Assembly (NCBI RefSeq): GCF_900105455.1
Contig: NZ_FNSF01000005.1
Span: forward strand, 62,001 to 126,000
DNA: 64,000 bases
Direction of reading: 5' to 3'
Source: Tenacibaculum sp. MAR_2009_124
GTDB lineage: Bacteria > Bacteroidota > Bacteroidia > Flavobacteriales > Flavobacteriaceae
Both the position numbers and the translations under genes were made by a program. Shown here in pieces: positions 1 to 64,000 of this stretch. The number at the start of each line of letters is the position of its first letter. Within the stretch, counting starts at the first letter, position 1. A model generated the notes under the pieces. The model did not search any database, had not been told where the DNA came from, and worked only from the letters and a program-made list of their open reading frames with translations.

Positions 1-1
1 A

Positions 2-3000
2 CTATTTCAAAACGTCCTTATAAAAATTAGTGAGGACGAATTTTGGTGGTTCATGCGCTATCATCACTTAATTACTGATGGCTACGGTTGTTCTATCAAA
101 GTCAACTATGTTATTGATGAATACGAATTACTAGTAAATAATAAGCCTTCCGAAAACACTGAATTTCCAAAATATTTTGACATAGCGCAAAAAAACAACG
201 AATATCTTAACTCTAAGCAATACGAGAGAGATGCCGAATATTGGAAGGAAAAATTTACCACTATTCCCAAATCAGTATTTCAAAAAAAATTCGAGAATCG
301 AACTCTAAATGCAGGAAGGTACTCCATCTCAATTTCCGATTCAGATAGGAACATCATTAATGCACTTACTGCAAAAACATCTGCCAATTTAGCGCAATTT
401 AGCATTGCCGCACTTTCAATATATTTTGGAAAAACTCTTAATCAAAAAGACTTTACCATTGGTGTGCCTACGCATAACCGCGGTAGTAGAGTAGAAAGAA
501 AAACTCTTGGTATGTTTTCTAGCATTCTTCCTTACAAAGGTCACTATGATGACAGGCAAACTTTAGCTGAGCTTTTGACCAACATAAAACAAGAGCAAAG
601 AAAGGATTATCGTCATAGATTATATCCAACATCTCATATAAACAGGTCACTAAACCTTTTATCTGAAGACAAACTACAACTTTTTGATATTACCGTAAAC
701 TACGAGTTTTTCAAACTCTCAAGAACTATCAATGATAGTTTAAAGTCATTTTCTAAAAATGTAACGTGTACCGAAGAAGTCTCGAGCCCGATTTCATTCA
801 GATGGTCGGACTACGGTTCGGAAGTTCCTTTAATATTAAATATCGACTATAAAAAGGAATATTTCGAGCAACAGGAAATAGAACTGATAGCTGAACGTTT
901 TTTATATATTATTCGACAGTTTAATATTTCTCTTGATGCACCTGTAAAGAACATTTCTGTTATTCCTGAAAATGAGTTACAGCAATTACTTCATAAGTTT
1001 AATGATTCAACATATGAGCTTCCCACAAACAAAACTATCCTGGATTTCTTTGAAGAACAAGCATTTGCAACACCTGATAATATTGCTCTAATTCATAATG
1101 ATAGACAACTTACTTATGAAGAGCTAAACAATCGAGCAAATCAACTTGCTAATTTCCTCAAGTACAAAGGAGTTCAATCAAATGATATTATTGGGCTGCT
1201 CTCTGAGAAAACCTTTGAAATGCTAATTGGTGTTTTAGGAATTTTAAAAGCCAACGCTGCTTATGTTCCTATATCGCCTGACTACCCAAAACAGAGAATC
1301 GATTTTATTATTGAGAATACTCAAATTGATATTTTACTTCACACTTCTGATACTTTTCTCAAAAAAGAAGAGCTACTAACAGTCAATTTAAAAAAAGATT
1401 GGAACGAAATTTCTACTTTTTCAAGAACCAATATTGAAAGAATTGAAAACACTGATAGTTTAGCTTATGTAATTTATACCTCAGGTACTACAGGAACTCC
1501 AAAAGGGGTTATGGTACAGCATAACTCGCTTAGTAATTATATACAATATCAATCACAACTTTTTAATTTCAGCTCAAATGAACATGTTCTTCAATTCTCG
1601 AACTTTATTTTTGATGCTTCTATTGAGCAGTTTTTCTTAGCTCTAACGAATGGCGCAACCCTTGTATTGCCATCAAAAAATGATATTCTTGATACAGAGA
1701 AGTTGCATATACTTATAAAAGACAAAAATGTAACTCATCTTCATGCTACTCCAAGTTACTTACAACAATTAAATAACTTGGACGAATGCCTTGAACTGAA
1801 AAGAGTTATTTCTGGTGGAGAAGTTTGTTCCTTAAGCCTAGCAAAGAGAATACCAGCCAATATAGATTTCTATAACAAATATGGACCTACAGAAGCAACG
1901 ATATCGGTTACCGAACACAAATTTGATCCAAAATTAGATAAGGCACCTGTGCTTCCAATTGGACGTCCGATTGCGCATATGGAAGTCTATATTTTAAATA
2001 GTAAAAATGAAGTTTGTCCAATTGGTGTTCCTGGTGAACTATGCATTTCTGGAATCGGGCTCTCATCAGGATACTTGAATAATGAAGAACTTACCAAGCA
2101 GAAATTCACCCAGCACCCACTGAAAAAAGATACACCCATTTATAAAACCGGAGACATCGCTAGTTGGCTTCCTGATGGAACTATTGAGTTCATAAGTCGA
2201 ATGGATGATCAGGTAAAAATTAGGGGACACCGAATTGAGTTAGGAGAAATTGAGAGTTCTTTATTTAAATTACAACAGGTTAAAAACTGTGCCGTACTCG
2301 CTCAAAAAGACAATCAAAAAAACGATACGCTAGTAGGTTATCTTGTACTAGAAGCATCTACCTCGATTGAAAGCGTAAAAAATGATTTAAAAGAGTCCCT
2401 ACCAGAATATATGATTCCTGCCATTTGGGTTGAGTTGGATACAATTCCTTTAACTCCTAATGGAAAACTGGATAAAAAGGCATTACCTCAGCCCAAAATA
2501 AATAAAATTCCAGAAGACAACTATGTAGCTCCAAATACTCCTTTAGAAATTGAGTTAGCTACCATTTGGCAAGAACTTTTAGGAATATCAAAAATTGGAA
2601 TTAGGGATAACTTCTTTAAACTAGGAGGCCATAGTATTTTAGTTATTCAACTTATTTCTAAGTTACGAGCAAAAGGCTATAGCATCGCTGTTAATGAAAT
2701 TTTCGATTTCCCAACCATAGAAAGGATTTGCCAAAGGCTTCAAAAAATAACCCATCAGTTTCAAGCTTCATCAAACCAAATTACCAACGAGAGCAAAAAG
2801 ATTACTCCAGAAATGATTCCTTTAGCGGAATTAAATCAAAAAGATATTGATATTATTACTGATACGATTCCTAATGGAGTTGAAAATATTCAAGACATCT
2901 ATTCATTATCTCCATTACAAGAAGGAATTCATTACCATCATTTATTAAGCTCTGAAAAAGAAGGAGATCCTTATATTTTCTCTTGCTTATTTGGTTTTGA

Positions 3001-6000
3001 TTCAGAAGGTGATCGTCAAAAGTTCACAAGCGCTCTTCAAAAGGTAATCGAAAGACATGATGTATTAAGAACATGCTTCATTAGTAAAGGTATTTCTCAA
3101 CCCGTACAAATAGTACAAAAAGAAGTATCCTTACCAATAACAACATTGACGTTGGATGATTCTAAAGAGACTCTTTCTCAACTAAAATCAATTATTGAAC
3201 CTGGAAACCAATGGATGGATATTTCTAAAGGCTCACTCATCAACCTTCAATATGCAGATGATAATAATAAATTCTATTTAATTTTTAACGAACATCATTT
3301 GATCTCAGATCATGTGGGACTAAGCAAATTAATTCAAGAAATTGATATTATATTATCCGATAAACAAGAAAAACTTGATTCTCCAAAACTTTACAGAGAG
3401 TTCATTGGTCAAGTTAGACATCTAAGAGAAAACAATAACGCCGAAACATTCTTTAGTGAATTATTCTCAGAAATATCAGAACCAAGTTATCCGTTTAATC
3501 TATCAAACACTTCTACTTCAGCAAGTAGAATTAAGGAAGGGGATTTAGAATTATCTAAGGAATTCAGTTCTGAAATAAAAACAAAATGTAAGAACTTAGG
3601 AATTAGTCCTGCCTCTTTTTTCCATGCAGCTTTTGGTCTTATTGTTGGACAATGTAGCAATACTGATTATGCTTTGTTTGGATCTTTATTTTCTGGAAGG
3701 CTTCAAACCACTTCAGAAGTATCAGAATCTTTAGGTTTATTTATAAACACGTTGCCAGTATTAATTCCACTAAAAGGAAATGTAAAAGAATACTTAGAGC
3801 AAGTGCATAGCCATTTAAATAGTTTAATTCCTTACGAACAAACGGCTATTTCTGAAATTCACAACTGGACTTCTATTCCAAATAACACTCCACTTTTGAG
3901 TGCTGTATTAAACTTCAGACATTCTTCTGCAGACTTATCTGTTAACAAAACAATTACTCTAGGCCATACGGAAGTAACTATTGTTGATGCAGTTGAACGC
4001 AGTAACTATCCATTTTCGCTAAATGTTGATGACTATGGTGATACTTTTAAATTGAATGCTCAACTAGATCAAAGCATCGCTCCAGAGAGGCTGCTTAACT
4101 ATATGGAAATTGTTCTAAACCAACTTTTAACTGATTTAAATAAAGAACAAAAAAGCATTTCTGAAATCAACATTTTACCAAATCACGAACAACAGCTTTT
4201 AGTACATAATTTTAATGATACAAACACTAGTTACCCTGATCATAAAACTATCATCGATCTTTTTATAGAGCAAGTAAATAAAGCTCCTCATTTAACTGCC
4301 ATCGCTCATAATGATTCTACATTCACCTATCAAGAACTTGATGAAAAATCGAATCAATTTGCTAATTATTTACTTTCAAATGGCAACCTAAAGATAGAAG
4401 AATCCGTAGCTGTTATTCTGGAGAGGTCTCCTTGGTTAATTGTTGCTTTCTTAGGAATACTTAAAGCCGGGGGAACCTATGTTCCTATAGATCCAAAATT
4501 CCCATTAGAACGAAAACATTATATTATTGAAGACAGTAATTCTAATACTATAATAGACCAAAGCTTTATTGAAAAGTTTCAAAAGGAATGTTCTAACATC
4601 TCAAATGATTTACCTCAGCGACCTATAACTTCTAATAACTTGGTATATATCATATATACATCAGGGAGTACAGGAAAACCTAAAGGAGTATTGATTGAGC
4701 ACAAAGCGATTATGAATACCATTTTTGCTCAAATCGATGGTTTCTTTATTCATAAAAACTCTAAATGCTTACAGTTTGCTAGCCCATCATTTGACGCTTC
4801 AATTAGTGAAATTCTTACATCTTTACTATCAGAAAGCACCTTGTATATCATTGACGACAAACAAAAATCTGATGTTAATTACTTTACCAATTTTATTGTT
4901 GATAACGGTATTACCATAGCAACCATACCACCTGCTTTTCTGCAACTTTTATCTATTGAAAAGCTAGCAGGAATTAAGACCATTGTTTCTGCCGGTGAAG
5001 CCATCTCACTTGATCTAGCAAAAGGAGTAGCAAAACATTGCAATTTTATTAATGCGTATGGTCCCACAGAAACAAGTATCTGTACCTCCCTCTTTAATGA
5101 AGAGTTAACCTCTCTTGTTTCTATTGGAAAACCGATCAATAACACCCAAGTTTATATTTTGAATCAGAATAATTCTCTTTTACCAATGGGTGCTACCGGT
5201 GAGCTATGTGTTGGTGGTACAGGATTAACTAGAGGTTATCTTAATAGAGAAGAACTAACTGCAAAAAAATTCATACAAAATCCTTTCAGCAAAAGCTCTA
5301 ATGAAAGAATCTACAAAACAGGTGATTTAGCCAGATGGCTGCCTGATGGATCTTTAGAATTTGCTGGAAGAGTTGACGATCAGGTTAAAATAAGAGGCTA
5401 TCGAATTGAACTCGGTGAAATAGAAAACGTTCTTTATTCGATTAAGGGTGTTGTACAACACTCAGTAATTACTCATAAAGATAAAAATAACATCCATAGT
5501 TTGGTTGCCTATGTGGTACTCAATGATGAATTAACCAAGGAAACTGTTCAAGAGAAGTTAAAGAAAAAACTTCCAGAATATATGATTCCTTCAATTTGGA
5601 TTGAATTGAAAACAATGCCAATTACTTCTAATGGAAAAGTGAACAAAAAAGCGCTTCCAATACCTGAAGAAGTACTTGTTTCTTCTTCGACTTATAAAGC
5701 TGCAAGAAACGAATTCGAAACAAAATTGGTTTCAATTTGGCAAGAGCTTTTATCAATTGATAAAATTGGAATTCATGATAATTTCTTCGAATTAGGCGGA
5801 CACTCTCTTTTAGCGACAAGACTTGTTTCTCAAATTCGTACAAAATTAGATCTGGAACTTACTATTAAGGAAGTTTTCGAACATAGAACAATTGCAGAAA
5901 TTTCAACACTTATAAATAACAATGATAATAATAGAAATGCACTTCCTACAATAACACGAGAACATAAAGAATTCATTCCTTTATCATTTAGCCAAGAACG

Positions 6001-9000
6001 ACTATGGTTTTTGGATCAATTGCAAGGTTCTACAGAATACCATATGCCATTTGTTATTAATTTGGAAGGAGACTTAGATACCGAAGTACTTGAAAAATCA
6101 TTTCAATTAATTATCGAACGACATCAAACACTTCGAACTTTATTAATCAGTGAGAACGGTAGCGAATATCAAAAAGTCATTTCTGAAATAAATTGGAAGT
6201 TACAAGAAACTTATTACCCTAATCAAAGAGAACTTAAGAATGAAATATTTAACTTTTTAACAAGTCCGTTTAATTTATCTGAAGACTATAAAATCAGAGT
6301 CAATGTTTATAAAACTGATGAAAGAAAGTATGTTCTAGCCTGTCTTATTCACCATATTGCAAGTGATGGATGGTCTCAAGCTATCTTTATAAATGAATTG
6401 AATGAAATTTATAATTCTTATAGTAATAACGATACTCCTTCATTAGCTAATTTAGATATTCAATACTCTGATTATGCAATTTGGCAACGTAAACATTTAG
6501 AAGGTAAAATAATTGATGATCAACTCAACTATTGGAAAGAAAAATTAAACGATGTACCTAAATTAAAACTCCCTGTTGATTTTACAAGTAATGTAGCACA
6601 GAATAACGATGCTGGTCTTGCTTCATTGATCATCGACAAAAAACTCACATTAGCTTTAAATAAAGTATGTAAAGAAGAGGATGTGACTTTGTTTATGTTC
6701 CTTTTAACTGGTTTTAAAGTTTTATTGAGTCGATATAGTAATCAAGAGGATATTTGTGTTGGAACTCCAATTGCCAACCGTACACAATCGGAACTGGAAA
6801 ACATCATAGGATTTTTCACAAACACATTAGCACTAAGAAGTGATTTAAGCGGGAATCCTACCTTTAAAGAAGCTTTGGGAACAGTTAAAAAAACCACTTT
6901 AGAGGCTTATGACCACCAAATAGCACCTTTTGAAAGAGTCGTTAAAACAATAACTTCAAATAGAGATCTGAACAGTACTCCCTTATTTCAAGTGATGTTT
7001 GCTCTTCAAAATACGTTTGATGACAACCAGAAGCTTCAACTCGATAATATCCACGCATCTAAATATGATTTTGATCGTTCGTTAGCTAAATTTGATCTTT
7101 CGCTCGATGCTCTCGAAAGTAATGGAGTCATTAATTTATCAATGACCTATCGTAAAAACACTTTTACTAAAGACACGGTTAATCAACTTCTAAAACACTA
7201 TAAAATCCTATTAGAGCAATTTGTGGAAAATAGAATTCAAAACATTCATTCGGTTTCCTTATTAGATACTAATGAGGAACAAAAACTACTGATTGATTTC
7301 CAGAATACAAATCATGCGTATCCAAAAAATGAAACGTTAGCAACCTTGTTTACAAAGCAAGTCATTAATACACCTCATCATATTGCCATAAGTCAAAATG
7401 AAAGGGAACTTACCTACAAGGAACTTGACAAAAAGTCGAATCAACTTGGACATTTCTTATTAAAGAAAGGAGTTAGAAAAGGAGATATTATTGGTTTATG
7501 CATGGACAGAAGTCCAGAGTTAATCATTGGTATTCTAGGAATCTTAAAAGCAGGGGCAGCATATGTTCCTATTGATTCAGATTATCCAGAAAAACGTACT
7601 GAACATATTATAAACGATACCTCGATTGAAATTCTGATAAGTGATCAACATAGTTCTATTGAAGCTGAGAACCGAGAAGATATTTTCGTTTTGAAATTAG
7701 ATAAAGATTGGAGTTCTATTGAAACCTTATCAAAGGAAACACCTATGATAACGTCAAACTCAAGCGACCTTTCTTATATAATTTACACTTCTGGAAGTAC
7801 TGGACTTCCGAAAGGTGTGATGATTGAAAACCAATCGGTGGTAAACCTTATTTCTTATCAATCAAAAAAATTCAATATCACAGATTCAGAAAGGATTTTA
7901 CTCTTTTCTAACTATGTTTTTGATGCCTCTGTAGAACAGTTATTTATGACACTGCTTAATGGCGCAAGACTTGTTATTCTTTCGAAAGACGATTTGTTAA
8001 ACCCTGATAATGTAATTCAGCTTGTAAACAATCAGAAGATAACTCATATTCATGCCACACCTAGTTACCTTTCTCAACTTGAAGGCATAGAAAATTGCGA
8101 AAGTATTAGACGAATTGTTTCTGGAGGGGAAAAATGTTCTTTTGAATTAGCAAAAAAACTATCCAAGAAAAAAGATTTTTATAACGAATACGGCCCTACG
8201 GAGACTACAGTTACGGCAACTGAGCTTTTATTTGATTCAGAAAGTAATAAAAACGAAGTAGTTTCCATCGGTAAACCTATTGGTAATACGCAAGCCTATA
8301 TTTTAAACTCAGAAAATAAACTACAACCTATTGGTGTTTATGGCGAATTATGTCTTGCAGGAGATGGTTTAGCTCGTGGTTATTTAAACCAACCAGAATT
8401 AACTTCCGAAAAGTTCATAGAACATCCTTTTAATCAAGGTGAAAGAATCTATAAAACTGGTGATATTGTGAGGTGGCTACCAGACGGAACTTTGGACTTC
8501 TTAGAAAGAAATGACGGCCAAGTTAAAATTAGAGGATATAGAATTGAGCTTGGAGAAATTGAAAATACACTGCTCAAAATTGAGGAGGTTCGCAATGGTT
8601 GCATTTCGGCTAAAAAAGATAAAAACAACCAAGATTACCTAGTTGGTTACATTGTTTTTGAATCGGCTCCTATTAATAAAAATGTAATTATCAAAGAGCT
8701 TAAAAAAAACCTACCTGAGTATATGATTCCTAAGGTTTGGGTAGAAATTGATGCACTGCCATTAACTGTTAATGGAAAACTAGATAAAAAAGCCTTGCCT
8801 GAAATAGACTCTGTATTAACCAAGAAAAAAGAACTCATAACCCCAAGGAGTGCTACTGAGAAAAAACTCTTCAACATATGGCAACAACTACTAAATCTAG
8901 AAAAGTTTAGTATTGATGACAACTTCTTCGAACTTGGCGGCCATAGCTTACTTGCTACCAGATTAGTATCTGTTATAAAACTAGAATTAGGTGTAAACAT

Positions 9001-9124
9001 TTCTATTCGAGAAATATTTGAAAATGCCACCATAGAAGGACTCGGTATTCTAATCGATTTATTTACAACTAACGAAAAAGAAGACGAAGATGAAGAAGAT
9101 TTTAACCAAATTATAGAAATTTAA
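2..9124 (+). CDS. Nonribosomal peptide synthetase, C(partial)-A-T-C-A-T-C-A-T, 5' end outside window
   Basis: The reading frame is open from base 2 and the first ATG (53) falls inside a condensation domain just before its HHLITDG motif, so the gene starts left of the window; about 3040 residues are visible. Approximate order: partial C (2-950), A1 (1040-2490, TSGTTGTPKG near 1490), T1 (DNFFKLGGHS near 2610), C2 (2880-4150, HHLISDH near 3292), A2 (4240-5690), T2 (near 5780), C3 (5960-7230, HHIASDG near 6350), A3 (7330-8810), T3 (near 8920). Aligning each A domain to remembered GrsA positions gives pocket residues A1 DAEHIGKIS, A2 DASTVAAIC, A3 DAEHVGEVT. A2 resembles known Tyr codes; A1 and A3 match nothing I recognise. 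The protein ends in a very acidic tail (EKEDEDEED). The next NRPS starts one base after the stop, so the two are surely co-transcribed. No tailoring gene is visible beside it. Confidence 0.97.
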   Translation, partial: LFQNVLIKISEDEFWWFMRYHHLITDGYGCSIKVNYVIDEYELLVNNKPSENTEFPKYFDIAQKNNEYLNSKQYERDAEYWKEKFTTIPKSVFQKKFENRTLNAGRYSISISDSDRNIINALTAKTSANLAQFSIAALSIYFGKTLNQKDFTIGVPTHNRGSRVERKTLGMFSSILPYKGHYDDRQTLAELLTNIKQEQRKDYRHRLYPTSHINRSLNLLSEDKLQLFDITVNYEFFKLSRTINDSLKSFSKNVTCTEEVSSPISFRWSDYGSEVPLILNIDYKKEYFEQQEIELIAERFLYIIRQFNISLDAPVKNISVIPENELQQLLHKFNDSTYELPTNKTILDFFEEQAFATPDNIALIHNDRQLTYEELNNRANQLANFLKYKGVQSNDIIGLLSEKTFEMLIGVLGILKANAAYVPISPDYPKQRIDFIIENTQIDILLHTSDTFLKKEELLTVNLKKDWNEISTFSRTNIERIENTDSLAYVIYTSGTTGTPKGVMVQHNSLSNYIQYQSQLFNFSSNEHVLQFSNFIFDASIEQFFLALTNGATLVLPSKNDILDTEKLHILIKDKNVTHLHATPSYLQQLNNLDECLELKRVISGGEVCSLSLAKRIPANIDFYNKYGPTEATISVTEHKFDPKLDKAPVLPIGRPIAHMEVYILNSKNEVCPIGVPGELCISGIGLSSGYLNNEELTKQKFTQHPLKKDTPIYKTGDIASWLPDGTIEFISRMDDQVKIRGHRIELGEIESSLFKLQQVKNCAVLAQKDNQKNDTLVGYLVLEASTSIESVKNDLKESLPEYMIPAIWVELDTIPLTPNGKLDKKALPQPKINKIPEDNYVAPNTPLEIELATIWQELLGISKIGIRDNFFKLGGHSILVIQLISKLRAKGYSIAVNEIFDFPTIERICQRLQKITHQFQASSNQITNESKKITPEMIPLAELNQKDIDIITDTIPNGVENIQDIYSLSPLQEGIHYHHLLSSEKEGDPYIFSCLFGFDSEGDRQKFTSALQKVIERHDVLRTCFISKGISQPVQIVQKEVSLPITTLTLDDSKETLSQLKSIIEPGNQWMDISKGSLINLQYADDNNKFYLIFNEHHLISDHVGLSKLIQEIDIILSDKQEKLDSPKLYREFIGQVRHLRENNNAETFFSELFSEISEPSYPFNLSNTSTSASRIKEGDLELSKEFSSEIKTKCKNLGISPASFFHAAFGLIVGQCSNTDYALFGSLFSGRLQTTSEVSESLGLFINTLPVLIPLKGNVKEYLEQVHSHLNSLIPYEQTAISEIHNWTSIPNNTPLLSAVLNFRHSSADLSVNKTITLGHTEVTIVDAVERSNYPFSLNVDDYGDTFKLNAQLDQSIAPERLLNYMEIVLNQLLTDLNKEQKSISEINILPNHEQQLLVHNFNDTNTSYPDHKTIIDLFIEQVNKAPHLTAIAHNDSTFTYQELDEKSNQFANYLLSNGNLKIEESVAVILERSPWLIVAFLGILKAGGTYVPIDPKFPLERKHYIIEDSNSNTIIDQSFIEKFQKECSNISNDLPQRPITSNNLVYIIYTSGSTGKPKGVLIEHKAIMNTIFAQIDGFFIHKNSKCLQFASPSFDASISEILTSLLSESTLYIIDDKQKSDVNYFTNFIVDNGITIATIPPAFLQLLSIEKLAGIKTIVSAGEAISLDLAKGVAKHCNFINAYGPTETSICTSLFNEELTSLVSIGKPINNTQVYILNQNNSLLPMGATGELCVGGTGLTRGYLNREELTAKKFIQNPFSKSSNERIYKTGDLARWLPDGSLEFAGRVDDQVKIRGYRIELGEIENVLYSIKGVVQHSVITHKDKNNIHSLVAYVVLNDELTKETVQEKLKKKLPEYMIPSIWIELKTMPITSNGKVNKKALPIPEEVLVSSSTYKAARNEFETKLVSIWQELLSIDKIGIHDNFFELGGHSLLATRLVSQIRTKLDLELTIKEVFEHRTIAEISTLINNNDNNRNALPTITREHKEFIPLSFSQERLWFLDQLQGSTEYHMPFVINLEGDLDTEVLEKSFQLIIERHQTLRTLLISENGSEYQKVISEINWKLQETYYPNQRELKNEIFNFLTSPFNLSEDYKIRVNVYKTDERKYVLACLIHHIASDGWSQAIFINELNEIYNSYSNNDTPSLANLDIQYSDYAIWQRKHLEGKIIDDQLNYWKEKLNDVPKLKLPVDFTSNVAQNNDAGLASLIIDKKLTLALNKVCKEEDVTLFMFLLTGFKVLLSRYSNQEDICVGTPIANRTQSELENIIGFFTNTLALRSDLSGNPTFKEALGTVKKTTLEAYDHQIAPFERVVKTITSNRDLNSTPLFQVMFALQNTFDDNQKLQLDNIHASKYDFDRSLAKFDLSLDALESNGVINLSMTYRKNTFTKDTVNQLLKHYKILLEQFVENRIQNIHSVSLLDTNEEQKLLIDFQNTNHAYPKNETLATLFTKQVINTPHHIAISQNERELTYKELDKKSNQLGHFLLKKGVRKGDIIGLCMDRSPELIIGILGILKAGAAYVPIDSDYPEKRTEHIINDTSIEILISDQHSSIEAENREDIFVLKLDKDWSSIETLSKETPMITSNSSDLSYIIYTSGSTGLPKGVMIENQSVVNLISYQSKKFNITDSERILLFSNYVFDASVEQLFMTLLNGARLVILSKDDLLNPDNVIQLVNNQKITHIHATPSYLSQLEGIENCESIRRIVSGGEKCSFELAKKLSKKKDFYNEYGPTETTVTATELLFDSESNKNEVVSIGKPIGNTQAYILNSENKLQPIGVYGELCLAGDGLARGYLNQPELTSEKFIEHPFNQGERIYKTGDIVRWLPDGTLDFLERNDGQVKIRGYRIELGEIENTLLKIEEVRNGCISAKKDKNNQDYLVGYIVFESAPINKNVIIKELKKNLPEYMIPKVWVEIDALPLTVNGKLDKKALPEIDSVLTKKKELITPRSATEKKLFNIWQQLLNLEKFSIDDNFFELGGHSLLATRLVSVIKLELGVNISIREIFENATIEGLGILIDLFTTNEKEDEDEEDFNQIIEI

Positions 9125-9125
9125 G

Positions 9126-12100
9126 ATGAGCTTACATATATTAAAAATTTTAAAGGAACTAAATGAAAACGGAGCCAAATTAGAAGTTAATAAGGGCTCA
9201 TTAAAGTTAAAAGCGACAAAACCTATTGCTAATGATTTAATTTCTCTATTAAAAAAACATAAAGAAGAACTTATTGATTTTATAGAAAAGCATCAAGTCA
9301 AAACAAGTAGTACTTCATTACCTAAAGTAACCAATTTAAGTGGAAACTTTACAGGTAAAATACCACTATCATTTAGTCAAGAACGCCTCTGGTTCCTAGA
9401 CCAATTGAATGGTAGTGTAGAATATCATGTTCCTTTTATGCTCAACTTAAAAGGAAACTTAACCCCTGATGCTATGGAGCAATCACTTCGAACTATTATT
9501 ACACGACATGAAATACTACGCACGGTACTATTATCCGAAGATGGAGTTCCTTTTCAAAAAGTAACAGATTCCGACGAATGGAGTATGTTACAAAAAGAAA
9601 CATCCATCATAAACTCAGAAAAAGATGTTGAGGAGTTTACAAAACTTCCATTTGATCTTTCGAAAGATTTTATGCTAAAAGCTTGTCTATTTAGGGTAAG
9701 CAAAGACCATCATATTTTAGTTTGTCTCTTTCACCATATTGCTTCCGATGCCTGGTCTTCAGGGATTTTTATGAATGAATTATCTGAACTTTATAGTAGT
9801 TTTTCAAGCAATACTCCCACTTCTTTATCTCCCCTTGACATACAATATTCCGATTATGCCATCTGGTTGAGAAATCATGTTGAGGGTACCTTCTTAAATG
9901 AACAAATTAATTACTGGAAAAAGCAACTTAGTAACGTCAATAACCTATTACTTCCAACTGATTTCCCAAGACCAGCTATACAAAGTAAAAATGGAGCGGG
10001 CACTTCTTTAGAAATAGATAAAACCTTAAGTAATGATGTTCTTCAATTATGCCAAAAAGAAGATGTTACTCTTTTTATTTTAATGCTTTCTACTTTTAAA
10101 ATACTTATGAGTAGATATTCAAATCAGAAGGATATTTGCATTGGTAGTCCGATAGCCAATAGAACACAGGCTGAATTAGAAGGGCTTCTAGGCTTTTTTA
10201 CAAATACTTTAGCCTTTAGAAGCAACTTAGAGGGAAATCCTACCTTTAAAGACTTTTTAAAAACAGTAAAACAAACAACTCTCGAAGGCTACGATCATCA
10301 GCTTGTCCCTTTTGAAAAAATTGTTGACAGTGTTAGTAACCAACGAGACCTTAGTATGTCTCCTTTGTTTCAAGTAATGCTTGTTATCAATAACACACCA
10401 GAAGGAAACAAAGATCTTAAGCTTGAAAATGTTGACGTTTCAAATTATACGATTAATAGAGAGAGCTCAAAGTTCGACTTAACACTTCTTGTATTTAATA
10501 CAAACGGGCAATTAACCATAGGAATTGAATACTGTACAGATTTATTCAAAGAATCTACTGCTGAACAAATTCTGAGAAACTTTAAAGAATTACTGAAAAG
10601 CATTACGGAAAATATTGAACTCCCTATTGAAAATCTAAACATTTTGGAACCAAGTGAGAAAATTACTTCACTTGATGCATTTAACCAAAACGAAAAAAAC
10701 TACCCTGGTAATCAAACGGTTTTAGATTTATTTAAAAAACGGGTAGTTCAAACACCCAACAAAACTGCACTGGTTTTTCAAAATCAACAATTAACATATC
10801 TCGAACTAGATCGAAAATCAGATAAAATCGCTCACACCCTACTAACAAAAGGAGTAAAACCTAATGATAAAGTAGGTATTTGTATTGATCGTTCTGAAGA
10901 AATGATTATTGGTATTTTGGCGATATTAAAAACAGGATCTGCCTATGTTGCTATAGATCCAGAATATCCGGAAAGCAGAATAGATCATATGATCCAGGAT
11001 TCAGGTATTCAGTTACTATTGACAAGTAAAGAATGTATTGAAAAGGTTACAAATGACAATCTTGAAGTCGTGATCTTATCAACAGAGCTTGCTTGCGAAA
11101 CTACCACAGATCAATCACTTCCAAATGTGTCTCCTGAACAACTAGCATATCTAATTTACACTTCAGGCTCTACAGGCAAACCTAAAGGTGTACTCATGTC
11201 GCATAAGGCGCTTTTCAACCTCATCTATTTTCAAAAAGAAGCAGCTATTTCTGGAGATAAAGTAACTCAATTCACTAGTATTAGTTTCGATGTTTCTTTT
11301 CAAGAAATATTCTTTAGTTTAAGTCAAGGTAAAGAGCTACATATCATATCATCGAAACTTAAAAAAGATGCCTTAGCTCTCAAAAACTATATCAAAGAGA
11401 ATAATATCAACATCATTTTTCTTCCCACATCATTCTTTAACTTTTTTAGTTCAGAAGGATATTTCGAAGAGTTGACCTCTGTAAAAAATATTTTTGTGGC
11501 AGGTGAACAATTAAAAATGACTCCCGAGTTGATTCATTACTTAAAAAATAGTGATGTTACTTTACACAATCACTACGGCCCCAGCGAAGCCCATGTGGTT
11601 ACAACTCATGAATTGAGTAATAGAAATAACAACATAGAAACCACTACACCTTTTATCGGTTTCCCTGTTGCTAACAATCAAATCTATATTTTAGATACCC
11701 ACCAACAATTAGTTCCTTTAGGAGTTCCTGGCGAACTTTGTATCGGAGGAAATCAATTAGCTAATGGTTATTTGAATAAACCAGAATTAACCTCTGAAAA
11801 ATTTATTGCGAATCCTTTTAAAGACAATGAGAAAATTTATAGAACTGGAGATTTAGCAAAATGGTCTTCAGATGGAAATATTATTTTCTTAGGACGAATA
11901 GATAATCAAGTAAAAGTAAGAGGATATAGAATTGAACTTGGTGAAATCGAAAATGCACTAGCTTCTTTAGAAGAAATTGTAGAATGTTCCGTTCTCGCTA
12001 AAAAAGATGAACAAGGTAACAATCGATTGGTGAGTTATATTGTCTCTGTAAATGATTTTAACAAGGAAGAAATTCAAAATGAGTTAAAAAAACTCTTACC

Positions 12101-15100
12101 TGAGTATATGGTTCCATCAGTTTGGATTCCTCTTTCCAAAATGCCACTTACTCAAAATGGAAAAATAGACAAAAAAGCACTGCCTGAACCTGATACTTCT
12201 TTACTTTCATCAAACAGATACACTGCACCAGAAACCCCGCTTGAAAAACAACTTGCTACTATTTGGTCAACATTATTAAAAATACAACAAGTTGGAACTA
12301 ATGATAATTTCTTTGAATTAGGTGGGCATAGTTTGCTGGCAACACGTTTGGTTTCAATCATTAGAAAAGAACTAAAAATTGAGGTTGCCATTAAGGATAT
12401 TTTCAAATACTCGACAATCGCTCAATTAGCCGAGCACTTATCAAAGCAAGATGCAGCCACGATTTTACCTACAATTACAAAGCAAGAACAGCGTCCAAAA
12501 TACATTCCTCTTTCTTTTAACCAAGAACGCTTATGGTTTATTGATCAATTAAAAGGAAGTAAAGAATATGATATGCCTTTGATTCTTGAACTAAAAGGAG
12601 ATGTACAATCAACAATTTTAAAAAAAACATTAAAACTAATTATTTCACGACATGAAATATTACGTACAATGCTTCTTTCAGAAGAAGGCAATGGGTATCA
12701 AAAAATAGTTTCAGAAGACCAATGGGAACTGGCTCTACAAACAATTACTACCAATGAATCACTTAAAGAACAAATTGATACGTTTACATCGACACCTTTC
12801 GATTTAGCTCTTGATTACAAGGTAAAAGCAAAACTGTTTAAGGTTTCAGAACAAAACTTTGTCTTCGCTTGTGTTTTCCACCATATTGTTGGTGATGGCT
12901 GGTCAAAAGACATTTTTTTCAATGAATTTACCACTATTTACAAAGCACTAAGTTTAAATACAGAACCGAAACTTCCTTTTTTAACATTGCAATATGCCGA
13001 CTATGCTATTTGGCAACGTCAATATCTTTCTGGGAGTATACTTGAAAAGCAACTGGAATATTGGCATAAAAAGTTACATGGAGTTTCTAATATTACACTT
13101 CCCTTAGATTTCGCAAGACCTTCTATACAGAGTAATTCTGGAAATAGTATTGAACACATATTAGCTTCTGAACTAAGTAATTCTTTAAATAGAGTTTGTA
13201 AAGAAGAAGGCGTCACTCTATTCATGCTTTTACTATCAGCTTTTAAAGTATTGTTAAGCCGATGGAGTAATCAACAGGATATTTGTGTGGGTACTCCAAT
13301 TGCAAATAGAACTCAAGCAGAACTGGAGGGAATGATTGGCTTCTTTGTAAATACTTTAGCCTTAAGAAGCGATTTAAGTAAAAACCTAAGCTTTAAAAAA
13401 CTCTTAAATTCAGTAAAGGAAACAACTCTCGAAGCTTATGATCACCAATTAGCTCCTTTTGAAAGAATCGTCGACCGTGTTTTAAATGAACGAGATTTAA
13501 GCACCTCTCCTTTATTTCAAGTCGCTTTTATTCTACAAAATACTCCAAATGAATCGGACGGTCTGATTTTAAATAACATTCAGGCTTCTCCATATAATAC
13601 AAACCATGAAAGTGCTAAATTTGACCTTACTTTAAGCTCCTATGAAAAGGATAACCACATCTACTTAGGAATCAATTACCGAACGGAGTTATTCCAAAAA
13701 GACACTATTCAACGATTGTTAAATGGGTATGTTCAATTACTTACAAATGTTGTTGACAACATAGAAGCATCAATTCATGATGTTTCCATTTTAACACAAA
13801 ATGAACGAGAGTTAACACTTAATACTTTTAATAATTTTGATAAGGTCTTCCCTGAAAACAATACGCTTCATGGTTATTTTTCAAAACTAGCAAAAGAGAT
13901 TCCAAATAATTTAGCGTTGGTTTTTGAAAACAATGAGCTTACGTATAAAAAACTTGATGAAAAATCAAATCAATTTGCCAATTTCTTAACTGAGAACTTT
14001 ATTATTGAAAATGAAGAGTTAATCAATGTCGTTTTAGAAAGGAATGAATGGTTTATTATTTCCATTCTGGGAATTATGAAAACTGGGGCTGCTTATATCC
14101 CAATTGACCCAAGTTACCCCGAGGAAAGAAAAACGTATATAAAAGAAAATTCAAAGTCGAAAATCACGATTGACAGTAAACTCGTAAACAAATTCAAAAA
14201 AGAGAATTCCAAGTTTAGCAAATTGCCAATTCTAATAAATGTTTCCCCCTCAAACCTGGCCTATATCATATATACTTCAGGAAGTACCGGTAATCCAAAA
14301 GGGGTTATGATTGAACATAAAAATGTTTTGAACACTCTCTTATCTCAAATCGACATTTTTTCAGTAAAAAGTTCAGATCATTGTTTACAGTTCGCTAGTT
14401 CTTCTTTTGATGCTTCTGTAAGTGAGATTTTTGTTTCACTCTTAAGTGGAAGTAAACTATATATTACTGACGAAAATAGAAAAACTGACATTAGCTACTT
14501 ACGAAAATTTATTAGTAGTCATAAAATTTCTATTTTAACGTTACCTCCAGCATTACTTCAAGTTTTATCTATCGAAGATTTAAAAGGAGTAAAAACTTTA
14601 ATTACTGCTGGAGAAGCAATTCCTCTAGAGCTAGGTAAACAATTCTCTAAACATTTTAATTATTACAATGCCTATGGCCCGACTGAAACAAGTATCTGTG
14701 CTACCATCTTTAAAGGGGTTATTGAAGACAGAGTTACCATTGGTCATCCAATTCATAATACCAAAATCTACATCACTGACGACAATTTAAATCCGCTTCC
14801 AATTGGTGTTATTGGAGAGTTGTGTATTGGTGGTAAAGGTGTTGGTAGAGGTTACTTAAATAACGAAGATTTAACCAATCAAAAGTTTGTTCAGAACCCA
14901 TTTGATGAAATGGAGAAAACAAAACTTTATAAATCTGGAGATCTTGCACGATGGTTACCTGATGGGACCATTGAGTTTTTAGGACGTAAGGATGATCAAG
15001 TAAAAATTAGAGGTTATAGAATAGAACTGGGTGAAGTTGAGCATCATATCAGTCAAATAAAAGGAGTTAAACAGGCTGTTGTTTTAGCAAAAAAAACGAA

Positions 15101-16874
15101 TCAAGGGATTAACCAGCTTATTTGTTATATGACTACGAAAAACGAATTCAACGAAAGTAGTATTAAAGAAGAACTCCAAGCTACTTTACCGAGTTTTATG
15201 GTTCCTTCAACATTTGTTACTATCGATGAATTTCCTTTGACAAATAATAAAAAAGTTGATAAAAAAGCTTTATTGAATATTGATGTTTTAAAAGCTTCTA
15301 CAGACTCTTATCATGCTCCGAGCAATACAACTGAAGAGCAACTTGCAACAATATGGCAGGAGGTCTTGGCTTTGGAAAAAGTAGGTGTCCATGATAATTT
15401 CTTTGAAATTGGAGGGAATTCAATTTTAGCTATTCGCTTGGTAGCAAAACTTCAAGAATTCTTTAAACTTGAAATTAATGATTTATTCAAATATCCTACT
15501 GTTAATAAACTATCAAAAAACATAAGCTACTCAAAAGACTTCTTTAAAAATAAAATCCAGCATCATATAACTCAATTAAGAAAATTAGAAAATCAGAAAG
15601 AGTTAAACAAACCGTCCGAAAAATTAAACCAACAGGCATTAATTACTGAAAAAATTAACATTGAGAAACAAGAGTATCTTTCAAAAATTAAAGATTTGAA
15701 TACGCTGAATCTTGAAAAGGAAATAGCTTACAATAATTTATTACTCCTTGGATCCACAGGGTATTTAGGAATTAATCTTCTTAGAAGTTTGTTGCTTCAA
15801 AATTCATCACAACTAACAACAATCGTAAGAGCAGAAAATAACACTGCCGCCAAAGAAAGATTATCAGAATTATATACCTTCTATTTTAATGAAGAATTAC
15901 CCAACACAAAAAATATAACTGTTATTGCGGGCGATATTACGAAACCATTATTTGGGATTGATAAAGCCATTTATAAACAACTAACAAATTCTGTCGATAG
16001 TATTATAAATGCGGCGGCAAATGCTAAACATTATGGGAGTCTTGAAAGTTTTCAAAAAATCAATGTATACCCAATTGAAACCATGATTTCTTTTGCCAAT
16101 GAAGGAGTTTCGAAGGTTATTCACCACGTATCTACACTAAGTATTTCTGGGTTTAAGAATATTGATTCAGCAGATCAATCATTTCTATTCACAGAAAAAG
16201 AAACAAACAAAAATCAAAATCATACTAATTTTTATACGCAAAGTAAATTAGAAGGTGATACTCTCTTAGATAAAGCTAGACAAAAAGGAATTAAAGCTAA
16301 TATTTATCGAGTTGGAAACTTAAGTTTCAACAGTACCAATGGAAGTTTTCAAAGAAACATAGAAGACAACGCTTTTTATAACCGCATGAAGTCTTTTCTA
16401 GCTATAGAAGCAATGCCTGAATCACAACAAAATATGGAGATTTCATGCATAGATAAAGTATCTGAAGCTATATTAACTGTATTTAATAAGAAAGAATTGT
16501 TTAATCGAAACTTTCATATTAGAAACACCTACTCTTTGAGTAATACCGAATTTGTTGATTTTGCAAATAAAAACGGATATTCGATTACACTAGAAAAGAT
16601 GAGTGATTTCTTTGAAAACTTATTAAACCAATATAGTGAAAAGAAAGAGCTCATTAATCGTTTCCTTTTACATTCGAGCGCCTTTGATGCAGATGTATCC
16701 GATGTGATTCCATATCAAGTATGTAGTAATAAAACAGATTACATTCTTGACAAATTAGGGTTTGCTTGGAACGAAATAGACGAGCAACAAATAAAACAGA
16801 TGCTCGATTATGGAGAAAAGATTAATTTCTGGTATCAAACCCATAAAGATTCTAAAAAACTAGAAGAGGTTTAA
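9126..16874 (+). CDS. Nonribosomal peptide synthetase, TubC docking-C-A-T-C-A-T-reductase (terminal)
   Basis: 2582 residues. Residues 1-55 (starting MSLHILKILKELNENGAKLE) look like a TubC N-terminal docking domain, which pairs with the C-terminal tail of the upstream synthetase. Then C4 (about 80-500; HHIASDA, Gly replaced by Ala), A4 (525-1020), T4 (DNFFELGGHS near 1058), C5 (1125-1545; HHIVGDG), A5 (1575-2050), T5 (DNFFEIGGNS near 2090), a Lys/Glu-rich linker, and a C-terminal thioester reductase (2200-2575). The reductase has the Rossmann motif GSTGYLG, NAAANAKHYG and the YTQSK (YxxxK) catalytic pair. My reading of the A4 pocket is DVQFFAHVV, close to proline codes; A5 is DASTIAAIC, close to Tyr/Phe codes. 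There is no thioesterase, so NAD(P)H-dependent release as aldehyde (or alcohol) is expected. It starts one base after the previous stop, which suggests translational coupling, and is followed by a strong terminator. Confidence 0.97.
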   Translation: MSLHILKILKELNENGAKLEVNKGSLKLKATKPIANDLISLLKKHKEELIDFIEKHQVKTSSTSLPKVTNLSGNFTGKIPLSFSQERLWFLDQLNGSVEYHVPFMLNLKGNLTPDAMEQSLRTIITRHEILRTVLLSEDGVPFQKVTDSDEWSMLQKETSIINSEKDVEEFTKLPFDLSKDFMLKACLFRVSKDHHILVCLFHHIASDAWSSGIFMNELSELYSSFSSNTPTSLSPLDIQYSDYAIWLRNHVEGTFLNEQINYWKKQLSNVNNLLLPTDFPRPAIQSKNGAGTSLEIDKTLSNDVLQLCQKEDVTLFILMLSTFKILMSRYSNQKDICIGSPIANRTQAELEGLLGFFTNTLAFRSNLEGNPTFKDFLKTVKQTTLEGYDHQLVPFEKIVDSVSNQRDLSMSPLFQVMLVINNTPEGNKDLKLENVDVSNYTINRESSKFDLTLLVFNTNGQLTIGIEYCTDLFKESTAEQILRNFKELLKSITENIELPIENLNILEPSEKITSLDAFNQNEKNYPGNQTVLDLFKKRVVQTPNKTALVFQNQQLTYLELDRKSDKIAHTLLTKGVKPNDKVGICIDRSEEMIIGILAILKTGSAYVAIDPEYPESRIDHMIQDSGIQLLLTSKECIEKVTNDNLEVVILSTELACETTTDQSLPNVSPEQLAYLIYTSGSTGKPKGVLMSHKALFNLIYFQKEAAISGDKVTQFTSISFDVSFQEIFFSLSQGKELHIISSKLKKDALALKNYIKENNINIIFLPTSFFNFFSSEGYFEELTSVKNIFVAGEQLKMTPELIHYLKNSDVTLHNHYGPSEAHVVTTHELSNRNNNIETTTPFIGFPVANNQIYILDTHQQLVPLGVPGELCIGGNQLANGYLNKPELTSEKFIANPFKDNEKIYRTGDLAKWSSDGNIIFLGRIDNQVKVRGYRIELGEIENALASLEEIVECSVLAKKDEQGNNRLVSYIVSVNDFNKEEIQNELKKLLPEYMVPSVWIPLSKMPLTQNGKIDKKALPEPDTSLLSSNRYTAPETPLEKQLATIWSTLLKIQQVGTNDNFFELGGHSLLATRLVSIIRKELKIEVAIKDIFKYSTIAQLAEHLSKQDAATILPTITKQEQRPKYIPLSFNQERLWFIDQLKGSKEYDMPLILELKGDVQSTILKKTLKLIISRHEILRTMLLSEEGNGYQKIVSEDQWELALQTITTNESLKEQIDTFTSTPFDLALDYKVKAKLFKVSEQNFVFACVFHHIVGDGWSKDIFFNEFTTIYKALSLNTEPKLPFLTLQYADYAIWQRQYLSGSILEKQLEYWHKKLHGVSNITLPLDFARPSIQSNSGNSIEHILASELSNSLNRVCKEEGVTLFMLLLSAFKVLLSRWSNQQDICVGTPIANRTQAELEGMIGFFVNTLALRSDLSKNLSFKKLLNSVKETTLEAYDHQLAPFERIVDRVLNERDLSTSPLFQVAFILQNTPNESDGLILNNIQASPYNTNHESAKFDLTLSSYEKDNHIYLGINYRTELFQKDTIQRLLNGYVQLLTNVVDNIEASIHDVSILTQNERELTLNTFNNFDKVFPENNTLHGYFSKLAKEIPNNLALVFENNELTYKKLDEKSNQFANFLTENFIIENEELINVVLERNEWFIISILGIMKTGAAYIPIDPSYPEERKTYIKENSKSKITIDSKLVNKFKKENSKFSKLPILINVSPSNLAYIIYTSGSTGNPKGVMIEHKNVLNTLLSQIDIFSVKSSDHCLQFASSSFDASVSEIFVSLLSGSKLYITDENRKTDISYLRKFISSHKISILTLPPALLQVLSIEDLKGVKTLITAGEAIPLELGKQFSKHFNYYNAYGPTETSICATIFKGVIEDRVTIGHPIHNTKIYITDDNLNPLPIGVIGELCIGGKGVGRGYLNNEDLTNQKFVQNPFDEMEKTKLYKSGDLARWLPDGTIEFLGRKDDQVKIRGYRIELGEVEHHISQIKGVKQAVVLAKKTNQGINQLICYMTTKNEFNESSIKEELQATLPSFMVPSTFVTIDEFPLTNNKKVDKKALLNIDVLKASTDSYHAPSNTTEEQLATIWQEVLALEKVGVHDNFFEIGGNSILAIRLVAKLQEFFKLEINDLFKYPTVNKLSKNISYSKDFFKNKIQHHITQLRKLENQKELNKPSEKLNQQALITEKINIEKQEYLSKIKDLNTLNLEKEIAYNNLLLLGSTGYLGINLLRSLLLQNSSQLTTIVRAENNTAAKERLSELYTFYFNEELPNTKNITVIAGDITKPLFGIDKAIYKQLTNSVDSIINAAANAKHYGSLESFQKINVYPIETMISFANEGVSKVIHHVSTLSISGFKNIDSADQSFLFTEKETNKNQNHTNFYTQSKLEGDTLLDKARQKGIKANIYRVGNLSFNSTNGSFQRNIEDNAFYNRMKSFLAIEAMPESQQNMEISCIDKVSEAILTVFNKKELFNRNFHIRNTYSLSNTEFVDFANKNGYSITLEKMSDFFENLLNQYSEKKELINRFLLHSSAFDADVSDVIPYQVCSNKTDYILDKLGFAWNEIDEQQIKQMLDYGEKINFWYQTHKDSKKLEEV

Positions 16875-16877
16875 CAA

Positions 16878-16906
16878 AAAAAGAGGCTGTCTAAGACAGC
16901 CTCTTT
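16878..16906. terminator. Bidirectional intrinsic terminator
   Basis: A perfect 10-bp stem, AGAGGCTGTC/GACAGCCTCT with a 3-base loop (TAA), is flanked by an A-run on the left and a T-run on the right. It lies between the NRPS gene (+) and the kbp-like gene (-) and can stop transcription from both. Confidence 0.93.
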
Positions 16907-16925
16907 TACCATATATTATGTCTAA

Positions 16926-17396
16926 TTAGTCCACTAATGGTGGAATTCTTAGTACTTGCCCAGGATAAATTTTATCTGGATGAGAAAGCATTGGTTTATT
17001 CGCTTCGAAAATTACAGGATACTTCATCGCATCACCATAAAAATTCTTAGCAATTTTACCTAAAGTATCTCCACCTACAACGGTATGAAACTGTGCCATT
17101 TCTTCTTCCTTAATTTCTTCCACTTCAGCAACTGTCATATTATCTTCTACAGATGCAATCCCTTCGGTATTTCCAACTACTAAAACAACTTTTTCTTTAG
17201 TAGCTAAATCAGTAGCTTCACCACTAACTGCTGCCTTATCATCGTCTACAGTTACAGCTAAATCAGACACTGACAAGCCTAAAGCATTTACAGCTTCAAC
17301 TAATTTTCCTGCTTTTTCAGCAGCTTCTTCTTCTGTGGTTTTTCCGATTCCAAATACTTTCGCACCGGCATTTTTGATAAATGAAAAAATTCCCAT
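16926..17396 (-). CDS. kbp: BON and LysM domain protein, Kbp (YgaU) family
   Basis: 156 residues. The N-terminus (MGIFSFIKNAGAKVFG) matches the short amphipathic start of E. coli Kbp/YgaU. A BON-like domain follows (about 30-95, including VGNTEGIASVEDNM), then a LysM domain (about 103-153, with HTVVGGDTLGKIAKNFYGDA and ending KIYPGQVLRIP). In E. coli, Kbp is a cytoplasmic potassium-binding protein; LysM domains otherwise bind peptidoglycan. No signal peptide is visible, so a cytoplasmic role fits. A acidic, Ala/Glu-rich insert (TTEEEAAEKAGK) precedes the BON part. The gene is monocistronic and converges on the NRPS with a shared terminator. Function in this organism is inferred from the family. 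Confidence 0.9.
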   Translation of the reverse strand: MGIFSFIKNAGAKVFGIGKTTEEEAAEKAGKLVEAVNALGLSVSDLAVTVDDDKAAVSGEATDLATKEKVVLVVGNTEGIASVEDNMTVAEVEEIKEEEMAQFHTVVGGDTLGKIAKNFYGDAMKYPVIFEANKPMLSHPDKIYPGQVLRIPPLVD

Positions 17397-17608
17397 TCTT
17401 TTTTGATTTTTTGTTAATAAATAAATGTTTCTACTTGCCTAATATACAATTTTTATACCAAAAAATAATAAAGCAATAGTATACATAATCGTAACTTAAA
17501 CTTATTAAGTTTTCAATCAAAAAAAACAAACTATTTTTAACCTTTCATTTTCAGTAAATAATGAAATTTCGAACAATAATTCTCTAGGGGTTAGTTTGTG
17601 AAAAGTGC

Positions 17609-17634
17609 AAAAAAAAGTCGTTTTAAAAACGACC
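17609..17634 (-). terminator. Intrinsic terminator of thiL
   Basis: On the minus strand, the hairpin GTCGTT/AACGAC with a 5-base loop is followed by a run of eight T. It lies just past the thiL stop codon. Confidence 0.8.
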
Positions 17635-17640
17635 TTAAAT

Positions 17641-18687
17641 TTATTCTTCAAAAGAGTTCCAGCCTTGCGCCTTTAGCGCAATTTCTTGGTTCGCCCGTGT
17701 TACTAAATTCAATCCTTGATCTTTCTCAGTAATATGACCAATAATAGTTAAATTGGGATTTCCTTTAATTTTATCAAAATCATTAATAGAAACTGTAAAT
17801 AACAATTCATAATCCTCTCCTCCACTCAAAGCAACCATTGTTGAATCAATATCAAATTCTTCACAAGTAGAAATCACCTGTGGGTCCAAAGGAAACTTAT
17901 CTTCATAGATTTTACAACCTACTTTACTCTGTGTACATATATGAAAAATCTCTGACGACAATCCATCAGAAATATCTATCATTGATGTAGGTTTCACCTC
18001 TAAATCTGCTAAAAGTCTAGGAATATCTTTTCTTGCTTCAGGTTTCAGTTGCCTTTCAATAATATATGAGTAATTTTCTAAATCCGGCTGATTCTGAGGA
18101 TTTACTTCAAATACTTGCTTCTCTCTTTCTAATACCTGCAATCCTAAGTAGGCTCCACCCAAATCTCCTGAAACTACAACTAAATCCGTTGGTTTCGCTC
18201 CATCTCTATAAACAATATCTTCCTTAGTTGCTTTTCCTATAGCAGTAATTGAAATTAATATTCCTTTATTAGAAGAAGTTGTATCACCTCCAATTAAATC
18301 TACATTATATGTATTACATGCTAATTGAATTCCAGCATATAACTCCTCTATAGCCTCTAAAGAAAACCTATTAGAAACTGCAATAGAAACAGTAATCTGC
18401 TCAGCCTCCGCATTCATCGCATAAACATCCGATAAATTTACCATAACAGCTTTATATCCTAAATGCTTTAAAGGCATATAACTTAAATCAAAATGCACTC
18501 CTTCAACCAATAAATCTGTGGTTACTACTGTTTGTTTTTCAGAAGATTCCAATACTGCTGCATCATCACCAATTCCTTTCACTGACGTAGCATGCTTCAA
18601 CGAAAAGTGTTTTGTCAAATGATCTATTAATCCGAACTCACCTAACGACGCTAGAGACGTTCTATCTTGATTTTTATTTTCTAACAT
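17641..18687 (-). CDS. thiL: Thiamine-monophosphate kinase
   Basis: ThiL phosphorylates thiamine monophosphate to the diphosphate cofactor with ATP, the last step of thiamine synthesis. The protein has the PurM-like ATP-grasp features of the family: GIGDDAAVLE near the N-terminus, TDLLVEGVHFDLSYM, GGDTTSS, DISDGLSSE and SGGEDYELLFTV near the C-terminus. The frame is open to an ATG at 18714, but I place the start at 18687 (MLENKNQDRT). That matches the usual N-terminus of flavobacterial ThiL, gives 348 residues, and leaves a TATCTTTG promoter box (18699-18692) outside the coding region. A hairpin terminator follows. It stands alone, divergent from the surface-protein cassette. Confidence 0.95.
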   Translation of the reverse strand: MLENKNQDRTSLASLGEFGLIDHLTKHFSLKHATSVKGIGDDAAVLESSEKQTVVTTDLLVEGVHFDLSYMPLKHLGYKAVMVNLSDVYAMNAEAEQITVSIAVSNRFSLEAIEELYAGIQLACNTYNVDLIGGDTTSSNKGILISITAIGKATKEDIVYRDGAKPTDLVVVSGDLGGAYLGLQVLEREKQVFEVNPQNQPDLENYSYIIERQLKPEARKDIPRLLADLEVKPTSMIDISDGLSSEIFHICTQSKVGCKIYEDKFPLDPQVISTCEEFDIDSTMVALSGGEDYELLFTVSINDFDKIKGNPNLTIIGHITEKDQGLNLVTRANQEIALKAQGWNSFEE

Positions 18688-18691
18688 GCTG

Positions 18692-18699
18692 CAAAGATA
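18692..18699 (-). promoter_or_regulatory. thiL: Bacteroidota -7 box (TATCTTTG) for thiL
   Basis: TATCTTTG fits the TAnnTTTG consensus exactly. It ends only four bases before the ATG at 18687, so the predicted transcription start coincides with the A of the start codon. No convincing TTTG -33 element is seen at the usual spacing. Confidence 0.6.
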
Positions 18700-18778
18700 C
18701 TTATATCTCAACAATTAACACAGTGTAATTATATGTCAATCTCCTATATTAAAACTAGAAACAAAAATCTTTTTCGTA

Positions 18779-18804
18779 TTGTATTTCAATATTTTATAAA
18801 TTTG
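18779..18804 (+). promoter_or_regulatory. Bacteroidota promoter for the choice-of-anchor B / MbnPH cassette
   Basis: TAAATTTG at 18797-18804 fits the TAnnTTTG -7 consensus exactly. A weak TTG (18779-18781) lies 15 bases upstream as a possible -33. The box lies inside the longest open frame, which supports translation from the downstream ATG at 18829, about 20 bases after the predicted transcript start. Confidence 0.6.
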
Positions 18805-18828
18805 TTAAACACCCCTAAATTATACGGC

Positions 18829-20274
18829 ATGCTTAAAAAAATCTTTTTTATCTCGTTTTTATTGTCAATAACAGTTATTCATTCTCAAACAACTTGTAGT
18901 AATGGTATGGCAGGAGACTATCCTTGTAGCAATTATGATCTAATGGCTTTTATTCCGATTTCAACACTTGCTAATTCCAATGGTTCACCTAGCTCTAGTG
19001 ACATATGGGGATGGACAGACAGCACAACTAATAAAGAATACGCTATTGCGGGCATGTCAAACAGTACTGCTTTTATTGATATTAGCGACCCTGTAAATCC
19101 TATTTTTCTTGGCAGGTTAAATTCTAATGCAGGAAACAACTCCTGGAGAGATATTAAAGTTTATAACAATCATGCATTTATTGTAGCTGACATCGTTGGA
19201 GAACATGGAATGCAGGTTTTTGACTTAAGAAGGCTTCGTGGTGTAACTTCTGAGCAAAATTTCACCGCTGATGCTATTTATACCGGTGTTGGAAGCTGCC
19301 ATAATATTGTTATCAATGAAGATAAAGGAGTCGCCTACTTAGTTGGCTGTAGAAGTACCAATGGAGGAGGCCCTATTTTTATCGACATTTCGAATCCTAC
19401 TAATCCAACAAGTTTAGGTGATTATCAAACAGATGGATACTCTCATGATGCACAAGTCATCACCTACAACGGTCCTGACACTGAACATCAAGGCAAGGAA
19501 ATTTATATTGGTAGCAATGAAGATGAAATTGTAGTACTCGATGTTACTGACAAAAATAATGTAGTAAGAATTTCAAATATTAACTATCCTCAAATTGGAT
19601 ATACACACCAAGGATGGTTTACCGAAGATCATCGTTACTTTATTTTAGGTGATGAAACGGATGAACGAAATTATGGAATGAATACACGAACCTTAATCTT
19701 TGACCTCCAAGATTTAGATACCCCGAACCTGTCTTCTACTTATTTAGGAGAAACCGGAGCCATAGACCATAATGGGTATACTAAAGAAAATGAATTTTTC
19801 TTGTCAAGTTACACTGCAGGTATGCGAGTATTAGATATTTCGAACATTTCATCAACATCAAATCCAATGACGGAAATTGGATATTTTGACACGCATCCTG
19901 AAAATGACAACACATCTTTTAGAGGTGTTTGGAGCGTTTACCCATACTTCCAAAGCGGAAACATTGTAATCAATGATATTAATAGAGGAATGTTTATCGT
20001 TAAAAAAAGCGGTACGTTAAATTCTGATTCTGATGAAATCAATGAAACAGCTATAAAAATATATCCAAACCCCACCGATGTAAATCCAATTATATCCATT
20101 AACAAAGGTCGCATTGAAACCATTGATGTTATTTCAATTTTAGGTAAAAAAGTTCTTTCTTTTAAAGATATCAATAATCATGATTTTGAAATTGACATAA
20201 GCGGTATTTCATCAGGAATATACTTCATAAGAATAAACAATAAATCAGCGCAAAAATTAATAGTAAACAACTAA
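18829..20274 (+). CDS. Choice-of-anchor B family secreted protein with type IX secretion sorting domain
   Basis: 481 residues from the ATG at 18829. The frame is open further upstream, but this start gives a clean signal peptide (MLKKIFFISFLLSITVIHSQ) and sits just after a promoter box. The body has LVIVD-like beta-propeller repeats typical of choice-of-anchor B proteins (for example AFIDISDPVNPIFLGRL and IFIDISNPTNPTSLGDY). Residues from about 410 form a type A T9SS sorting domain (KIYPNPTD ... ISSGIYFIRI), so the protein should be exported by the type IX system and attached or released at the cell surface. It heads a tight four-gene run with a repeat lipoprotein, MbnP and a di-heme peroxidase. 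Its own ligand is unknown. Confidence 0.9.
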   Translation: MLKKIFFISFLLSITVIHSQTTCSNGMAGDYPCSNYDLMAFIPISTLANSNGSPSSSDIWGWTDSTTNKEYAIAGMSNSTAFIDISDPVNPIFLGRLNSNAGNNSWRDIKVYNNHAFIVADIVGEHGMQVFDLRRLRGVTSEQNFTADAIYTGVGSCHNIVINEDKGVAYLVGCRSTNGGGPIFIDISNPTNPTSLGDYQTDGYSHDAQVITYNGPDTEHQGKEIYIGSNEDEIVVLDVTDKNNVVRISNINYPQIGYTHQGWFTEDHRYFILGDETDERNYGMNTRTLIFDLQDLDTPNLSSTYLGETGAIDHNGYTKENEFFLSSYTAGMRVLDISNISSTSNPMTEIGYFDTHPENDNTSFRGVWSVYPYFQSGNIVINDINRGMFIVKKSGTLNSDSDEINETAIKIYPNPTDVNPIISINKGRIETIDVISILGKKVLSFKDINNHDFEIDISGISSGIYFIRINNKSAQKLIVNN

Positions 20275-20276
20275 AA

Positions 20277-21599
20277 TTGACACGAAATCTACTATTTTTC
20301 AGCACTTTGTTTCTATTACTAACAAGCTGTAACAAAAAAACTATTGAACTTCCTTCTGTTTTTCTAGAGGAAATAGACTTTGTAAATACCATCGGTGGCT
20401 CTAAAAATGAAGTAGCGAAATCCGTCGTTTTCACCAACGATGGTGGTTATGCCATTCTTGGCTATGTTCAAAGCAATGACTTAGATTTTTCATCGAAAAC
20501 AAACGATAGCTTCGATTTCTTTGTTATCAAGTATTCTCAAAACGATGTATTAGAATGGATAAAAACATATGGAGGGAGCGATGACGACAGAGGCGATAAA
20601 ATTATTAGCACCTCCGATGGAGGTTTTGCTGTAATTGGCTATTCAGAAAGCTCTGATATTGATGTAAGTGAGAATGCAGGTGATAAAGATTTTTGGATTC
20701 TAAAACTAGATTCAAACGGGAACATCACTTGGAAAAAAACCTTAGGTTATCTTGGAAAAGACTTCGGAACAGCAATTATCGAAACTTCCGATGGAGGTTT
20801 CTTAGCTTCTGGCGAATTGGATGTAACTGCCTCAGGTGGCGAAGGAAATACAAGTTCAAGGCCATTTCATGCTGGTGGCGACTTTTGGGCGATCAAATTA
20901 AACTATTCAGGAACTGTTGTATGGAGTCGTTATTATGGTGGTACTTTTACAGAAACTCCTTCGGGAATTGTAGAAACTCAAAATGGTAATTTTATTATTG
21001 CTGGCACCTCTGATAGTGCAGATGTGGATGTTCTTAACAATAAAGGAACTTATGATTTTTGGGTAATTAAAATTAACAGTACAGGTGACCTCATATGGAA
21101 TAAAAACTTTGGAGGTTCTGAAATTGACGAAGCAAAAGCCATTGTTAAAACAAGTAATAACAATTTTCTTATTCTTGGAAATAGTCGAAGTAATGATCAA
21201 GATATCGTCCAAAATTCTGGTGGAGCAGATTTATGTATTGTTAAAATTAACGATGAAGGAGATTTATTAATGCAAAAAAATCTCGGTGGAAACAATTTTG
21301 ATGCTGGAAATGCAATTCATCAAATGGGCGATGGTAACTTTTTAGTTTCAGGCAGCACTAGAAGTACCTTTGGGAATATTCAAAACAAAGGACAAAATGA
21401 TGCTTGGCTCTTAAAAATTGATTCACAAGCAAATATCCTTTGGCAAAAAAACATTGGAGGATCGAACATCGATTTTTGTTTTGATGCTACAGAACTTCTT
21501 GATGGCACAATAATAGGTGTTGGTGAGAGCACAAGTAATGATAAAGATATCTTAGAGAATAAAGGGTTTTCAGATATATTAATAGTAAAACTTAAGTAA
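20277..21599 (+). CDS. Repeat lipoprotein, predicted beta-propeller
   Basis: 440 residues. There is no ATG before the lipobox, and the only plausible start is a TTG two bases after the preceding stop, giving TRNLLFFSTLFLLLTSC with an LTSC lipobox. The mature part is about seven repeats of 45-60 residues with the pattern GGS..D.a..i..t.DGGF...G.s.S.D.d......D.Wi.KL...G...W.K, which suggests a seven-bladed propeller on the outer membrane or periplasmic face. No catalytic motif is visible. Position and coupling to the choice-of-anchor B gene suggest joint expression with MbnP and the di-heme peroxidase. I know this repeat type only as a hypothetical Bacteroidota lipoprotein family. Confidence 0.85.
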   Translation: MTRNLLFFSTLFLLLTSCNKKTIELPSVFLEEIDFVNTIGGSKNEVAKSVVFTNDGGYAILGYVQSNDLDFSSKTNDSFDFFVIKYSQNDVLEWIKTYGGSDDDRGDKIISTSDGGFAVIGYSESSDIDVSENAGDKDFWILKLDSNGNITWKKTLGYLGKDFGTAIIETSDGGFLASGELDVTASGGEGNTSSRPFHAGGDFWAIKLNYSGTVVWSRYYGGTFTETPSGIVETQNGNFIIAGTSDSADVDVLNNKGTYDFWVIKINSTGDLIWNKNFGGSEIDEAKAIVKTSNNNFLILGNSRSNDQDIVQNSGGADLCIVKINDEGDLLMQKNLGGNNFDAGNAIHQMGDGNFLVSGSTRSTFGNIQNKGQNDAWLLKIDSQANILWQKNIGGSNIDFCFDATELLDGTIIGVGESTSNDKDILENKGFSDILIVKLK

Positions 21600-21643
21600 A
21601 ACCGTTATAGTGTATATTTACATAAAAAAATAACTAGTTATTC

Positions 21644-22402
21644 ATGAAAAAATTTGCGATCATTTTTTTATCATTTTTTTTACTTTGCTGTAGTGCAGAT
21701 AATGACGAACCTATTAAACAAATTTCGGTTAAGTTTAGCTTCACTCATAATTGGGATGGTACTTCGGTAGATGCGGGCGATTTTGAAGAATTTAATTTTG
21801 AAAATCAAAAAGGAAACAAAATAAGTATTGAACGTCTCCGATATTTAATATCAAGAATTAACTTAATAAAAAGTAATAACGACACTATTAAATTTGATGG
21901 TTACAAATTAGTTACGCTTGATACTTTAGAGAACAATTTAATTCATGAACTTCCTGAAACAATTTCTGAAGGGATCTACAATTTGTCATTTACATTCGGG
22001 TTTGACGATAACGATAATATTTCAGGAGCTTACCCCGATTTAAACACGGCAAACTGGGAAGTTGCTGCTGAGAAACCAGGAGGATATCACTTTTTACAAC
22101 TTGAAGGTAAGTTTAAGGATTCTGTAGGAGCTGACAACCCTTATCTTTATCATACTATAAAAGCCTATAATTCGGCAAACGATTCATTAAAAGACACCTC
22201 CTTTAAATTAAATTTAGGGAGTATTTCCTTAAAAAACAATGCAACCGTTGAAATACAAATGAATATTGCTGAGTGGTTTAAAAACCCTCATGCCTGGGAT
22301 TTAAATGAACGAAGTGTTGATTTAATGATGAATTTTGATGCTCAATTAGACATGTCTGATAATGGAAAAAATGTTTTTCGTTTAGGAGGAGTTACAGAAT
22401 AG
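21644..22402 (+). CDS. MbnP family lipoprotein
   Basis: 252 residues with a lipoprotein signal (MKKFAIIFLSFFLLCC). The mature sequence follows the MbnP family: VKFSFTHNWDGT near the N-terminus, SIERLRYLISRINL, YNLSFTFGFDDNDNISGAYPDLN, GGYHFLQLEGKF and WFKNPHAWDLN. MbnP proteins are periplasmic partners of the di-heme enzyme MbnH; in Methylosinus, MbnH oxidises a Trp of MbnP to kynurenine, giving a metal (copper) site. Several Trp residues are present here (W37 in HNWDG, also NWEV, EWF and AWDL); I cannot tell which would be modified. The MbnH-like gene follows 31 bases downstream, so the pair is intact. Confidence 0.88.
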   Translation: MKKFAIIFLSFFLLCCSADNDEPIKQISVKFSFTHNWDGTSVDAGDFEEFNFENQKGNKISIERLRYLISRINLIKSNNDTIKFDGYKLVTLDTLENNLIHELPETISEGIYNLSFTFGFDDNDNISGAYPDLNTANWEVAAEKPGGYHFLQLEGKFKDSVGADNPYLYHTIKAYNSANDSLKDTSFKLNLGSISLKNNATVEIQMNIAEWFKNPHAWDLNERSVDLMMNFDAQLDMSDNGKNVFRLGGVTE

Positions 22403-22433
22403 TTGAATAGAACACAATTAAACAAATGCACTA

Positions 22434-23492
22434 TTGAAATATTTAGGAATACTACTTGCACTAATTATGTTAAGTTGCTCTTCTCCAAGCAATGATATGC
22501 AAGTGTATACTCCAAAAAAAGTGGAGCTAGAAGTTCCGGATATTCTAAAACAGAAATTAATTGCTCCTTTAGTACCTTCAAATAACCCTTTAACGGAAGA
22601 AGGGATTTCTTTGGGTAAAAAGTTGTTTTTTGACACTATACTGTCAAAAGATAATTCTCAATCTTGCGCTAGTTGTCACAATCCTCAAAATGCCTTTTCT
22701 GACAGTTTAAAATTTAGCCTTGGAGTTGATGGAATACCCGGCAATAGGAACGCAATGCCCTTATTTAATTTAGCATGGAATTTTGACGAACGATTTATGT
22801 GGAATGGTTCGGAACTAAGCATTGAAAGACAAGCATTTTCTCCAGTACGTGACCCCATTGAAATGCATAACGACTGGAAAATAGTTGCCGAAAAACTGCA
22901 AGCGCATAACGAATATCTCGAACTATTTTTAAAAGCTTTCAACACCAACAAAATAGACTCTACATTTGTTACGAAAGCATTAGCTCAATTTGAACGCACC
23001 TTAATTTCCGCCAATTCAAAATTTGACAACTATTTACTCGGAAACATCAACCTATCAGAAGAAGAACTTAATGGTTTTGACGTATTTATACGTGAAGACA
23101 AAGGCGATTGTTTCCATTGTCATGGAAGTGAACACAATCCGCTTTGGACAGACAACCAATTCCACAACAACGGTCTTGACTCAAACTTTACGGATTTAGG
23201 TCTCGGAACTGTAACCGGTGATCCTAGTGACAATGGAAAATTTAAAACACCTTCCCTAAGAAACCTTATTTATACTGCTCCTTATATGCATGATGGTAGA
23301 TTTACTACTATCGAAGAGGTGATTAACCATTATTCCGAAGGATTGCAAAACTCTTCAACGGTAGATCCGTTAATGAAAAAAGTACACGAAGGAGGCGTGC
23401 ATTTATCTAATGAAGATAAAGCAGCTTTAAAAGCTTTTCTTCTTACTCTTAGCGACCCAAGTTTTGTAAACAACCCTGAATTCATGAATTAA
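22434..23492 (+). CDS. Di-heme cytochrome c peroxidase family lipoprotein, MbnH-like
   Basis: 352 residues. Two c-type heme sites are visible, C78-A-S-C-H82 and C226-F-H-C-H230, the arrangement of bacterial di-heme peroxidases and MauG/MbnH enzymes. RNLIYTAPYMHDGRF near the C-terminus holds a typical axial-ligand region. The start is a TTG at 22434: a stop closes the frame 13 bases upstream and the only in-frame ATG comes directly before the lipobox (LSC). The nearby ATG at 22426 is out of frame and ends after three codons. It follows MbnP, which argues for Trp oxidation of MbnP over plain peroxide removal. Maturation needs cytochrome c assembly genes located elsewhere. Confidence 0.9.
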   Translation: MKYLGILLALIMLSCSSPSNDMQVYTPKKVELEVPDILKQKLIAPLVPSNNPLTEEGISLGKKLFFDTILSKDNSQSCASCHNPQNAFSDSLKFSLGVDGIPGNRNAMPLFNLAWNFDERFMWNGSELSIERQAFSPVRDPIEMHNDWKIVAEKLQAHNEYLELFLKAFNTNKIDSTFVTKALAQFERTLISANSKFDNYLLGNINLSEEELNGFDVFIREDKGDCFHCHGSEHNPLWTDNQFHNNGLDSNFTDLGLGTVTGDPSDNGKFKTPSLRNLIYTAPYMHDGRFTTIEEVINHYSEGLQNSSTVDPLMKKVHEGGVHLSNEDKAALKAFLLTLSDPSFVNNPEFMN

Positions 23493-23545
23493 GACATATA
23501 TATCGACTTTGTTTATGGCGAAATAGACTATATCCATTCTAAAAA

Positions 23546-23577
23546 ATGATATAAATCATATTTTGTCACTATCTTTG
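23546..23577 (+). promoter_or_regulatory. suf operon promoter with overlapping inverted repeat
   Basis: TATCTTTG (23570-23577) is an exact TAnnTTTG -7 box; the predicted transcript begins about 25 bases before the sufA ATG. An inverted repeat ATGAT-ataa-ATCAT (23546-23559) sits where the -33 region should be and could be an operator for an iron or Fe-S sensing repressor. The operator role is inference only. Confidence 0.5.
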
Positions 23578-23607
23578 TAGCTGATTTGGATTTAATCTAT
23601 TTAAGAT

Positions 23608-23937
23608 ATGATAAAAGTTTCAGATACTGCAAAAAAGAAAGTAATTCAATTAATGACTGAAGACGGCTTTGATGCTATCAACGATTTTGTTAGAGTTGGT
23701 GTAAAGAGTGGAGGTTGTTCAGGTTTATCATATGATTTACACTTTGATAAAAAACATGGTGAAGCAGATAAATTATTTGAAGATAATGGTGTAAAAATCA
23801 TTGTTGACAAAAAGAGTTTCTTATACCTAGTTGGCACTATTTTAGAATATTCAGGCGGTTTAAATGGTAAAGGATTTGTTTTTAACAATCCTAACGCTAA
23901 CCGAACTTGTGGATGTGGCGAAAGCTTTTCCTTATAA
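23608..23937 (+). CDS. sufA: Iron-sulfur cluster assembly A-type carrier (SufA/IscA/HesB)
   Basis: 109 residues, the usual length of A-type carriers. The three cluster-binding cysteines are present: C37 in GVKSGGCSGLSY and C101/C103 in NRTCGCGESF. These proteins receive Fe-S clusters from the SufBCD scaffold and hand them to target enzymes in the cytoplasm. The gene is first in a suf operon, 26 bases before sufB, behind a recognisable promoter. Naming it sufA, not iscA or erpA, rests on the operon. Confidence 0.92.
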   Translation: MIKVSDTAKKKVIQLMTEDGFDAINDFVRVGVKSGGCSGLSYDLHFDKKHGEADKLFEDNGVKIIVDKKSFLYLVGTILEYSGGLNGKGFVFNNPNANRTCGCGESFSL

Positions 23938-23963
23938 AAAAAACAAACAGACATTAATAACTG

Positions 23964-25412
23964 ATGAGTAAATATACTGAAGACGATTTACGAGAAGAAC
24001 TAAAAACCAAAGAGTATGAATATGGTTTTTATACAGATATTGAAAGTGAAAAGTTTCCGAATGGTTTAAATGAAGACATTGTTCGCGCTATTTCTAAAAA
24101 GAAAAACGAGCCAGAATGGATGACTGATTGGCGTTTAGAAGCTTTTAGGGTTTGGGAACAGATGGAGGAGCCTGAATGGGCTAATGTAAACTATGAGAAA
24201 CCTGATTTTCAAAATATATCTTACTATTCAGCACCTAAACAAAAACCAAAATTAGAAAGCTTAGACGAGGTTGACCCTGAGTTACTAGCTACTTTTGAAA
24301 AGTTAGGTATTTCATTAGACGAGCAAAAACGTTTGGCTAATGTTGCTGTTGATATTGTGATGGACTCTGTTTCCGTAGCAACTACTTTTAAGGAAACTTT
24401 AGCTGAAAAGGGTATTATTTTTATGCCCATATCAGAAGCTATTCAAGAGCATCCTGAATTAGTTAAAAAGTATTTAGGAACAGTAGTACCAACTACAGAT
24501 AACTTCTATGCTGCTTTAAATTCAGCTGTTTTCTCTGATGGATCTTTTTGCTACATTCCTAAAGGCGTTCGTTGTCCAATGGAATTATCTACCTATTTCA
24601 GAATTAACGAAGGAGGAACTGGTCAATTCGAAAGAACTTTAGTTGTTGCCGACAAAGAAAGTTATGTTTCTTATTTAGAAGGATGTACCGCTCCAAGTAG
24701 AGATGAAAACCAACTGCACGCTGCCGTTGTTGAGTTGATTGCTTTAGATGATGCTGAAATAAAATATTCTACTGTACAAAACTGGTACCCTGGTAATGCA
24801 GAAGGAAAAGGAGGCGTTTTTAACTTTGTTACCAAAAGAGGTCTGTGCGAAACTAACGCTAAGATTTCATGGACTCAGGTTGAAACTGGTTCTGCAGTTA
24901 CTTGGAAATACCCAAGCTGTATATTAAAAGGAAATAATTCTGTTGGAGAGTTTTACTCAATTGCAGTAACTAATAATTACCAACAAGCGGATACAGGAAC
25001 TAAAATGGTACACTTAGGTAAAAACACCAAGTCTACCATTATTTCCAAAGGTATTTCTGCAGGTAAATCTCAAAACAGCTATCGAGGACTCGTTCAAATT
25101 AATTCTCGTGCTGAAAATGCTCGTAATTTCTCTCAATGTGATAGTTTATTAATGGGTAATGAATGTGGAGCTCATACCTTCCCATACATTGAAGTTAAAA
25201 ATAAAACGGCTCAAATTGAGCACGAAGCTACTACCAGTAAAATTGGAGAAGATCAATTATTCTATTGTAACCAAAGAGGTATTGATACTGAAAAGGCAAT
25301 AGCATTAATTGTAAATGGATTTAGCAAAGAAGTTCTGAATAAGCTTCCAATGGAGTTTGCTGTTGAAGCTCAAAAATTACTGGAAATATCATTGGAAGGA
25401 AGTGTTGGATAA
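23964..25412 (+). CDS. sufB: Fe-S cluster assembly protein SufB
   Basis: 482 residues, full length for SufB. Characteristic segments are [67 protein letters not shown], and [23 protein letters not shown] near the end. SufB is the scaffold on which a [4Fe-4S] cluster forms, as a complex with SufC ATPase and SufD. It follows sufA closely, but about 500 bases separate it from sufC because a four-helix-bundle gene lies between them. Confidence 0.97.
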
Positions 25413-25914
25413 ATTATAAAGTCGAAAGGCTAAGGTCGAAAGACGGAAAACATAAAGCTCATATATTTTAATAAAAACATGATAAAATCCTTTGAAGATA
25501 TTGAAAGTTGGAAGCAATCACGATTATTTAATCAACTTATTTATGATGCAACCAATAATTTTAAATTTGATAAGGATAATGATTTAAGAAGGCAGATTAG
25601 AAGAGCATCTGTCTCTATAAGTTCAAATATTGCCGAAGGTTTTGAAAGAAATACTGACAAAGAATTTATTCATTTCCTTTATATAGCAAAAGCATCAGCT
25701 GGCGAGATTCGTTCTCAATTATATTTGAGTTATGATTTAAAATATATTAGTGAGAATGATTTTAATGAATTAAAAAGTAAAGTCATTGAAATCTCAAAAA
25801 CAATTAGTGGATTAATAAAATATTTAAAGAACTCAATCTAGACAAGTCGCTTTTAGTCGTAAGAAAAATAAAGACTTTTAGCTTTCGTCTATAGACTTTA
25901 AACTGAATATACAA
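25413..25914. mobile_element. Candidate inserted cassette between sufB and sufC (four-helix-bundle gene plus flanks)
   Basis: The gap between sufB and sufC holds a lone four-helix-bundle gene flanked by GTCG/GAC-rich sequence. The left flank has AAAGTCGAAAGGCTAAGG and GTCGAAAGAC (25419-25445). The right flank has AAAGACTTTTAGCTTTCGTC and TATAGACTTT (25869-25902), roughly the inverse complement of the left flank. No transposase or clear target duplication is visible. That this is a small element moved in trans is inference. Confidence 0.4.
25479..25841 (+). CDS. Four-helix bundle protein (23S rRNA intervening-sequence / S23 family)
   Basis: 120 residues with the family signatures FEDIESWKQSRL at the N-terminus, LRRQIRRASVSISSNIAEGFER in the middle, and FLYIAKASAGEIRSQL. 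The family was first found encoded in intervening sequences of 23S rRNA and occurs widely as solitary genes in Bacteroidota; it folds as a four-helix bundle and is related to the Avd protein of diversity-generating retroelements. Its biochemical role is unknown. It has nothing to do with Fe-S assembly, so its place between sufB and sufC looks like an insertion. Since sufC must be made, transcription presumably reads through. Confidence 0.93.
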   Translation: MIKSFEDIESWKQSRLFNQLIYDATNNFKFDKDNDLRRQIRRASVSISSNIAEGFERNTDKEFIHFLYIAKASAGEIRSQLYLSYDLKYISENDFNELKSKVIEISKTISGLIKYLKNSI

Positions 25915-26667
25915 ATGTTAAAAATAGAAAACTTACACGCAGAAGTAGAGGGCAAAGCAATTTTAAAGGGAATAAACCTTGAAGTTAAAGCTGGAGAAGT
26001 TCATGCAATCATGGGACCAAATGGTGCGGGAAAAAGTACGTTATCTTCAATTATCGCTGGTAAAGAAGAGTATGAGGTAACTTCTGGTTCTATTGAATTA
26101 GAAGGTGAAGATATTGATGAATTAGCTCCTGAAGAAAGAGCTCATGCTGGAGTATTTTTATCATTTCAGTACCCAGTTGAAATTCCTGGTGTTACTGTAA
26201 CCAATTTTATTAAAACTGCTATCAATGAATCTAGAAAAGCAAAAGGTTTAGAGGAAATGCCTGCTAAAGACATGCTTAAAAAGATTCGTGAAAAATCTGA
26301 ATTACTAGAAATTGATCGTAAGTTTTTATCTCGTTCTTTAAATGAAGGATTTTCAGGTGGAGAAAAGAAAAGAAATGAAATCTTTCAAATGGCCATGTTA
26401 GAGCCTAAATTAGCCATCTTAGATGAAACAGATTCTGGTTTAGACATCGATGCTTTACGAATTGTTTCTAACGGAGTTAACAAATTAAAATCAAAAGATA
26501 ACGCGGTAATAGTTATTACTCACTATCAGCGTTTGTTAGATTATATAGTACCTGATTATGTACACGTTTTACACGATGGTAAAATTGTAAAAACAGGAGA
26601 TGCTTCTTTAGCTTTAAAGCTTGAAGAAAAAGGATATGACTGGATTAAAGAAGAAGTGAATAGTTAA
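25915..26667 (+). CDS. sufC: Fe-S cluster assembly ATPase SufC
   Basis: 250 residues. It has all ABC ATPase motifs: Walker A GPNGAGKST (residues about 38-46), Q-loop SFQYPVEIPG, signature GFSGGEKKRNE, Walker B LAILDETDSGLD, and the switch His in VIVITHYQRLLDY. SufC powers the SufBC2D complex and is cytoplasmic despite its transporter-like fold. It starts 73 bases after the inserted four-helix-bundle gene and is followed by sufD. Confidence 0.97.
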   Translation: MLKIENLHAEVEGKAILKGINLEVKAGEVHAIMGPNGAGKSTLSSIIAGKEEYEVTSGSIELEGEDIDELAPEERAHAGVFLSFQYPVEIPGVTVTNFIKTAINESRKAKGLEEMPAKDMLKKIREKSELLEIDRKFLSRSLNEGFSGGEKKRNEIFQMAMLEPKLAILDETDSGLDIDALRIVSNGVNKLKSKDNAVIVITHYQRLLDYIVPDYVHVLHDGKIVKTGDASLALKLEEKGYDWIKEEVNS

Positions 26668-26732
26668 TAATGTTAGAATTTACATCTCGACTAGTGAGTA
26701 AACTTTAACCTTTGAAATTACAACTATCAACA

Positions 26733-28046
26733 ATGGAGTTAAAAGAAAAATTATTATCATCATACGTAGCTTTTGAAAATGAAAGAGACATCAACACTGA
26801 TGTACATGAAATTAGAACAAAAGCACTACAAAGTTTTGAAGAACTTGGTTTTCCTTCGAAAAAATTAGAAGAATGGAAATATACTTCTCTAAATTCAGTA
26901 TTAAAAGAAGATTATAGTCTTTTTCCTGAGCATGACATCGCTATTCAATTAGCAGATGTAAAAAAGTATTTTATCCACGATATCGATAGCTATAAAATTG
27001 TGTTTATTGATGGGAAATATAGTTCCTTTCTATCAGAAACAACTCATGATGGAATGGATGTATGCTTAATGTCTGCTGCACTTTCTAAATCGAAATATAA
27101 GCCGATTATTGAGAACTATTTTAATAAGGCTGCTAAGCAGGACAACCTAACCTCTTTAAATACAGCTTTTGCTAGCGAAGGAGCTTTTATTCATATTCCA
27201 CGCGGAGTAGAAGTTGAAAAACCTATTCAAATTATAAATTTCACCACAGGAAAGGAAGATGCAACAATGGTTCAACCAAGAAACCTTGTTGTTGTTGATA
27301 ACAATGCTCATGTTCAAATTATTGAACGTCATCAAAGTTTGACTGACAACCCTGTGTTAACAAATAGTGTTACTGAAATTTATACGGATGTTCATGCTAC
27401 TGTTGACTATTATAAAATTCAGAATGATAATATAAATGCTTCTTTAGTAGACAATACTTATATTGAGCAACAAAGAGAAAGTATTTGTTCTGTTCATACC
27501 TTTTCTTTTGGTGGAAACATTACTAGAAACAACTTAAACTTTTTCCAAAAAGGAGAAAGAATTGATTCTATTTTAAAAGGTATTACGATTATTGAAGGAA
27601 AGCAGCATGTTGACCATCATACTTTAGTACATCATATAGAACCTAATTGCGAAAGTCATCAGGATTATAAAGGTATTTATAATGAAAGATCAACTGGTGT
27701 GTTTAACGGTAAGGTAGTTGTTGAGAAAGAAGCTCAAAAAACCAACGCTTACCAACAAAATAACAACGTTTTAGTTAGTGATAAAGCTACGATCAATGCG
27801 AAACCTCAATTAGAGATTTTTGCGGATGATGTAAGATGTTCTCACGGTTGTACTATTGGTCAGTTAGACGATCAAGCTTTATTTTATATGCAACAACGTG
27901 GTATTCCTAAAAAAGAAGGAAAAGCTTTATTAATGTATGCATTTGCCAATACAGTATTGGAAAGTGTTAAGATACCAGAAGTAAAGAAAAGAATTACAAA
28001 AATTATAGCAAATAAGCTAGGAGTTAATATAGGTTTTGATTTATAA
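26733..28046 (+). CDS. sufD: Fe-S cluster assembly protein SufD
   Basis: 437 residues from the ATG at 26733 (MELKEKLLSSYVAFENERD). An in-frame TTG at 26712 would add seven residues, but the ATG fits the family. Conserved parts include KKLEEWKYTSLN, AFIHIPRGVEVEKPI, GKVVVEKEAQKTNAYQQN and DDVRCSHGCTIGQLDDQALFYMQQRGI. SufD pairs with SufB and is needed for iron entry to the scaffold. It is the last gene before a strong terminator; sufS and sufE, which often follow in this phylum, are absent here and must be elsewhere if present. Confidence 0.97.
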   Translation: MELKEKLLSSYVAFENERDINTDVHEIRTKALQSFEELGFPSKKLEEWKYTSLNSVLKEDYSLFPEHDIAIQLADVKKYFIHDIDSYKIVFIDGKYSSFLSETTHDGMDVCLMSAALSKSKYKPIIENYFNKAAKQDNLTSLNTAFASEGAFIHIPRGVEVEKPIQIINFTTGKEDATMVQPRNLVVVDNNAHVQIIERHQSLTDNPVLTNSVTEIYTDVHATVDYYKIQNDNINASLVDNTYIEQQRESICSVHTFSFGGNITRNNLNFFQKGERIDSILKGITIIEGKQHVDHHTLVHHIEPNCESHQDYKGIYNERSTGVFNGKVVVEKEAQKTNAYQQNNNVLVSDKATINAKPQLEIFADDVRCSHGCTIGQLDDQALFYMQQRGIPKKEGKALLMYAFANTVLESVKIPEVKKRITKIIANKLGVNIGFDL

Positions 28047-28074
28047 AACCAACCAGAATTACTTTAAAACACTG

Positions 28075-28107
28075 AAAGCCTGAGTTAAATTGACTCAGGC
28101 TTTTTTG
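28075..28107 (+). terminator. Intrinsic terminator of the suf operon
   Basis: AAAGCCTGAGT and ACTCAGGCTTT form an 11-bp stem with a 7-base loop, followed by a T-run. It closes the operon 28 bases after the sufD stop. Confidence 0.92.
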
Positions 28108-28190
28108 ATTTTTAATGCCCCATTTTCATAGGAAATACACCCAGTAAAATTTATATTTACGAGAATAAAATCAACGACTATATACTACTA

Positions 28191-29291
28191 ATGACCAAAT
28201 TCAATATATTAATCTACTCACTGTTCTTTTTCCATATTTCTTGCGGCCAAACTTTATCTAAAATTGATGTTTTGATTCAGAACGAAATGAAATCCGACAA
28301 TGTCGCTGCATTAGCTATAGGCGTAATAGACGCGGGTAAATTAGTTCATTTAAGTACTAATGGTTTCAGTGATATAGAAAAACATTACGAAGCCTCAATA
28401 CATACTCCATTTCATATCGCTTCCATCTCTAAAACGGTCACCAATTTGGCTGTTTTCAAACTAGTAGAATCTAAAAGAATCGACTTGAACACCGACATCA
28501 ACACCTATCTACCTTTTAAGGTTAAAAACCCTCATTATCCAAATGAAACGATAACAGTTCGAGAGTTACTAAATCACCGCTCAGGGATTCGGGATAATTA
28601 TGATCTATATGAAACATATTGGGAAAACCCCAAAGGTGACTCACCCTTTGATTTAAAATTATTTTTAAAAGAATATTTAAATGAGGATGGAAAACTTTAT
28701 GAGACCAAACATTTCGAAAGTAATTCAAATCATAAATCCTTTGCTTACTCAAACACTGGTTACGCTCTTTTAGGTTTGCTTATTGAAATTGTCTCAGAGA
28801 TGAAATATGAAGAATTTTGTCAAACTTATATATTTAAGCCACTTGAAATGCATAACACAAGCTGGTTTCTGAGAAACTTAGATTCAACATTGGTTGCGAA
28901 AACCTATGTAAAAGATCACTCCGGTTTAAAATTCAAAGGACATAACGGCTATCCAGATTACCCTGGAGGCCAATTAAGAACCTCGATTTCAGACTTTTCA
29001 AAACTTTGGGTTAAATACCTAAACTCTAATAATAAAAAATTTATTCTAGAGCATAAAACAACCTCCAAAATAACTCCAAACCCACAAATCTCTCATCAAG
29101 GTTATTACACATGGTTCCCAACAGCTATCAACAACCATTTATATTACAATCACAACGGCGCTGATTTAGGAGCAAGAACAGAAATTTTTATTGATGTTGC
29201 CCAAAAAAGAGGAATCATTGTATTTGCTAATTCAGAATACGATATCACAAATTTATGCAAGAATATTGAAAAGAACATGTGGGCTAAATAG
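28191..29291 (+). CDS. Serine hydrolase, class C beta-lactamase family lipoprotein
   Basis: 366 residues. The N-terminus is a lipoprotein signal ending HISC (C18). The fold signatures are S78-I-S-K81 (SxxK nucleophile and base), the tyrosine motif YSNTGYALLG, and HNGADLGARTE in place of the KTG/HxG motif. Such proteins act as peptidases or esterases on D-amino-acid or ester substrates, and few are true beta-lactamases. PDYPGGQLRTSISDFSKLW is typical of the family. It is a single gene after the suf terminator. The substrate cannot be told from sequence. Confidence 0.88.
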   Translation: MTKFNILIYSLFFFHISCGQTLSKIDVLIQNEMKSDNVAALAIGVIDAGKLVHLSTNGFSDIEKHYEASIHTPFHIASISKTVTNLAVFKLVESKRIDLNTDINTYLPFKVKNPHYPNETITVRELLNHRSGIRDNYDLYETYWENPKGDSPFDLKLFLKEYLNEDGKLYETKHFESNSNHKSFAYSNTGYALLGLLIEIVSEMKYEEFCQTYIFKPLEMHNTSWFLRNLDSTLVAKTYVKDHSGLKFKGHNGYPDYPGGQLRTSISDFSKLWVKYLNSNNKKFILEHKTTSKITPNPQISHQGYYTWFPTAINNHLYYNHNGADLGARTEIFIDVAQKRGIIVFANSEYDITNLCKNIEKNMWAK

Positions 29292-29601
29292 TTAATCAAG
29301 CATCCTGAAGCCATCAGCAAAAGGAAAATTACCTCTTAAATTTATCGGCATTTTTTCTAATATTCCATTGCCTATGATAAACATAGAATCTGACCTGATA
29401 TAGATTCTTAAACAAAAAACGATCATTCCCTTAATTGACAAGGCAAGTATTTTTTACACAATATAAAGATAAATAATATAGAGCTGCTTTTATAGAGAAA
29501 GAACTCCTTAGTGAAAAAATTAAATGAGCTTTGATTCTGACCTCATCTGCGAATATTCAATAGTTATCTCTAGCTAGAAATTCAGAGTTTTCATTCGTCA
29601 T
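29292..29601. other. Intergenic stretch without a convincing gene
   Basis: The 310 bases between two unrelated genes have no promoter box or RNA gene I can recognise. A 44-codon minus-strand frame (29426-29292) ending GNFPFADGFRMLD reads like protein but I cannot assign it. It may be a decayed gene end. Confidence 0.4.
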
Positions 29602-29633
29602 AAAAAAACAGCTCGGAGAAATCTCCGAGCTGT
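29602..29633 (-). terminator. Intrinsic terminator of the T9SS protease gene
   Basis: A 12-bp perfect stem, ACAGCTCGGAGA/TCTCCGAGCTGT, is followed on the minus strand by seven T. It lies just beyond the protease stop codon. Confidence 0.92.
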
Positions 29634-29672
29634 TCTGTTACTCTCTAACTTTTGGTTAGACTATACTTGTTT

Positions 29673-32015
29673 TTATTTCTCTTTTACTTTTACAAAAGTC
29701 TTAGAGTATGTTGATTTATCAGTCGTAACTTCTAAAATATATACTCCTTCTTGCATTTGATTCACCAAAATATTGTTCGACAATTTACCAGTTTTAATAA
29801 CTGCTCCTGTTACGTTTACAATCTTATATGTTCCCGTTAATTCTCTTTCCGGAATCTTAAGACTTAACGCACCTTGCACAGGGTTAGGATAAATCATTAA
29901 ATCATCAATTACTTGCGTTCTTGGCACAAACTTCTCTACAATACTTTCATTAGCACTTTCTCCCACACAAAAACTCTTCGTTTCTGAGCTCGCAAATTGT
30001 CCGCCTGAAGCTAAAGTAGCACCTGTACTGCTAGAAAGTGTATAAGAACCGTTTCCGTAGCTACAGCAAATACCGTCTCCGTAAGAATCTTTAAACACTA
30101 AGCTATAACATCCATTTGCTAATGTTACGTTTTTTGTAACGGTTGGTTTGTCTGCATTTGAATAAGGCCCTCCTGAACTAACAACAGCTCCTGAACTATT
30201 TTTAATTTCCCAAGTAGTTTCCGCAGGATAATTATCTAGTGTGATACTCAATGTTACCGCAGAGTTTCCTCCACCGCCTCCACCAGAACCATTGGTAGAT
30301 AATGCTAATTTATCAATTGCCATATCTCCTTGCCAAGTAGATCCAGTAGTTCCGTTAAATCTTAATTTAACTTCACTTCCAGCATAGCTATTTAAACTTA
30401 CTGACTCAGACAACCAAGAATTTCCTTGATTTCCTGACTTTTGCCAAGCAGTACTCCAAGTAGCACCTTTATCCGTACTAACTTCTAATTTTAAACTTCC
30501 CATGCCAGTAGCTCCATACATGTGATAGTCAAATGTAAATGATGCGCTCGTAGCTTGACTTAAATCAAAACATGGAGAACTAACGATTGCCGATTTAGAC
30601 GGATAGTTAGGTGAAGACGACTCAACATATAAATAATATGATCCCGCATTCGCAGCTGAAGGTCCTGTATTTCTAGATGGAGTTGATCCCGAACGTGTAG
30701 CCCAATTAAAATCATCAGAAGTACTTTGTTCCCAGTTGCCTAACGTATTTTCAAAACTTTGATTATACGGAAAAGCCGAAACAGTACTAGCACACGTTGG
30801 ATCTCCTCCACCGCCGCCACCGCCGCCTCCAGAGTTATCAACTCCGTTCGTTGGCATGTCGTTACCGATTGCACTAATTAAATTATCACTTCTACCATAT
30901 GACCCATTAGGACATCCTCCTGTATTATGAATTGCAATAACCAAATTAGAGTTATAATCTAGTACAGGTGATCCTGAACTTCCTCCTTCAGTATCTGCAT
31001 AATATCTTACTTGCTGACCTGACCCTGATGAACTTTGATAAACTCTAGAGAATCCTCCTGCTGTTCCATCTGTATCAGTATTCACAGATATTTCCTTTCT
31101 TCTTCCTCCTGGGTGTTGAGGAATATAAATTCTATCTCCTGAAGTAGGAACTGCCGAACTTAAACTTAAGTAACCATAAGTATTTGTTGGGTTACTTGGT
31201 AACTTTACTAAAGTGTAATCCAAAGAAGAATTCGTTTTAATAAAGGTAGCAGACGACGCCACTACATCTTGCTGTGCTAATGTACTTCCGGTACAACTCT
31301 GATGTTGGTAATTGAAGATAAAATCGGTGTTCTGCGCTCTTGAAGCTGTTCCAATACAGTGGTTGTTAGTCATTAAGTGACCTTCACTTCCTAATAACCA
31401 TCCAGTACAAAGAGAACTACCTCCAATTAATAAGCGACAAACTGCTTTACCTTTTTCAAACATTTGAGTACCCTGATAACATGCAATACGCTCTTTATTA
31501 TCAGATCCACAAATTGATCGGGTTTGAGAAGCCACTGTTCTCATAATTTTTTCTTCACTATAACCATAAGCCACTTTGCTTATTTCGAATCCATTATGAC
31601 TTCCAGCTGTTCCTGACGAATAAAGCTTTAATACAATTTTATCATCAAAAAGCACTTTAGACCAGAAATCACTAATCATCGTCATTTGATCGTCAACGAT
31701 TTTTCCTTTACCACCATAAATAATGGTTTCTTTTGATTTATTTCCTGTAATCTCAATATGATCACCTGGAGCTAAATCAAAATTCTTAAAATAAAGTTTA
31801 ATGTAAGATGAATTTTTCGAATAAAATTCTTTTTGATAAACCAGTTCTTTTCCTGATTTGTTAGAACTCGCTATTCTAAACTTTTGATAAGTTTTAGTTA
31901 CTTTAATATCGGAGTCAAATTCATCTCCAATCTTGAAAATTTTTTGAGCACTTATAGTTGTAGCGCACAAAAAAATCATGGTCATAACGACCATTTTGAA
32001 AAAGTAATTTTTCAT
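29673..32015 (-). CDS. Secreted trypsin-like serine protease (lysyl endopeptidase type) with MAM-like and T9SS sorting domains
   Basis: 780 residues. Signal peptide at 1-23 (ending TTISAQ), then a propeptide-like region. The S1-type protease domain (about 165-390) has catalytic H219 (TNNHC), D266 (LDYTLVKL) and S347 (GGSSGSP), close to lysyl endopeptidases; many Cys residues suggest disulfides. After a run of nine Gly comes a MAM-like jelly-roll domain (about 408-580, FPYNQSFENTLGNWEQ). A second Gly-rich linker leads to a beta-sandwich domain with GCYSLVFKDSYGDGICC, and the C-terminus is a type A T9SS sorting domain (MIYPNPVQGALSLKIP). It should be secreted through the type IX system and digest external protein. 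Cleavage specificity is inferred. Confidence 0.92.
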   Translation of the reverse strand: MKNYFFKMVVMTMIFLCATTISAQKIFKIGDEFDSDIKVTKTYQKFRIASSNKSGKELVYQKEFYSKNSSYIKLYFKNFDLAPGDHIEITGNKSKETIIYGGKGKIVDDQMTMISDFWSKVLFDDKIVLKLYSSGTAGSHNGFEISKVAYGYSEEKIMRTVASQTRSICGSDNKERIACYQGTQMFEKGKAVCRLLIGGSSLCTGWLLGSEGHLMTNNHCIGTASRAQNTDFIFNYQHQSCTGSTLAQQDVVASSATFIKTNSSLDYTLVKLPSNPTNTYGYLSLSSAVPTSGDRIYIPQHPGGRRKEISVNTDTDGTAGGFSRVYQSSSGSGQQVRYYADTEGGSSGSPVLDYNSNLVIAIHNTGGCPNGSYGRSDNLISAIGNDMPTNGVDNSGGGGGGGGGDPTCASTVSAFPYNQSFENTLGNWEQSTSDDFNWATRSGSTPSRNTGPSAANAGSYYLYVESSSPNYPSKSAIVSSPCFDLSQATSASFTFDYHMYGATGMGSLKLEVSTDKGATWSTAWQKSGNQGNSWLSESVSLNSYAGSEVKLRFNGTTGSTWQGDMAIDKLALSTNGSGGGGGGNSAVTLSITLDNYPAETTWEIKNSSGAVVSSGGPYSNADKPTVTKNVTLANGCYSLVFKDSYGDGICCSYGNGSYTLSSSTGATLASGGQFASSETKSFCVGESANESIVEKFVPRTQVIDDLMIYPNPVQGALSLKIPERELTGTYKIVNVTGAVIKTGKLSNNILVNQMQEGVYILEVTTDKSTYSKTFVKVKEK

Positions 32016-32179
32016 TTTTAGAAGGGTTTTTATTGGTTAATATTTGATAGCTAAATTATTAATAATCAATATATATTACAAGATTAATGTTAAAATTTAG
32101 ATTTTTATTTACGAAAAACTTACTAAACCCTACAATAACCGCAGCATAACCTAAGTTATTATTTATTAAGCCTTTCTCT

Positions 32180-33445
32180 TTACTTACCAATTTCTTCTCT
32201 TATATCATTAAAAATCCATTCGAGCATATTATCCTCTCCTTTAGAATAACTTTTCCATTCATAATGAATAACCTGATCCGGTTGCACTCCCTCTGTAATC
32301 GCTTCTTGAAATCGAAATAACCTCTTTGAGTATGTCATTACTAATTTTGAATTTGGAAGTATAAATTGCCCCATATCTTGATAGCCTGTTGGATTAGATC
32401 CCGTGGGTTCGCCTACAATTTTAGCATTTAACATGTGTCGATATTGAGAAGCGTTACTTGTTGCCGCTGAAAACGTAACTTTATCTGTTAATACATAAAC
32501 TCCAGATTTCCAATCGATACTATCCGCCAAGTTTAAATAATAGGCTAAAAACGTTCCAACGAAAAAATCTCCTCCTCCATTATTTCTTAGATCTATAATT
32601 AATCGCTTGGTTTTGTTCTTCTGAATATAACCTAAAACAGTCGCTCCAAAGGCTTTCATCTCATCAAATGACGGATAGCTCTCAAACCTTATATATACAG
32701 CAGACAGGGACTCCAAAGAACTATACCAAAGAAAATTGTGCTTAGCATCACTTGGTCTTTTTACACCAATTGCTTTTCTTTCTAATACTTCTTTTTCTCT
32801 TTTATAATAATCTCCACTATCAATGGCCTCAACAACAACTTCAAGTTCATGATTACTATCATTCAAAAAGGTCAATTCAATCCTTTGATAATTATCAATT
32901 ACATCTAGATTTAGTAATAATTCTGAAATTGTCATGTATTGACCAGTTCGCACTATTTTCGAATGCTCATTCTCCACAAATTGTGCTACTTCTGAAACTC
33001 TTTTAGCGACCTCTCCCACATTTATTCCTCTAATTTTAAACAGTCTTTTACCTAACAAATGTTTATATTTTGAAATAGCTTTTACAACTCTCCATTCTCC
33101 ATTTACCCGATATAGTTCGAAAGGAAAAACATGCTTTTTGATAGCGCTAAGAGAAACGGAAGTGTGACCATCTCCTACCCTTCTAGTTAAACGCATTAAG
33201 TCAGTAATTATATCCATTTGATTTTTCACATGAAGCCCTCGTTTTATTGAAGACAATTCTTGCTCAAATTCTTCCTTAGAAATATTTTTATAAAGATCAA
33301 TGTGTTTTTCTTCTAGGTTTTTATGATAAACATCAATATCTGTTAACCAATCATTAACCATTTTCGATTGTGAAAACATGGAAAACTGAACTGTCATAAT
33401 TACTACTACTAGCATTGACAAACTCTTTACTAACTCCTTAATCAT
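32180..33445 (-). CDS. S41 family peptidase (tail-specific protease-like), exported
   Basis: 421 residues with an N-terminal hydrophobic signal segment (about 8-26, SLSMLVVVIMTVQFSMF). VGDGHTSVSL (about 91-100) and KRLIIDLRNNGGGDFFVGTFLA mark the S41 core, followed by VTFSAATSNASQ with the likely catalytic Ser, and GEPTGSNPTGYQD. A PDZ domain is weak or degenerate in the middle. S41 enzymes trim or degrade proteins in the periplasm or at the surface. Nothing in the neighbours fixes a target. It is separated by 160 bases from the downstream T9SS protease and has its own upstream gap of 87 bases. Confidence 0.85.
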   Translation of the reverse strand: MIKELVKSLSMLVVVIMTVQFSMFSQSKMVNDWLTDIDVYHKNLEEKHIDLYKNISKEEFEQELSSIKRGLHVKNQMDIITDLMRLTRRVGDGHTSVSLSAIKKHVFPFELYRVNGEWRVVKAISKYKHLLGKRLFKIRGINVGEVAKRVSEVAQFVENEHSKIVRTGQYMTISELLLNLDVIDNYQRIELTFLNDSNHELEVVVEAIDSGDYYKREKEVLERKAIGVKRPSDAKHNFLWYSSLESLSAVYIRFESYPSFDEMKAFGATVLGYIQKNKTKRLIIDLRNNGGGDFFVGTFLAYYLNLADSIDWKSGVYVLTDKVTFSAATSNASQYRHMLNAKIVGEPTGSNPTGYQDMGQFILPNSKLVMTYSKRLFRFQEAITEGVQPDQVIHYEWKSYSKGEDNMLEWIFNDIREEIGK

Positions 33446-33532
33446 TTTACTTATTTTAGGTTTATTTGTGCAAACCTATGGTGTCATGAAAGTTAGAGAG
33501 TACAAGAATGTTAGAACCTAACAAAATAACAC

Positions 33533-34615
33533 CTATAAAACCTGTTTTTTGAATTCATTTGGTGTTAATCCTGTTTCCTTTTTAAACGTATTATAGAAAG
33601 TGGACTTTGAATTAAAACCAACTTCTAACCCCACAGAAACCAAACTGTAATTATTAAATTCGGTTTTTTTCAATAAGAGTTTTGCTTCTTCTACACGATA
33701 ATGATTGATAAGTTTAGATAAGTTTTCGTATTCTGTTTTACCTAAAATTTGTGATAAATATCCTGGGCTGATATTTAACATCTCAGCCACTTTTTCTCTA
33801 TTAAGTTGAGCGTTTAAATATATTTTTTCAGAAGTTAATAAGTTAATCAACTTGTCTAGATATTCATTTGCCCCATTCGATTCAATACTTGAATACTTAG
33901 TAGTTTCTACATACTTTCTAATTTCAAATTTTTCATTAGAGAATTTAAACTTATATAAACCTATGTAGATCATCCAATAGACAACAACGCTAAAAGCTGC
34001 CCATAAGTACGTATACGATTTACGTTCACCCACAAGAAATCTTCCTAATTCCAAATAAGATCCATACAAATCAATTAAGAAAAAAAGCCCCCAAAATATT
34101 TTTATCCAAAAGAAATAATCTTTTGTTTTTTTCAAGAAGACGATTCTAAAAGACAAAAGGAATAATGTTAAAGGATAAATTATTGACAAAAAACTCACCG
34201 ATTGGTAGAAAACCTCAATTGTATCTTTCGTTAGGAAAGGGATATTAAGCCATCCATAAAGGTTTTGAAATGTTACAATTATATTTAAAAATGTTAGGAC
34301 AATAAAAGGACTGTAAAGCCATTTAAAAGGATACTTAAAATGACCATTCTTCGTTACCAAAAGAAAATATATAAAAAGCGTAGTTGGATATAAAAATTGC
34401 CATAAGAAAAGGTCAAAAAAACGTATGATATAAGGGTTATTTCCTATATCCCAAAACCAATTATTTACACCTACAATAGCTAATATCACAAGGGAAATCC
34501 CCAAATAAAAATTGGCTTGACCTCTTAATAATTTCGACGTTAAAATAACAACTCCCAATAAAAAACAATGAATAATAGAAATAAGGACAAAAATTTCCAA
34601 AAAAGTTAGGTTCAT
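33533..34615 (-). CDS. AraC-family regulator with N-terminal membrane domain
   Basis: 360 residues. The first two-thirds hold about seven hydrophobic segments (for example IFVLISIIHCFLLGVVIL, FYLGISLVILAIVGV, FLYPTTLFIYFLLV, and ending WAAFSVVVYWMIYIGLY). A C-terminal AraC double HTH domain follows (about 255-358) with LNREKVAEMLNISPGYLSQIL and SVGLEVGFNSKSTFYNTFKKETGLTPNEFK. Such membrane AraC proteins are common in Bacteroidota and sense an unknown signal. It lies 87 bases upstream of the S41 peptidase on the same strand, and divergent from the DUF547 gene, either of which may be a target. Confidence 0.92.
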   Translation of the reverse strand: MNLTFLEIFVLISIIHCFLLGVVILTSKLLRGQANFYLGISLVILAIVGVNNWFWDIGNNPYIIRFFDLFLWQFLYPTTLFIYFLLVTKNGHFKYPFKWLYSPFIVLTFLNIIVTFQNLYGWLNIPFLTKDTIEVFYQSVSFLSIIYPLTLFLLSFRIVFLKKTKDYFFWIKIFWGLFFLIDLYGSYLELGRFLVGERKSYTYLWAAFSVVVYWMIYIGLYKFKFSNEKFEIRKYVETTKYSSIESNGANEYLDKLINLLTSEKIYLNAQLNREKVAEMLNISPGYLSQILGKTEYENLSKLINHYRVEEAKLLLKKTEFNNYSLVSVGLEVGFNSKSTFYNTFKKETGLTPNEFKKQVL

Positions 34616-34778
34616 ATAGCTTCACTAGTTAATTTATGCGTTTACTTATCTCTTCCCAAAACTACCTGACAAAATAGAAATATTCTTATTAATATGGAAT
34701 ATTTTTCTCTTAAAGAATGTAATGACCATTTGTTTAATACGTCCAAAGAAGTATCAAAGATTCAAAAACTGAAAAATT

Positions 34779-35489
34779 ATGCGAAAAATAGTTACAATCT
34801 GCCTATTCCTTTTTATAGGCTTTCAAACACGGGCTCAAACGGATGTTTTCGATGCCTTGCTAAAAACTTATGTTGATAAACAAGGAAATGTTGATTATGT
34901 TGGTTTACGTAAAAACAGAGCCGTTTTAAATATCTATTTAAAACATCTTGAAAAAACGGTGCCAGGTAAAAAGTGGTCTTCAAATAAATCAAAGGCATTT
35001 TGGATAAATGTCTATAATGCTTATACTATAAAATTAATTTTAGATAGTTACCCTCTAAAAAAAATAACAGCCATTAAACGTAAAGGAAGAAATGCTTGGA
35101 AAATACCGTTTGCTAAAGTCGGTAACGAAAGTTATTCATTAGATTATATTGAACACAAAATTTTACGCAGATGGCATGATGATCCTAGAATTCATGTTGG
35201 AATTAATGCTGCTTCTAAATCTGGTCCAAAATTTGTCGATTTCGCCTTTACCGAAGCTAACATCGATGAAAAACTAGAGAAACTAATGAGTGATTTTATA
35301 AATGATCCAACTAAGAACAAAATCTCTCTTGATAAAGTTGAAGTCTCAAAAATATTCGAATGGTATCAAGAAGATTTTACCTTAAAAATTACACTTGTTG
35401 ATTATTTGAACAAATACTCTAAAACTAAAACAAATGATAATGCTCAAGTAGTTTATATGAATTATGACTGGGCATTGAATGAAAAATAA
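34779..35489 (+). CDS. DUF547 domain secreted protein, lacking the usual cysteines
   Basis: 236 residues with a signal peptide (MRKIVTICLFLFIGFQTRAQ). The DUF547 domain covers most of the rest: KAFWINVYNAYTIKLILDSYP, then DYIEHKILRRWHDDPRIHVGIN and FTEANIDEKLEKLMSDFIND. In most members the segment after the arginine-histidine reads with two cysteines (CaaxSCP); here it is INAASKSGPKF, so both are replaced. The family's function is not established; the pattern resembles papain-like or transglutaminase folds. Divergent from the AraC gene. Confidence 0.87.
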   Translation: MRKIVTICLFLFIGFQTRAQTDVFDALLKTYVDKQGNVDYVGLRKNRAVLNIYLKHLEKTVPGKKWSSNKSKAFWINVYNAYTIKLILDSYPLKKITAIKRKGRNAWKIPFAKVGNESYSLDYIEHKILRRWHDDPRIHVGINAASKSGPKFVDFAFTEANIDEKLEKLMSDFINDPTKNKISLDKVEVSKIFEWYQEDFTLKITLVDYLNKYSKTKTNDNAQVVYMNYDWALNEK

Positions 35490-35541
35490 GGACAAAAATT
35501 AAATAGTACTTATTACTACATTTGTCTATAAGATGGGGATT

Positions 35542-35570
35542 AGAATTTATCTAATTCTCATTTTTTTTTA
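35542..35570 (+). terminator. Intrinsic terminator of the DUF547 gene
   Basis: AGAATT-tatct-AATTCT followed by CA and nine T. It overlaps the 3' end of the converging acetyltransferase gene. Confidence 0.6.
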
Positions 35571-36078
35571 TTGAAAACAACATGATCTCCTCATCTTCAT
35601 TTGGCAAGGTTATATATTTATCAAAAGTAAGCCCTAACTTCATAAGTAATCCTTGAGAAGCTTTATTTCCCTTTGCCGTAATGCCCGCTATGGTGTCAAT
35701 TTGAAAATCAGTGAAAGCTGTTTCCATTATTTTTTTACTAGCTTCATAGGCGTAGCCTTTACCTTCATAGTTGGGCAAAAAAGCGAACCCTATATCGACC
35801 CCTTCTAAACCTTCTCTATCATACAAACCACAACTACCAATTTTAACGTCATCTTTTTTTCTTATCACTACGTAATTACCGTATCCTAACCTTTCACTTT
35901 GAGGTAGCATTTTCTCCTTAATATATTGTGTTGCATCTGCAATACTGTGAATATTTCGATCGCCTATAAATTGCTTCCATTTAGGAGTGTTTAATAACTC
36001 CAAAACAAAAGACGCATCATGGAGCTCTGTTAATCTCAAGATTAACCTTTCTGTTTCTATTATTGAGTAGTTTTTCAT
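35551..36078 (-). CDS. GNAT family N-acetyltransferase, RimJ/RimL type
   Basis: 175 residues. The start IIETERLILRLTELHDASFVLELLN and the acetyl-CoA loop LPNYEGKGYAYEASKKIMETAF are typical of RimJ/RimL-like enzymes, as are the later GNKASQGLLMKLGLTFDK residues. Family members acetylate protein N-termini, amino sugars or small molecules; the substrate here is unknown. It is monocistronic, downstream of the sucB terminator and convergent with the DUF547 gene. Confidence 0.9.
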   Translation of the reverse strand: MKNYSIIETERLILRLTELHDASFVLELLNTPKWKQFIGDRNIHSIADATQYIKEKMLPQSERLGYGNYVVIRKKDDVKIGSCGLYDREGLEGVDIGFAFLPNYEGKGYAYEASKKIMETAFTDFQIDTIAGITAKGNKASQGLLMKLGLTFDKYITLPNEDEEIMLFSIKKNEN

Positions 36079-36121
36079 TTATTTAAATAACGATTAAATA
36101 TTGTTGAACTCGTTTAAAATT

Positions 36122-36153
36122 AAAAAAACCATATCAATTGATATGGTTTTTTT
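36122..36153. terminator. Palindromic terminator after sucB
   Basis: A perfect palindrome CCATATCAATTGATATGG flanked by an A-run and a T-run; symmetric, so it can work in both directions. On the minus strand it ends the sucA-sucB transcript. Confidence 0.85.
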
Positions 36154-36197
36154 AATTCAAATATGTTAAAAGTTAAACATCTATATAAAATAGAATT

Positions 36198-37403
36198 CTA
36201 TAACTCTAATGCCTTTGTTGGATTGTTATCCATTAATAACTCAACTGGGTTTTCTAAAGCTTCTTTTACTGCCACTAAGAATCCAACAGACTCACGTCCA
36301 TCAATTATTCTATGATCATAAGATAAAGCTACATACATTATTGGTCTTATTACCACCTGTCCATCTTCAGCAACTGGACGATTTACAATGTTATGCATTC
36401 CTAAAATCCCACTCTGAGGAGGATTTATAATTGGTGTTGATAACATTGACCCGAATACTCCTCCATTCGTAATAGTAAATGTACCTCCTGTCATTTCATC
36501 AACAGTTATTTGCCCATCACGTGCTCTTAAAGCCAAACGTTTTACTTCACTTTCCACTCCTCTGAAAGAAAGGTTTTCTGCATTTCTAATAACAGGCACC
36601 ATTAATCCTTTAGGACCAGACACTGCTATTGAAATATCCTGAAAATCATGTGAAATTTTATAATCTCCATCCATCATTGAGTTTACGTCTGGATACATTT
36701 TTAACGCTCTTACGACAGCTAAGGTAAAGAAAGACATGAAGCCTAATCCAACACCGTGCTTCCCTTTAAATGTTTCTTTATAATCTTTACGTAAATCAAA
36801 TATAGGTTGCATGTTAACTTCATTGAATGTAGTTAACATTGCTGTTTCATTTTTTACAGATACCAGACGTTGAGCCACTTTTCTACGCAACATAGAAAGC
36901 TTTTTACGCTCAGTTCCACGAGCGCCGTTTCCAGGTGTTCCCATTGACGGAACAGCCTTCACAGCATCTTCCTTAGTTACTCTTCCATCTTTTCCTGTCC
37001 CTTTAACATCAGAAGCATTTATTCCTTTTTCGGCTAATACTTTTTTAGCCGCTGGAGAAGCCGTACCCGTTGCATAGGTATCTTTTGCTGGCTCAGCTTT
37101 TGGAGCTTCTTTCTTTTCTTCTTTAGCAGGTTCAGCTTTTGTTGTTGACGCTCCTTCTGGTTTTGGAGCATCCATATCAATTAAACAAACTACAGCTCCC
37201 ACTTCAACAGCATCTCCTTCTTCAGCTTTTAATGTGATTATTCCACTTTCCTCCGCAGGTAGCTCTAAGGTCGCTTTGTCAGAATCAACTTCGGCAATTG
37301 GTTGATCTTTCTCAACATAATCACCATCTTCAACTAACCATGTTGCTATTTCTACTTCCGTAATTGATTCCCCCGGAGAAGGAACTTTCATTTCTAAAAC
37401 CAT
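36198..37403 (-). CDS. sucB: 2-oxoglutarate dehydrogenase E2, dihydrolipoyllysine-residue succinyltransferase
   Basis: 401 residues with the E2 layout: lipoyl domain (1-75) with the lipoylated K43 in [11 protein letters not shown], a flexible Ala/Pro/Lys/Glu-rich linker, a peripheral subunit-binding domain (about 107-147, [30 protein letters not shown]) and the catalytic domain ending [15 protein letters not shown] with the active-site His near 364. It transfers the succinyl group to CoA in the TCA cycle. Directly downstream of sucA (35 bases). The E3 gene is not in the window. Confidence 0.97.
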
Positions 37404-37438
37404 CAGTTCTAAATTTTATATCTGAATTTATTTTTTCT

Positions 37439-40198
37439 TTACTTCTTTATTAAATCTCTGAACGTATCTACATCCAAATCAAACACTTTAGCCATCACAG
37501 TATCCTGACGACGCTCGTAACGTTTTTTTGATCCAGCTGCAGGTGCAGAACGATATCTTCTTGAAATACATTCCAAACGTGCTAATTCAAAACGTTCGGC
37601 CATATGCCCCCAAGCTCCCATATTCCTAGGTTCTTCTTGAGCCCAAACATAACGTTCTACATTTGGATATTTATCCATTATTTCCTTTATTTTCTCATTG
37701 TGCAATGGAAACAATTGTTCTATTCTAATCAAGGCAACATCGTCTCTATTTAAATCTTCTCTTTTCTGAAGAAGATCATAATAGAATTTCCCCATACAAA
37801 ATACCATTTTCTTTACTTTCTCAGGTGCTATTGTATCGTCAATAACCTCTTGGAATCCTCCTGAAGCTAAATCTTCCATGGTACTTACAGCCTTTGGTAA
37901 ACGTAACAAACTTTTTGGTGTAAATACAACAAGAGGTTTTCTAAAATCACGCTTCATCTGTCTACGTAAAATGTGATATACATTTGCTGGCGTTGAACAA
38001 TTTGCTATTGTCCAGTTATCCTTACCACATGATTGTAAGAAACGTTCAATTCTTGCTGAAGAGTGCTCAGGACCTTGTCCTTCATAACCATGAGGTAATA
38101 ACATTACCAAACCGTTCTGAAGTTTCCATTTATCTTCAGCCGAAGAAATATATTGGTCAAACATAATTTGAGCTCCATTTGCAAAATCTCCAAACTGAGC
38201 TTCCCAAATAGTTAGGGTATTTGGAGCCGCCATAGCGTATCCATAATCAAATCCAAGAACTCCGTATTCTGATAAATGAGAATTATAAATGGTCATTTCA
38301 CCTTTATTATTCGCATTCGTATTTAAAAGATTAATTCTTTCTTCAGAAACCTCGTCTCTCATAATCGCATGACGATGCGAGAACGTTCCTCTTTCTACAT
38401 CTTCTCCAGAGATTCTAACATTATAACCTTCTTCTAGTAGCGTTCCATAAGCTAAGTTTTCGGCAGTTCCCCAATCCAATTGGTTTGTTTCAAAAACTCT
38501 CTTCGCTCTATCTTTTAATATTCTATTTGCCTTTCTAACGAACTTAACTCCTTCTGGTGCTTCAGAAATAACTTTAGCTATTCCCTTCAACTTGTCAAGA
38601 TCATATGTTGTATCAACTGGTTGAAGCATGGCTTCCAGTTGTTTTCTTATGAACCCTTCCCAAACTTCAGGCATAAATTCGTTTACACGTGATGACACTT
38701 GTTTTTTAGATTCCTGAAATTCAACTTCAAGCATTCCTTTAAACTCACTCGTCATTCGATCTACATAGGTATCATCTATGCTTCCTTCAGCCTTTAATTT
38801 CTCAGTATAGATTACTTTCGGATTCTTATGCTTCGATATGGCTTTATATAAATTTGGTTGAGTAAAGGTTGGTTCATCTCCTTCGTTATGACCATATTTC
38901 CTATACCCTAACAAGTCAATAAATACATCACGCTTGAATTTCATTCTAAATTCAACCGCCAACTGCATGGCATGACATACTGCTTCAGCATCGTCGGCAT
39001 TTACGTGAAGTACTGGAGATAATGTTACTTTAGCAACATCGGTACAATATGTGCTTGAACGCGCATCTAAGTAGTTTGTAGTAAATCCTACTTGGTTGTT
39101 TACTACAATATGAATTGTTCCTCCTGTTTTATACCCATTTAACTGAGCCATTTGAACAACTTCATATACAATTCCTTGACCAGCTATTGCAGCATCACCG
39201 TGAACTAATATTGGTAAAATCTTTCCACTATCGCCTTCGTAATCATTATCAATTTTAGCTCTAACAATTCCTTCAACAACAGCATCCACTGTTTCTAAGT
39301 GAGAAGGGTTAGGTACCAAATTCATTTTAATTTCCTGACCATCTTTATAGGTCTTACTTAGCGTTAGCCCTAAGTGATATTTAACATCACCATCAATATC
39401 CTGGTCTTCAAAATCTTTCCCTTCAAACTCACTAAACAAGTCTCTTACCGGTTTTCTAAAGATATTAACCAATGTATTTAAACGCCCTCTGTGCGCCATT
39501 CCTAATACACACTCCTTAACACCATACGATTCAGCGGCATCTCTAAGTGCCATACTGATACCTGGAATTAACGTTTCTCCTCCTTCTAACGAGAAACGCT
39601 TTTGTCCAACATATTTTGTTTGTAAAAAGTTTTCAAATCCAACTGCCTGATTTAACTTAGAATGTATGTATTTCTTAGTTTCATCGGAGTATTTTGGGTG
39701 GTTATCATTATGATTCAATCGATTTTGCCACCATTTTATTTCCTCTGGGTTTCTTAAAAACATGTACTCAACACCAATACTATCACAATAAATAGTTTGT
39801 AAGTGCTGAACAATCTCTTTTAATGTTTTCGCTCCAATTCCTAAAATTTCACCTGCACGGAAAACAGTAGATAAGTCGTTTTTTGAAAGTCCAAAATTCT
39901 CAACATCTAAGGAAGGAGAGTATTTTCTCCTATCTCTTACTGGGTTTGTTTTGGTAAATAAATGTCCTCTTGTTCGATATCCATTTATCAGATCGATTAC
40001 CAAAAACTCCTTTCGAACCTCTTCAGGTACTTCAAATGAATTTTCATCTGTTTCCAAATAATCTTCACTTGCAAAATCATATCCTTGGAAAAAACTCCTC
40101 CAACTTGGTTCTATCGCGTCAGGATTTTTCTGATATTGTTCGTACATATCACCTATAAAACCTGTGTGTACTGCGTTTAAGAACGAAAACTTGTCCAT
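37439..40198 (-). CDS. sucA: 2-oxoglutarate dehydrogenase E1 component
   Basis: 919 residues, the usual length. Motifs include the N-terminal FLNAVHTGFIGDMYEQYQKNP, GMAHRGRLNTLVNIFRK, the thiamine diphosphate region HGDAAIAGQGIVYE ... VVNNQVGFTT, KYGHNEGDEPTFTQP, LPHGYEGQGPEHSSARIERFLQ and the C-terminal WAQEEPRNMGAW. It decarboxylates 2-oxoglutarate using thiamine diphosphate and passes the succinyl group to SucB. The operon is sucA-sucB, with a likely promoter about 80 bases upstream. Confidence 0.98.
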   Translation of the reverse strand: MDKFSFLNAVHTGFIGDMYEQYQKNPDAIEPSWRSFFQGYDFASEDYLETDENSFEVPEEVRKEFLVIDLINGYRTRGHLFTKTNPVRDRRKYSPSLDVENFGLSKNDLSTVFRAGEILGIGAKTLKEIVQHLQTIYCDSIGVEYMFLRNPEEIKWWQNRLNHNDNHPKYSDETKKYIHSKLNQAVGFENFLQTKYVGQKRFSLEGGETLIPGISMALRDAAESYGVKECVLGMAHRGRLNTLVNIFRKPVRDLFSEFEGKDFEDQDIDGDVKYHLGLTLSKTYKDGQEIKMNLVPNPSHLETVDAVVEGIVRAKIDNDYEGDSGKILPILVHGDAAIAGQGIVYEVVQMAQLNGYKTGGTIHIVVNNQVGFTTNYLDARSSTYCTDVAKVTLSPVLHVNADDAEAVCHAMQLAVEFRMKFKRDVFIDLLGYRKYGHNEGDEPTFTQPNLYKAISKHKNPKVIYTEKLKAEGSIDDTYVDRMTSEFKGMLEVEFQESKKQVSSRVNEFMPEVWEGFIRKQLEAMLQPVDTTYDLDKLKGIAKVISEAPEGVKFVRKANRILKDRAKRVFETNQLDWGTAENLAYGTLLEEGYNVRISGEDVERGTFSHRHAIMRDEVSEERINLLNTNANNKGEMTIYNSHLSEYGVLGFDYGYAMAAPNTLTIWEAQFGDFANGAQIMFDQYISSAEDKWKLQNGLVMLLPHGYEGQGPEHSSARIERFLQSCGKDNWTIANCSTPANVYHILRRQMKRDFRKPLVVFTPKSLLRLPKAVSTMEDLASGGFQEVIDDTIAPEKVKKMVFCMGKFYYDLLQKREDLNRDDVALIRIEQLFPLHNEKIKEIMDKYPNVERYVWAQEEPRNMGAWGHMAERFELARLECISRRYRSAPAAGSKKRYERRQDTVMAKVFDLDVDTFRDLIKK

Positions 40199-40446
40199 AT
40201 TGTATGTTATACTTTTCTTTTTTTATAAGAATTCAATTAAACTCAGATGTTTTATGCAAATTCTAAGAATAATGGCTACAAAAGTACAACTTTTAGTAAA
40301 AACTAAGATTCTTTTTAATCTTATTTTAACAGGGAATTACTATGCTTTTTTTTGACTAAAGCACAAGTAGCCCGTTTTTTTTTACCTTTTAATTTACTGA
40401 TTTTCAAATAACATGTAAAAACATGCTATTTTTTTAGCATTTTTTA
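40199..40446. other. Divergent control region between sucA and the tRNA-Asn genes
   Basis: No gene is seen. It contains the sucA -7 box and a small hairpin, ATGCTA/TAGCAT (40423-40440), followed by a T-run just before the tRNA promoter. Confidence 0.6.
40279..40286 (-). promoter_or_regulatory. sucA: Candidate -7 box (TACTTTTG) of sucA-sucB
   Basis: On the minus strand TACTTTTG fits TAnnTTTG exactly and lies 80 bases before the sucA ATG. No good -33 TTTG accompanies it. Confidence 0.45.
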
Positions 40447-40477
40447 TTTGCAGATAAATAAAAATCTCTTAAATTTG
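40447..40477 (+). promoter_or_regulatory. Bacteroidota promoter of the tRNA-Asn pair
   Basis: TTTG (40447-40450), a 19-base spacer, then TAAATTTG (40470-40477): both elements and the spacing match the Bacteroidota consensus. The first tRNA begins 33 bases further on. Confidence 0.85.
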
Positions 40478-40510
40478 CACTCGCGTTTGAAAACAACAAC
40501 GTTTTTAAAT

Positions 40511-40584
40511 TCCTCCTTAGCTCAGTTGGTTAGAGCATCTGACTGTTAATCAGAGGGTCCTTGGTTCGAGCCCAAGAGGAGGAG
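40511..40584 (+). tRNA. tRNA-Asn (anticodon GTT)
   Basis: Full cloverleaf: acceptor TCCTCCT/AGGAGGA with discriminator G, D-arm GCTC...GAGC, anticodon loop CTGTTAA with GTT at 40545-40547, and T-arm CTTGG-TTCGAGC-CCAAG. CCA is not encoded. First of two tandem copies sharing one promoter and terminator. Confidence 0.97.
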
Positions 40585-40647
40585 CAGAAGGCAACTTGGA
40601 AGCCGATAATTTCCAAAATTTAAATATATTTGTTCAGCAAAGAACAT

Positions 40648-40721
40648 TCCTCTTTAGCTCAGCTGGTTAGAGCATCTGACTGTTAATCAGAGGGTCCTTG
40701 GTTCGAGCCCAAGAAGAGGAG
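40648..40721 (+). tRNA. tRNA-Asn (anticodon GTT), second copy
   Basis: Nearly identical to the first copy. It differs in the acceptor stem, TCCTCTT/AAGAGGA, where both sides change so pairing is kept, and in one D-loop base. A 63-base spacer separates the two. CCA is not encoded. Confidence 0.97.
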
Positions 40722-40722
40722 C

Positions 40723-40753
40723 AAAAAACACCACTTTTCAGTGGTGTTTTTTC
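40723..40753 (+). terminator. Intrinsic terminator of the tRNA-Asn pair
   Basis: ACACCACT-tttc-AGTGGTGT with an A-run before and six T after, starting directly behind the second tRNA. Confidence 0.9.
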
Positions 40754-40833
40754 ATTTTATTCCTTTAGTTAAACTTTGTTAGGTTTATTTATAACTGCGA
40801 CTTATGATATAAATTAACTCAATACTACACCTC

Positions 40834-41244
40834 ATGAAGAATTTAACATTATTGTTATTACTAACATCATTACTGATTTCCTGCTCAGAATCAATCGACA
40901 ACTATGTAAGTCCAGATCCTATTCATGGTCATTGGCAACTTTCACAAATTATAATTAATAATAGAGATGTGACGAATACCTGCTTCACAAAAGCAACTGT
41001 AAATTTTAATTCAGATAAAACCTTATCATCAGAGTTTTATGGCAGTGTAAGAGGAAGTTGTACTTCTGCTGGGGCAAAAAACGGTACCTGGAAAAATGAG
41101 AACAACACCTATTCTATTGATTTTAATGAAGATTTCCAACAAACAGTTACCGCAGTATCATTTTTAGACAACTACACAAAACTTTCTATTACCATAGAAG
41201 TTGGAACAAACACTGTTGTTGTCTATACGTTTACAAAGATATAA
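40834..41244 (+). CDS. Small lipocalin-like lipoprotein
   Basis: 136 residues. The signal ends in a lipobox (LLISC, Cys17). The mature part (HGHWQLSQIIINNRDVTNTCFTKATVNF ... GTWKNENNTYSIDF ... TKLSITIE) is a short beta-rich pattern like Bacteroidota lipocalin-like lipoproteins: a GxW near the start and strands alternating with turns. Two Cys (TNTC and GSC) could form a disulfide. No ligand can be predicted. It stands alone after the tRNA pair. Confidence 0.8.
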   Translation: MKNLTLLLLLTSLLISCSESIDNYVSPDPIHGHWQLSQIIINNRDVTNTCFTKATVNFNSDKTLSSEFYGSVRGSCTSAGAKNGTWKNENNTYSIDFNEDFQQTVTAVSFLDNYTKLSITIEVGTNTVVVYTFTKI

Positions 41245-41455
41245 GTTACACGGTTAGTGTATAGAGTATTTATCATTCTGCTAAATTCTTTTAATAGATA
41301 TATTATCAATCGCTTTCCCCCAACGCTTAATTTTATAGTACTATTAACAAAATATTATACAGCTAGAATATTGTATTTTTTAAATTTGTTTTCACATCTA
41401 AATAAAAATCAAGGTACTATCTATAAAGCTATAACCTAAACGAACTATTAAAACT
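41245..41455. other. Intergenic sequence with a promoter box
   Basis: TAAATTTG at 41381-41388 is an exact -7 box. It lies 68 bases before the acyltransferase remnant and may be that lost gene's promoter. Nothing else is recognisable. Confidence 0.45.
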
Positions 41456-41530
41456 TTGAAAAACGAGACTACTAGAATTGCATCAATTGATATTTTAAGG
41501 GGATTGACACTGTTAATAATGGAGAAGTAA
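41456..41530 (+). pseudogene. N-terminal remnant of a DUF5009/HGSNAT-like acyltransferase
   Basis: The frame LKNETTRIASIDILRG plus LTLLIMEK then stop matches the conserved start of DUF5009 / heparan-alpha-glucosaminide N-acetyltransferase-like membrane proteins (R-ASIDILRGLT-LLM). After 24 codons it stops, and the following 250 bases show no continuation in any frame. A promoter box remains upstream. This is best read as the head of a deleted gene. Confidence 0.7.
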
Positions 41531-41777
41531 TAAAGCTAAATCACCCCTACCAACTACGGGTAGCGCATTGATTTCCAATATTTTTACTTTCCGACAAAAA
41601 AAATTCGGAGACTATAAACATCAAAGTAATTCTAAACTGATTAAGTACTTTTAGTACATTGCGAATTTGAGTTAAATGCGAAAAAATATTTAACAACAAA
41701 TACCATTTACATATTGATATTATAAATGGTACTAGAAAATAAATCACTCAACAACAATAGAAAAGAAATTTACTCCT
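41531..41777. other. Intergenic stretch without a recognisable gene
   Basis: A minus-strand frame of 66 codons exists but has no family features, and I do not call it. A weak hairpin CCGA...TCGG surrounds an A-run near 41590-41607. Confidence 0.4.
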
Positions 41778-42752
41778 ATGAATATAGACGGAAAAATCGG
41801 CATCTATTTTTTAAAAGAAATATGGAGTCATTACAACGACCTAAAACAATCGAAACAACCATTACAAGAAGTAGAATGGAAATATATTCTCGCTGTTTTT
41901 AATACTTTGGGAATTGGTATGGAACCCTCCATAAAATATCTCATGAATTCTCAACAAAGTTTTGATCAATTTGAATCTTGGATTGAAGAAAATGGTAGAA
42001 TTTCTAATAAGGCTATTTCTCATTTTAACTCTGTTATTCGAAATGAAAAAAATGAAGAAACCCACATTACTAAAATATTTAACGATGAAGAAATTGACCA
42101 CTGGAACGAAGAAGGTTATGTTATTCTAAAAAATGCCATTTCGCAGGAAGACTGCAAAGAGGCTGTCAAGTTTATTTGTGATCAAATTGATGTTGATTTG
42201 CATGAAAAATCTTCATGGTATAGCGATCATTACTTAAGACAAGGTATCATGGTTCAACTTTTTAATCATGAAATATTGGAGAAAAATAGATTTTCGGAAA
42301 AAATTAGACTCGCTTTCGAACAACTCTGGAATAAAAAAAACCTTATTGTAAGCATGGATAGGGTTAGTTTTAACCCTCCCGAAACCGACTTCTATCAATT
42401 TCCTGGTCCAAACCTACATTGGGATGTTAGTCTATCACAACCAATTCCCTTTGGAATTCAAGGCCTATTGTATTTAACCGACACAGCCGAAAACCAAGGA
42501 GCCTTCACTTTAATTCCAGGGTTCCATAAATCAATTGACACTTGGTTAAGCTCTTTAGATGGCAATCCAAGAGATATAAATTTGTTAAACAATTTTAATG
42601 AAAAACCCATATCTGCCAATGCCGGTGATTTTATTATTTGGGATCACCGTTTGCCCCATGGGAGTAGAAAAAACTTAGCAGATTCTCCTAGAATTGTTCA
42701 ATACATTAACTATCAGCCTATGGATATTGAGTATCAAAAAGAATGGATTTAA
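41778..42752 (+). CDS. Phytanoyl-CoA dioxygenase (PhyH) family Fe(II)/2-oxoglutarate oxygenase
   Basis: 324 residues, no signal peptide. The C-terminal two-thirds carry the PhyH fold: the start DEEIDHWNEEGYVILKNAIS, the iron-binding HxD in NLHWDVSLSQP, YLTDTAENQGAFTLIPGFHKS, and the distal His in DHRLPHGSRKN with the 2-oxoglutarate-binding Arg in DSPRIVQYINY. The first 100 residues are a helical extension of unknown role. Family members hydroxylate small molecules. It lies upstream of two sulfatases on the same strand but 220 bases away with its own promoter box between, so a shared pathway is only possible. Confidence 0.88.
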   Translation: MNIDGKIGIYFLKEIWSHYNDLKQSKQPLQEVEWKYILAVFNTLGIGMEPSIKYLMNSQQSFDQFESWIEENGRISNKAISHFNSVIRNEKNEETHITKIFNDEEIDHWNEEGYVILKNAISQEDCKEAVKFICDQIDVDLHEKSSWYSDHYLRQGIMVQLFNHEILEKNRFSEKIRLAFEQLWNKKNLIVSMDRVSFNPPETDFYQFPGPNLHWDVSLSQPIPFGIQGLLYLTDTAENQGAFTLIPGFHKSIDTWLSSLDGNPRDINLLNNFNEKPISANAGDFIIWDHRLPHGSRKNLADSPRIVQYINYQPMDIEYQKEWI

Positions 42753-42786
42753 ACAAAATAAGCTAATGCATTTAATTTGTATCTAA

Positions 42787-42794
42787 TAAATTTG
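42787..42794 (+). promoter_or_regulatory. Candidate -7 box upstream of the sulfatase pair
   Basis: TAAATTTG fits TAnnTTTG exactly; it lies about 180 bases before the first sulfatase ATG. No -33 match at standard spacing. Confidence 0.35.
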
Positions 42795-42975
42795 GCCTAT
42801 CATTTCACTAATTATTCTTGCTCATTTTAAATATTCTGAAAATCTACTTGATTTTCAAACCAATAACCCTTATCTTTAATCTAATTTGGGAGCTCATAAA
42901 TTAAAACAGATTATGTAGAAATCGATACCCCTAGCGGAAAGCTTGTGATTTCAAACATAAACAAAACCACTAATT

Positions 42976-44367
42976 ATGAGACTTTTTGTTCCACTCTATT
43001 TTGCTCTATTACCACTAGTTTACTGGTACCCTAGAAATATTCCCTATCAATCAAAACCTAATATAATTCTCATTAATATTGATGATCTAGGATGGAAAGA
43101 CACTGGTTATCAAGGAAGCAGGTATTATGAAACGCCTAATATCGATTCCCTTTCAAATTTAGGAATGACTTTTAATAATGGTTATTCCACTTCGGCAAAT
43201 TGTGCCCCAAGTAGAGCTACTTTAATGACAGGTAAATGGACTCCCAGGCATGGGATTTACACGGTTGGGTCTTCTAAAAGAGGTAAATCAAAACATAGAA
43301 AAATCATTCCAACAAGAAATGTAAAAACACTAGACCGAACACATAAAGTTATTCCTAATATTTTAAAAAACAACGGGTATAGAACCTGTCATGCTGGTAA
43401 ATGGCATTTGAGCAATTCACCTCTAGAATTTGGTTTTGACATAAACATTGGTGACGGGCATAACGGTCACCCTAAAAATTACTACCCTCCCTATAAGAAT
43501 GTAAATATTGAAGCAAAAAATAACGAGCATCTTACAGACGCTATCACTCGAAAAACTATTGATTTTATTAATAACAATTCTTCTCCTTTCTTTCTTTATT
43601 ACGCTCCATATGCAGTTCATACCCCTATAACTTCTGTAAAAAGTTTACAACAAAAATACAGCGTAAAACCACCATCAAATAATCAAAATAATTCTTCCTA
43701 TGCTACAATGATCGAAAATCTTGACCGGAATATAGGTTTACTGATTAAAACACTTAAGGATAAAGGAATTTTTAATAACACTCTAATAATTTTCACCTCT
43801 GATAATGGAGGATTATATGGTATAACTCAACAACCTCCTTTAAGAGCTGGAAAAGGAAGTTATTATGAAGGAGGTATTCGAGTTCCTTTCTTTTTTGTTT
43901 ACAAAAATATAATTCCATTGAACTCGAAAAGTAAAATACCTATAAGCAATATTGACCTATTCCCAACTATTTTAAATTATGCAGAAATCAATTCTTCTCA
44001 GTTAAAGTTAGACGGTGACAATCTATCACCGATTTTAGAAAAAAAAACGAAAACTTTTGATCGTTCTCTTTATTGGCATTTCCCAATTTATTTAGAAGCC
44101 TATAACCAATATCAAAATGAAAATAGAGATTCTTTATTTAGAACTCGCCCAGGCTCGGTTATCAGGTATGGTGACTATAAATTACATTACTATTTTGAAA
44201 ATAATGAAATAGAACTTTATAATTTGACAAATGATATTGGAGAAAAAAACAATCTTGCTTCGAAAGAAACAAAGAAAAAAGAAGAGATGCTCGTTTTACT
44301 GAAAAACTGGTGGCAAAAAACTAAAGCTCCGATACCTTTCGAGTTAAACCCTAACTACATTCATTAA
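42976..44367 (+). CDS. Type I (S1) sulfatase, exported
   Basis: 463 residues. A short hydrophobic N-terminus (MRLFVPLYFALLPLVYW) acts as signal. KPNIILINIDDLGW gives the calcium-binding Asp pair, and C76-A-P-S-R80 followed by ATLMTG is the sulfatase signature whose Cys becomes formylglycine. Later TSDNGG (about 276) and HAGKWHL supply further active-site residues. The enzyme removes sulfate esters, probably from algal or animal glycans, in the periplasm. It needs a formylglycine-generating or anaerobic maturase encoded elsewhere. A second sulfatase follows after 12 bases. Substrate unknown. Confidence 0.94.
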   Translation: MRLFVPLYFALLPLVYWYPRNIPYQSKPNIILINIDDLGWKDTGYQGSRYYETPNIDSLSNLGMTFNNGYSTSANCAPSRATLMTGKWTPRHGIYTVGSSKRGKSKHRKIIPTRNVKTLDRTHKVIPNILKNNGYRTCHAGKWHLSNSPLEFGFDINIGDGHNGHPKNYYPPYKNVNIEAKNNEHLTDAITRKTIDFINNNSSPFFLYYAPYAVHTPITSVKSLQQKYSVKPPSNNQNNSSYATMIENLDRNIGLLIKTLKDKGIFNNTLIIFTSDNGGLYGITQQPPLRAGKGSYYEGGIRVPFFFVYKNIIPLNSKSKIPISNIDLFPTILNYAEINSSQLKLDGDNLSPILEKKTKTFDRSLYWHFPIYLEAYNQYQNENRDSLFRTRPGSVIRYGDYKLHYYFENNEIELYNLTNDIGEKNNLASKETKKKEEMLVLLKNWWQKTKAPIPFELNPNYIH

Positions 44368-44379
44368 AACAAAAACATA

Positions 44380-45825
44380 ATGCATCAAATAAGAAATATA
44401 GTCGTAATAACAATTCTGACAAATACTTTGTTTAACTGCTCTAATTACAAAAATATAAATAAAACTAAAAACAACTCAAGACCAAACATTGTTTATATTC
44501 TTGCTGATGATTTAGGTTATGGAGAATTAAGCTTAACTGGTCAAAAAAAATTTTCCACTCCAAATATTGATCAACTAGCAAAGGATGGAATGTTTTTTAC
44601 ACAACACTACTCTGGATCTACCGTTTGCGCTCCTTCAAGATCCACTTTATTAACGGGACAACATACGGGGCATACATTTATCAGAGGGAATAAAAGCGTT
44701 CAACCAGAAGGGCAATATCCATTAAGCTCTTCTACAGTTACAATTTCCGAACTCCTAAAATCTAAAGGCTATATTACAGGAGCCTTTGGTAAATGGGGAT
44801 TGGGCATCCCAACTTCCGAAGGAGATCCAAACAAGCAAGGCTTCGATGAGTTTTATGGTTACAATTGCCAGCGAATCGCCCATAACTACTATCCATATCA
44901 TATATGGAACAATCAAAAAAAGGAAATACTAGAAGAAAATATTGGCACTAATACCAAAATATATGGACCAGAGGTTATTCATAAAAAGGCACTTGAATTT
45001 CTCGAAAAAAATAAAGACACTTCCTTTTTCATGTATTACCCTTCAATTATTCCTCACGCTGAACTTGCCGCGCCAGAAAAGTATCTAAAGAAATTTCGCG
45101 GAAAATTACTTCCAGAAAAAAGTTATCAAGGTATCGATAGTGGCAAACGATATAAAAATGGTGGTTATAGTTCACAAAAGGAACCTAATGCCGCATTTGC
45201 CGCTATGGTACACTTGTTAGATCAACAGGTGGGAGATATAAGAAGAAAAATTGAAGAACTTGGTATTTCAGAAAATACTTTAATCATATTTACCTCTGAC
45301 AATGGACCTCACAATGTAGGTGGTAAAAATTCAACTTTTTTCAATAGTAATGCTAATTTTAGAGGATACAAACGGGATTTATATGAAGGAGGAATACGTG
45401 TTCCTATGATTGCTTATTGGCCTAAAAAGATAAAAGCGAACTCTATATCCAATCATCTTTCTGCTTTCTGGGATTTTTTACCTACGGTTTGCGATATCAT
45501 AAAAACAACACCTCCTGAAAATATTGACGGTATCTCATTACTCCCTACATTTTTTGGGAAAAAGCAAAAAAAACATAAGTTTTTATATTGGGAGTTTTTA
45601 GAAAAAGGTGGAAAACAAGCTGTAAGACTTGGCAATTGGAAAGGTGTTCGATTAAATATGACAAACAACAAAAATGCTCCTATTGAATTGTATAATTTAA
45701 AATCCGATATCGGTGAAGAACATAATATTGCTGATAAATATCCTGATATCGTAAAACAGATAGCGAACATTATGAAAGACCAACATACTTATTCGGACAT
45801 ATTTCATTTTAAATATGAAGATTAA
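44380..45825 (+). CDS. Type I (S1) sulfatase, lipoprotein
   Basis: 481 residues with a lipoprotein signal (lipobox LFNC, C20). RPNIVYILADDLGYGELS, the formylglycine signature C83-A-P-S-R with STLLTGQHTGHT, GKWGLG, IIPHAEL and FTSDNGPHNVGG mark an S1 sulfatase. QGFDEFYGYNCQ and the C-terminal LYNLKSDIGEEHNIA are also usual. It differs clearly from its neighbour, so the pair probably acts on different sulfate positions of one glycan. Transcribed with the first sulfatase. Confidence 0.94.
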   Translation: MHQIRNIVVITILTNTLFNCSNYKNINKTKNNSRPNIVYILADDLGYGELSLTGQKKFSTPNIDQLAKDGMFFTQHYSGSTVCAPSRSTLLTGQHTGHTFIRGNKSVQPEGQYPLSSSTVTISELLKSKGYITGAFGKWGLGIPTSEGDPNKQGFDEFYGYNCQRIAHNYYPYHIWNNQKKEILEENIGTNTKIYGPEVIHKKALEFLEKNKDTSFFMYYPSIIPHAELAAPEKYLKKFRGKLLPEKSYQGIDSGKRYKNGGYSSQKEPNAAFAAMVHLLDQQVGDIRRKIEELGISENTLIIFTSDNGPHNVGGKNSTFFNSNANFRGYKRDLYEGGIRVPMIAYWPKKIKANSISNHLSAFWDFLPTVCDIIKTTPPENIDGISLLPTFFGKKQKKHKFLYWEFLEKGGKQAVRLGNWKGVRLNMTNNKNAPIELYNLKSDIGEEHNIADKYPDIVKQIANIMKDQHTYSDIFHFKYED

Positions 45826-45930
45826 TAGACATCTATACGTACTCATATTGAGTTACTACTTAAAATAGATAAAGCCTCATTGCGAACAATGAGAATCGAA
45901 AGCTTCTATAAAGCTTTCGATCATAGTTAA
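45826..45930. other. Two tandem perfect hairpins after the sulfatase pair
   Basis: CTCATTG-cgaa-CAATGAG (45876-45893) and ATCGAAAGCTT-ctata-AAGCTTTCGAT (45895-45921) are adjacent perfect stems of 7 and 11 bp. Neither has a T-run, so they are not standard terminators; they could protect the 3' end of the sulfatase mRNA or be a recombination remnant. Confidence 0.5.
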
Positions 45931-46125
45931 TACAACTTTTTAGACTTTTTTAAACTTAAATACACGTACCAAACATTATCCTCTATAGAAAACAGACTCT
46001 CCTCAAGTCAATTTATTCGAATACATAAATCACCTATAGTAACGATAAATAAAATAGAATTATTAGAAGGAAGTAGAATTACAAGAAACGAAAAAATATT
46101 CCTTTCGGAAAAACATATAACCTAA
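45931..46125 (+). pseudogene. C-terminal remnant of a LytTR DNA-binding regulator
   Basis: An open frame with no start codon encodes YTYQTLSSIENRLSSSQ, then FIRIHKSPIVTINKIELLEG, RITRNEKIFLSEKHIT and stop. This matches the last half of a LytTR domain (TLKEIEEKLP...FIRIHKSYIVN..KI...). A stop closes the frame at 45928-45930, and the receiver and first LytTR strands are missing. The gene is therefore a decayed end of a response regulator. Confidence 0.75.
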
Positions 46126-46302
46126 ATGTTAATGGATTAGTGAAATAAAAAACAAAACTTCCTACATAAAAACTTAATTTTCAGTATATTTATAAAGCTA
46201 AAAAACAATCCATCTTAATTTTAAAATGAAATCAATAATCGTTTGAGAGATGAAAAAACTCTCTGTAATTTTAATTCAATCACTAATAAAAACCCCCATA
46301 TT
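46126..46302. other. Short intergenic region before the NTF2-like gene
   Basis: It contains an out-of-frame ATG at 46250 with a signal-like start (MKKLSVILIQSL), discussed as a possible frameshift in the following gene. No other feature. Confidence 0.35.
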
Positions 46303-46734
46303 ATGTTCTCTATTTTTTCAAATATTTATTTTGCGAAAAGATCAAGTTCCCCTAAAAACTTTGTTAATGAATTCATAAAAGACTATCATAAATGGAATAA
46401 TACCGCATTAAAAAAAAGTGGTACTATTCAGGATTCTATCAATGTAATTAATGAAGCGAAAGAAAATTATTCTAAGAAAATAGTAGAAAAATACTGTCAT
46501 GAAGGCTTCGAAGGACAACCTATTTCTTTTAGTGACGACACTGCCCACCATCCGAAAAAAGAAGTGATAACTTCTGAAAATGTTAAAGGGAATGAAGCCA
46601 TCGTTTTAACTAAAATGAATAAAATGCATGATTTTGAGGTTGACTACGAATATCGCTTAATCAAAAAGAATAAGAGATGGTATCTATCCGCAGTTGACTA
46701 TGTTGATGGTAACTGTAAATGGCCTTGTTTATGA
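46303..46734 (+). CDS. Small NTF2-fold-like protein (immunity-type), possibly frameshifted at its start
   Basis: 143 residues from the ATG at 46303; an in-frame TTG at 46243 could add 20. The body (FVNEFIKDYHKWNN, then KKIVEKYCHEGFEGQPISF, VLTKMNKMHDFEVDYEYRLIKKNKRWYLSAVDYVDG) looks like the short NTF2-like fold proteins often labelled NTF2 fold immunity proteins. Ends in CKWPCL with two Cys. A second frame overlapping the start has an ATG at 46250 after GAGAG and reads MKKLSVILIQSLI..., like a signal peptide. The current start may thus result from a one-base change in a secreted ancestor. No toxin gene is adjacent. Function unknown. Confidence 0.55.
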   Translation: MFSIFSNIYFAKRSSSPKNFVNEFIKDYHKWNNTALKKSGTIQDSINVINEAKENYSKKIVEKYCHEGFEGQPISFSDDTAHHPKKEVITSENVKGNEAIVLTKMNKMHDFEVDYEYRLIKKNKRWYLSAVDYVDGNCKWPCL

Positions 46735-47046
46735 TAAATTAAAACATTTTTTTTGGGTTAAAATCTTAAAATATTGCTCAAATATCTCGAGCTGAAAAGC
46801 CTATCCTAAAAGTTTTTTGATATTATGAGCAAAAAAGAAGCCAATTTATAATAGTAAAATTCCGATCTAATTTCGATAAAAGTCAATTATTTAAGCAGAA
46901 GTATTACATAATATCAAATTTACAATATAATTTTTGAGATTCTAACAACCTTTTAAAGCAACAGAGTTGCACTTAAAAAACATTCTATTATATTTATAAC
47001 TGAATAAACACAAGACCTTCAAGGTCTTTTTTTATAAATCTAATAT
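46735..47046. other. Intergenic region, no gene seen
   Basis: AT-rich spacer without convincing coding sequence. Its only clear structure is the hairpin at 47012-47034 directly before the next gene. Confidence 0.5.
47012..47034 (+). terminator. Hairpin with T-run just before the LCIB-like gene
   Basis: AAGACCTTCAAGGTCTT is a near-continuous inverted repeat followed by T's. It looks like an intrinsic terminator, but it ends only 13 bases before an ATG, so it may end upstream transcription or attenuate the next gene. Confidence 0.55.
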
Positions 47047-47760
47047 ATGTTACAAAGAAAATTTGATCAAACCGTAAAAAAACATTTTCCAAATGCCAAA
47101 GATGCCAAAGGCACTTCTATTCATTATCTAGGTAAAATGCACATCGAACATAACATCGATATTTCTAAAGTATTAATGGCAACATCTGTATGCTCAGATG
47201 ATATTAACGTTCCATCCACCACCTTCTTCAATGTACTATTCGGTCCATTCATCATGGGAGGCCTAGGAGGGATTCCTTTTGTAGGTCAAACGGGCATGAC
47301 TGCATTTGCACATCATATTCCAGATGACGGAAGCGCTTTTATCTTTTATGGCCCACATATTGGTATTACCCCCGAAGGTCATTTGGGAAAAATGTATAGA
47401 CCTAGGCAGGAAGAAATGGGAAATTCTTGCGGGGCACTAATGCTAGCTTTAAGCAGACTTAAAAATGATGATTATACTCCTACCATAAATGATGATGACT
47501 ATCAGCAAATGAAACTTGAAGAAAGCTTACTTCCTTATCGTGAAGAAATACTTAATCATGATAACCAGCAAAAAGCAATAACGGAAGCAACTTATAAAAT
47601 TATAGATCAAAAAATACATGAACATATCAAATCTTGTAAAGACGAATTTCATGTAGATAGAATTACGTTACTTGGAGGTATCGTTATTAATACTGACTAC
47701 GGATTAGATGATTACTTTGATGTTAGAAATTTTGAAGTAGTCGATATTAAAAAACTATAA
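47047..47760 (+). CDS. LCIB/LCIC-type (theta) carbonic-anhydrase-like protein
   Basis: 237 residues, cytoplasmic. The sequence follows the LCIB/C beta-CA-like family known from algal CO2-concentrating proteins: ATSVCSDDINVPST (C49, D51), GPFIMGGLGGIPFVGQTGM, FYGPHIGITPEG (H104) and GNSCGALMLAL (C128). C49, H104 and C128 correspond to the zinc ligands of active family members and D51 to the catalytic Asp. The Arg expected two residues after the Asp is not there (Ile-Asn-Val follows), which may lower or remove CO2 hydration. Bacterial homologues are known but little studied. A hairpin lies just upstream. Role in CO2 or bicarbonate handling is inferred. Confidence 0.75.
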   Translation: MLQRKFDQTVKKHFPNAKDAKGTSIHYLGKMHIEHNIDISKVLMATSVCSDDINVPSTTFFNVLFGPFIMGGLGGIPFVGQTGMTAFAHHIPDDGSAFIFYGPHIGITPEGHLGKMYRPRQEEMGNSCGALMLALSRLKNDDYTPTINDDDYQQMKLEESLLPYREEILNHDNQQKAITEATYKIIDQKIHEHIKSCKDEFHVDRITLLGGIVINTDYGLDDYFDVRNFEVVDIKKL

Positions 47761-47811
47761 TATTAATAAGCATTTACAAGGACTCGGATTCCTAAAAAAT
47801 TGAGAAGAGAC

Positions 47812-47859
47812 AAAGAATAGTTGACAAAACCCTACTAACTATTCTTTATCTTCTTTTTC
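47812..47859 (+). terminator. Probable intrinsic terminator after the LCIB-like gene
   Basis: AAAGAATAGTT and AACTATTCTTT form an 11-bp stem around a 14-base loop, followed by a pyrimidine/T-rich stretch. Confidence 0.5.
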
Positions 47860-47931
47860 ACTAAATTCTTGTTTTCTGTAACCTCTTTCTTCATATCCCC
47901 GTCAGAGAAAGAAACTCTTAAACTTTAATTT

Positions 47932-48987
47932 ATGAAAAAAACATTTCGTCTGATACGACTGTCAATTAGTACCATTTGCTTACTATTATCACCTATCCTC
48001 AATTCTCAAAATTTCAAACGAATAGATAGCCTTCTATCACTGAAGTATTCAAAAGACGCTCCAGGAGCAGTATTTTTAATCTCAAAACATGGAAAAATTG
48101 TATATGAAAAAGCATTCGGGCTTTCAAACCTAGAATTAGATACTCCGATGAAAACTAACAGTGTTTTCGAAATTGGTTCTATGACTAAGCAATTCACGGC
48201 AGTTTCAATTTTATTGCTCGTAGAACAAGGTAAAATAAGTCTAAAAGACGAAATCACTAAATTTATACCAAATTACCCTACTTCTGGACATAAAATCACC
48301 ATCCATCATTTATTAACTCATACCTCCGGTATTAAAAGCTTACATAAAATCGCCCTAAAAGATTTATCTCCAAATAAACTAATCGATTTTTTCAAAGATG
48401 AGTCTATGGATTTTGCTCCTGGGGAAAAGTTCAAGTATAACAATTCGGGCTACATCATTTTAGGTTATATTATCGAAAAAGTTTCGGGACTCAACTACGC
48501 GAATTTCGTTAGAGAATATATTTTCAAAAAACTACATATGAACTCTTCCTATTATGCAAATCAAAAACAAATAATTCCTCAAAGAGCCTCAGGGTATCAC
48601 TTCAGAAAAAACTATATTAACAGAAGGCCAATTAGTTATACCATTCCTTACTCATCAGGTTCTCTAATGTCAACCGTTGCCGATATGAACTTATGGCAAA
48701 TTGCTATAAAAAACTATATTTTAATCAGCAAACAAACAGCTCAACTAGCATTCAAAAATTACACATTGAACAATGGTAAACATATAAACTACGGCTATGG
48801 TTGGCATATTAAAACCACAAATACAATAAAAAGAATTGAACATGGAGGTTCTATCTTTGGTTTTAAATCTATGGGCATTTATTTACCTGAGAACGACATT
48901 TACGTGATAGGCTTAACGAACTGTGATTGTAATTCTCCAACAAAAATAAGTAAAGAAATAGCTGCAATCGCTTCTGAGAACTATTAA
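47932..48987 (+). CDS. Serine hydrolase, class C beta-lactamase family, exported
   Basis: 351 residues with a signal peptide (about 1-25, ending SPILNSQ). Motifs are S83-M-T-K86, YNNSGYIILG for the Tyr-x-Asn, and EHGGSIFGFKS in the HxG position. LLTHTSGI is also standard. The family includes D-Ala-D-Ala carboxypeptidases and esterases; substrate unknown. The usual extra C-terminal domain is missing. A short coding-like stretch downstream (49103-49192) might be a detached end but is too brief to prove. No operon partners. Confidence 0.9.
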   Translation: MKKTFRLIRLSISTICLLLSPILNSQNFKRIDSLLSLKYSKDAPGAVFLISKHGKIVYEKAFGLSNLELDTPMKTNSVFEIGSMTKQFTAVSILLLVEQGKISLKDEITKFIPNYPTSGHKITIHHLLTHTSGIKSLHKIALKDLSPNKLIDFFKDESMDFAPGEKFKYNNSGYIILGYIIEKVSGLNYANFVREYIFKKLHMNSSYYANQKQIIPQRASGYHFRKNYINRRPISYTIPYSSGSLMSTVADMNLWQIAIKNYILISKQTAQLAFKNYTLNNGKHINYGYGWHIKTTNTIKRIEHGGSIFGFKSMGIYLPENDIYVIGLTNCDCNSPTKISKEIAAIASENY

Positions 48988-49365
48988 GTATACTTTTTTC
49001 TTATTTTACAGCATAAAACAAATAATGTCTAACTTTTCTTCCAAAGATTGTATTTCCGAAGAAAAAAAGGACAGTAAATAAGGGAGAAAAAAACCAAAAT
49101 AAAAAGCTCCTATTGGAGAATTTAGCTTCATTTCTCTTCCTGTTGACACAGAAGGTAATATATCGGTTTACATTCTACAAACTAGACAATAAACACGATG
49201 AAAAACTTCTTTTATAATTGGCAACGTTAAGAAGACATTAAACAATTATCAACAACAGTTCATATATTTTCTTGAATTGTTGTTGTTTTTTTAGGTATAT
49301 TGTTCACAGAAAAGTAATACTTACAAAAATTATTTTTCTCGAAACTAACTAACTTATCTACTACT
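48988..49365. other. Intergenic region with one short coding-like stretch
   Basis: Frame 49103-49192 reads APIGEFSFISLPVDTEGN then ISVYILQTRQ and a stop, like the end of a lost gene, but no start or family can be assigned. No promoter box, RNA or repeat is recognised otherwise. Confidence 0.4.
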
Positions 49366-50214
49366 ATGCCAATTAAAAAAGCACTAGGAACACTTATGTT
49401 CCTTGCGTTATTTTCTGATCCCTTTTGTTTTTCACAAGATTCTAATTTCCACATATATTTATGCTTTGGACAATCAAATATGGAAGGAGCTGGAGCGATA
49501 GAAGAAATTGACAAAAAAGTTCCCGACAACTTCTTCGTTTTACAAGGTGTTAATTGCTCTGAACCTAATAGGAAAAAAGGCTCTTGGCGAGCAGCTACTC
49601 CTCCATTATGCCAATGTAACACAGGGTTAAGTCCTGCCGATTATTTTGGCAGAACAATGGTTGCTAACCTGCCTGAACATATTAAAATAGGGATCATTAA
49701 TGTTAGTATTTCAGGCTGTGATATTCGAATATTTGATAAAGATATATACACATCTTATGATGACACTCATAAAGCTGATTGGTTTTCTAATATAGTTAAA
49801 AACTATGGAGGAAATCCATACAAACACCTAATTGATTTAACCAAAACTGCGCAAAAAGATGGCATTGTTAAAGGTTTTTTATTGCATCAAGGAGAATCAA
49901 ATTCAGGTGATGTGCAATGGCCAAACTACGTTCATAAAATCTATAAAGATTTATTAAATGATTTATCGCTAAACTCAAAAGATGTTCCTCTTTTGATCGG
50001 AGAAGTTGCCTCTGAAAACAATAGTTGTTGTAATAGCATGAATTCTATTATTAATAAAGTTCCTGAAACAATTAACAATTCACATGTAATTTCATCAAGG
50101 AACTGTACGACCAAGGATATAGCCCATTTTAATTCTGAAGGATATCGCGAAATAGGGAAACGCTATGCATTAAAAATGCTTGATTTATTGAATGTTGTTA
50201 ACACTAAAAACTAA
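49366..50214 (+). CDS. SGNH-type carbohydrate esterase, CE6/SASA (sialate O-acetylesterase-like) family
   Basis: 282 residues with a signal peptide (about 1-23, FLALFSDPFCFSQ). The catalytic Ser is in CFGQSNMEGAG, the oxyanion block in LLHQGESNSGD, and Asp/His in TKDIAHFNSEGYREIG. This is the pattern of SASA/CE6 acetylesterases, which remove O-acetyl groups from sialic acids or plant-type glycans. Extra Cys pairs (CCNS, LCQC) may form disulfides. Together with the upstream sulfatases it suggests handling of decorated polysaccharide. Substrate not determined. Confidence 0.87.
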   Translation: MPIKKALGTLMFLALFSDPFCFSQDSNFHIYLCFGQSNMEGAGAIEEIDKKVPDNFFVLQGVNCSEPNRKKGSWRAATPPLCQCNTGLSPADYFGRTMVANLPEHIKIGIINVSISGCDIRIFDKDIYTSYDDTHKADWFSNIVKNYGGNPYKHLIDLTKTAQKDGIVKGFLLHQGESNSGDVQWPNYVHKIYKDLLNDLSLNSKDVPLLIGEVASENNSCCNSMNSIINKVPETINNSHVISSRNCTTKDIAHFNSEGYREIGKRYALKMLDLLNVVNTKN

Positions 50215-50221
50215 GGTTAAA

Positions 50222-50614
50222 ATGAAAAATATAAACAGACTTATTACAAACATATGTTCCGTTAATTTGACAAAAAGCAAGTCCTTTTACACAAAATTAT
50301 TTGATTTCACTATCGCTTTTGATAGCGATTGGTTTATTCAATTGGTTTCTAAAAGTAATGGATTAGAACTTGGGATTATTGACCGAAACAACGAAACAGT
50401 ACATAATGAATATCAAAAAAAACCAGAAGGCTTCTTTATAACCTTTGTAGTTGACAACGCTGATGATTTGTATAAGACAGCCAAGAATGAAGGCTTCGAA
50501 GTACTTAGTAAACCTACAAATACTTTTTATGGACAACGAAGGTTGCTTTTGAAAGATCCAGATGGAACTTTAGTAGATATTTCTTCTCCAATAAAAGATT
50601 TTCAGTTTAGTTAA
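50222..50614 (+). CDS. VOC family (glyoxalase/bleomycin-resistance) protein
   Basis: 130 residues from the ATG at 50222 (MKNINRLITNICSVNLTKSKSFY), which follows the esterase by seven bases; the frame is open slightly upstream inside the esterase. The VOC pattern is clear: repeated beta-alpha-beta-beta-beta modules, LTKSKSFYTKLFDF, GFFITFVVDNADDLYKTAKNEGFEV and RLLLKDPDGTLVDISSP. Family members are metal-dependent lyases, dioxygenases or antibiotic-binding proteins. No specific role is evident. Confidence 0.85.
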   Translation: MKNINRLITNICSVNLTKSKSFYTKLFDFTIAFDSDWFIQLVSKSNGLELGIIDRNNETVHNEYQKKPEGFFITFVVDNADDLYKTAKNEGFEVLSKPTNTFYGQRRLLLKDPDGTLVDISSPIKDFQFS

Positions 50615-50644
50615 TCTTTTATTTTAATTATCAAATAACTCTAA

Positions 50645-51535
50645 TCAATTGGCGTTTATTAACTCAAGTGAATTCTCTATTTCTTCATTAGAAACTTTAG
50701 AATTCGCTCCAGGCTTACTTGCCACCAATGCTCCTATCGCGCAGGCATAACGCAATGCTTGTTCTGGTGGTTTATTTTTCAGTAATCCATCTAATAGTGC
50801 CGCCACGAAAGAATCGCCTGCCCCTACAGTATCAACAACCTCAACCTTTATTGTTTTGCTGTAATAAAAATTTCTTTTATAATATAACACGGCCCCTTCT
50901 TCCCCTTTGGTCATACAAATTGCTTCTAAATTGTAGATTCGAGAAAGTACCTTGAAATCGGATTCAATAGTTGTTATTTCTATGTTCAATAATTGAAACA
51001 ACTCTAAATATTCTTCCTCATTAATTTTAAGGAAATTTGTTTGTTCTAGTAATTCTTTAAGTATTAGTGTATCGTAGTAAGGAGATCTCAAATTAACATC
51101 CAACACTTTATATGGAGCTATATCTAGTAACTTTAACAATGTTTCATGAGAAACTCTGTTACGATTAATTAGTGACCCGAATATAAACACATCAGAGTTT
51201 TTAACAACAGTTTCCATTCTTTCTTCGAACTTGATAAAATCCCAAGCAGAATCTTCAACAATTACATAACTAGCCGATCCTTTGTCATCTAAGCTTACCT
51301 CAACCTTTCCTGTTGCAAATTTAGATTTTTGAATATATTCAAGAGATAGTCCTTCATGTTTCATAAAAGATATAATTTCATTCCCTTCAAAATCTTCTCC
51401 CACCGAACTCACCATAGTAACCTCATTATTAAAAGATTGCAACCGAATAGCTACATTTAAAGGTGCCCCTCCAATTCTTTTATAGGTAGGAAAAACATCC
51501 CACAAAACCTCTCCAAAACAGACTATATTAGACAT
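50645..51535 (-). CDS. PfkB-family sugar kinase, probable fructokinase
   Basis: 296 residues. GEVLWDVFP with RIGGAPLNVAIRLQ at the N-terminus, and DTVGAGDSFVAALLDGL with the catalytic Asp near the C-terminus, identify a ribokinase-fold kinase. The N-terminal form is that of bacterial fructokinases. It overlaps the GH32 gene upstream by 8 bases, so fructose released by GH32 is its likely substrate, giving fructose 6-phosphate. Last gene of the minus-strand sugar cluster. Confidence 0.9.
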   Translation of the reverse strand: MSNIVCFGEVLWDVFPTYKRIGGAPLNVAIRLQSFNNEVTMVSSVGEDFEGNEIISFMKHEGLSLEYIQKSKFATGKVEVSLDDKGSASYVIVEDSAWDFIKFEERMETVVKNSDVFIFGSLINRNRVSHETLLKLLDIAPYKVLDVNLRSPYYDTLILKELLEQTNFLKINEEEYLELFQLLNIEITTIESDFKVLSRIYNLEAICMTKGEEGAVLYYKRNFYYSKTIKVEVVDTVGAGDSFVAALLDGLLKNKPPEQALRYACAIGALVASKPGANSKVSNEEIENSLELINAN

Positions 51536-53054
51536 ATGATTTTATTTTGTATGTTTTTAAATTCTTTATTGTAAATTCTTTATCAGAAAATAATGACATT
51601 TGTGTCATTTTGTATTTAGGAAAGAAAATTTCTGTAAATACATGTTCTCCTTCATTTAAAAAAATTTCTATGGATGTTTTATCAATTACTACTTCCAAAG
51701 CCAATTTTTTATATTGTTTTTTCAATTCGTAAATTAATTTCTCTGTTAAAAACTGATCAGAAAATTTTGGCGCTCCAACCTTACTTCTGTCGATAAAAAA
51801 TGTTTCAGAAACATTATCTAACCCAAACTCTAGACTGTCACCTTTGTTATTGGACCATGAAAATGTGTAAACTTGACTTGACAAATCATCCAAGCTAATT
51901 TTAAAAACAATACTTGACTCAAAACTACCCTTACTCACATCGCATATCGTTGTTTTCAACGGTTTTTTTAATGTATACATCAAATCTGAATTATTAAAAA
52001 GTTCTTTCACAGGAAGTGATTTTATGATGTAACTTCCATCTTCTTTCAACCTAAGCTTCAATTCTCTAGGAATGGTCATTGTTCCTCTCCATTCATATGT
52101 TGGTACTTTATCAGCATAATTCCAATTTGACATCCAACCGATAAATAATCTTCTCCCATCTTCTTTTGGGACATTCGACCAGGTGACTCCTGCATAATTA
52201 TCTCTTCCATAATCTAACCAAACAGCTCCGTTTTCATCCAATTGTTTTTTAAAACTTCTATCCACCGTGAATTTCTCACCATCAAAACCCCCAATAAAAT
52301 ACTGCGTTCCTGATCCACCATTCGGACCACCAGGGTTTATACTTTGAAGTAATACCCATTTCTTTTCACCTGTTTCATTAACTTCAAGTTGAAACAAATC
52401 AGGGCATTCCCATACTCCTTCATGTGCCCCGATGTCTTTTCCAAAGGATGACACGTACTTCCAATTGATCAAATTTTCTGAACGATAAAATAAGGTTTCA
52501 GCATAGGTTGACAATACCATTAACCAACGGTTTCTTTCTTCGTCCCAGATAACTTTTGGATCTCTAAAATCTTTTAATCCAGGATTAGACAAAACTGGAT
52601 TCCCTTGATACTTTTCCCAAGTAAATCCTTCATCCAAAGAGTAGGCTATTCCTTGAGTTTGATAACCTTCTTCTCCCCTTTTCTCTTTTTCGGGATCATG
52701 GTAAGTAAAAATGGCTATAATTGGAACACTATCTCCGTCTCCTAAACCAGATGTATTATTATAATCAACTACCGCGCTACCTGAAAAAATATACCCAAGT
52801 TCATCAGGGTAAAGTGCAATTCCATGTTCAGTCCAATTTATAAAATCCTTACTGGTTGCATGTCCCCAATGCATTGGTCCCCAAACATTCCCTTCGGGAT
52901 AATATTGATAAAACAAATGGTATGTTCCATTTAGAAAAAACATCCCATTAGGATCATTCATCCATTTCGCTTTTGGAGTAAAGTGTATTTGAGGTCGGTA
53001 CAACCTATTTTCTTCTGAAATATTATTATATAAAGACTTACTACTTTTCAACAT
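51528..53054 (-). CDS. GH32 beta-fructosidase (sucrose/fructan hydrolase), cytoplasmic
   Basis: 508 residues without signal peptide. The three GH32 acidic motifs are present: WMNDPNG (nucleophile D34), FRDPK (transition-state Asp) and ECPDLF (acid/base Glu). The C-terminal beta-sandwich starts near 350. GH32 hydrolyses terminal fructose from sucrose or fructo-oligosaccharides with retention. Lack of an export signal, the adjacent SUT-type symporter and fructokinase all point to intracellular sucrose breakdown. The 258 bases upstream hold possible LacI-like sites. Confidence 0.95.
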   Translation of the reverse strand: MLKSSKSLYNNISEENRLYRPQIHFTPKAKWMNDPNGMFFLNGTYHLFYQYYPEGNVWGPMHWGHATSKDFINWTEHGIALYPDELGYIFSGSAVVDYNNTSGLGDGDSVPIIAIFTYHDPEKEKRGEEGYQTQGIAYSLDEGFTWEKYQGNPVLSNPGLKDFRDPKVIWDEERNRWLMVLSTYAETLFYRSENLINWKYVSSFGKDIGAHEGVWECPDLFQLEVNETGEKKWVLLQSINPGGPNGGSGTQYFIGGFDGEKFTVDRSFKKQLDENGAVWLDYGRDNYAGVTWSNVPKEDGRRLFIGWMSNWNYADKVPTYEWRGTMTIPRELKLRLKEDGSYIIKSLPVKELFNNSDLMYTLKKPLKTTICDVSKGSFESSIVFKISLDDLSSQVYTFSWSNNKGDSLEFGLDNVSETFFIDRSKVGAPKFSDQFLTEKLIYELKKQYKKLALEVVIDKTSIEIFLNEGEHVFTEIFFPKYKMTQMSLFSDKEFTIKNLKTYKIKSYV

Positions 53055-53312
53055 AAAAAGACATTGAAGGCATTGACTTATTATTACAAGATTTTAAATG
53101 AATCATATTTGTAGTAGGTATATGATACCAAATAAACTTTCATTTTTATGATATTCTTTTTAATGAACTCTTTTAAACAAGTTCAATGATTTTATTCTAT
53201 AAGCAATATAAAAATAATTGAATTTAAATGTTAAAAAACGAGATTTAAACTCTTAATATTGATAACGAAATCGTTTTCGATTTCCAAAACTAATCTTAGC
53301 TTATTTTCTCTT
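53055..53312 (-). promoter_or_regulatory. GH32 upstream control region with LacI-like sites and an inverted repeat
   Basis: CGAAATCGTTTTCG (53266-53279) is a near-palindrome around CG, like LacI-family operators. A weaker CG-centred site, TTAAAAAACGAGATTTAA (53231-53248), lies 33 bp away, about three helical turns. GGTAT-atg-ATACC (53117-53129) is a perfect inverted repeat about 60 bases before the GH32 start. No clean TAnnTTTG box is found. Operator roles are inferred. Confidence 0.4.
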
Positions 53313-55163
53313 TCAAAAAACCTTTTCTGGAGAGTCCAAGTTATTCAAACGTTCCAATAATGCGGCAGATAATAATGAAATTCCATATTGATAAGACGCA
53401 TTCATCCAACCAAACCCTTCGCTTGTTATGTATTCAAAATCTACTCCTACATTACCATATTCAGCAAATACTTTATGGGTAGCCTCTACTACATCATATT
53501 TTTCTGGAATTGTACCATTATAATCGACTGCATTTTTTGTAATCATATATAACCATCGATAAATTACTTCTTGTGCTTCATCTTTAAATCCATAATTCAA
53601 TAAGCCTTTCCAAATCATCATTTGATGAGGCGCCCAACCATTTGGATAATCCCATTGTCGTTGAGGGCGTTCTTTCGAAATTTCACCTCTACTTTCTTTA
53701 GTACATCCGGCAATGCCACCGTTTTCCAGCAGTAAAGGCAATATATTTTTAACCAAAGCTTGAGCCTGTTCTTCCGATGCCAAATTACACCATAACGGAA
53801 TTAAAGATGTCGCTGAAACAAACGGCACCTGTTCATAAGTTATCCAATTGTAATCAAAATAACAATTGGCTTCCCCATTCCATAAATACGTATTAATTAA
53901 TTCTTTTCTATTATGCGCTTTTTCCTCCCAAAAATCACTCGTCATTCCTTCAAAACTATTATTAAACTCTTCACTGATTAATTCTGCAAAGTCCGTTTCA
54001 TATTTGTATAGAAAAGCATTTAATTCTACTAAATTAAGATCTGCACAGTTCCCGTCAATTCTGTATGAAGTATCATGCCCTGACTCTCTTACGCTTCTGT
54101 CATGAATAAAATAGGTATCTAAATAATGATTACTTACTTCTCCATTAACATATTTTCTTTCATACTCATTCATCGTAAGTCCGAGTTTCTCTGCACAAGG
54201 AATCATAACAGCATCAAAATGACCTTCCTCACACTCTGGAGGGATTCCTATTCCTTCAGCAAGATAGCGGTTTAACCCATTTCTGGTTTCCCTCTTCCCT
54301 TCAACCATCCAAACAGTTTCATATTCTTTTATCGCTGTTTTCAAATGACTCTTTAACCATGCCTTATCTTTTGTTACCTCATAAACTTCACGAATTAAAG
54401 ATGTATAAAAAGGAGGTTGTGTTCTTGTCAGATAATAACTTCTATTCGCATTTAAAATTTTTCCATAATGCTTTATTTCATATTGAAAATTATCTGCCAT
54501 TCCTTTGGCTAAGTGAACCTTTCCATCGATTAACAGACCAATAGCTTCAAAATAACTATCCCATCCGTACATTTCATTAAAACGACCACCAGGAACTACA
54601 AAAGGTACCGCCTGTATTTCCCCATTAACTTCTTCTAACTTTAAACTTAAAACTCCTGGTTTTTTATTAATAGATTTCACATACTCTGGAGTAATTTCCT
54701 TTGGTAATTTTACCGTTTCTATTAACAATTCACCTTCTAGTTTTTTATAATAATCAAATGCCAATTCATCATAAAAAGGAACATATACTGGAAGTCTCTC
54801 TGCAGTTAAAGATTCATTTTTGGTATCAGCAATTAAACGTTCAATACCATTAGCTCCCATAGTTCTTGTCAGTCCATTCCAATAATAATCTCTTATCATT
54901 CTAGAAACCCTAATTGTTGGTAACTCTTCAATAATAGATTTTGTAATTTCTAACTCTGTTTCACCCTTATTTCTAGCGATAACCAATTCCTGAAGTAGAT
55001 TGGATAAATGGTATGTTCCTTCTATTACACATAGAGCTTCACCAGAAGTTATGGTAAATGACTTTGGCCCATTATCTTCAATAGTTATTTTTTTATCTCC
55101 ATCCGTATCTTCTTGTGCTAAAAGAGATTTTAAAGTACGCTCTATGGGAATCTTAAACTTCAT
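53313..55163 (-). CDS. Trehalase, GH37, neutral (EF-hand-like) type
   Basis: 616 residues, no signal peptide. GH37 signatures are PGGRFNEMYGWDSYF and QWDYPNGWAPHQ, with the catalytic Asp in between. The N-terminus contains D19-T-D-G-D-K-K-I-T-I-E-D30, then NGPKSF. This matches the EF-hand-like calcium site of fungal neutral trehalases (DTD.N..ITIEDTGPK), but the phosphorylated N-terminal extension of the fungal enzymes is absent. The enzyme splits trehalose to two glucose in the cytoplasm. Its start overlaps the end of the upstream MFS gene by 11 bases, which suggests trehalose uptake by that carrier. Confidence 0.94.
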   Translation of the reverse strand: MKFKIPIERTLKSLLAQEDTDGDKKITIEDNGPKSFTITSGEALCVIEGTYHLSNLLQELVIARNKGETELEITKSIIEELPTIRVSRMIRDYYWNGLTRTMGANGIERLIADTKNESLTAERLPVYVPFYDELAFDYYKKLEGELLIETVKLPKEITPEYVKSINKKPGVLSLKLEEVNGEIQAVPFVVPGGRFNEMYGWDSYFEAIGLLIDGKVHLAKGMADNFQYEIKHYGKILNANRSYYLTRTQPPFYTSLIREVYEVTKDKAWLKSHLKTAIKEYETVWMVEGKRETRNGLNRYLAEGIGIPPECEEGHFDAVMIPCAEKLGLTMNEYERKYVNGEVSNHYLDTYFIHDRSVRESGHDTSYRIDGNCADLNLVELNAFLYKYETDFAELISEEFNNSFEGMTSDFWEEKAHNRKELINTYLWNGEANCYFDYNWITYEQVPFVSATSLIPLWCNLASEEQAQALVKNILPLLLENGGIAGCTKESRGEISKERPQRQWDYPNGWAPHQMMIWKGLLNYGFKDEAQEVIYRWLYMITKNAVDYNGTIPEKYDVVEATHKVFAEYGNVGVDFEYITSEGFGWMNASYQYGISLLSAALLERLNNLDSPEKVF

Positions 55164-56373
55164 TTTGTTTTACTTTTTTATTTAAAAAGATGATTGCGAC
55201 TAAAATTGCAGACATTGGTATCAGAGAGAGATAGAACACACGATCGCCTCCAAGTAAATCGAATAGATTACCAATAATTATTGAGCCTAATGTTCCTCCA
55301 ATTGCAGAAAAGAATGTTAATATTCCAGCCAAAGCACTATGCTGTGACTTATCTGTATTCGATAAAACCGTTGAACTTAATAATGGGTATAATGGAGCTA
55401 AAAACAGACCTATCATGGGAAATAAAAAAGAAACCAATGGCAAATCACCAATTGAGTTGACTTCTTGATTAGGAACGTTATTAGCCATTGGCAATACGAT
55501 TATTACTAATATTCCTGCTAAAACAAGCCCGGTGATAGCAATATAAAACCATTTTACTTTCTTCACTAATATCCCAGTAATAAACCTACCAATAGCAAAT
55601 GATGCCATTAAAATGACCGCTACTTGAGTAGCTAATGCAGATGAAATATGTAATGTTTCTTTGTTAAAAGTTGGAAGCCATGTCATGATTCCCTGTTCAG
55701 TCATCACATAGAAAAAGGCAAAAATCGCAAATATCCAAATTATGGGTTTAGAGAAAAGTTGAAACATGTTTCTAAAATCCTCTTTCATGGTCGTATCCTT
55801 TCTATCCACTTCAATATCGAACTTAGAAAATAGGATAATAAAGAACGATATAGCAATAAGTCCAGCCATTAATAAATATCCTTTCAACCAATTACTGGGA
55901 TCAGGGTGTTCGTAAAAGAGAGGAAAAACTAGGTACATAAAAATAATTCCAACCATAAAGGTGGTTTCTATATAACTCATTAATTGACTATGGTCCTTTT
56001 TAGATTCTGTTATATATCCAATTAAAGCATATACCGCTACTTTAACTATAGCAAAGGTCATTCCTGTAATTGCAAACAAAATTTTCACCGCCCAAAATGA
56101 ATTCCCCATATACATTCCTAAACAACCTACGAAAACCAACACAAGGCTAATAAGCATTCCTTTTTTATACCCTAGTCTAGGAAGAAAAGAGCCAATAATA
56201 AAAGAGACAAAAGCTATGGAAAGATCTTTAAAAGGCTCCAATAGCGCTGCATCAGTTTTTAACACTCCATAAACTTCTTGCGAACGTTCTACCAAAATTC
56301 CAACACTATTTAAAAGTGCTGCAAAAACGAAGTAGATTAAAAACAACGATATTTTAATTCCAAAATGTTTCAT
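55153..56373 (-). CDS. MFS transporter, probable sugar carrier
   Basis: 406 residues with about 12 hydrophobic segments, beginning FGIKISLFLIYFVFAALLNSVGILVE and ending LSLIPMSAILVAIIFLNKK. It resembles the FucP-like or general sugar MFS group; the central loop FDIEVDRKDTTMKEDF is short. Translationally coupled to the trehalase downstream (11-base overlap), so trehalose or its products are the likely cargo. No closer assignment is possible. Confidence 0.85.
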   Translation of the reverse strand: MKHFGIKISLFLIYFVFAALLNSVGILVERSQEVYGVLKTDAALLEPFKDLSIAFVSFIIGSFLPRLGYKKGMLISLVLVFVGCLGMYMGNSFWAVKILFAITGMTFAIVKVAVYALIGYITESKKDHSQLMSYIETTFMVGIIFMYLVFPLFYEHPDPSNWLKGYLLMAGLIAISFFIILFSKFDIEVDRKDTTMKEDFRNMFQLFSKPIIWIFAIFAFFYVMTEQGIMTWLPTFNKETLHISSALATQVAVILMASFAIGRFITGILVKKVKWFYIAITGLVLAGILVIIVLPMANNVPNQEVNSIGDLPLVSFLFPMIGLFLAPLYPLLSSTVLSNTDKSQHSALAGILTFFSAIGGTLGSIIIGNLFDLLGGDRVFYLSLIPMSAILVAIIFLNKKVKQNEV

Positions 56374-56399
56374 ACTAATGAATTGATTAAATCTATAAA

Positions 56400-57947
56400 T
56401 TAATGACCTGCAATAGGAGGAACTTCGATTCCCTTTTCAGAGTCTTTCGGTTCTTTTAAACGCAGGGCTAATACTCCTGAAATGGCGAAAAACACTCCCG
56501 CAAATACAATCGCATTGATTGGGCTATCATTTAGAGCATATTTTACAATAGGTCCAAAACTTACAGTTTCAATAAGCATAGGAATAACAATCATCATATT
56601 CACAATTCCCATGTATACCCCTCGCCTCGTAGCTGGAATTACTTTTGACACCATGGCATAAGGAATCCCCATCATTGCTGCCCATCCAATTCCTAATAAA
56701 ATCATTGGTATGAGTAATAAGTATTGATGCTGAATAAAAGGTAAGGAAAGCATTGACAAGGCTGATAAAAACAAACTCAAAACATATACTTTCTTCGACC
56801 CGAACTTACTCGCAAGCGGAACCAAAGCTAAAGCCACGATCATGGTTACGAAGTTATATGTTCCATTCATTAGCCCTACTTGAGCCAGAGCATCGCTATC
56901 ACTATTTCCTGAAATAGAATGTTTCAACATGGGAGAGATAAATTGCCAATAAATAAATAGTGCGTACCATTGAAAAAAATACACACCAGATAGTTTCCAC
57001 ATAAACTTCGGCATATCGGCTATTGCTTCAGCAGCTTCCAGTAAAGGCATTAATAAATCTCCAAACTTTCTAAAGGTATCGTTTTCGGGATTTTTCTTTA
57101 TCAATCGATATAAAAAATAAAGCCACATAAATGCAATGCCTAGCATTATCACTACTAACAAATTAAAATTTACAAATAGGTAGGGAAAGAGATAGGCAAA
57201 ACCCAAACCTAGCAATAGAGGAGCTGACAACACAATAAATAATGCGCTTAACACCTGAATAAATGGATGCGGCTTGCCTTCATTAAACTTCTCTATCTCC
57301 TTCAATTCCTCTTCAGAAGGAGGAATTTCGGGTGTTTTCATCACCGACCACAATACGGTTCCAATAGAAGCTATAGCTCCTAAGAAAAAAGAATAATATA
57401 CCCAAGTAGGAATTGCGTGCAACGTCTCATTTCCTCCCGAATCACTAAACCATCCTTGAAACAAGAATAATGAAAAGTTGGCAATTGTAATTCCAGCCCC
57501 CACAAACAGACTCTGCATTTGGTATCCAAACGTTAATTGATTGTCTGGTAATTTATCTCCTACAAAAGCTCTATATGGTTCCATCGCTGTATTATTTGCA
57601 GCATCTAAAATCCAAAGTAGTCCGACAGCAAACCATAATTCGGGACTAAAAGGGAAGGCCAATAAACACAAACTTGCCAAGATGGCTCCTATTAAAAAAA
57701 ATGGTTTTCGTCGTCCATATTTAGGAGACCAGGTTTTATCTGAAATAGCTCCAATAATTGGCTGAATTAACAATCCTGTTACAGGTCCTGCTAAATTCAA
57801 TAATGGTAATTCATCATGATGAGCTCCTAAGAATTCAAAAATAGGATTTACTGCCGATTGCTGCAACCCGAAACTAAATTGAATTCCGAAAAAACCGACA
57901 TTCATATTCCATATTTGCCAAAAGGAAAGTTTAGGTTTTGTTATCAT
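56400..57947 (-). CDS. MFS sugar symporter, GPH/SUT (sucrose transporter) type
   Basis: 515 residues from the ATG at 57947; the frame is open to 58040 but that would overlap the upstream aquaporin gene, and MITKPKLSFWQIWNMNVGFFGIQFSFGLQ is the normal start. About 12 membrane segments. ISDKTWSPKYGRRKPFFLIGA is the loop 2-3 signature shared with plant-type sucrose carriers, and DAANNTAMEPYRAFVGD is characteristic of bacterial homologues. Likely proton-linked import of sucrose or a related disaccharide. The gene starts 11 bases after the aquaporin stop. Confidence 0.9.
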   Translation of the reverse strand: MITKPKLSFWQIWNMNVGFFGIQFSFGLQQSAVNPIFEFLGAHHDELPLLNLAGPVTGLLIQPIIGAISDKTWSPKYGRRKPFFLIGAILASLCLLAFPFSPELWFAVGLLWILDAANNTAMEPYRAFVGDKLPDNQLTFGYQMQSLFVGAGITIANFSLFLFQGWFSDSGGNETLHAIPTWVYYSFFLGAIASIGTVLWSVMKTPEIPPSEEELKEIEKFNEGKPHPFIQVLSALFIVLSAPLLLGLGFAYLFPYLFVNFNLLVVIMLGIAFMWLYFLYRLIKKNPENDTFRKFGDLLMPLLEAAEAIADMPKFMWKLSGVYFFQWYALFIYWQFISPMLKHSISGNSDSDALAQVGLMNGTYNFVTMIVALALVPLASKFGSKKVYVLSLFLSALSMLSLPFIQHQYLLLIPMILLGIGWAAMMGIPYAMVSKVIPATRRGVYMGIVNMMIVIPMLIETVSFGPIVKYALNDSPINAIVFAGVFFAISGVLALRLKEPKDSEKGIEVPPIAGH

Positions 57948-57958
57948 TTTCAGTTGTT

Positions 57959-58687
57959 TTAAAAGATTAGTAAATAAAGAAAGGCAGCCAAAACACTTCC
58001 TGTAATAGGTCCCAAAACAGGAATCCATGCATAATTCCAATTACTCTTGCCTTTATAAATAATTGTATGAGCTAATCTAGGGCCTAAGTCTCTCGCAGGG
58101 TTTATAGCATACCCAGTTGTTCCTCCCAAACTTAATCCAATACCCCAAACTAGTATTGCTACGGGCAATGCTCCAATACTTCCTAAACCAATTGGAATTT
58201 CTGTATTATTAAATTCGAATGACGCCCCTGTTATATATAAAATCACAAAAATGAGCACAAACGTTCCAATACACTCTGATATAAAATTATGTAGGTTATG
58301 TCGTATCGCTGGGATCGTTGAAAAAGTTACCAATTTATCATCATGAGATTCCGTAATACGATAATGTTGTATGTAAAATAGGTAAACCGTTAAAGCTCCT
58401 AAAAAAGCTCCTAGAAGTTGCGCTCCTATATAAGTTGGAACAACTGCCCAACTTATTTTTTCAAGAATTGCGAAGCTAATAGTTACCGCAGGGTTTAAAT
58501 GTGCTCCACTTGAAGACCCCGCTACCACTACTCCAACATAAACCGCAAATGCCCATGCAGTTGTAATAACTATCCAAGCATCATTTCCACCGAATTTTGT
58601 TCCTTTTAGAACCACATTGGCTACCACGCCATTTCCGAGTAAGATCAGTAAAAATGTTCCGATTGATTCAGCTACAAAAACACTCAT
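57959..58687 (-). CDS. MIP family aquaglyceroporin (GlpF-like)
   Basis: 242 residues, six membrane segments and two half helices with HLNPAVTIS and AINPARDLGPR. The Asp after the second NPA-R is typical of glycerol facilitators. It passes glycerol, water or other small polyols. No glycerol kinase is near; in this sugar cluster it may serve osmotic balance or polyol uptake. It lies 24 bases after GH97 and 11 before the symporter. Confidence 0.93.
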   Translation of the reverse strand: MSVFVAESIGTFLLILLGNGVVANVVLKGTKFGGNDAWIVITTAWAFAVYVGVVVAGSSSGAHLNPAVTISFAILEKISWAVVPTYIGAQLLGAFLGALTVYLFYIQHYRITESHDDKLVTFSTIPAIRHNLHNFISECIGTFVLIFVILYITGASFEFNNTEIPIGLGSIGALPVAILVWGIGLSLGGTTGYAINPARDLGPRLAHTIIYKGKSNWNYAWIPVLGPITGSVLAAFLYLLIF

Positions 58688-58711
58688 AATAAAACTGTTT
58701 AATTTGACATG

Positions 58712-60844
58712 TTAATTCTGGGTATTTTTCCTTTTCAGTGAAATTGCAAATCCTCCTCCAGAAGCCATTGATAAGTCTAATGATTTTTCTGCGGTTAACT
58801 CTATCTCTTCAATTTTATAATCTTGGGGATTATCATTCCAATGGGCTTTTTCTCCATCTTTATAAATTGTTCCTTTATAAGTAACACCTTTATCAAGGAA
58901 ATCGAACGTTAATGTTACTTTTCGGGCTTCTTCGTTATTAATTCCTCCAATAAACCAATTCTCTGTTTCCCTTTCTTTTCTAGCAATCGTTACAAAATCT
59001 CCTACTTCACCATTTAACACCTTAGTCTCTTTCCAATTTACTCCTACATCACTAATAAATTGAAACATTGGATGAATTTTCCCTTCTTTTAAATAATGCT
59101 CTGGAAGATCGCAAGCCATTTGAATTGGACTATTAATTACAACATATAAAGCTAATTGATGCGCCAATGTTGTATTTACCTGATTTCCTTTTCTATATTC
59201 GTCAAACTTAATATTAAATACACCTGGTGTAAAATCAATCGGGCCGCTTAACATTCTAGTAAAAGCAACTGTTGGTAAATGATTTGGAGGGTTTCCTCCA
59301 TCACTTGCCCAAGCATTAAATTCTTGCCCTCTTAGTCCTTCTCTCGCTATAGCGTTTGGATACGTTCTTCTCTTACCAGTTCCTTTAATTGGTTCATGCG
59401 CATTTACTGCTATTTTCTTTTTAGCAGCTTCTTCTAATACTTTATGATAATGATTCACCATCCATTGTCCATGATGATATTCTCCTTTCGGGAAGATAGT
59501 TCCTACATATCCTGTTTTTACTGAGTTAATTCCATGTTTTTTCATGAAATTGTAAGCAACTTCCATTTGTTTTTCATAAGTTCTTGGAGCCGATGATGTT
59601 TCATGATGCATAATTATTTCTATTCCTTTTTCCTGAGCATATTGCATCACTTCATCAAAATTGTAATCCGGATAAGGAGTCATGAAATCAAAAATACCTT
59701 CGCGATTCCCACTTAACCATTGACTCCACCCAGTATTCCATCCTTCAACTAACATTCCTTTGATATTATTACCCGAAGCAAAGTCAATCAACTTCTTAGC
59801 GTTTTCCGTCGTTGCTCCGTGGCTTTTAGAACTAGCATTTCCTTCAACATAAGTAGTCATGTCTTGACTTGCTTCAAAATCCCAGGTCGACTTTCCAATA
59901 TGCATTTCCCACCAAATACCAACATATTTCATTGGTGTAAAATAACTGACGTCACCAATAGCATTCGGATCATTTAAGTTAACTATAAGATTTGATTCAA
60001 TTAAATCTCCAGCTTTTTCTGAGATTTGAATTGTTCTCCATGGGGTCTTGAAGGGTACGGTTATTTTTGCCTTCGCTTCTAAATTTTTTGATCCTACTAA
60101 CTCACTCACAAAAGCGGTATTTTCTTTATCCACTTTCAAAGTCATCCCTGAATAATCAGTTAAATCTGCTTCATGAAAACTAAGGTAAAGCCCATTATTT
60201 GTTTTTAAAGTTACTGGAGTATTTACTGCATTCTCTGGAATATAGCTAGCACTTAAATTGGGATGATTCCTTTTTGACAATGCGTCAATCTCTGAAAATT
60301 TCGATTCCGTATATAGATGTTCGTAAATATCCCAATCTCCAGGAATCCACCACGTCGTATGATCGCCAGTTAAATTAAATTCGGTATTTTCATCAGTAAT
60401 GATAAGTTCTTTTGCGTTTTCCTGCTCAGGAAATTCATATCGAAATCCTATTCCATCATCAAAAACTCTAAAATTCACAACCAACTGTCTTTTTGTTTCT
60501 GACTGTTCTTCTAATAGAATTTTCAATTCATTATAAGTATTACGCACATCCAACTGCTCTCCCCAAGGCATTTGCCAAGTATCATCAACTTTAGTTATGC
60601 TTGCCTCCGCTATTTTAAAATTAGATTTTAACGGTGCTTGTGTTTTAAATTCAAAACCAATTCCTGAAGAATCAATTACAGTTTTGTTTTCTTTGAATAC
60701 TTTGTAATAAGGCTCACCTTTTTTATTTAAATTAAAGGTTACCTCAATAGTGTTATCAGGTGACTTTATCCGTAAGACTTCTTCTTTTTGATTACATGAT
60801 GCTATCAAAAGAAAGTACATAAAGTAAAAATAATAGAGTCTCAT
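58712..60844 (-). CDS. GH97 alpha-glucosidase-type lipoprotein (inverting, SusB-like)
   Basis: 710 residues with a lipoprotein signal (lipobox IASC, C17). N-terminal beta-sandwich (about 20-290), TIM barrel (290-590) and C-terminal sheet. The catalytic region has IIMHHETSSAPRTYE, AVNAHEPIKGTG and LRGQEFNAW, which match the acidic residues of inverting SusB-type GH97 (two base Glu and one acid Glu), not the retaining type. It should cleave alpha-glucosidic links in the periplasm or at the surface. First gene of the sugar run. Confidence 0.93.
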   Translation of the reverse strand: MRLYYFYFMYFLLIASCNQKEEVLRIKSPDNTIEVTFNLNKKGEPYYKVFKENKTVIDSSGIGFEFKTQAPLKSNFKIAEASITKVDDTWQMPWGEQLDVRNTYNELKILLEEQSETKRQLVVNFRVFDDGIGFRYEFPEQENAKELIITDENTEFNLTGDHTTWWIPGDWDIYEHLYTESKFSEIDALSKRNHPNLSASYIPENAVNTPVTLKTNNGLYLSFHEADLTDYSGMTLKVDKENTAFVSELVGSKNLEAKAKITVPFKTPWRTIQISEKAGDLIESNLIVNLNDPNAIGDVSYFTPMKYVGIWWEMHIGKSTWDFEASQDMTTYVEGNASSKSHGATTENAKKLIDFASGNNIKGMLVEGWNTGWSQWLSGNREGIFDFMTPYPDYNFDEVMQYAQEKGIEIIMHHETSSAPRTYEKQMEVAYNFMKKHGINSVKTGYVGTIFPKGEYHHGQWMVNHYHKVLEEAAKKKIAVNAHEPIKGTGKRRTYPNAIAREGLRGQEFNAWASDGGNPPNHLPTVAFTRMLSGPIDFTPGVFNIKFDEYRKGNQVNTTLAHQLALYVVINSPIQMACDLPEHYLKEGKIHPMFQFISDVGVNWKETKVLNGEVGDFVTIARKERETENWFIGGINNEEARKVTLTFDFLDKGVTYKGTIYKDGEKAHWNDNPQDYKIEEIELTAEKSLDLSMASGGGFAISLKRKNTQN

Positions 60845-61013
60845 AATTTCAAGTGTTAGTTAATACCATTTCAACCTTAATATGACGCATATAAATTGTT
60901 TCTATATGGTTTGATTGTTGTTAAAGAATAAACCTGTAGCTGTAGCTATAGCTATGACTGTGTTTATTGTCTAAATTTATTTATACGACATTTCAAAATT
61001 CAATTGGTATGAG

Positions 61014-61904
61014 TTAATTTTCGATAGGCATGTATACTTCTGTTTTCCAGCGTAACGCATCACCTCCATAATTGGGGTTATTATGAAAAATTTCAACTGG
61101 TTTTCGAGAAATCGTTATTTTATTTCTCTCTGCATAATTCAAAAGTTTATACCAAGCTCTATCCGATGTTATGTAATTTCCATTGTAAATTACCTTTAAG
61201 GCATTTACACTTTTGTTCTGTTTGTATTGAATTTCTGGGTGATTAGGTAAAGAATCATTTTTTATGATAGGAAAGCAAAAATTGAAATGTATACTATCCT
61301 TTTCAATATCCCAATACTTAATTTCAACAAATGGAAGACCGTTATAATCAATGTTATTTTTATTTAGAAAACCACTTAAAAAAGAGTAATACTTCATCAT
61401 TCCAAAAGCCTTTTCATGTTGCCTTCCTTTAATATTTACATAAGCGCAGTAAGTTTCTTTTAAATTACTTTTTTGAACTTCTGACACTTTAATTTCTGAC
61501 AAATGCTTTGTTAATCCATTAAAAAAATCACTTACTGTTTTTTTTACTCTCTTTTCAAAATTTGTATTCGTAAAAGGAATTGCTATTTTATTCTGAATAC
61601 TATTATTTTCATCAGTTACATATATTTTGACCTTTGAAATAGAATCATTCAGTCGTTCCATATTCCAATCAAATGTAAACAGCGAATCCTTTGTAGATAC
61701 TTTCTGTAATAAATGACCTAATTCTATTTGTTCTAATGATGAATTATCTTTTAGAGTTTTGTTCCAAGATTTTAGTGATTGATTAATCGTTCCAGTAGTT
61801 GTTTTTACCTTGAACGTAACTAGATAATCGTAAGGTTTGATTAATAAATACCAAAGCAAACCTGCTAGTAACAGCATTGCAACAAGTCCCCATATTTTCT
61901 TCAC
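61014..61904 (-). CDS. SRPBCC/GyrI-like domain protein with N-terminal membrane anchor
   Basis: 296 residues. A single N-terminal membrane segment (IWGLVAMLLLAGLLWYLLI) precedes a SRPBCC-like region (about 25-140, VTFKVKTTTGTINQSLKSWN) and a GyrI/AraC effector-binding-like domain (about 145-293). The latter shows EKAFGMMKYYSFLSGFL, NALKVIYNGNYITSDRAWYKLLNYAERN and YGGDALRWKTEVYMPI. Such proteins bind hydrophobic small molecules. Here no DNA-binding domain is attached. Role unknown; 60 bases separate it from the haloperoxidase gene. Confidence 0.75.
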   Translation of the reverse strand: MKKIWGLVAMLLLAGLLWYLLIKPYDYLVTFKVKTTTGTINQSLKSWNKTLKDNSSLEQIELGHLLQKVSTKDSLFTFDWNMERLNDSISKVKIYVTDENNSIQNKIAIPFTNTNFEKRVKKTVSDFFNGLTKHLSEIKVSEVQKSNLKETYCAYVNIKGRQHEKAFGMMKYYSFLSGFLNKNNIDYNGLPFVEIKYWDIEKDSIHFNFCFPIIKNDSLPNHPEIQYKQNKSVNALKVIYNGNYITSDRAWYKLLNYAERNKITISRKPVEIFHNNPNYGGDALRWKTEVYMPIEN

Positions 61905-61965
61905 AAGATTGGTTTTATTTTATATTATTCTTTTTTCAAGAGAATCAAATCTCTTTAACTCTCTA

Positions 61966-63297
61966 TTAGTTCATCATTTTAAGGTTCTCAACAACTAAAT
62001 CTCCGACCTTTCTCCCCTGTCCTACACCGATTTCAACCGCTGCTCTATAGTGAATTCCTCCATACATTCTGCTAATAGCCGCTTCATCTGCTGCGGCTTT
62101 AAATGAAGGAAACGATCTAATTGGCAATCCATAAGGTGTTTCTGTATCATCTTTAAAATTAAAGTCGTCTCCAAAAATTGAAGTTAAAACCGTTGAAGCC
62201 GCACCAGAAACTACAGAATGCCCACTTGTATATTCTGGAAATGGAGGAGTTTGTAATATCGGCTTCCATTCATCATTAAAATATTTGTTAATTAAGGTTT
62301 CTGGTCTCACCAAATTACTCCTATACTTTTCATCCCAGCAACTTATAAAGGCATCGGCAATTGCTATCGATGTTTTGGTATAAGCATAAATTGTCTCGTT
62401 AAAATCTGATTGGCTTTTCTTAGTAGCAATTTTCACTATCCCAATCCAATGAGCTCCAGGTGTTATTTTTTTTATCGCAAACATTAAATGCCCTCTCGTT
62501 ACAGAAACATAAGGGTTACAATCCCAAAACTGAGCGATTTCGATTTTTTTTGAACTATCACCTTCCTCATCCAACTGTAAACTAATATCATATACTTCTT
62601 TCAATTCCTTATAAAAATCAGAACCTTTGTCCATTGAAAAAGCTGGTGGAGGAACAGGTTTGAATTGCGCTGCCGAATCCAAAACAAATGTTCGTATTTT
62701 ATTCCAGTGAGGTTCTAAACCATCCATATATGATGGAGGCGTAGGTTGCCACCTACTTTCAATATCAGAATCTACTACATATTTCGACATCGTTCTGGTT
62801 TGAGCATAGTTATCTTTATTCATCCAATTAGAAACATACTCAGATACTTTTAAACCATATTCTTTGGCATCTTCAAACTCTTTTTCATTTTTTGCATTCC
62901 AAACTGAATATAAACTATCGCGATATTCATCCATTTTTTGTTCAGAAAAAATCAGTTCTTTACTCAAGTCTATATGGGCTATTAAAGCAGCTAACGGATA
63001 ATTAACTTTCTTTTGTGCTTTCGGTATTCCTTCAAAATGTTGTATCTGATCACTTAAAGAATTATACGTACTATCATTTTGGGCAATGATTTCGTAAGCC
63101 GCAATATTCGGATAAGCAAAAACCCTACTCGCTACTGGAGGTGAAAAAATATCGTGAACCATAATTTCGATAACCTTATCAACTGATTGATGAAAATTAT
63201 CTGTTGTTACCTGAATAGGTTCTGTATTTTTCTTGCATGCTTGACTGAACACAAGAAATGGTATTAGGAATAAAAATTTATACTGTTTTTGCTTCAT
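61966..63297 (-). CDS. Vanadium-dependent haloperoxidase / PAP2 superfamily lipoprotein
   Basis: 443 residues with a lipoprotein signal (lipobox SQAC, C21). The C-terminal half carries the acid-phosphatase/haloperoxidase triad: KYRSNLVRP (K...RP), YTSGHSVVSGAA (SGH) and SRMYGGIHYRAA (R...H). The length and N-terminal helical domain fit the bacterial vanadium haloperoxidase-like group more than simple lipid phosphatases. Halide activity cannot be claimed from motifs alone. Its ATG starts one base after the stop of the VCBS repeat gene, so they are coupled; such haloperoxidase-like/VCBS pairs recur in Bacteroidota. Confidence 0.88.
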   Translation of the reverse strand: MKQKQYKFLFLIPFLVFSQACKKNTEPIQVTTDNFHQSVDKVIEIMVHDIFSPPVASRVFAYPNIAAYEIIAQNDSTYNSLSDQIQHFEGIPKAQKKVNYPLAALIAHIDLSKELIFSEQKMDEYRDSLYSVWNAKNEKEFEDAKEYGLKVSEYVSNWMNKDNYAQTRTMSKYVVDSDIESRWQPTPPSYMDGLEPHWNKIRTFVLDSAAQFKPVPPPAFSMDKGSDFYKELKEVYDISLQLDEEGDSSKKIEIAQFWDCNPYVSVTRGHLMFAIKKITPGAHWIGIVKIATKKSQSDFNETIYAYTKTSIAIADAFISCWDEKYRSNLVRPETLINKYFNDEWKPILQTPPFPEYTSGHSVVSGAASTVLTSIFGDDFNFKDDTETPYGLPIRSFPSFKAAADEAAISRMYGGIHYRAAVEIGVGQGRKVGDLVVENLKMMN

Positions 63298-63298
63298 T

Positions 63299-64000
63299 TT
63301 ATTTGGTTAATTTATACACTTGAACCTTATCGTTGTTTATGGTTGTTAACAAATAAGGCACTTCGTTTAATGATATTATTTGTAAGTTTTTCACTGCCTT
63401 TCTACTAAATTCTAGACCAAGCACATTTCCTAAACTTATTTTATTTTCAGCATAGATCATTGCTCCTGGAAATGAATCGAATCGTCCATGAAATGGACTG
63501 ACTCCAAAATAATTACCTCCTGCAAGTATTTCGCTCTCTCCGTTTTGATCGAAATCATATTCTAAGAATGAAAAAATTGGTGCTACTTGAAGTTCGTTCT
63601 GAAACGGCACAAAAACAAAAGAACTACCTTCATTTTTAAGATAACCAGAAGCCAATGTATGCACTTCTAAAACTTGGGCCTTGTTTAAAACTGAACTTTC
63701 AAAAATGCCTTCTATCGGCTTACCTGCAAAACTCTTATAGGTTGTGAATTTTTTTCTTAAACTAACTATTTGACTAGCTAACTCATCTAAACCTAATAGT
63801 GGATAATAATCACCATTTTTGTAGTTGCATACAATAGTTTCGGTACTTCCATTTTTATCAAAATCGGCATAATACATTCGTAATGGATGTTTTACTGAGG
63901 CTTTAAATTTCGAATTTGTACCCCAATTACCCAATATGTAATCAATATCTCCATCATTATCAATATCAAAAGGGGCAATTTGCTGCCATAACCCTTTTAA
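63299..64000 (-). CDS. VCBS/FG-GAP repeat protein (CRTAC1-like), 5' end outside window
   Basis: The frame is open through the right edge, encoding FDIDNDGDIDYILGNWGTNS upstream of the first internal Met, so the gene is cut by the window; about 233 residues are visible. Repeats YYADFDKNGSTETIV and LEYDFDQNGESEILAGGN are calcium-binding FG-GAP/VCBS blades, and the sequence resembles large ASPIC/UnbV-type surface proteins. It is coupled to the haloperoxidase-like gene by a single intergenic base. The full domain list lies beyond the window. Confidence 0.85.
   Translation of the reverse strand, partial: LKGLWQQIAPFDIDNDGDIDYILGNWGTNSKFKASVKHPLRMYYADFDKNGSTETIVCNYKNGDYYPLLGLDELASQIVSLRKKFTTYKSFAGKPIEGIFESSVLNKAQVLEVHTLASGYLKNEGSSFVFVPFQNELQVAPIFSFLEYDFDQNGESEILAGGNYFGVSPFHGRFDSFPGAMIYAENKISLGNVLGLEFSRKAVKNLQIISLNEVPYLLTTINNDKVQVYKLTK

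Follow-up and report, generated by a model that had tools for sequence, protein, structure and literature searches.

What does an MbnH-like di-heme enzyme do beside an MbnP that has no WxW motif? The sole reaction known for MbnH, to our knowledge, oxidises a single Trp in MbnP. Kynurenine is said, in the account attributed to Manesis et al. 2021, to arise from the first Trp of WxW in Methylosinus MbnP.

The question is raised by a locus in the 64,000-nucleotide stretch of Tenacibaculum sp. MAR_2009_124 DNA analysed here (the window). The initial annotation had placed four genes on one strand and suggested a surface metal-handling complex in which MbnH makes kynurenine from a Trp of MbnP. All four genes are indeed found on the plus strand, packed tightly between positions 18829 and 23492. 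The absence of methanobactin genes, as stated by the initial annotation, would be unremarkable by itself, and MbnP-MbnH pairs are conserved far beyond methanobactin producers (PMC3621798). A literature search confined largely to openly available papers found none on choice-of-anchor B, the metallo-mystery pair or MbnP family proteins.

Results

The four genes are a conserved operon between thiL and SUF genes in marine Flavobacteriaceae. Related, non-identical MbnP loci number 207, and in 192 of these the genes are contiguous, in the same order and on one strand; this order is more than chance, and the possibility that it is unique to its own genome is excluded. The 207 rows derive from 240 loci plus the window, identical MbnPs having been merged; strong matches in G124, G139, G161 and G263 and a fragment in G455 lie outside the set. 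Median intergenic gaps along the cassette are 7, 3 and 6 bp in the related loci, with gaps of at most 60 bp in 192/198, 197/200 and 183/193 cases at the three successive junctions. Both flanks are conserved. Upstream and outside the cassette, a thiL-like gene (17641..18714, minus strand; PF00586) directly precedes the first cassette gene in 157 of the 206 related loci; among the remainder, many stop short of that point. Downstream lies the first gene of a SUF cluster (Fe-S_biosyn, PF01521; 23608..23937, plus strand), which is probably a separate transcription unit: the median gap from MbnH is 120 bp (183 loci) and does not favour co-transcription with the cassette. Scans of positions 18500-23800 were uninformative: promoter-like sites number 23 where 21.8 would be expected, and terminator-like sites 3 where 2.4 would be.

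The first gene (18829..20274, plus strand) encodes a choice-of-anchor B family protein, a predicted WD40-like propeller with a T9SS type A tail. Its residues are counted from the Met at 18829, the mechanical open reading frame beginning at 18733. It scores 529.7 bits against TIGR04312 (curated cut-off 100), and its C-terminal sorting domain (Por_Secre_tail, PF18962; 44.3 bits against 27) marks it as T9SS type A cargo. The structure matches of its model (pLDDT 86.5) are propellers. Five His residues, H126, H158, H206, H260 and H314, are near-invariant (33/33 in one alignment, 136-138 of 138 in another). The second gene (20277..21599, plus strand, TTG start) encodes an SBBP-like propeller lipoprotein, whose lipobox Cys18 is present in 137/139 sequences. 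A Pfam search of this protein gave no match, and its 56.8 bits against NF047494 (LipL53 SBBP lipoprotein) fall below the cut-off of 400; the nearest solved sequence is the propeller protein CylK (E 1e-22).

The third gene (21644..22402, plus strand) encodes an MbnP-family lipoprotein (PF20243, 92.7 bits against a gathering score of 27), with the lipoprotein Cys in 81/81 sequences. The MbnP alignment, searched against the sequences of solved structures, gave no match up to E 10, and a fold comparison was needed. This paired the model (pLDDT 90.7) with Methylosinus MbnP, 7L6G, over 213 residues (VIA Z 16.7, rmsd 3.4; next entry 5.4), a correspondence of aligned ranges rather than of single residues. 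At least three acidic residues occupy positions +3..+7 after the lipobox in 92 of the 129 sequences with a regex match (of 143); such a stretch is suggestive only of a possible surface-export signal.

The last gene (22434..23492, plus strand, TTG start) encodes an MbnH-like di-heme c-type cytochrome of the di-haem CCP/MauG superfamily (PF03150, 187.3 bits against 25.6, E 3.1e-55). TIGR04039, though its best NCBIfam match, gives 254 bits, short of the curated cut-off of 362.85; the nearest solved sequence is 6E1C (E 2.6e-51). Across the 135 sequences compared, a set that leaves out the last 80 loci, the two CxxCH haem motifs (C78, C81, H82 in 135/135; C226, C229, H230 in 134/135) and Trp123 are conserved, also in the 25 enzymes partnered with a Phe138 MbnP, and a lipoprotein Cys is present in 134/135. 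Clade-specific Trp148 and Trp238 could, judging from the alignment, denote a changed electron route. The MbnH residues that track the state of MbnP Phe138 or Trp140 are non-catalytic only, compatible with descent.

The next question is the position at which kynurenine should form. The window MbnP has no WxW motif, which is present in 20/20 canonical MbnPs. In a wide alignment, Val140 stands opposite the Trp that is oxidised in the Methylosinus protein; a profile alignment instead pairs Trp138 of the window with the first canonical Trp, and a third alignment put the canonical motif elsewhere again. Absence of the modified Trp had been named as evidence against the original proposal, and since the wide alignment puts Val140 at the target, that evidence exists; it is alignment-dependent, the profile alignment finding Trp138 there. 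The 201 cassette MbnPs tell more. Position 140 is not Trp in 180 of them. Trp138 is retained in 130, 21 have Trp at both positions, 70 have Phe138/Val140 and hence neither Trp, and one further protein has a gap at 138 with Val140. Yet every one of the 201 has an MbnH ortholog, in the locus (194) or elsewhere in the genome (7, with 65-69% identity). Because 70 of 201 lack Trp at either candidate position while MbnH is kept, kynurenine formation at the known site looks doubtful here, and the claim that MbnH makes it from a Trp of MbnP is not supported as it was stated.

A different set of MbnP residues follows the enzyme. His149, His170 and Met228, a putative metal site, are intact in 201/201 cassette MbnPs. 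Six stranded MbnPs occur in genomes without an MbnH ortholog (no match above 43% identity), and both propellers are absent from their loci; they have lost Met228 in 6/6, His170 in 3/6 and His149 in 1/6, two of them (L329 and L373) retaining both His. The putative site thus goes with MbnH. The stranded copies are also relaxed beyond the metal residues (Asn134 lost in 5/6, Pro141 in 3/6, Gly146 in 3/6), and they deviate at 2-9 of 23 near-invariant positions against 0-2 in cassette rows, 11 of the 23 being unchanged in all six. Each of two trees carries five state changes; the sign test for joint loss is not significant (p 0.125 with 4 pairs, p 0.25 with 3). In canonical MbnPs, the wide alignment gives Met, His, Gln and others at position 228, so that Met is not universal there.

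The propellers have a history of their own. In five genomes (L429-L432, L434), choice-of-anchor B and SBBP occupy the slot without MbnP-MbnH beside them, so the pair behaves as a plug-in, and the reading of the four genes as an obligate unit is rejected. PF20243 has no match in four of these genomes (G018, G020, G026, G032), and the fifth, G075, carries a canonical MbnP elsewhere. Canonical WxW pairs take the same slot in two further genomes (L176, L433). The five choice-of-anchor His are partly lost in 5/5 stranded copies, and this loss accompanies that of SBBP; it is no marker of lost MbnH, because copies adjoining SBBP without MbnP-MbnH keep the whole ring (rows L408, L411, L412, L416 and L414). 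Among stranded-MbnP genomes, genome-wide searches covered G413 and G486 only for choice-of-anchor B, and G404, G413, G245, G414 and G486, with L204's genome left out, for SBBP; G245 gave a 25% SBBP match only. Two side observations concern the ring: L423 keeps it with no adjoining SBBP, SBBP lying elsewhere in its genome, and in L420, at 24% identity, residue 126 is Glu.

Discussion

MbnP has lost the Trp at MbnH's known target in many genomes, and for this reason a so far undescribed function of the pair is probable. The reading we prefer, to which we give an even chance, is that the cassette products form a metal-binding unit on the outer surface, and that MbnH makes no kynurenine there at the known site. 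Its core would be the choice-of-anchor B propeller, T9SS- or lipoprotein-anchored, together with the SBBP lipoprotein propeller. In MbnP, His149, His170 and Met228 would hold a metal ion, with Cu(I) the likeliest, and kynurenine would play no part in binding it. MbnH has remained a complete di-heme enzyme and might support this site by peroxide-driven redox chemistry aimed elsewhere than at the Trp known from Methylosinus MbnP. The surface metal-handling complex of the initial annotation survives here in part: the T9SS tail and lipoprotein Cys make an envelope location plausible, but the full set of four is not obligatory. More tentatively, and at less than even odds, one could envision a second, kynurenine-independent job of MbnP-MbnH, with MbnH serving the His/His/Met site and the His-lined surface propeller; the enzyme would therefore have outlived its only known substrate residue.

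The strongest competitor, unlikely in our judgment though a serious one, is that MbnH has shifted its substrate and oxidises Trp138 where this is kept, a different Trp in MbnP (Trp218, for example), or some residue in a propeller. Retention of both haem motifs and Trp123 would suit such a shift, as might an electron route altered by Trp148/Trp238. Candidate targets abound: Trp138 (130/201) is the canonical target under the profile alignment, Trp218 is Trp in 207/207 MbnPs, and a WGW motif is near-invariant in the choice-of-anchor protein (136/138). However, 70 of 201 MbnPs have Phe138 despite MbnH, Trp218 does not follow MbnH because all six stranded MbnPs retain it without the enzyme, and WGW persists in five stranded choice-of-anchor proteins.

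Quite improbably, the two propellers may be mere neighbours of MbnP-MbnH, each pair having its separate job in an operon shared by descent. The five propeller-only slots, whose choice-of-anchor proteins keep their ring His, are in line with this, and so are the other neighbours of MbnP-MbnH pairs outside the cassette's family (L444-L448). Against it, orthologs of MbnP, SBBP and MbnH occur together in 70 of 97 genomes of the genus, where SBBP is never seen unless the other two are present, and the six MbnPs stranded without propellers at their locus are degenerate. That the pair is a classical one, making kynurenine for copper binding, is least probable of all: family membership, fold, the 21 MbnPs with both Trp and the canonical pairs in the same slot (L176, L433) speak for it, but WxW is missing from the window MbnP, position 140 is something other than Trp in 180 of 201, and in 70 neither position is Trp.

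Returning to the metal-binding unit, nature has removed the MbnP Trp, or both candidates, many times while MbnH stays, so that the question of any further role of the enzyme is directly testable with natural variants: Trp/Trp, Trp/Val and Phe/Val cassettes, slots that hold a canonical pair and slots that hold none. Metal handling in Flavobacteriaceae also gains a candidate here, a conserved operon of the envelope whose two propellers are unstudied.

The Methylosinus trichosporium pair (7L6G, 6E1C) resembles the cassette in MbnP fold, best MbnH sequence match and gene adjacency. It differs in that the cassette MbnP lacks WxW, has Val140 (or Trp138) where the oxidised Trp would lie and possesses an extra His149, where canonical MbnPs mostly have Lys/Arg, and in that the cassette partners are two propellers. 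Hydrazine synthase (5C2V), a complex of a MauG-like di-heme subunit and a propeller subunit, is a distant case whose likeness carries no evidence of shared function: the propeller matches of the choice-of-anchor model include its chain B (Z 30.0), and its gamma subunit matches MbnH weakly. CorA/MopE with CorB/SACCP of methanotrophs resemble the cassette in pairing a surface Cu(I) protein with an adjoining di-heme peroxidase. The CorA copper site has two His, a water and kynurenine (PMC3912023), whereas kynurenine is doubtful in the cassette MbnP; MbnP shows no marked sequence similarity to MopE or CorA (PMC3621798). Closest at hand is the genome's own second MbnP-MbnH pair (C4:511096-513137, L001/L172), of the same two families, which differs in carrying MTWSW and in adjoining a TonB-dependent receptor, a PepSY protein and a CDACGC protein instead of propellers.

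Results

The initial annotation had described a four-gene cassette at 18829-23492 of the window, and all four genes were found there, on the plus strand between thiL and the SUF genes: a choice-of-anchor B protein, an SBBP-like propeller lipoprotein (SBBP), MbnP and MbnH. In profile searches MbnP scored above its Pfam cut-off and MbnH above that of PF03150, the latter falling below TIGR04039 (254 bits versus a cut-off of 362.85). The genome (5.5 Mb, 8 contigs) has its closest named relatives in Tenacibaculum, with an MbnP identity of 76% among the best 80 of 469 matching stretches. MbnP relatives (E ≤ 0.001) occur in 75 of 97 genus genomes and 112 of 299 family genomes, the family count taking in weak matches to canonical (WxW-type) MbnPs. 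The 240 loci fetched gave 207 non-identical MbnPs, the window's included, and 192 of these lie in a contiguous cassette in the same order, with median internal gaps of 7, 3 and 6 bp; between MbnH and the SUF genes the median distance is 120 bp. Two loci, which by our reading are contig ends, have SBBP-MbnP-MbnH without choice-of-anchor B; MbnH is placed elsewhere in seven rows, and MbnP stands alone in six.

Seven genomes (L099, L102-L104, L345, L366, L367) have the cassette broken between MbnP and MbnH. Since MbnH adjoins IscA and SufB at another place in the four viewed (L273-L276), and so remains with SUF genes, the two were parted by rearrangement, not loss. Across the 97 genus genomes, orthologs of MbnP, SBBP and MbnH were found in 70, MbnP only in 4 and none of the three in 21, the SBBP matches of G425 and G445 being too weak to count; G455 has an MbnP fragment plus MbnH, and G447 a truncated MbnH only. 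This lone ortholog (L443; 73% identity, residues 59-350 only), lying between thiL and IscA in a genome that gave no match to MbnP, SBBP or choice-of-anchor B, is a decaying remnant.

The WxW motif, present in 20 of 20 canonical MbnPs examined, was not found in the window MbnP. A wide alignment that also covers 27 class-level intermediates (...MxWPxMxGGGYHF type) places Val140, the residue before a conserved Pro, opposite the first Trp in the canonical GMxWxW motif, and Trp138 opposite the canonical Met; the intermediates have Trp at 140 in 26 of 27 (by eye) and His149, His170 and Met228 in all 27. A profile alignment without the intermediates set Trp138 opposite the first canonical Trp instead, and a further alignment gave a third placement. 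The alignments disagreeing, we prefer the wide one, in which Val140 would occupy the canonical Trp position, because intermediates and window clade align gap-free from Trp to GGGYH. The proposal that MbnH makes kynurenine from a Trp of this MbnP is doubtful here.

Among the 207 MbnPs, position 138 is Trp in 134, Phe in 71, Ser in 1 and a gap in 1, and position 140 is Val in 184, Trp in 21, Lys in 1 and Thr in 1; the 201 cassette rows comprise Trp/Val (109), Phe/Val (70), Trp/Trp (21) and gap/Val (1). FastTree trees built from SufB (186 rows) and from ThiL (159 rows) show 17 or 12 state changes at position 138 and 12 or 10 at position 140. Under either alignment, therefore, at least 70 of 201 cassette MbnPs lack Trp at both places, and MbnH is nevertheless retained. 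It lies in the locus for 194 of the 201 and elsewhere in the genome for 7, and both haem motifs and Trp123 are kept in the 135 MbnH sequences compared.

All 201 cassette MbnPs retain the putative metal residues His149, His170 and Met228. Losses in the six stranded MbnPs, whose genomes hold no MbnH match above 43% identity, affect Met228 (6), Asn134 (5), His170, Pro141 and Gly146 (3 each) and His149 (1), 11 of 23 near-invariant positions being unaltered in all six. This link to MbnH was first noticed on four stranded MbnPs; the two added by a second sample have lost Met228 and retained both His, so that the Met228 rule held and the His rule only partly. The link involves five state changes on each tree, and independent pairs on supported branches run in the same direction in 4/4 and 3/3 cases (p = 0.125 and 0.25), too few for significance. 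The MbnP model (pLDDT 90.7) has the fold of canonical MbnP 7L6G (Z 16.7, rmsd 3.4, 213 residues).

The choice-of-anchor B model (pLDDT 86.5) resembles propellers of the WD40-like type, at best with Z 31.4 over 296 residues, and, by Foldseek E-value, the propeller phosphotriesterase 5HRM; this predicted fold is common and reveals no function. Five His are shared by all 33 sequences of one comparison and by 136-138 of 138 in a larger one. Five genomes (G397, G424, G435, G438, G471) among the 22 of the genus that lack MbnP retain choice-of-anchor B beside thiL, above cut-off, with no SBBP match; in all five proteins Trp106 is gone, as are between one and four of the five His (for G397, one of its two choice-of-anchor copies was compared). 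Copies adjoining SBBP keep the five His even where the slot beside the SUF genes lacks MbnP-MbnH (L408, L411, L412, L414, L416). The His ring thus follows SBBP, not MbnH. The protein's anchors vary, being a T9SS tail in 14 of 33 (by eye) and a lipobox in 18 of the other 19 (by regex), which fits a surface location.

Canonical WxW MbnP and canonical MbnH fill the slot between SBBP and the SUF genes in G096 (L176) and G102 (L433), and five genomes have it empty of MbnP-MbnH; choice-of-anchor B and SBBP therefore look like a core and MbnP-MbnH like an exchangeable module. G177 carries a canonical set (L437) outside the slot.

The window's genome holds a second pair (G000:C4:511096-513137; L001/L172), of canonical MbnP (MTWSW) and MbnH, next to which lie a TonB-dependent receptor, a PepSY protein and a protein with CDACGC that has no Pfam match and by eye looks like an outer-membrane barrel. 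CDxCGC-motif proteins of 325-337 aa occur at 11 of 20 canonical MbnP loci (L172-L191); similar proteins with CDLCS lie upstream of MbnP at L444 and L445. Also in the window are two adjacent NRPS genes (53-16874), whose products carry three and two adenylation domains plus a terminal domain of the reductase type, two tandem tRNA-Asn (gtt) genes (40511-40722) and, between SufB and SufC, a 120-aa ORF (25479-25841) resembling by eye a four-helix (rRNA intervening sequence) protein, relatives of which (labelled 4HB) take variable positions near SUF genes at other loci.

Discussion

We give roughly even chances to the cassette being a surface metal-binding unit whose MbnP site is free of kynurenine. 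The metal would be copper, to judge from the MbnP family. For Methylosinus MbnP, binding of copper requires kynurenine, which counts against an easy loss of this residue. The main rival, a shift in the substrate of MbnH, seems to us less likely.

Conservation of the MbnP-MbnH pair far beyond methanobactin producers has already been reported (PMC3621798). An MbnP-type copper site without kynurenine would be chemically plausible by analogy with CorA, in whose structure, as described in PMC3912023, kynurenine lies about 2.9 Å from the copper and two His are first-sphere ligands.
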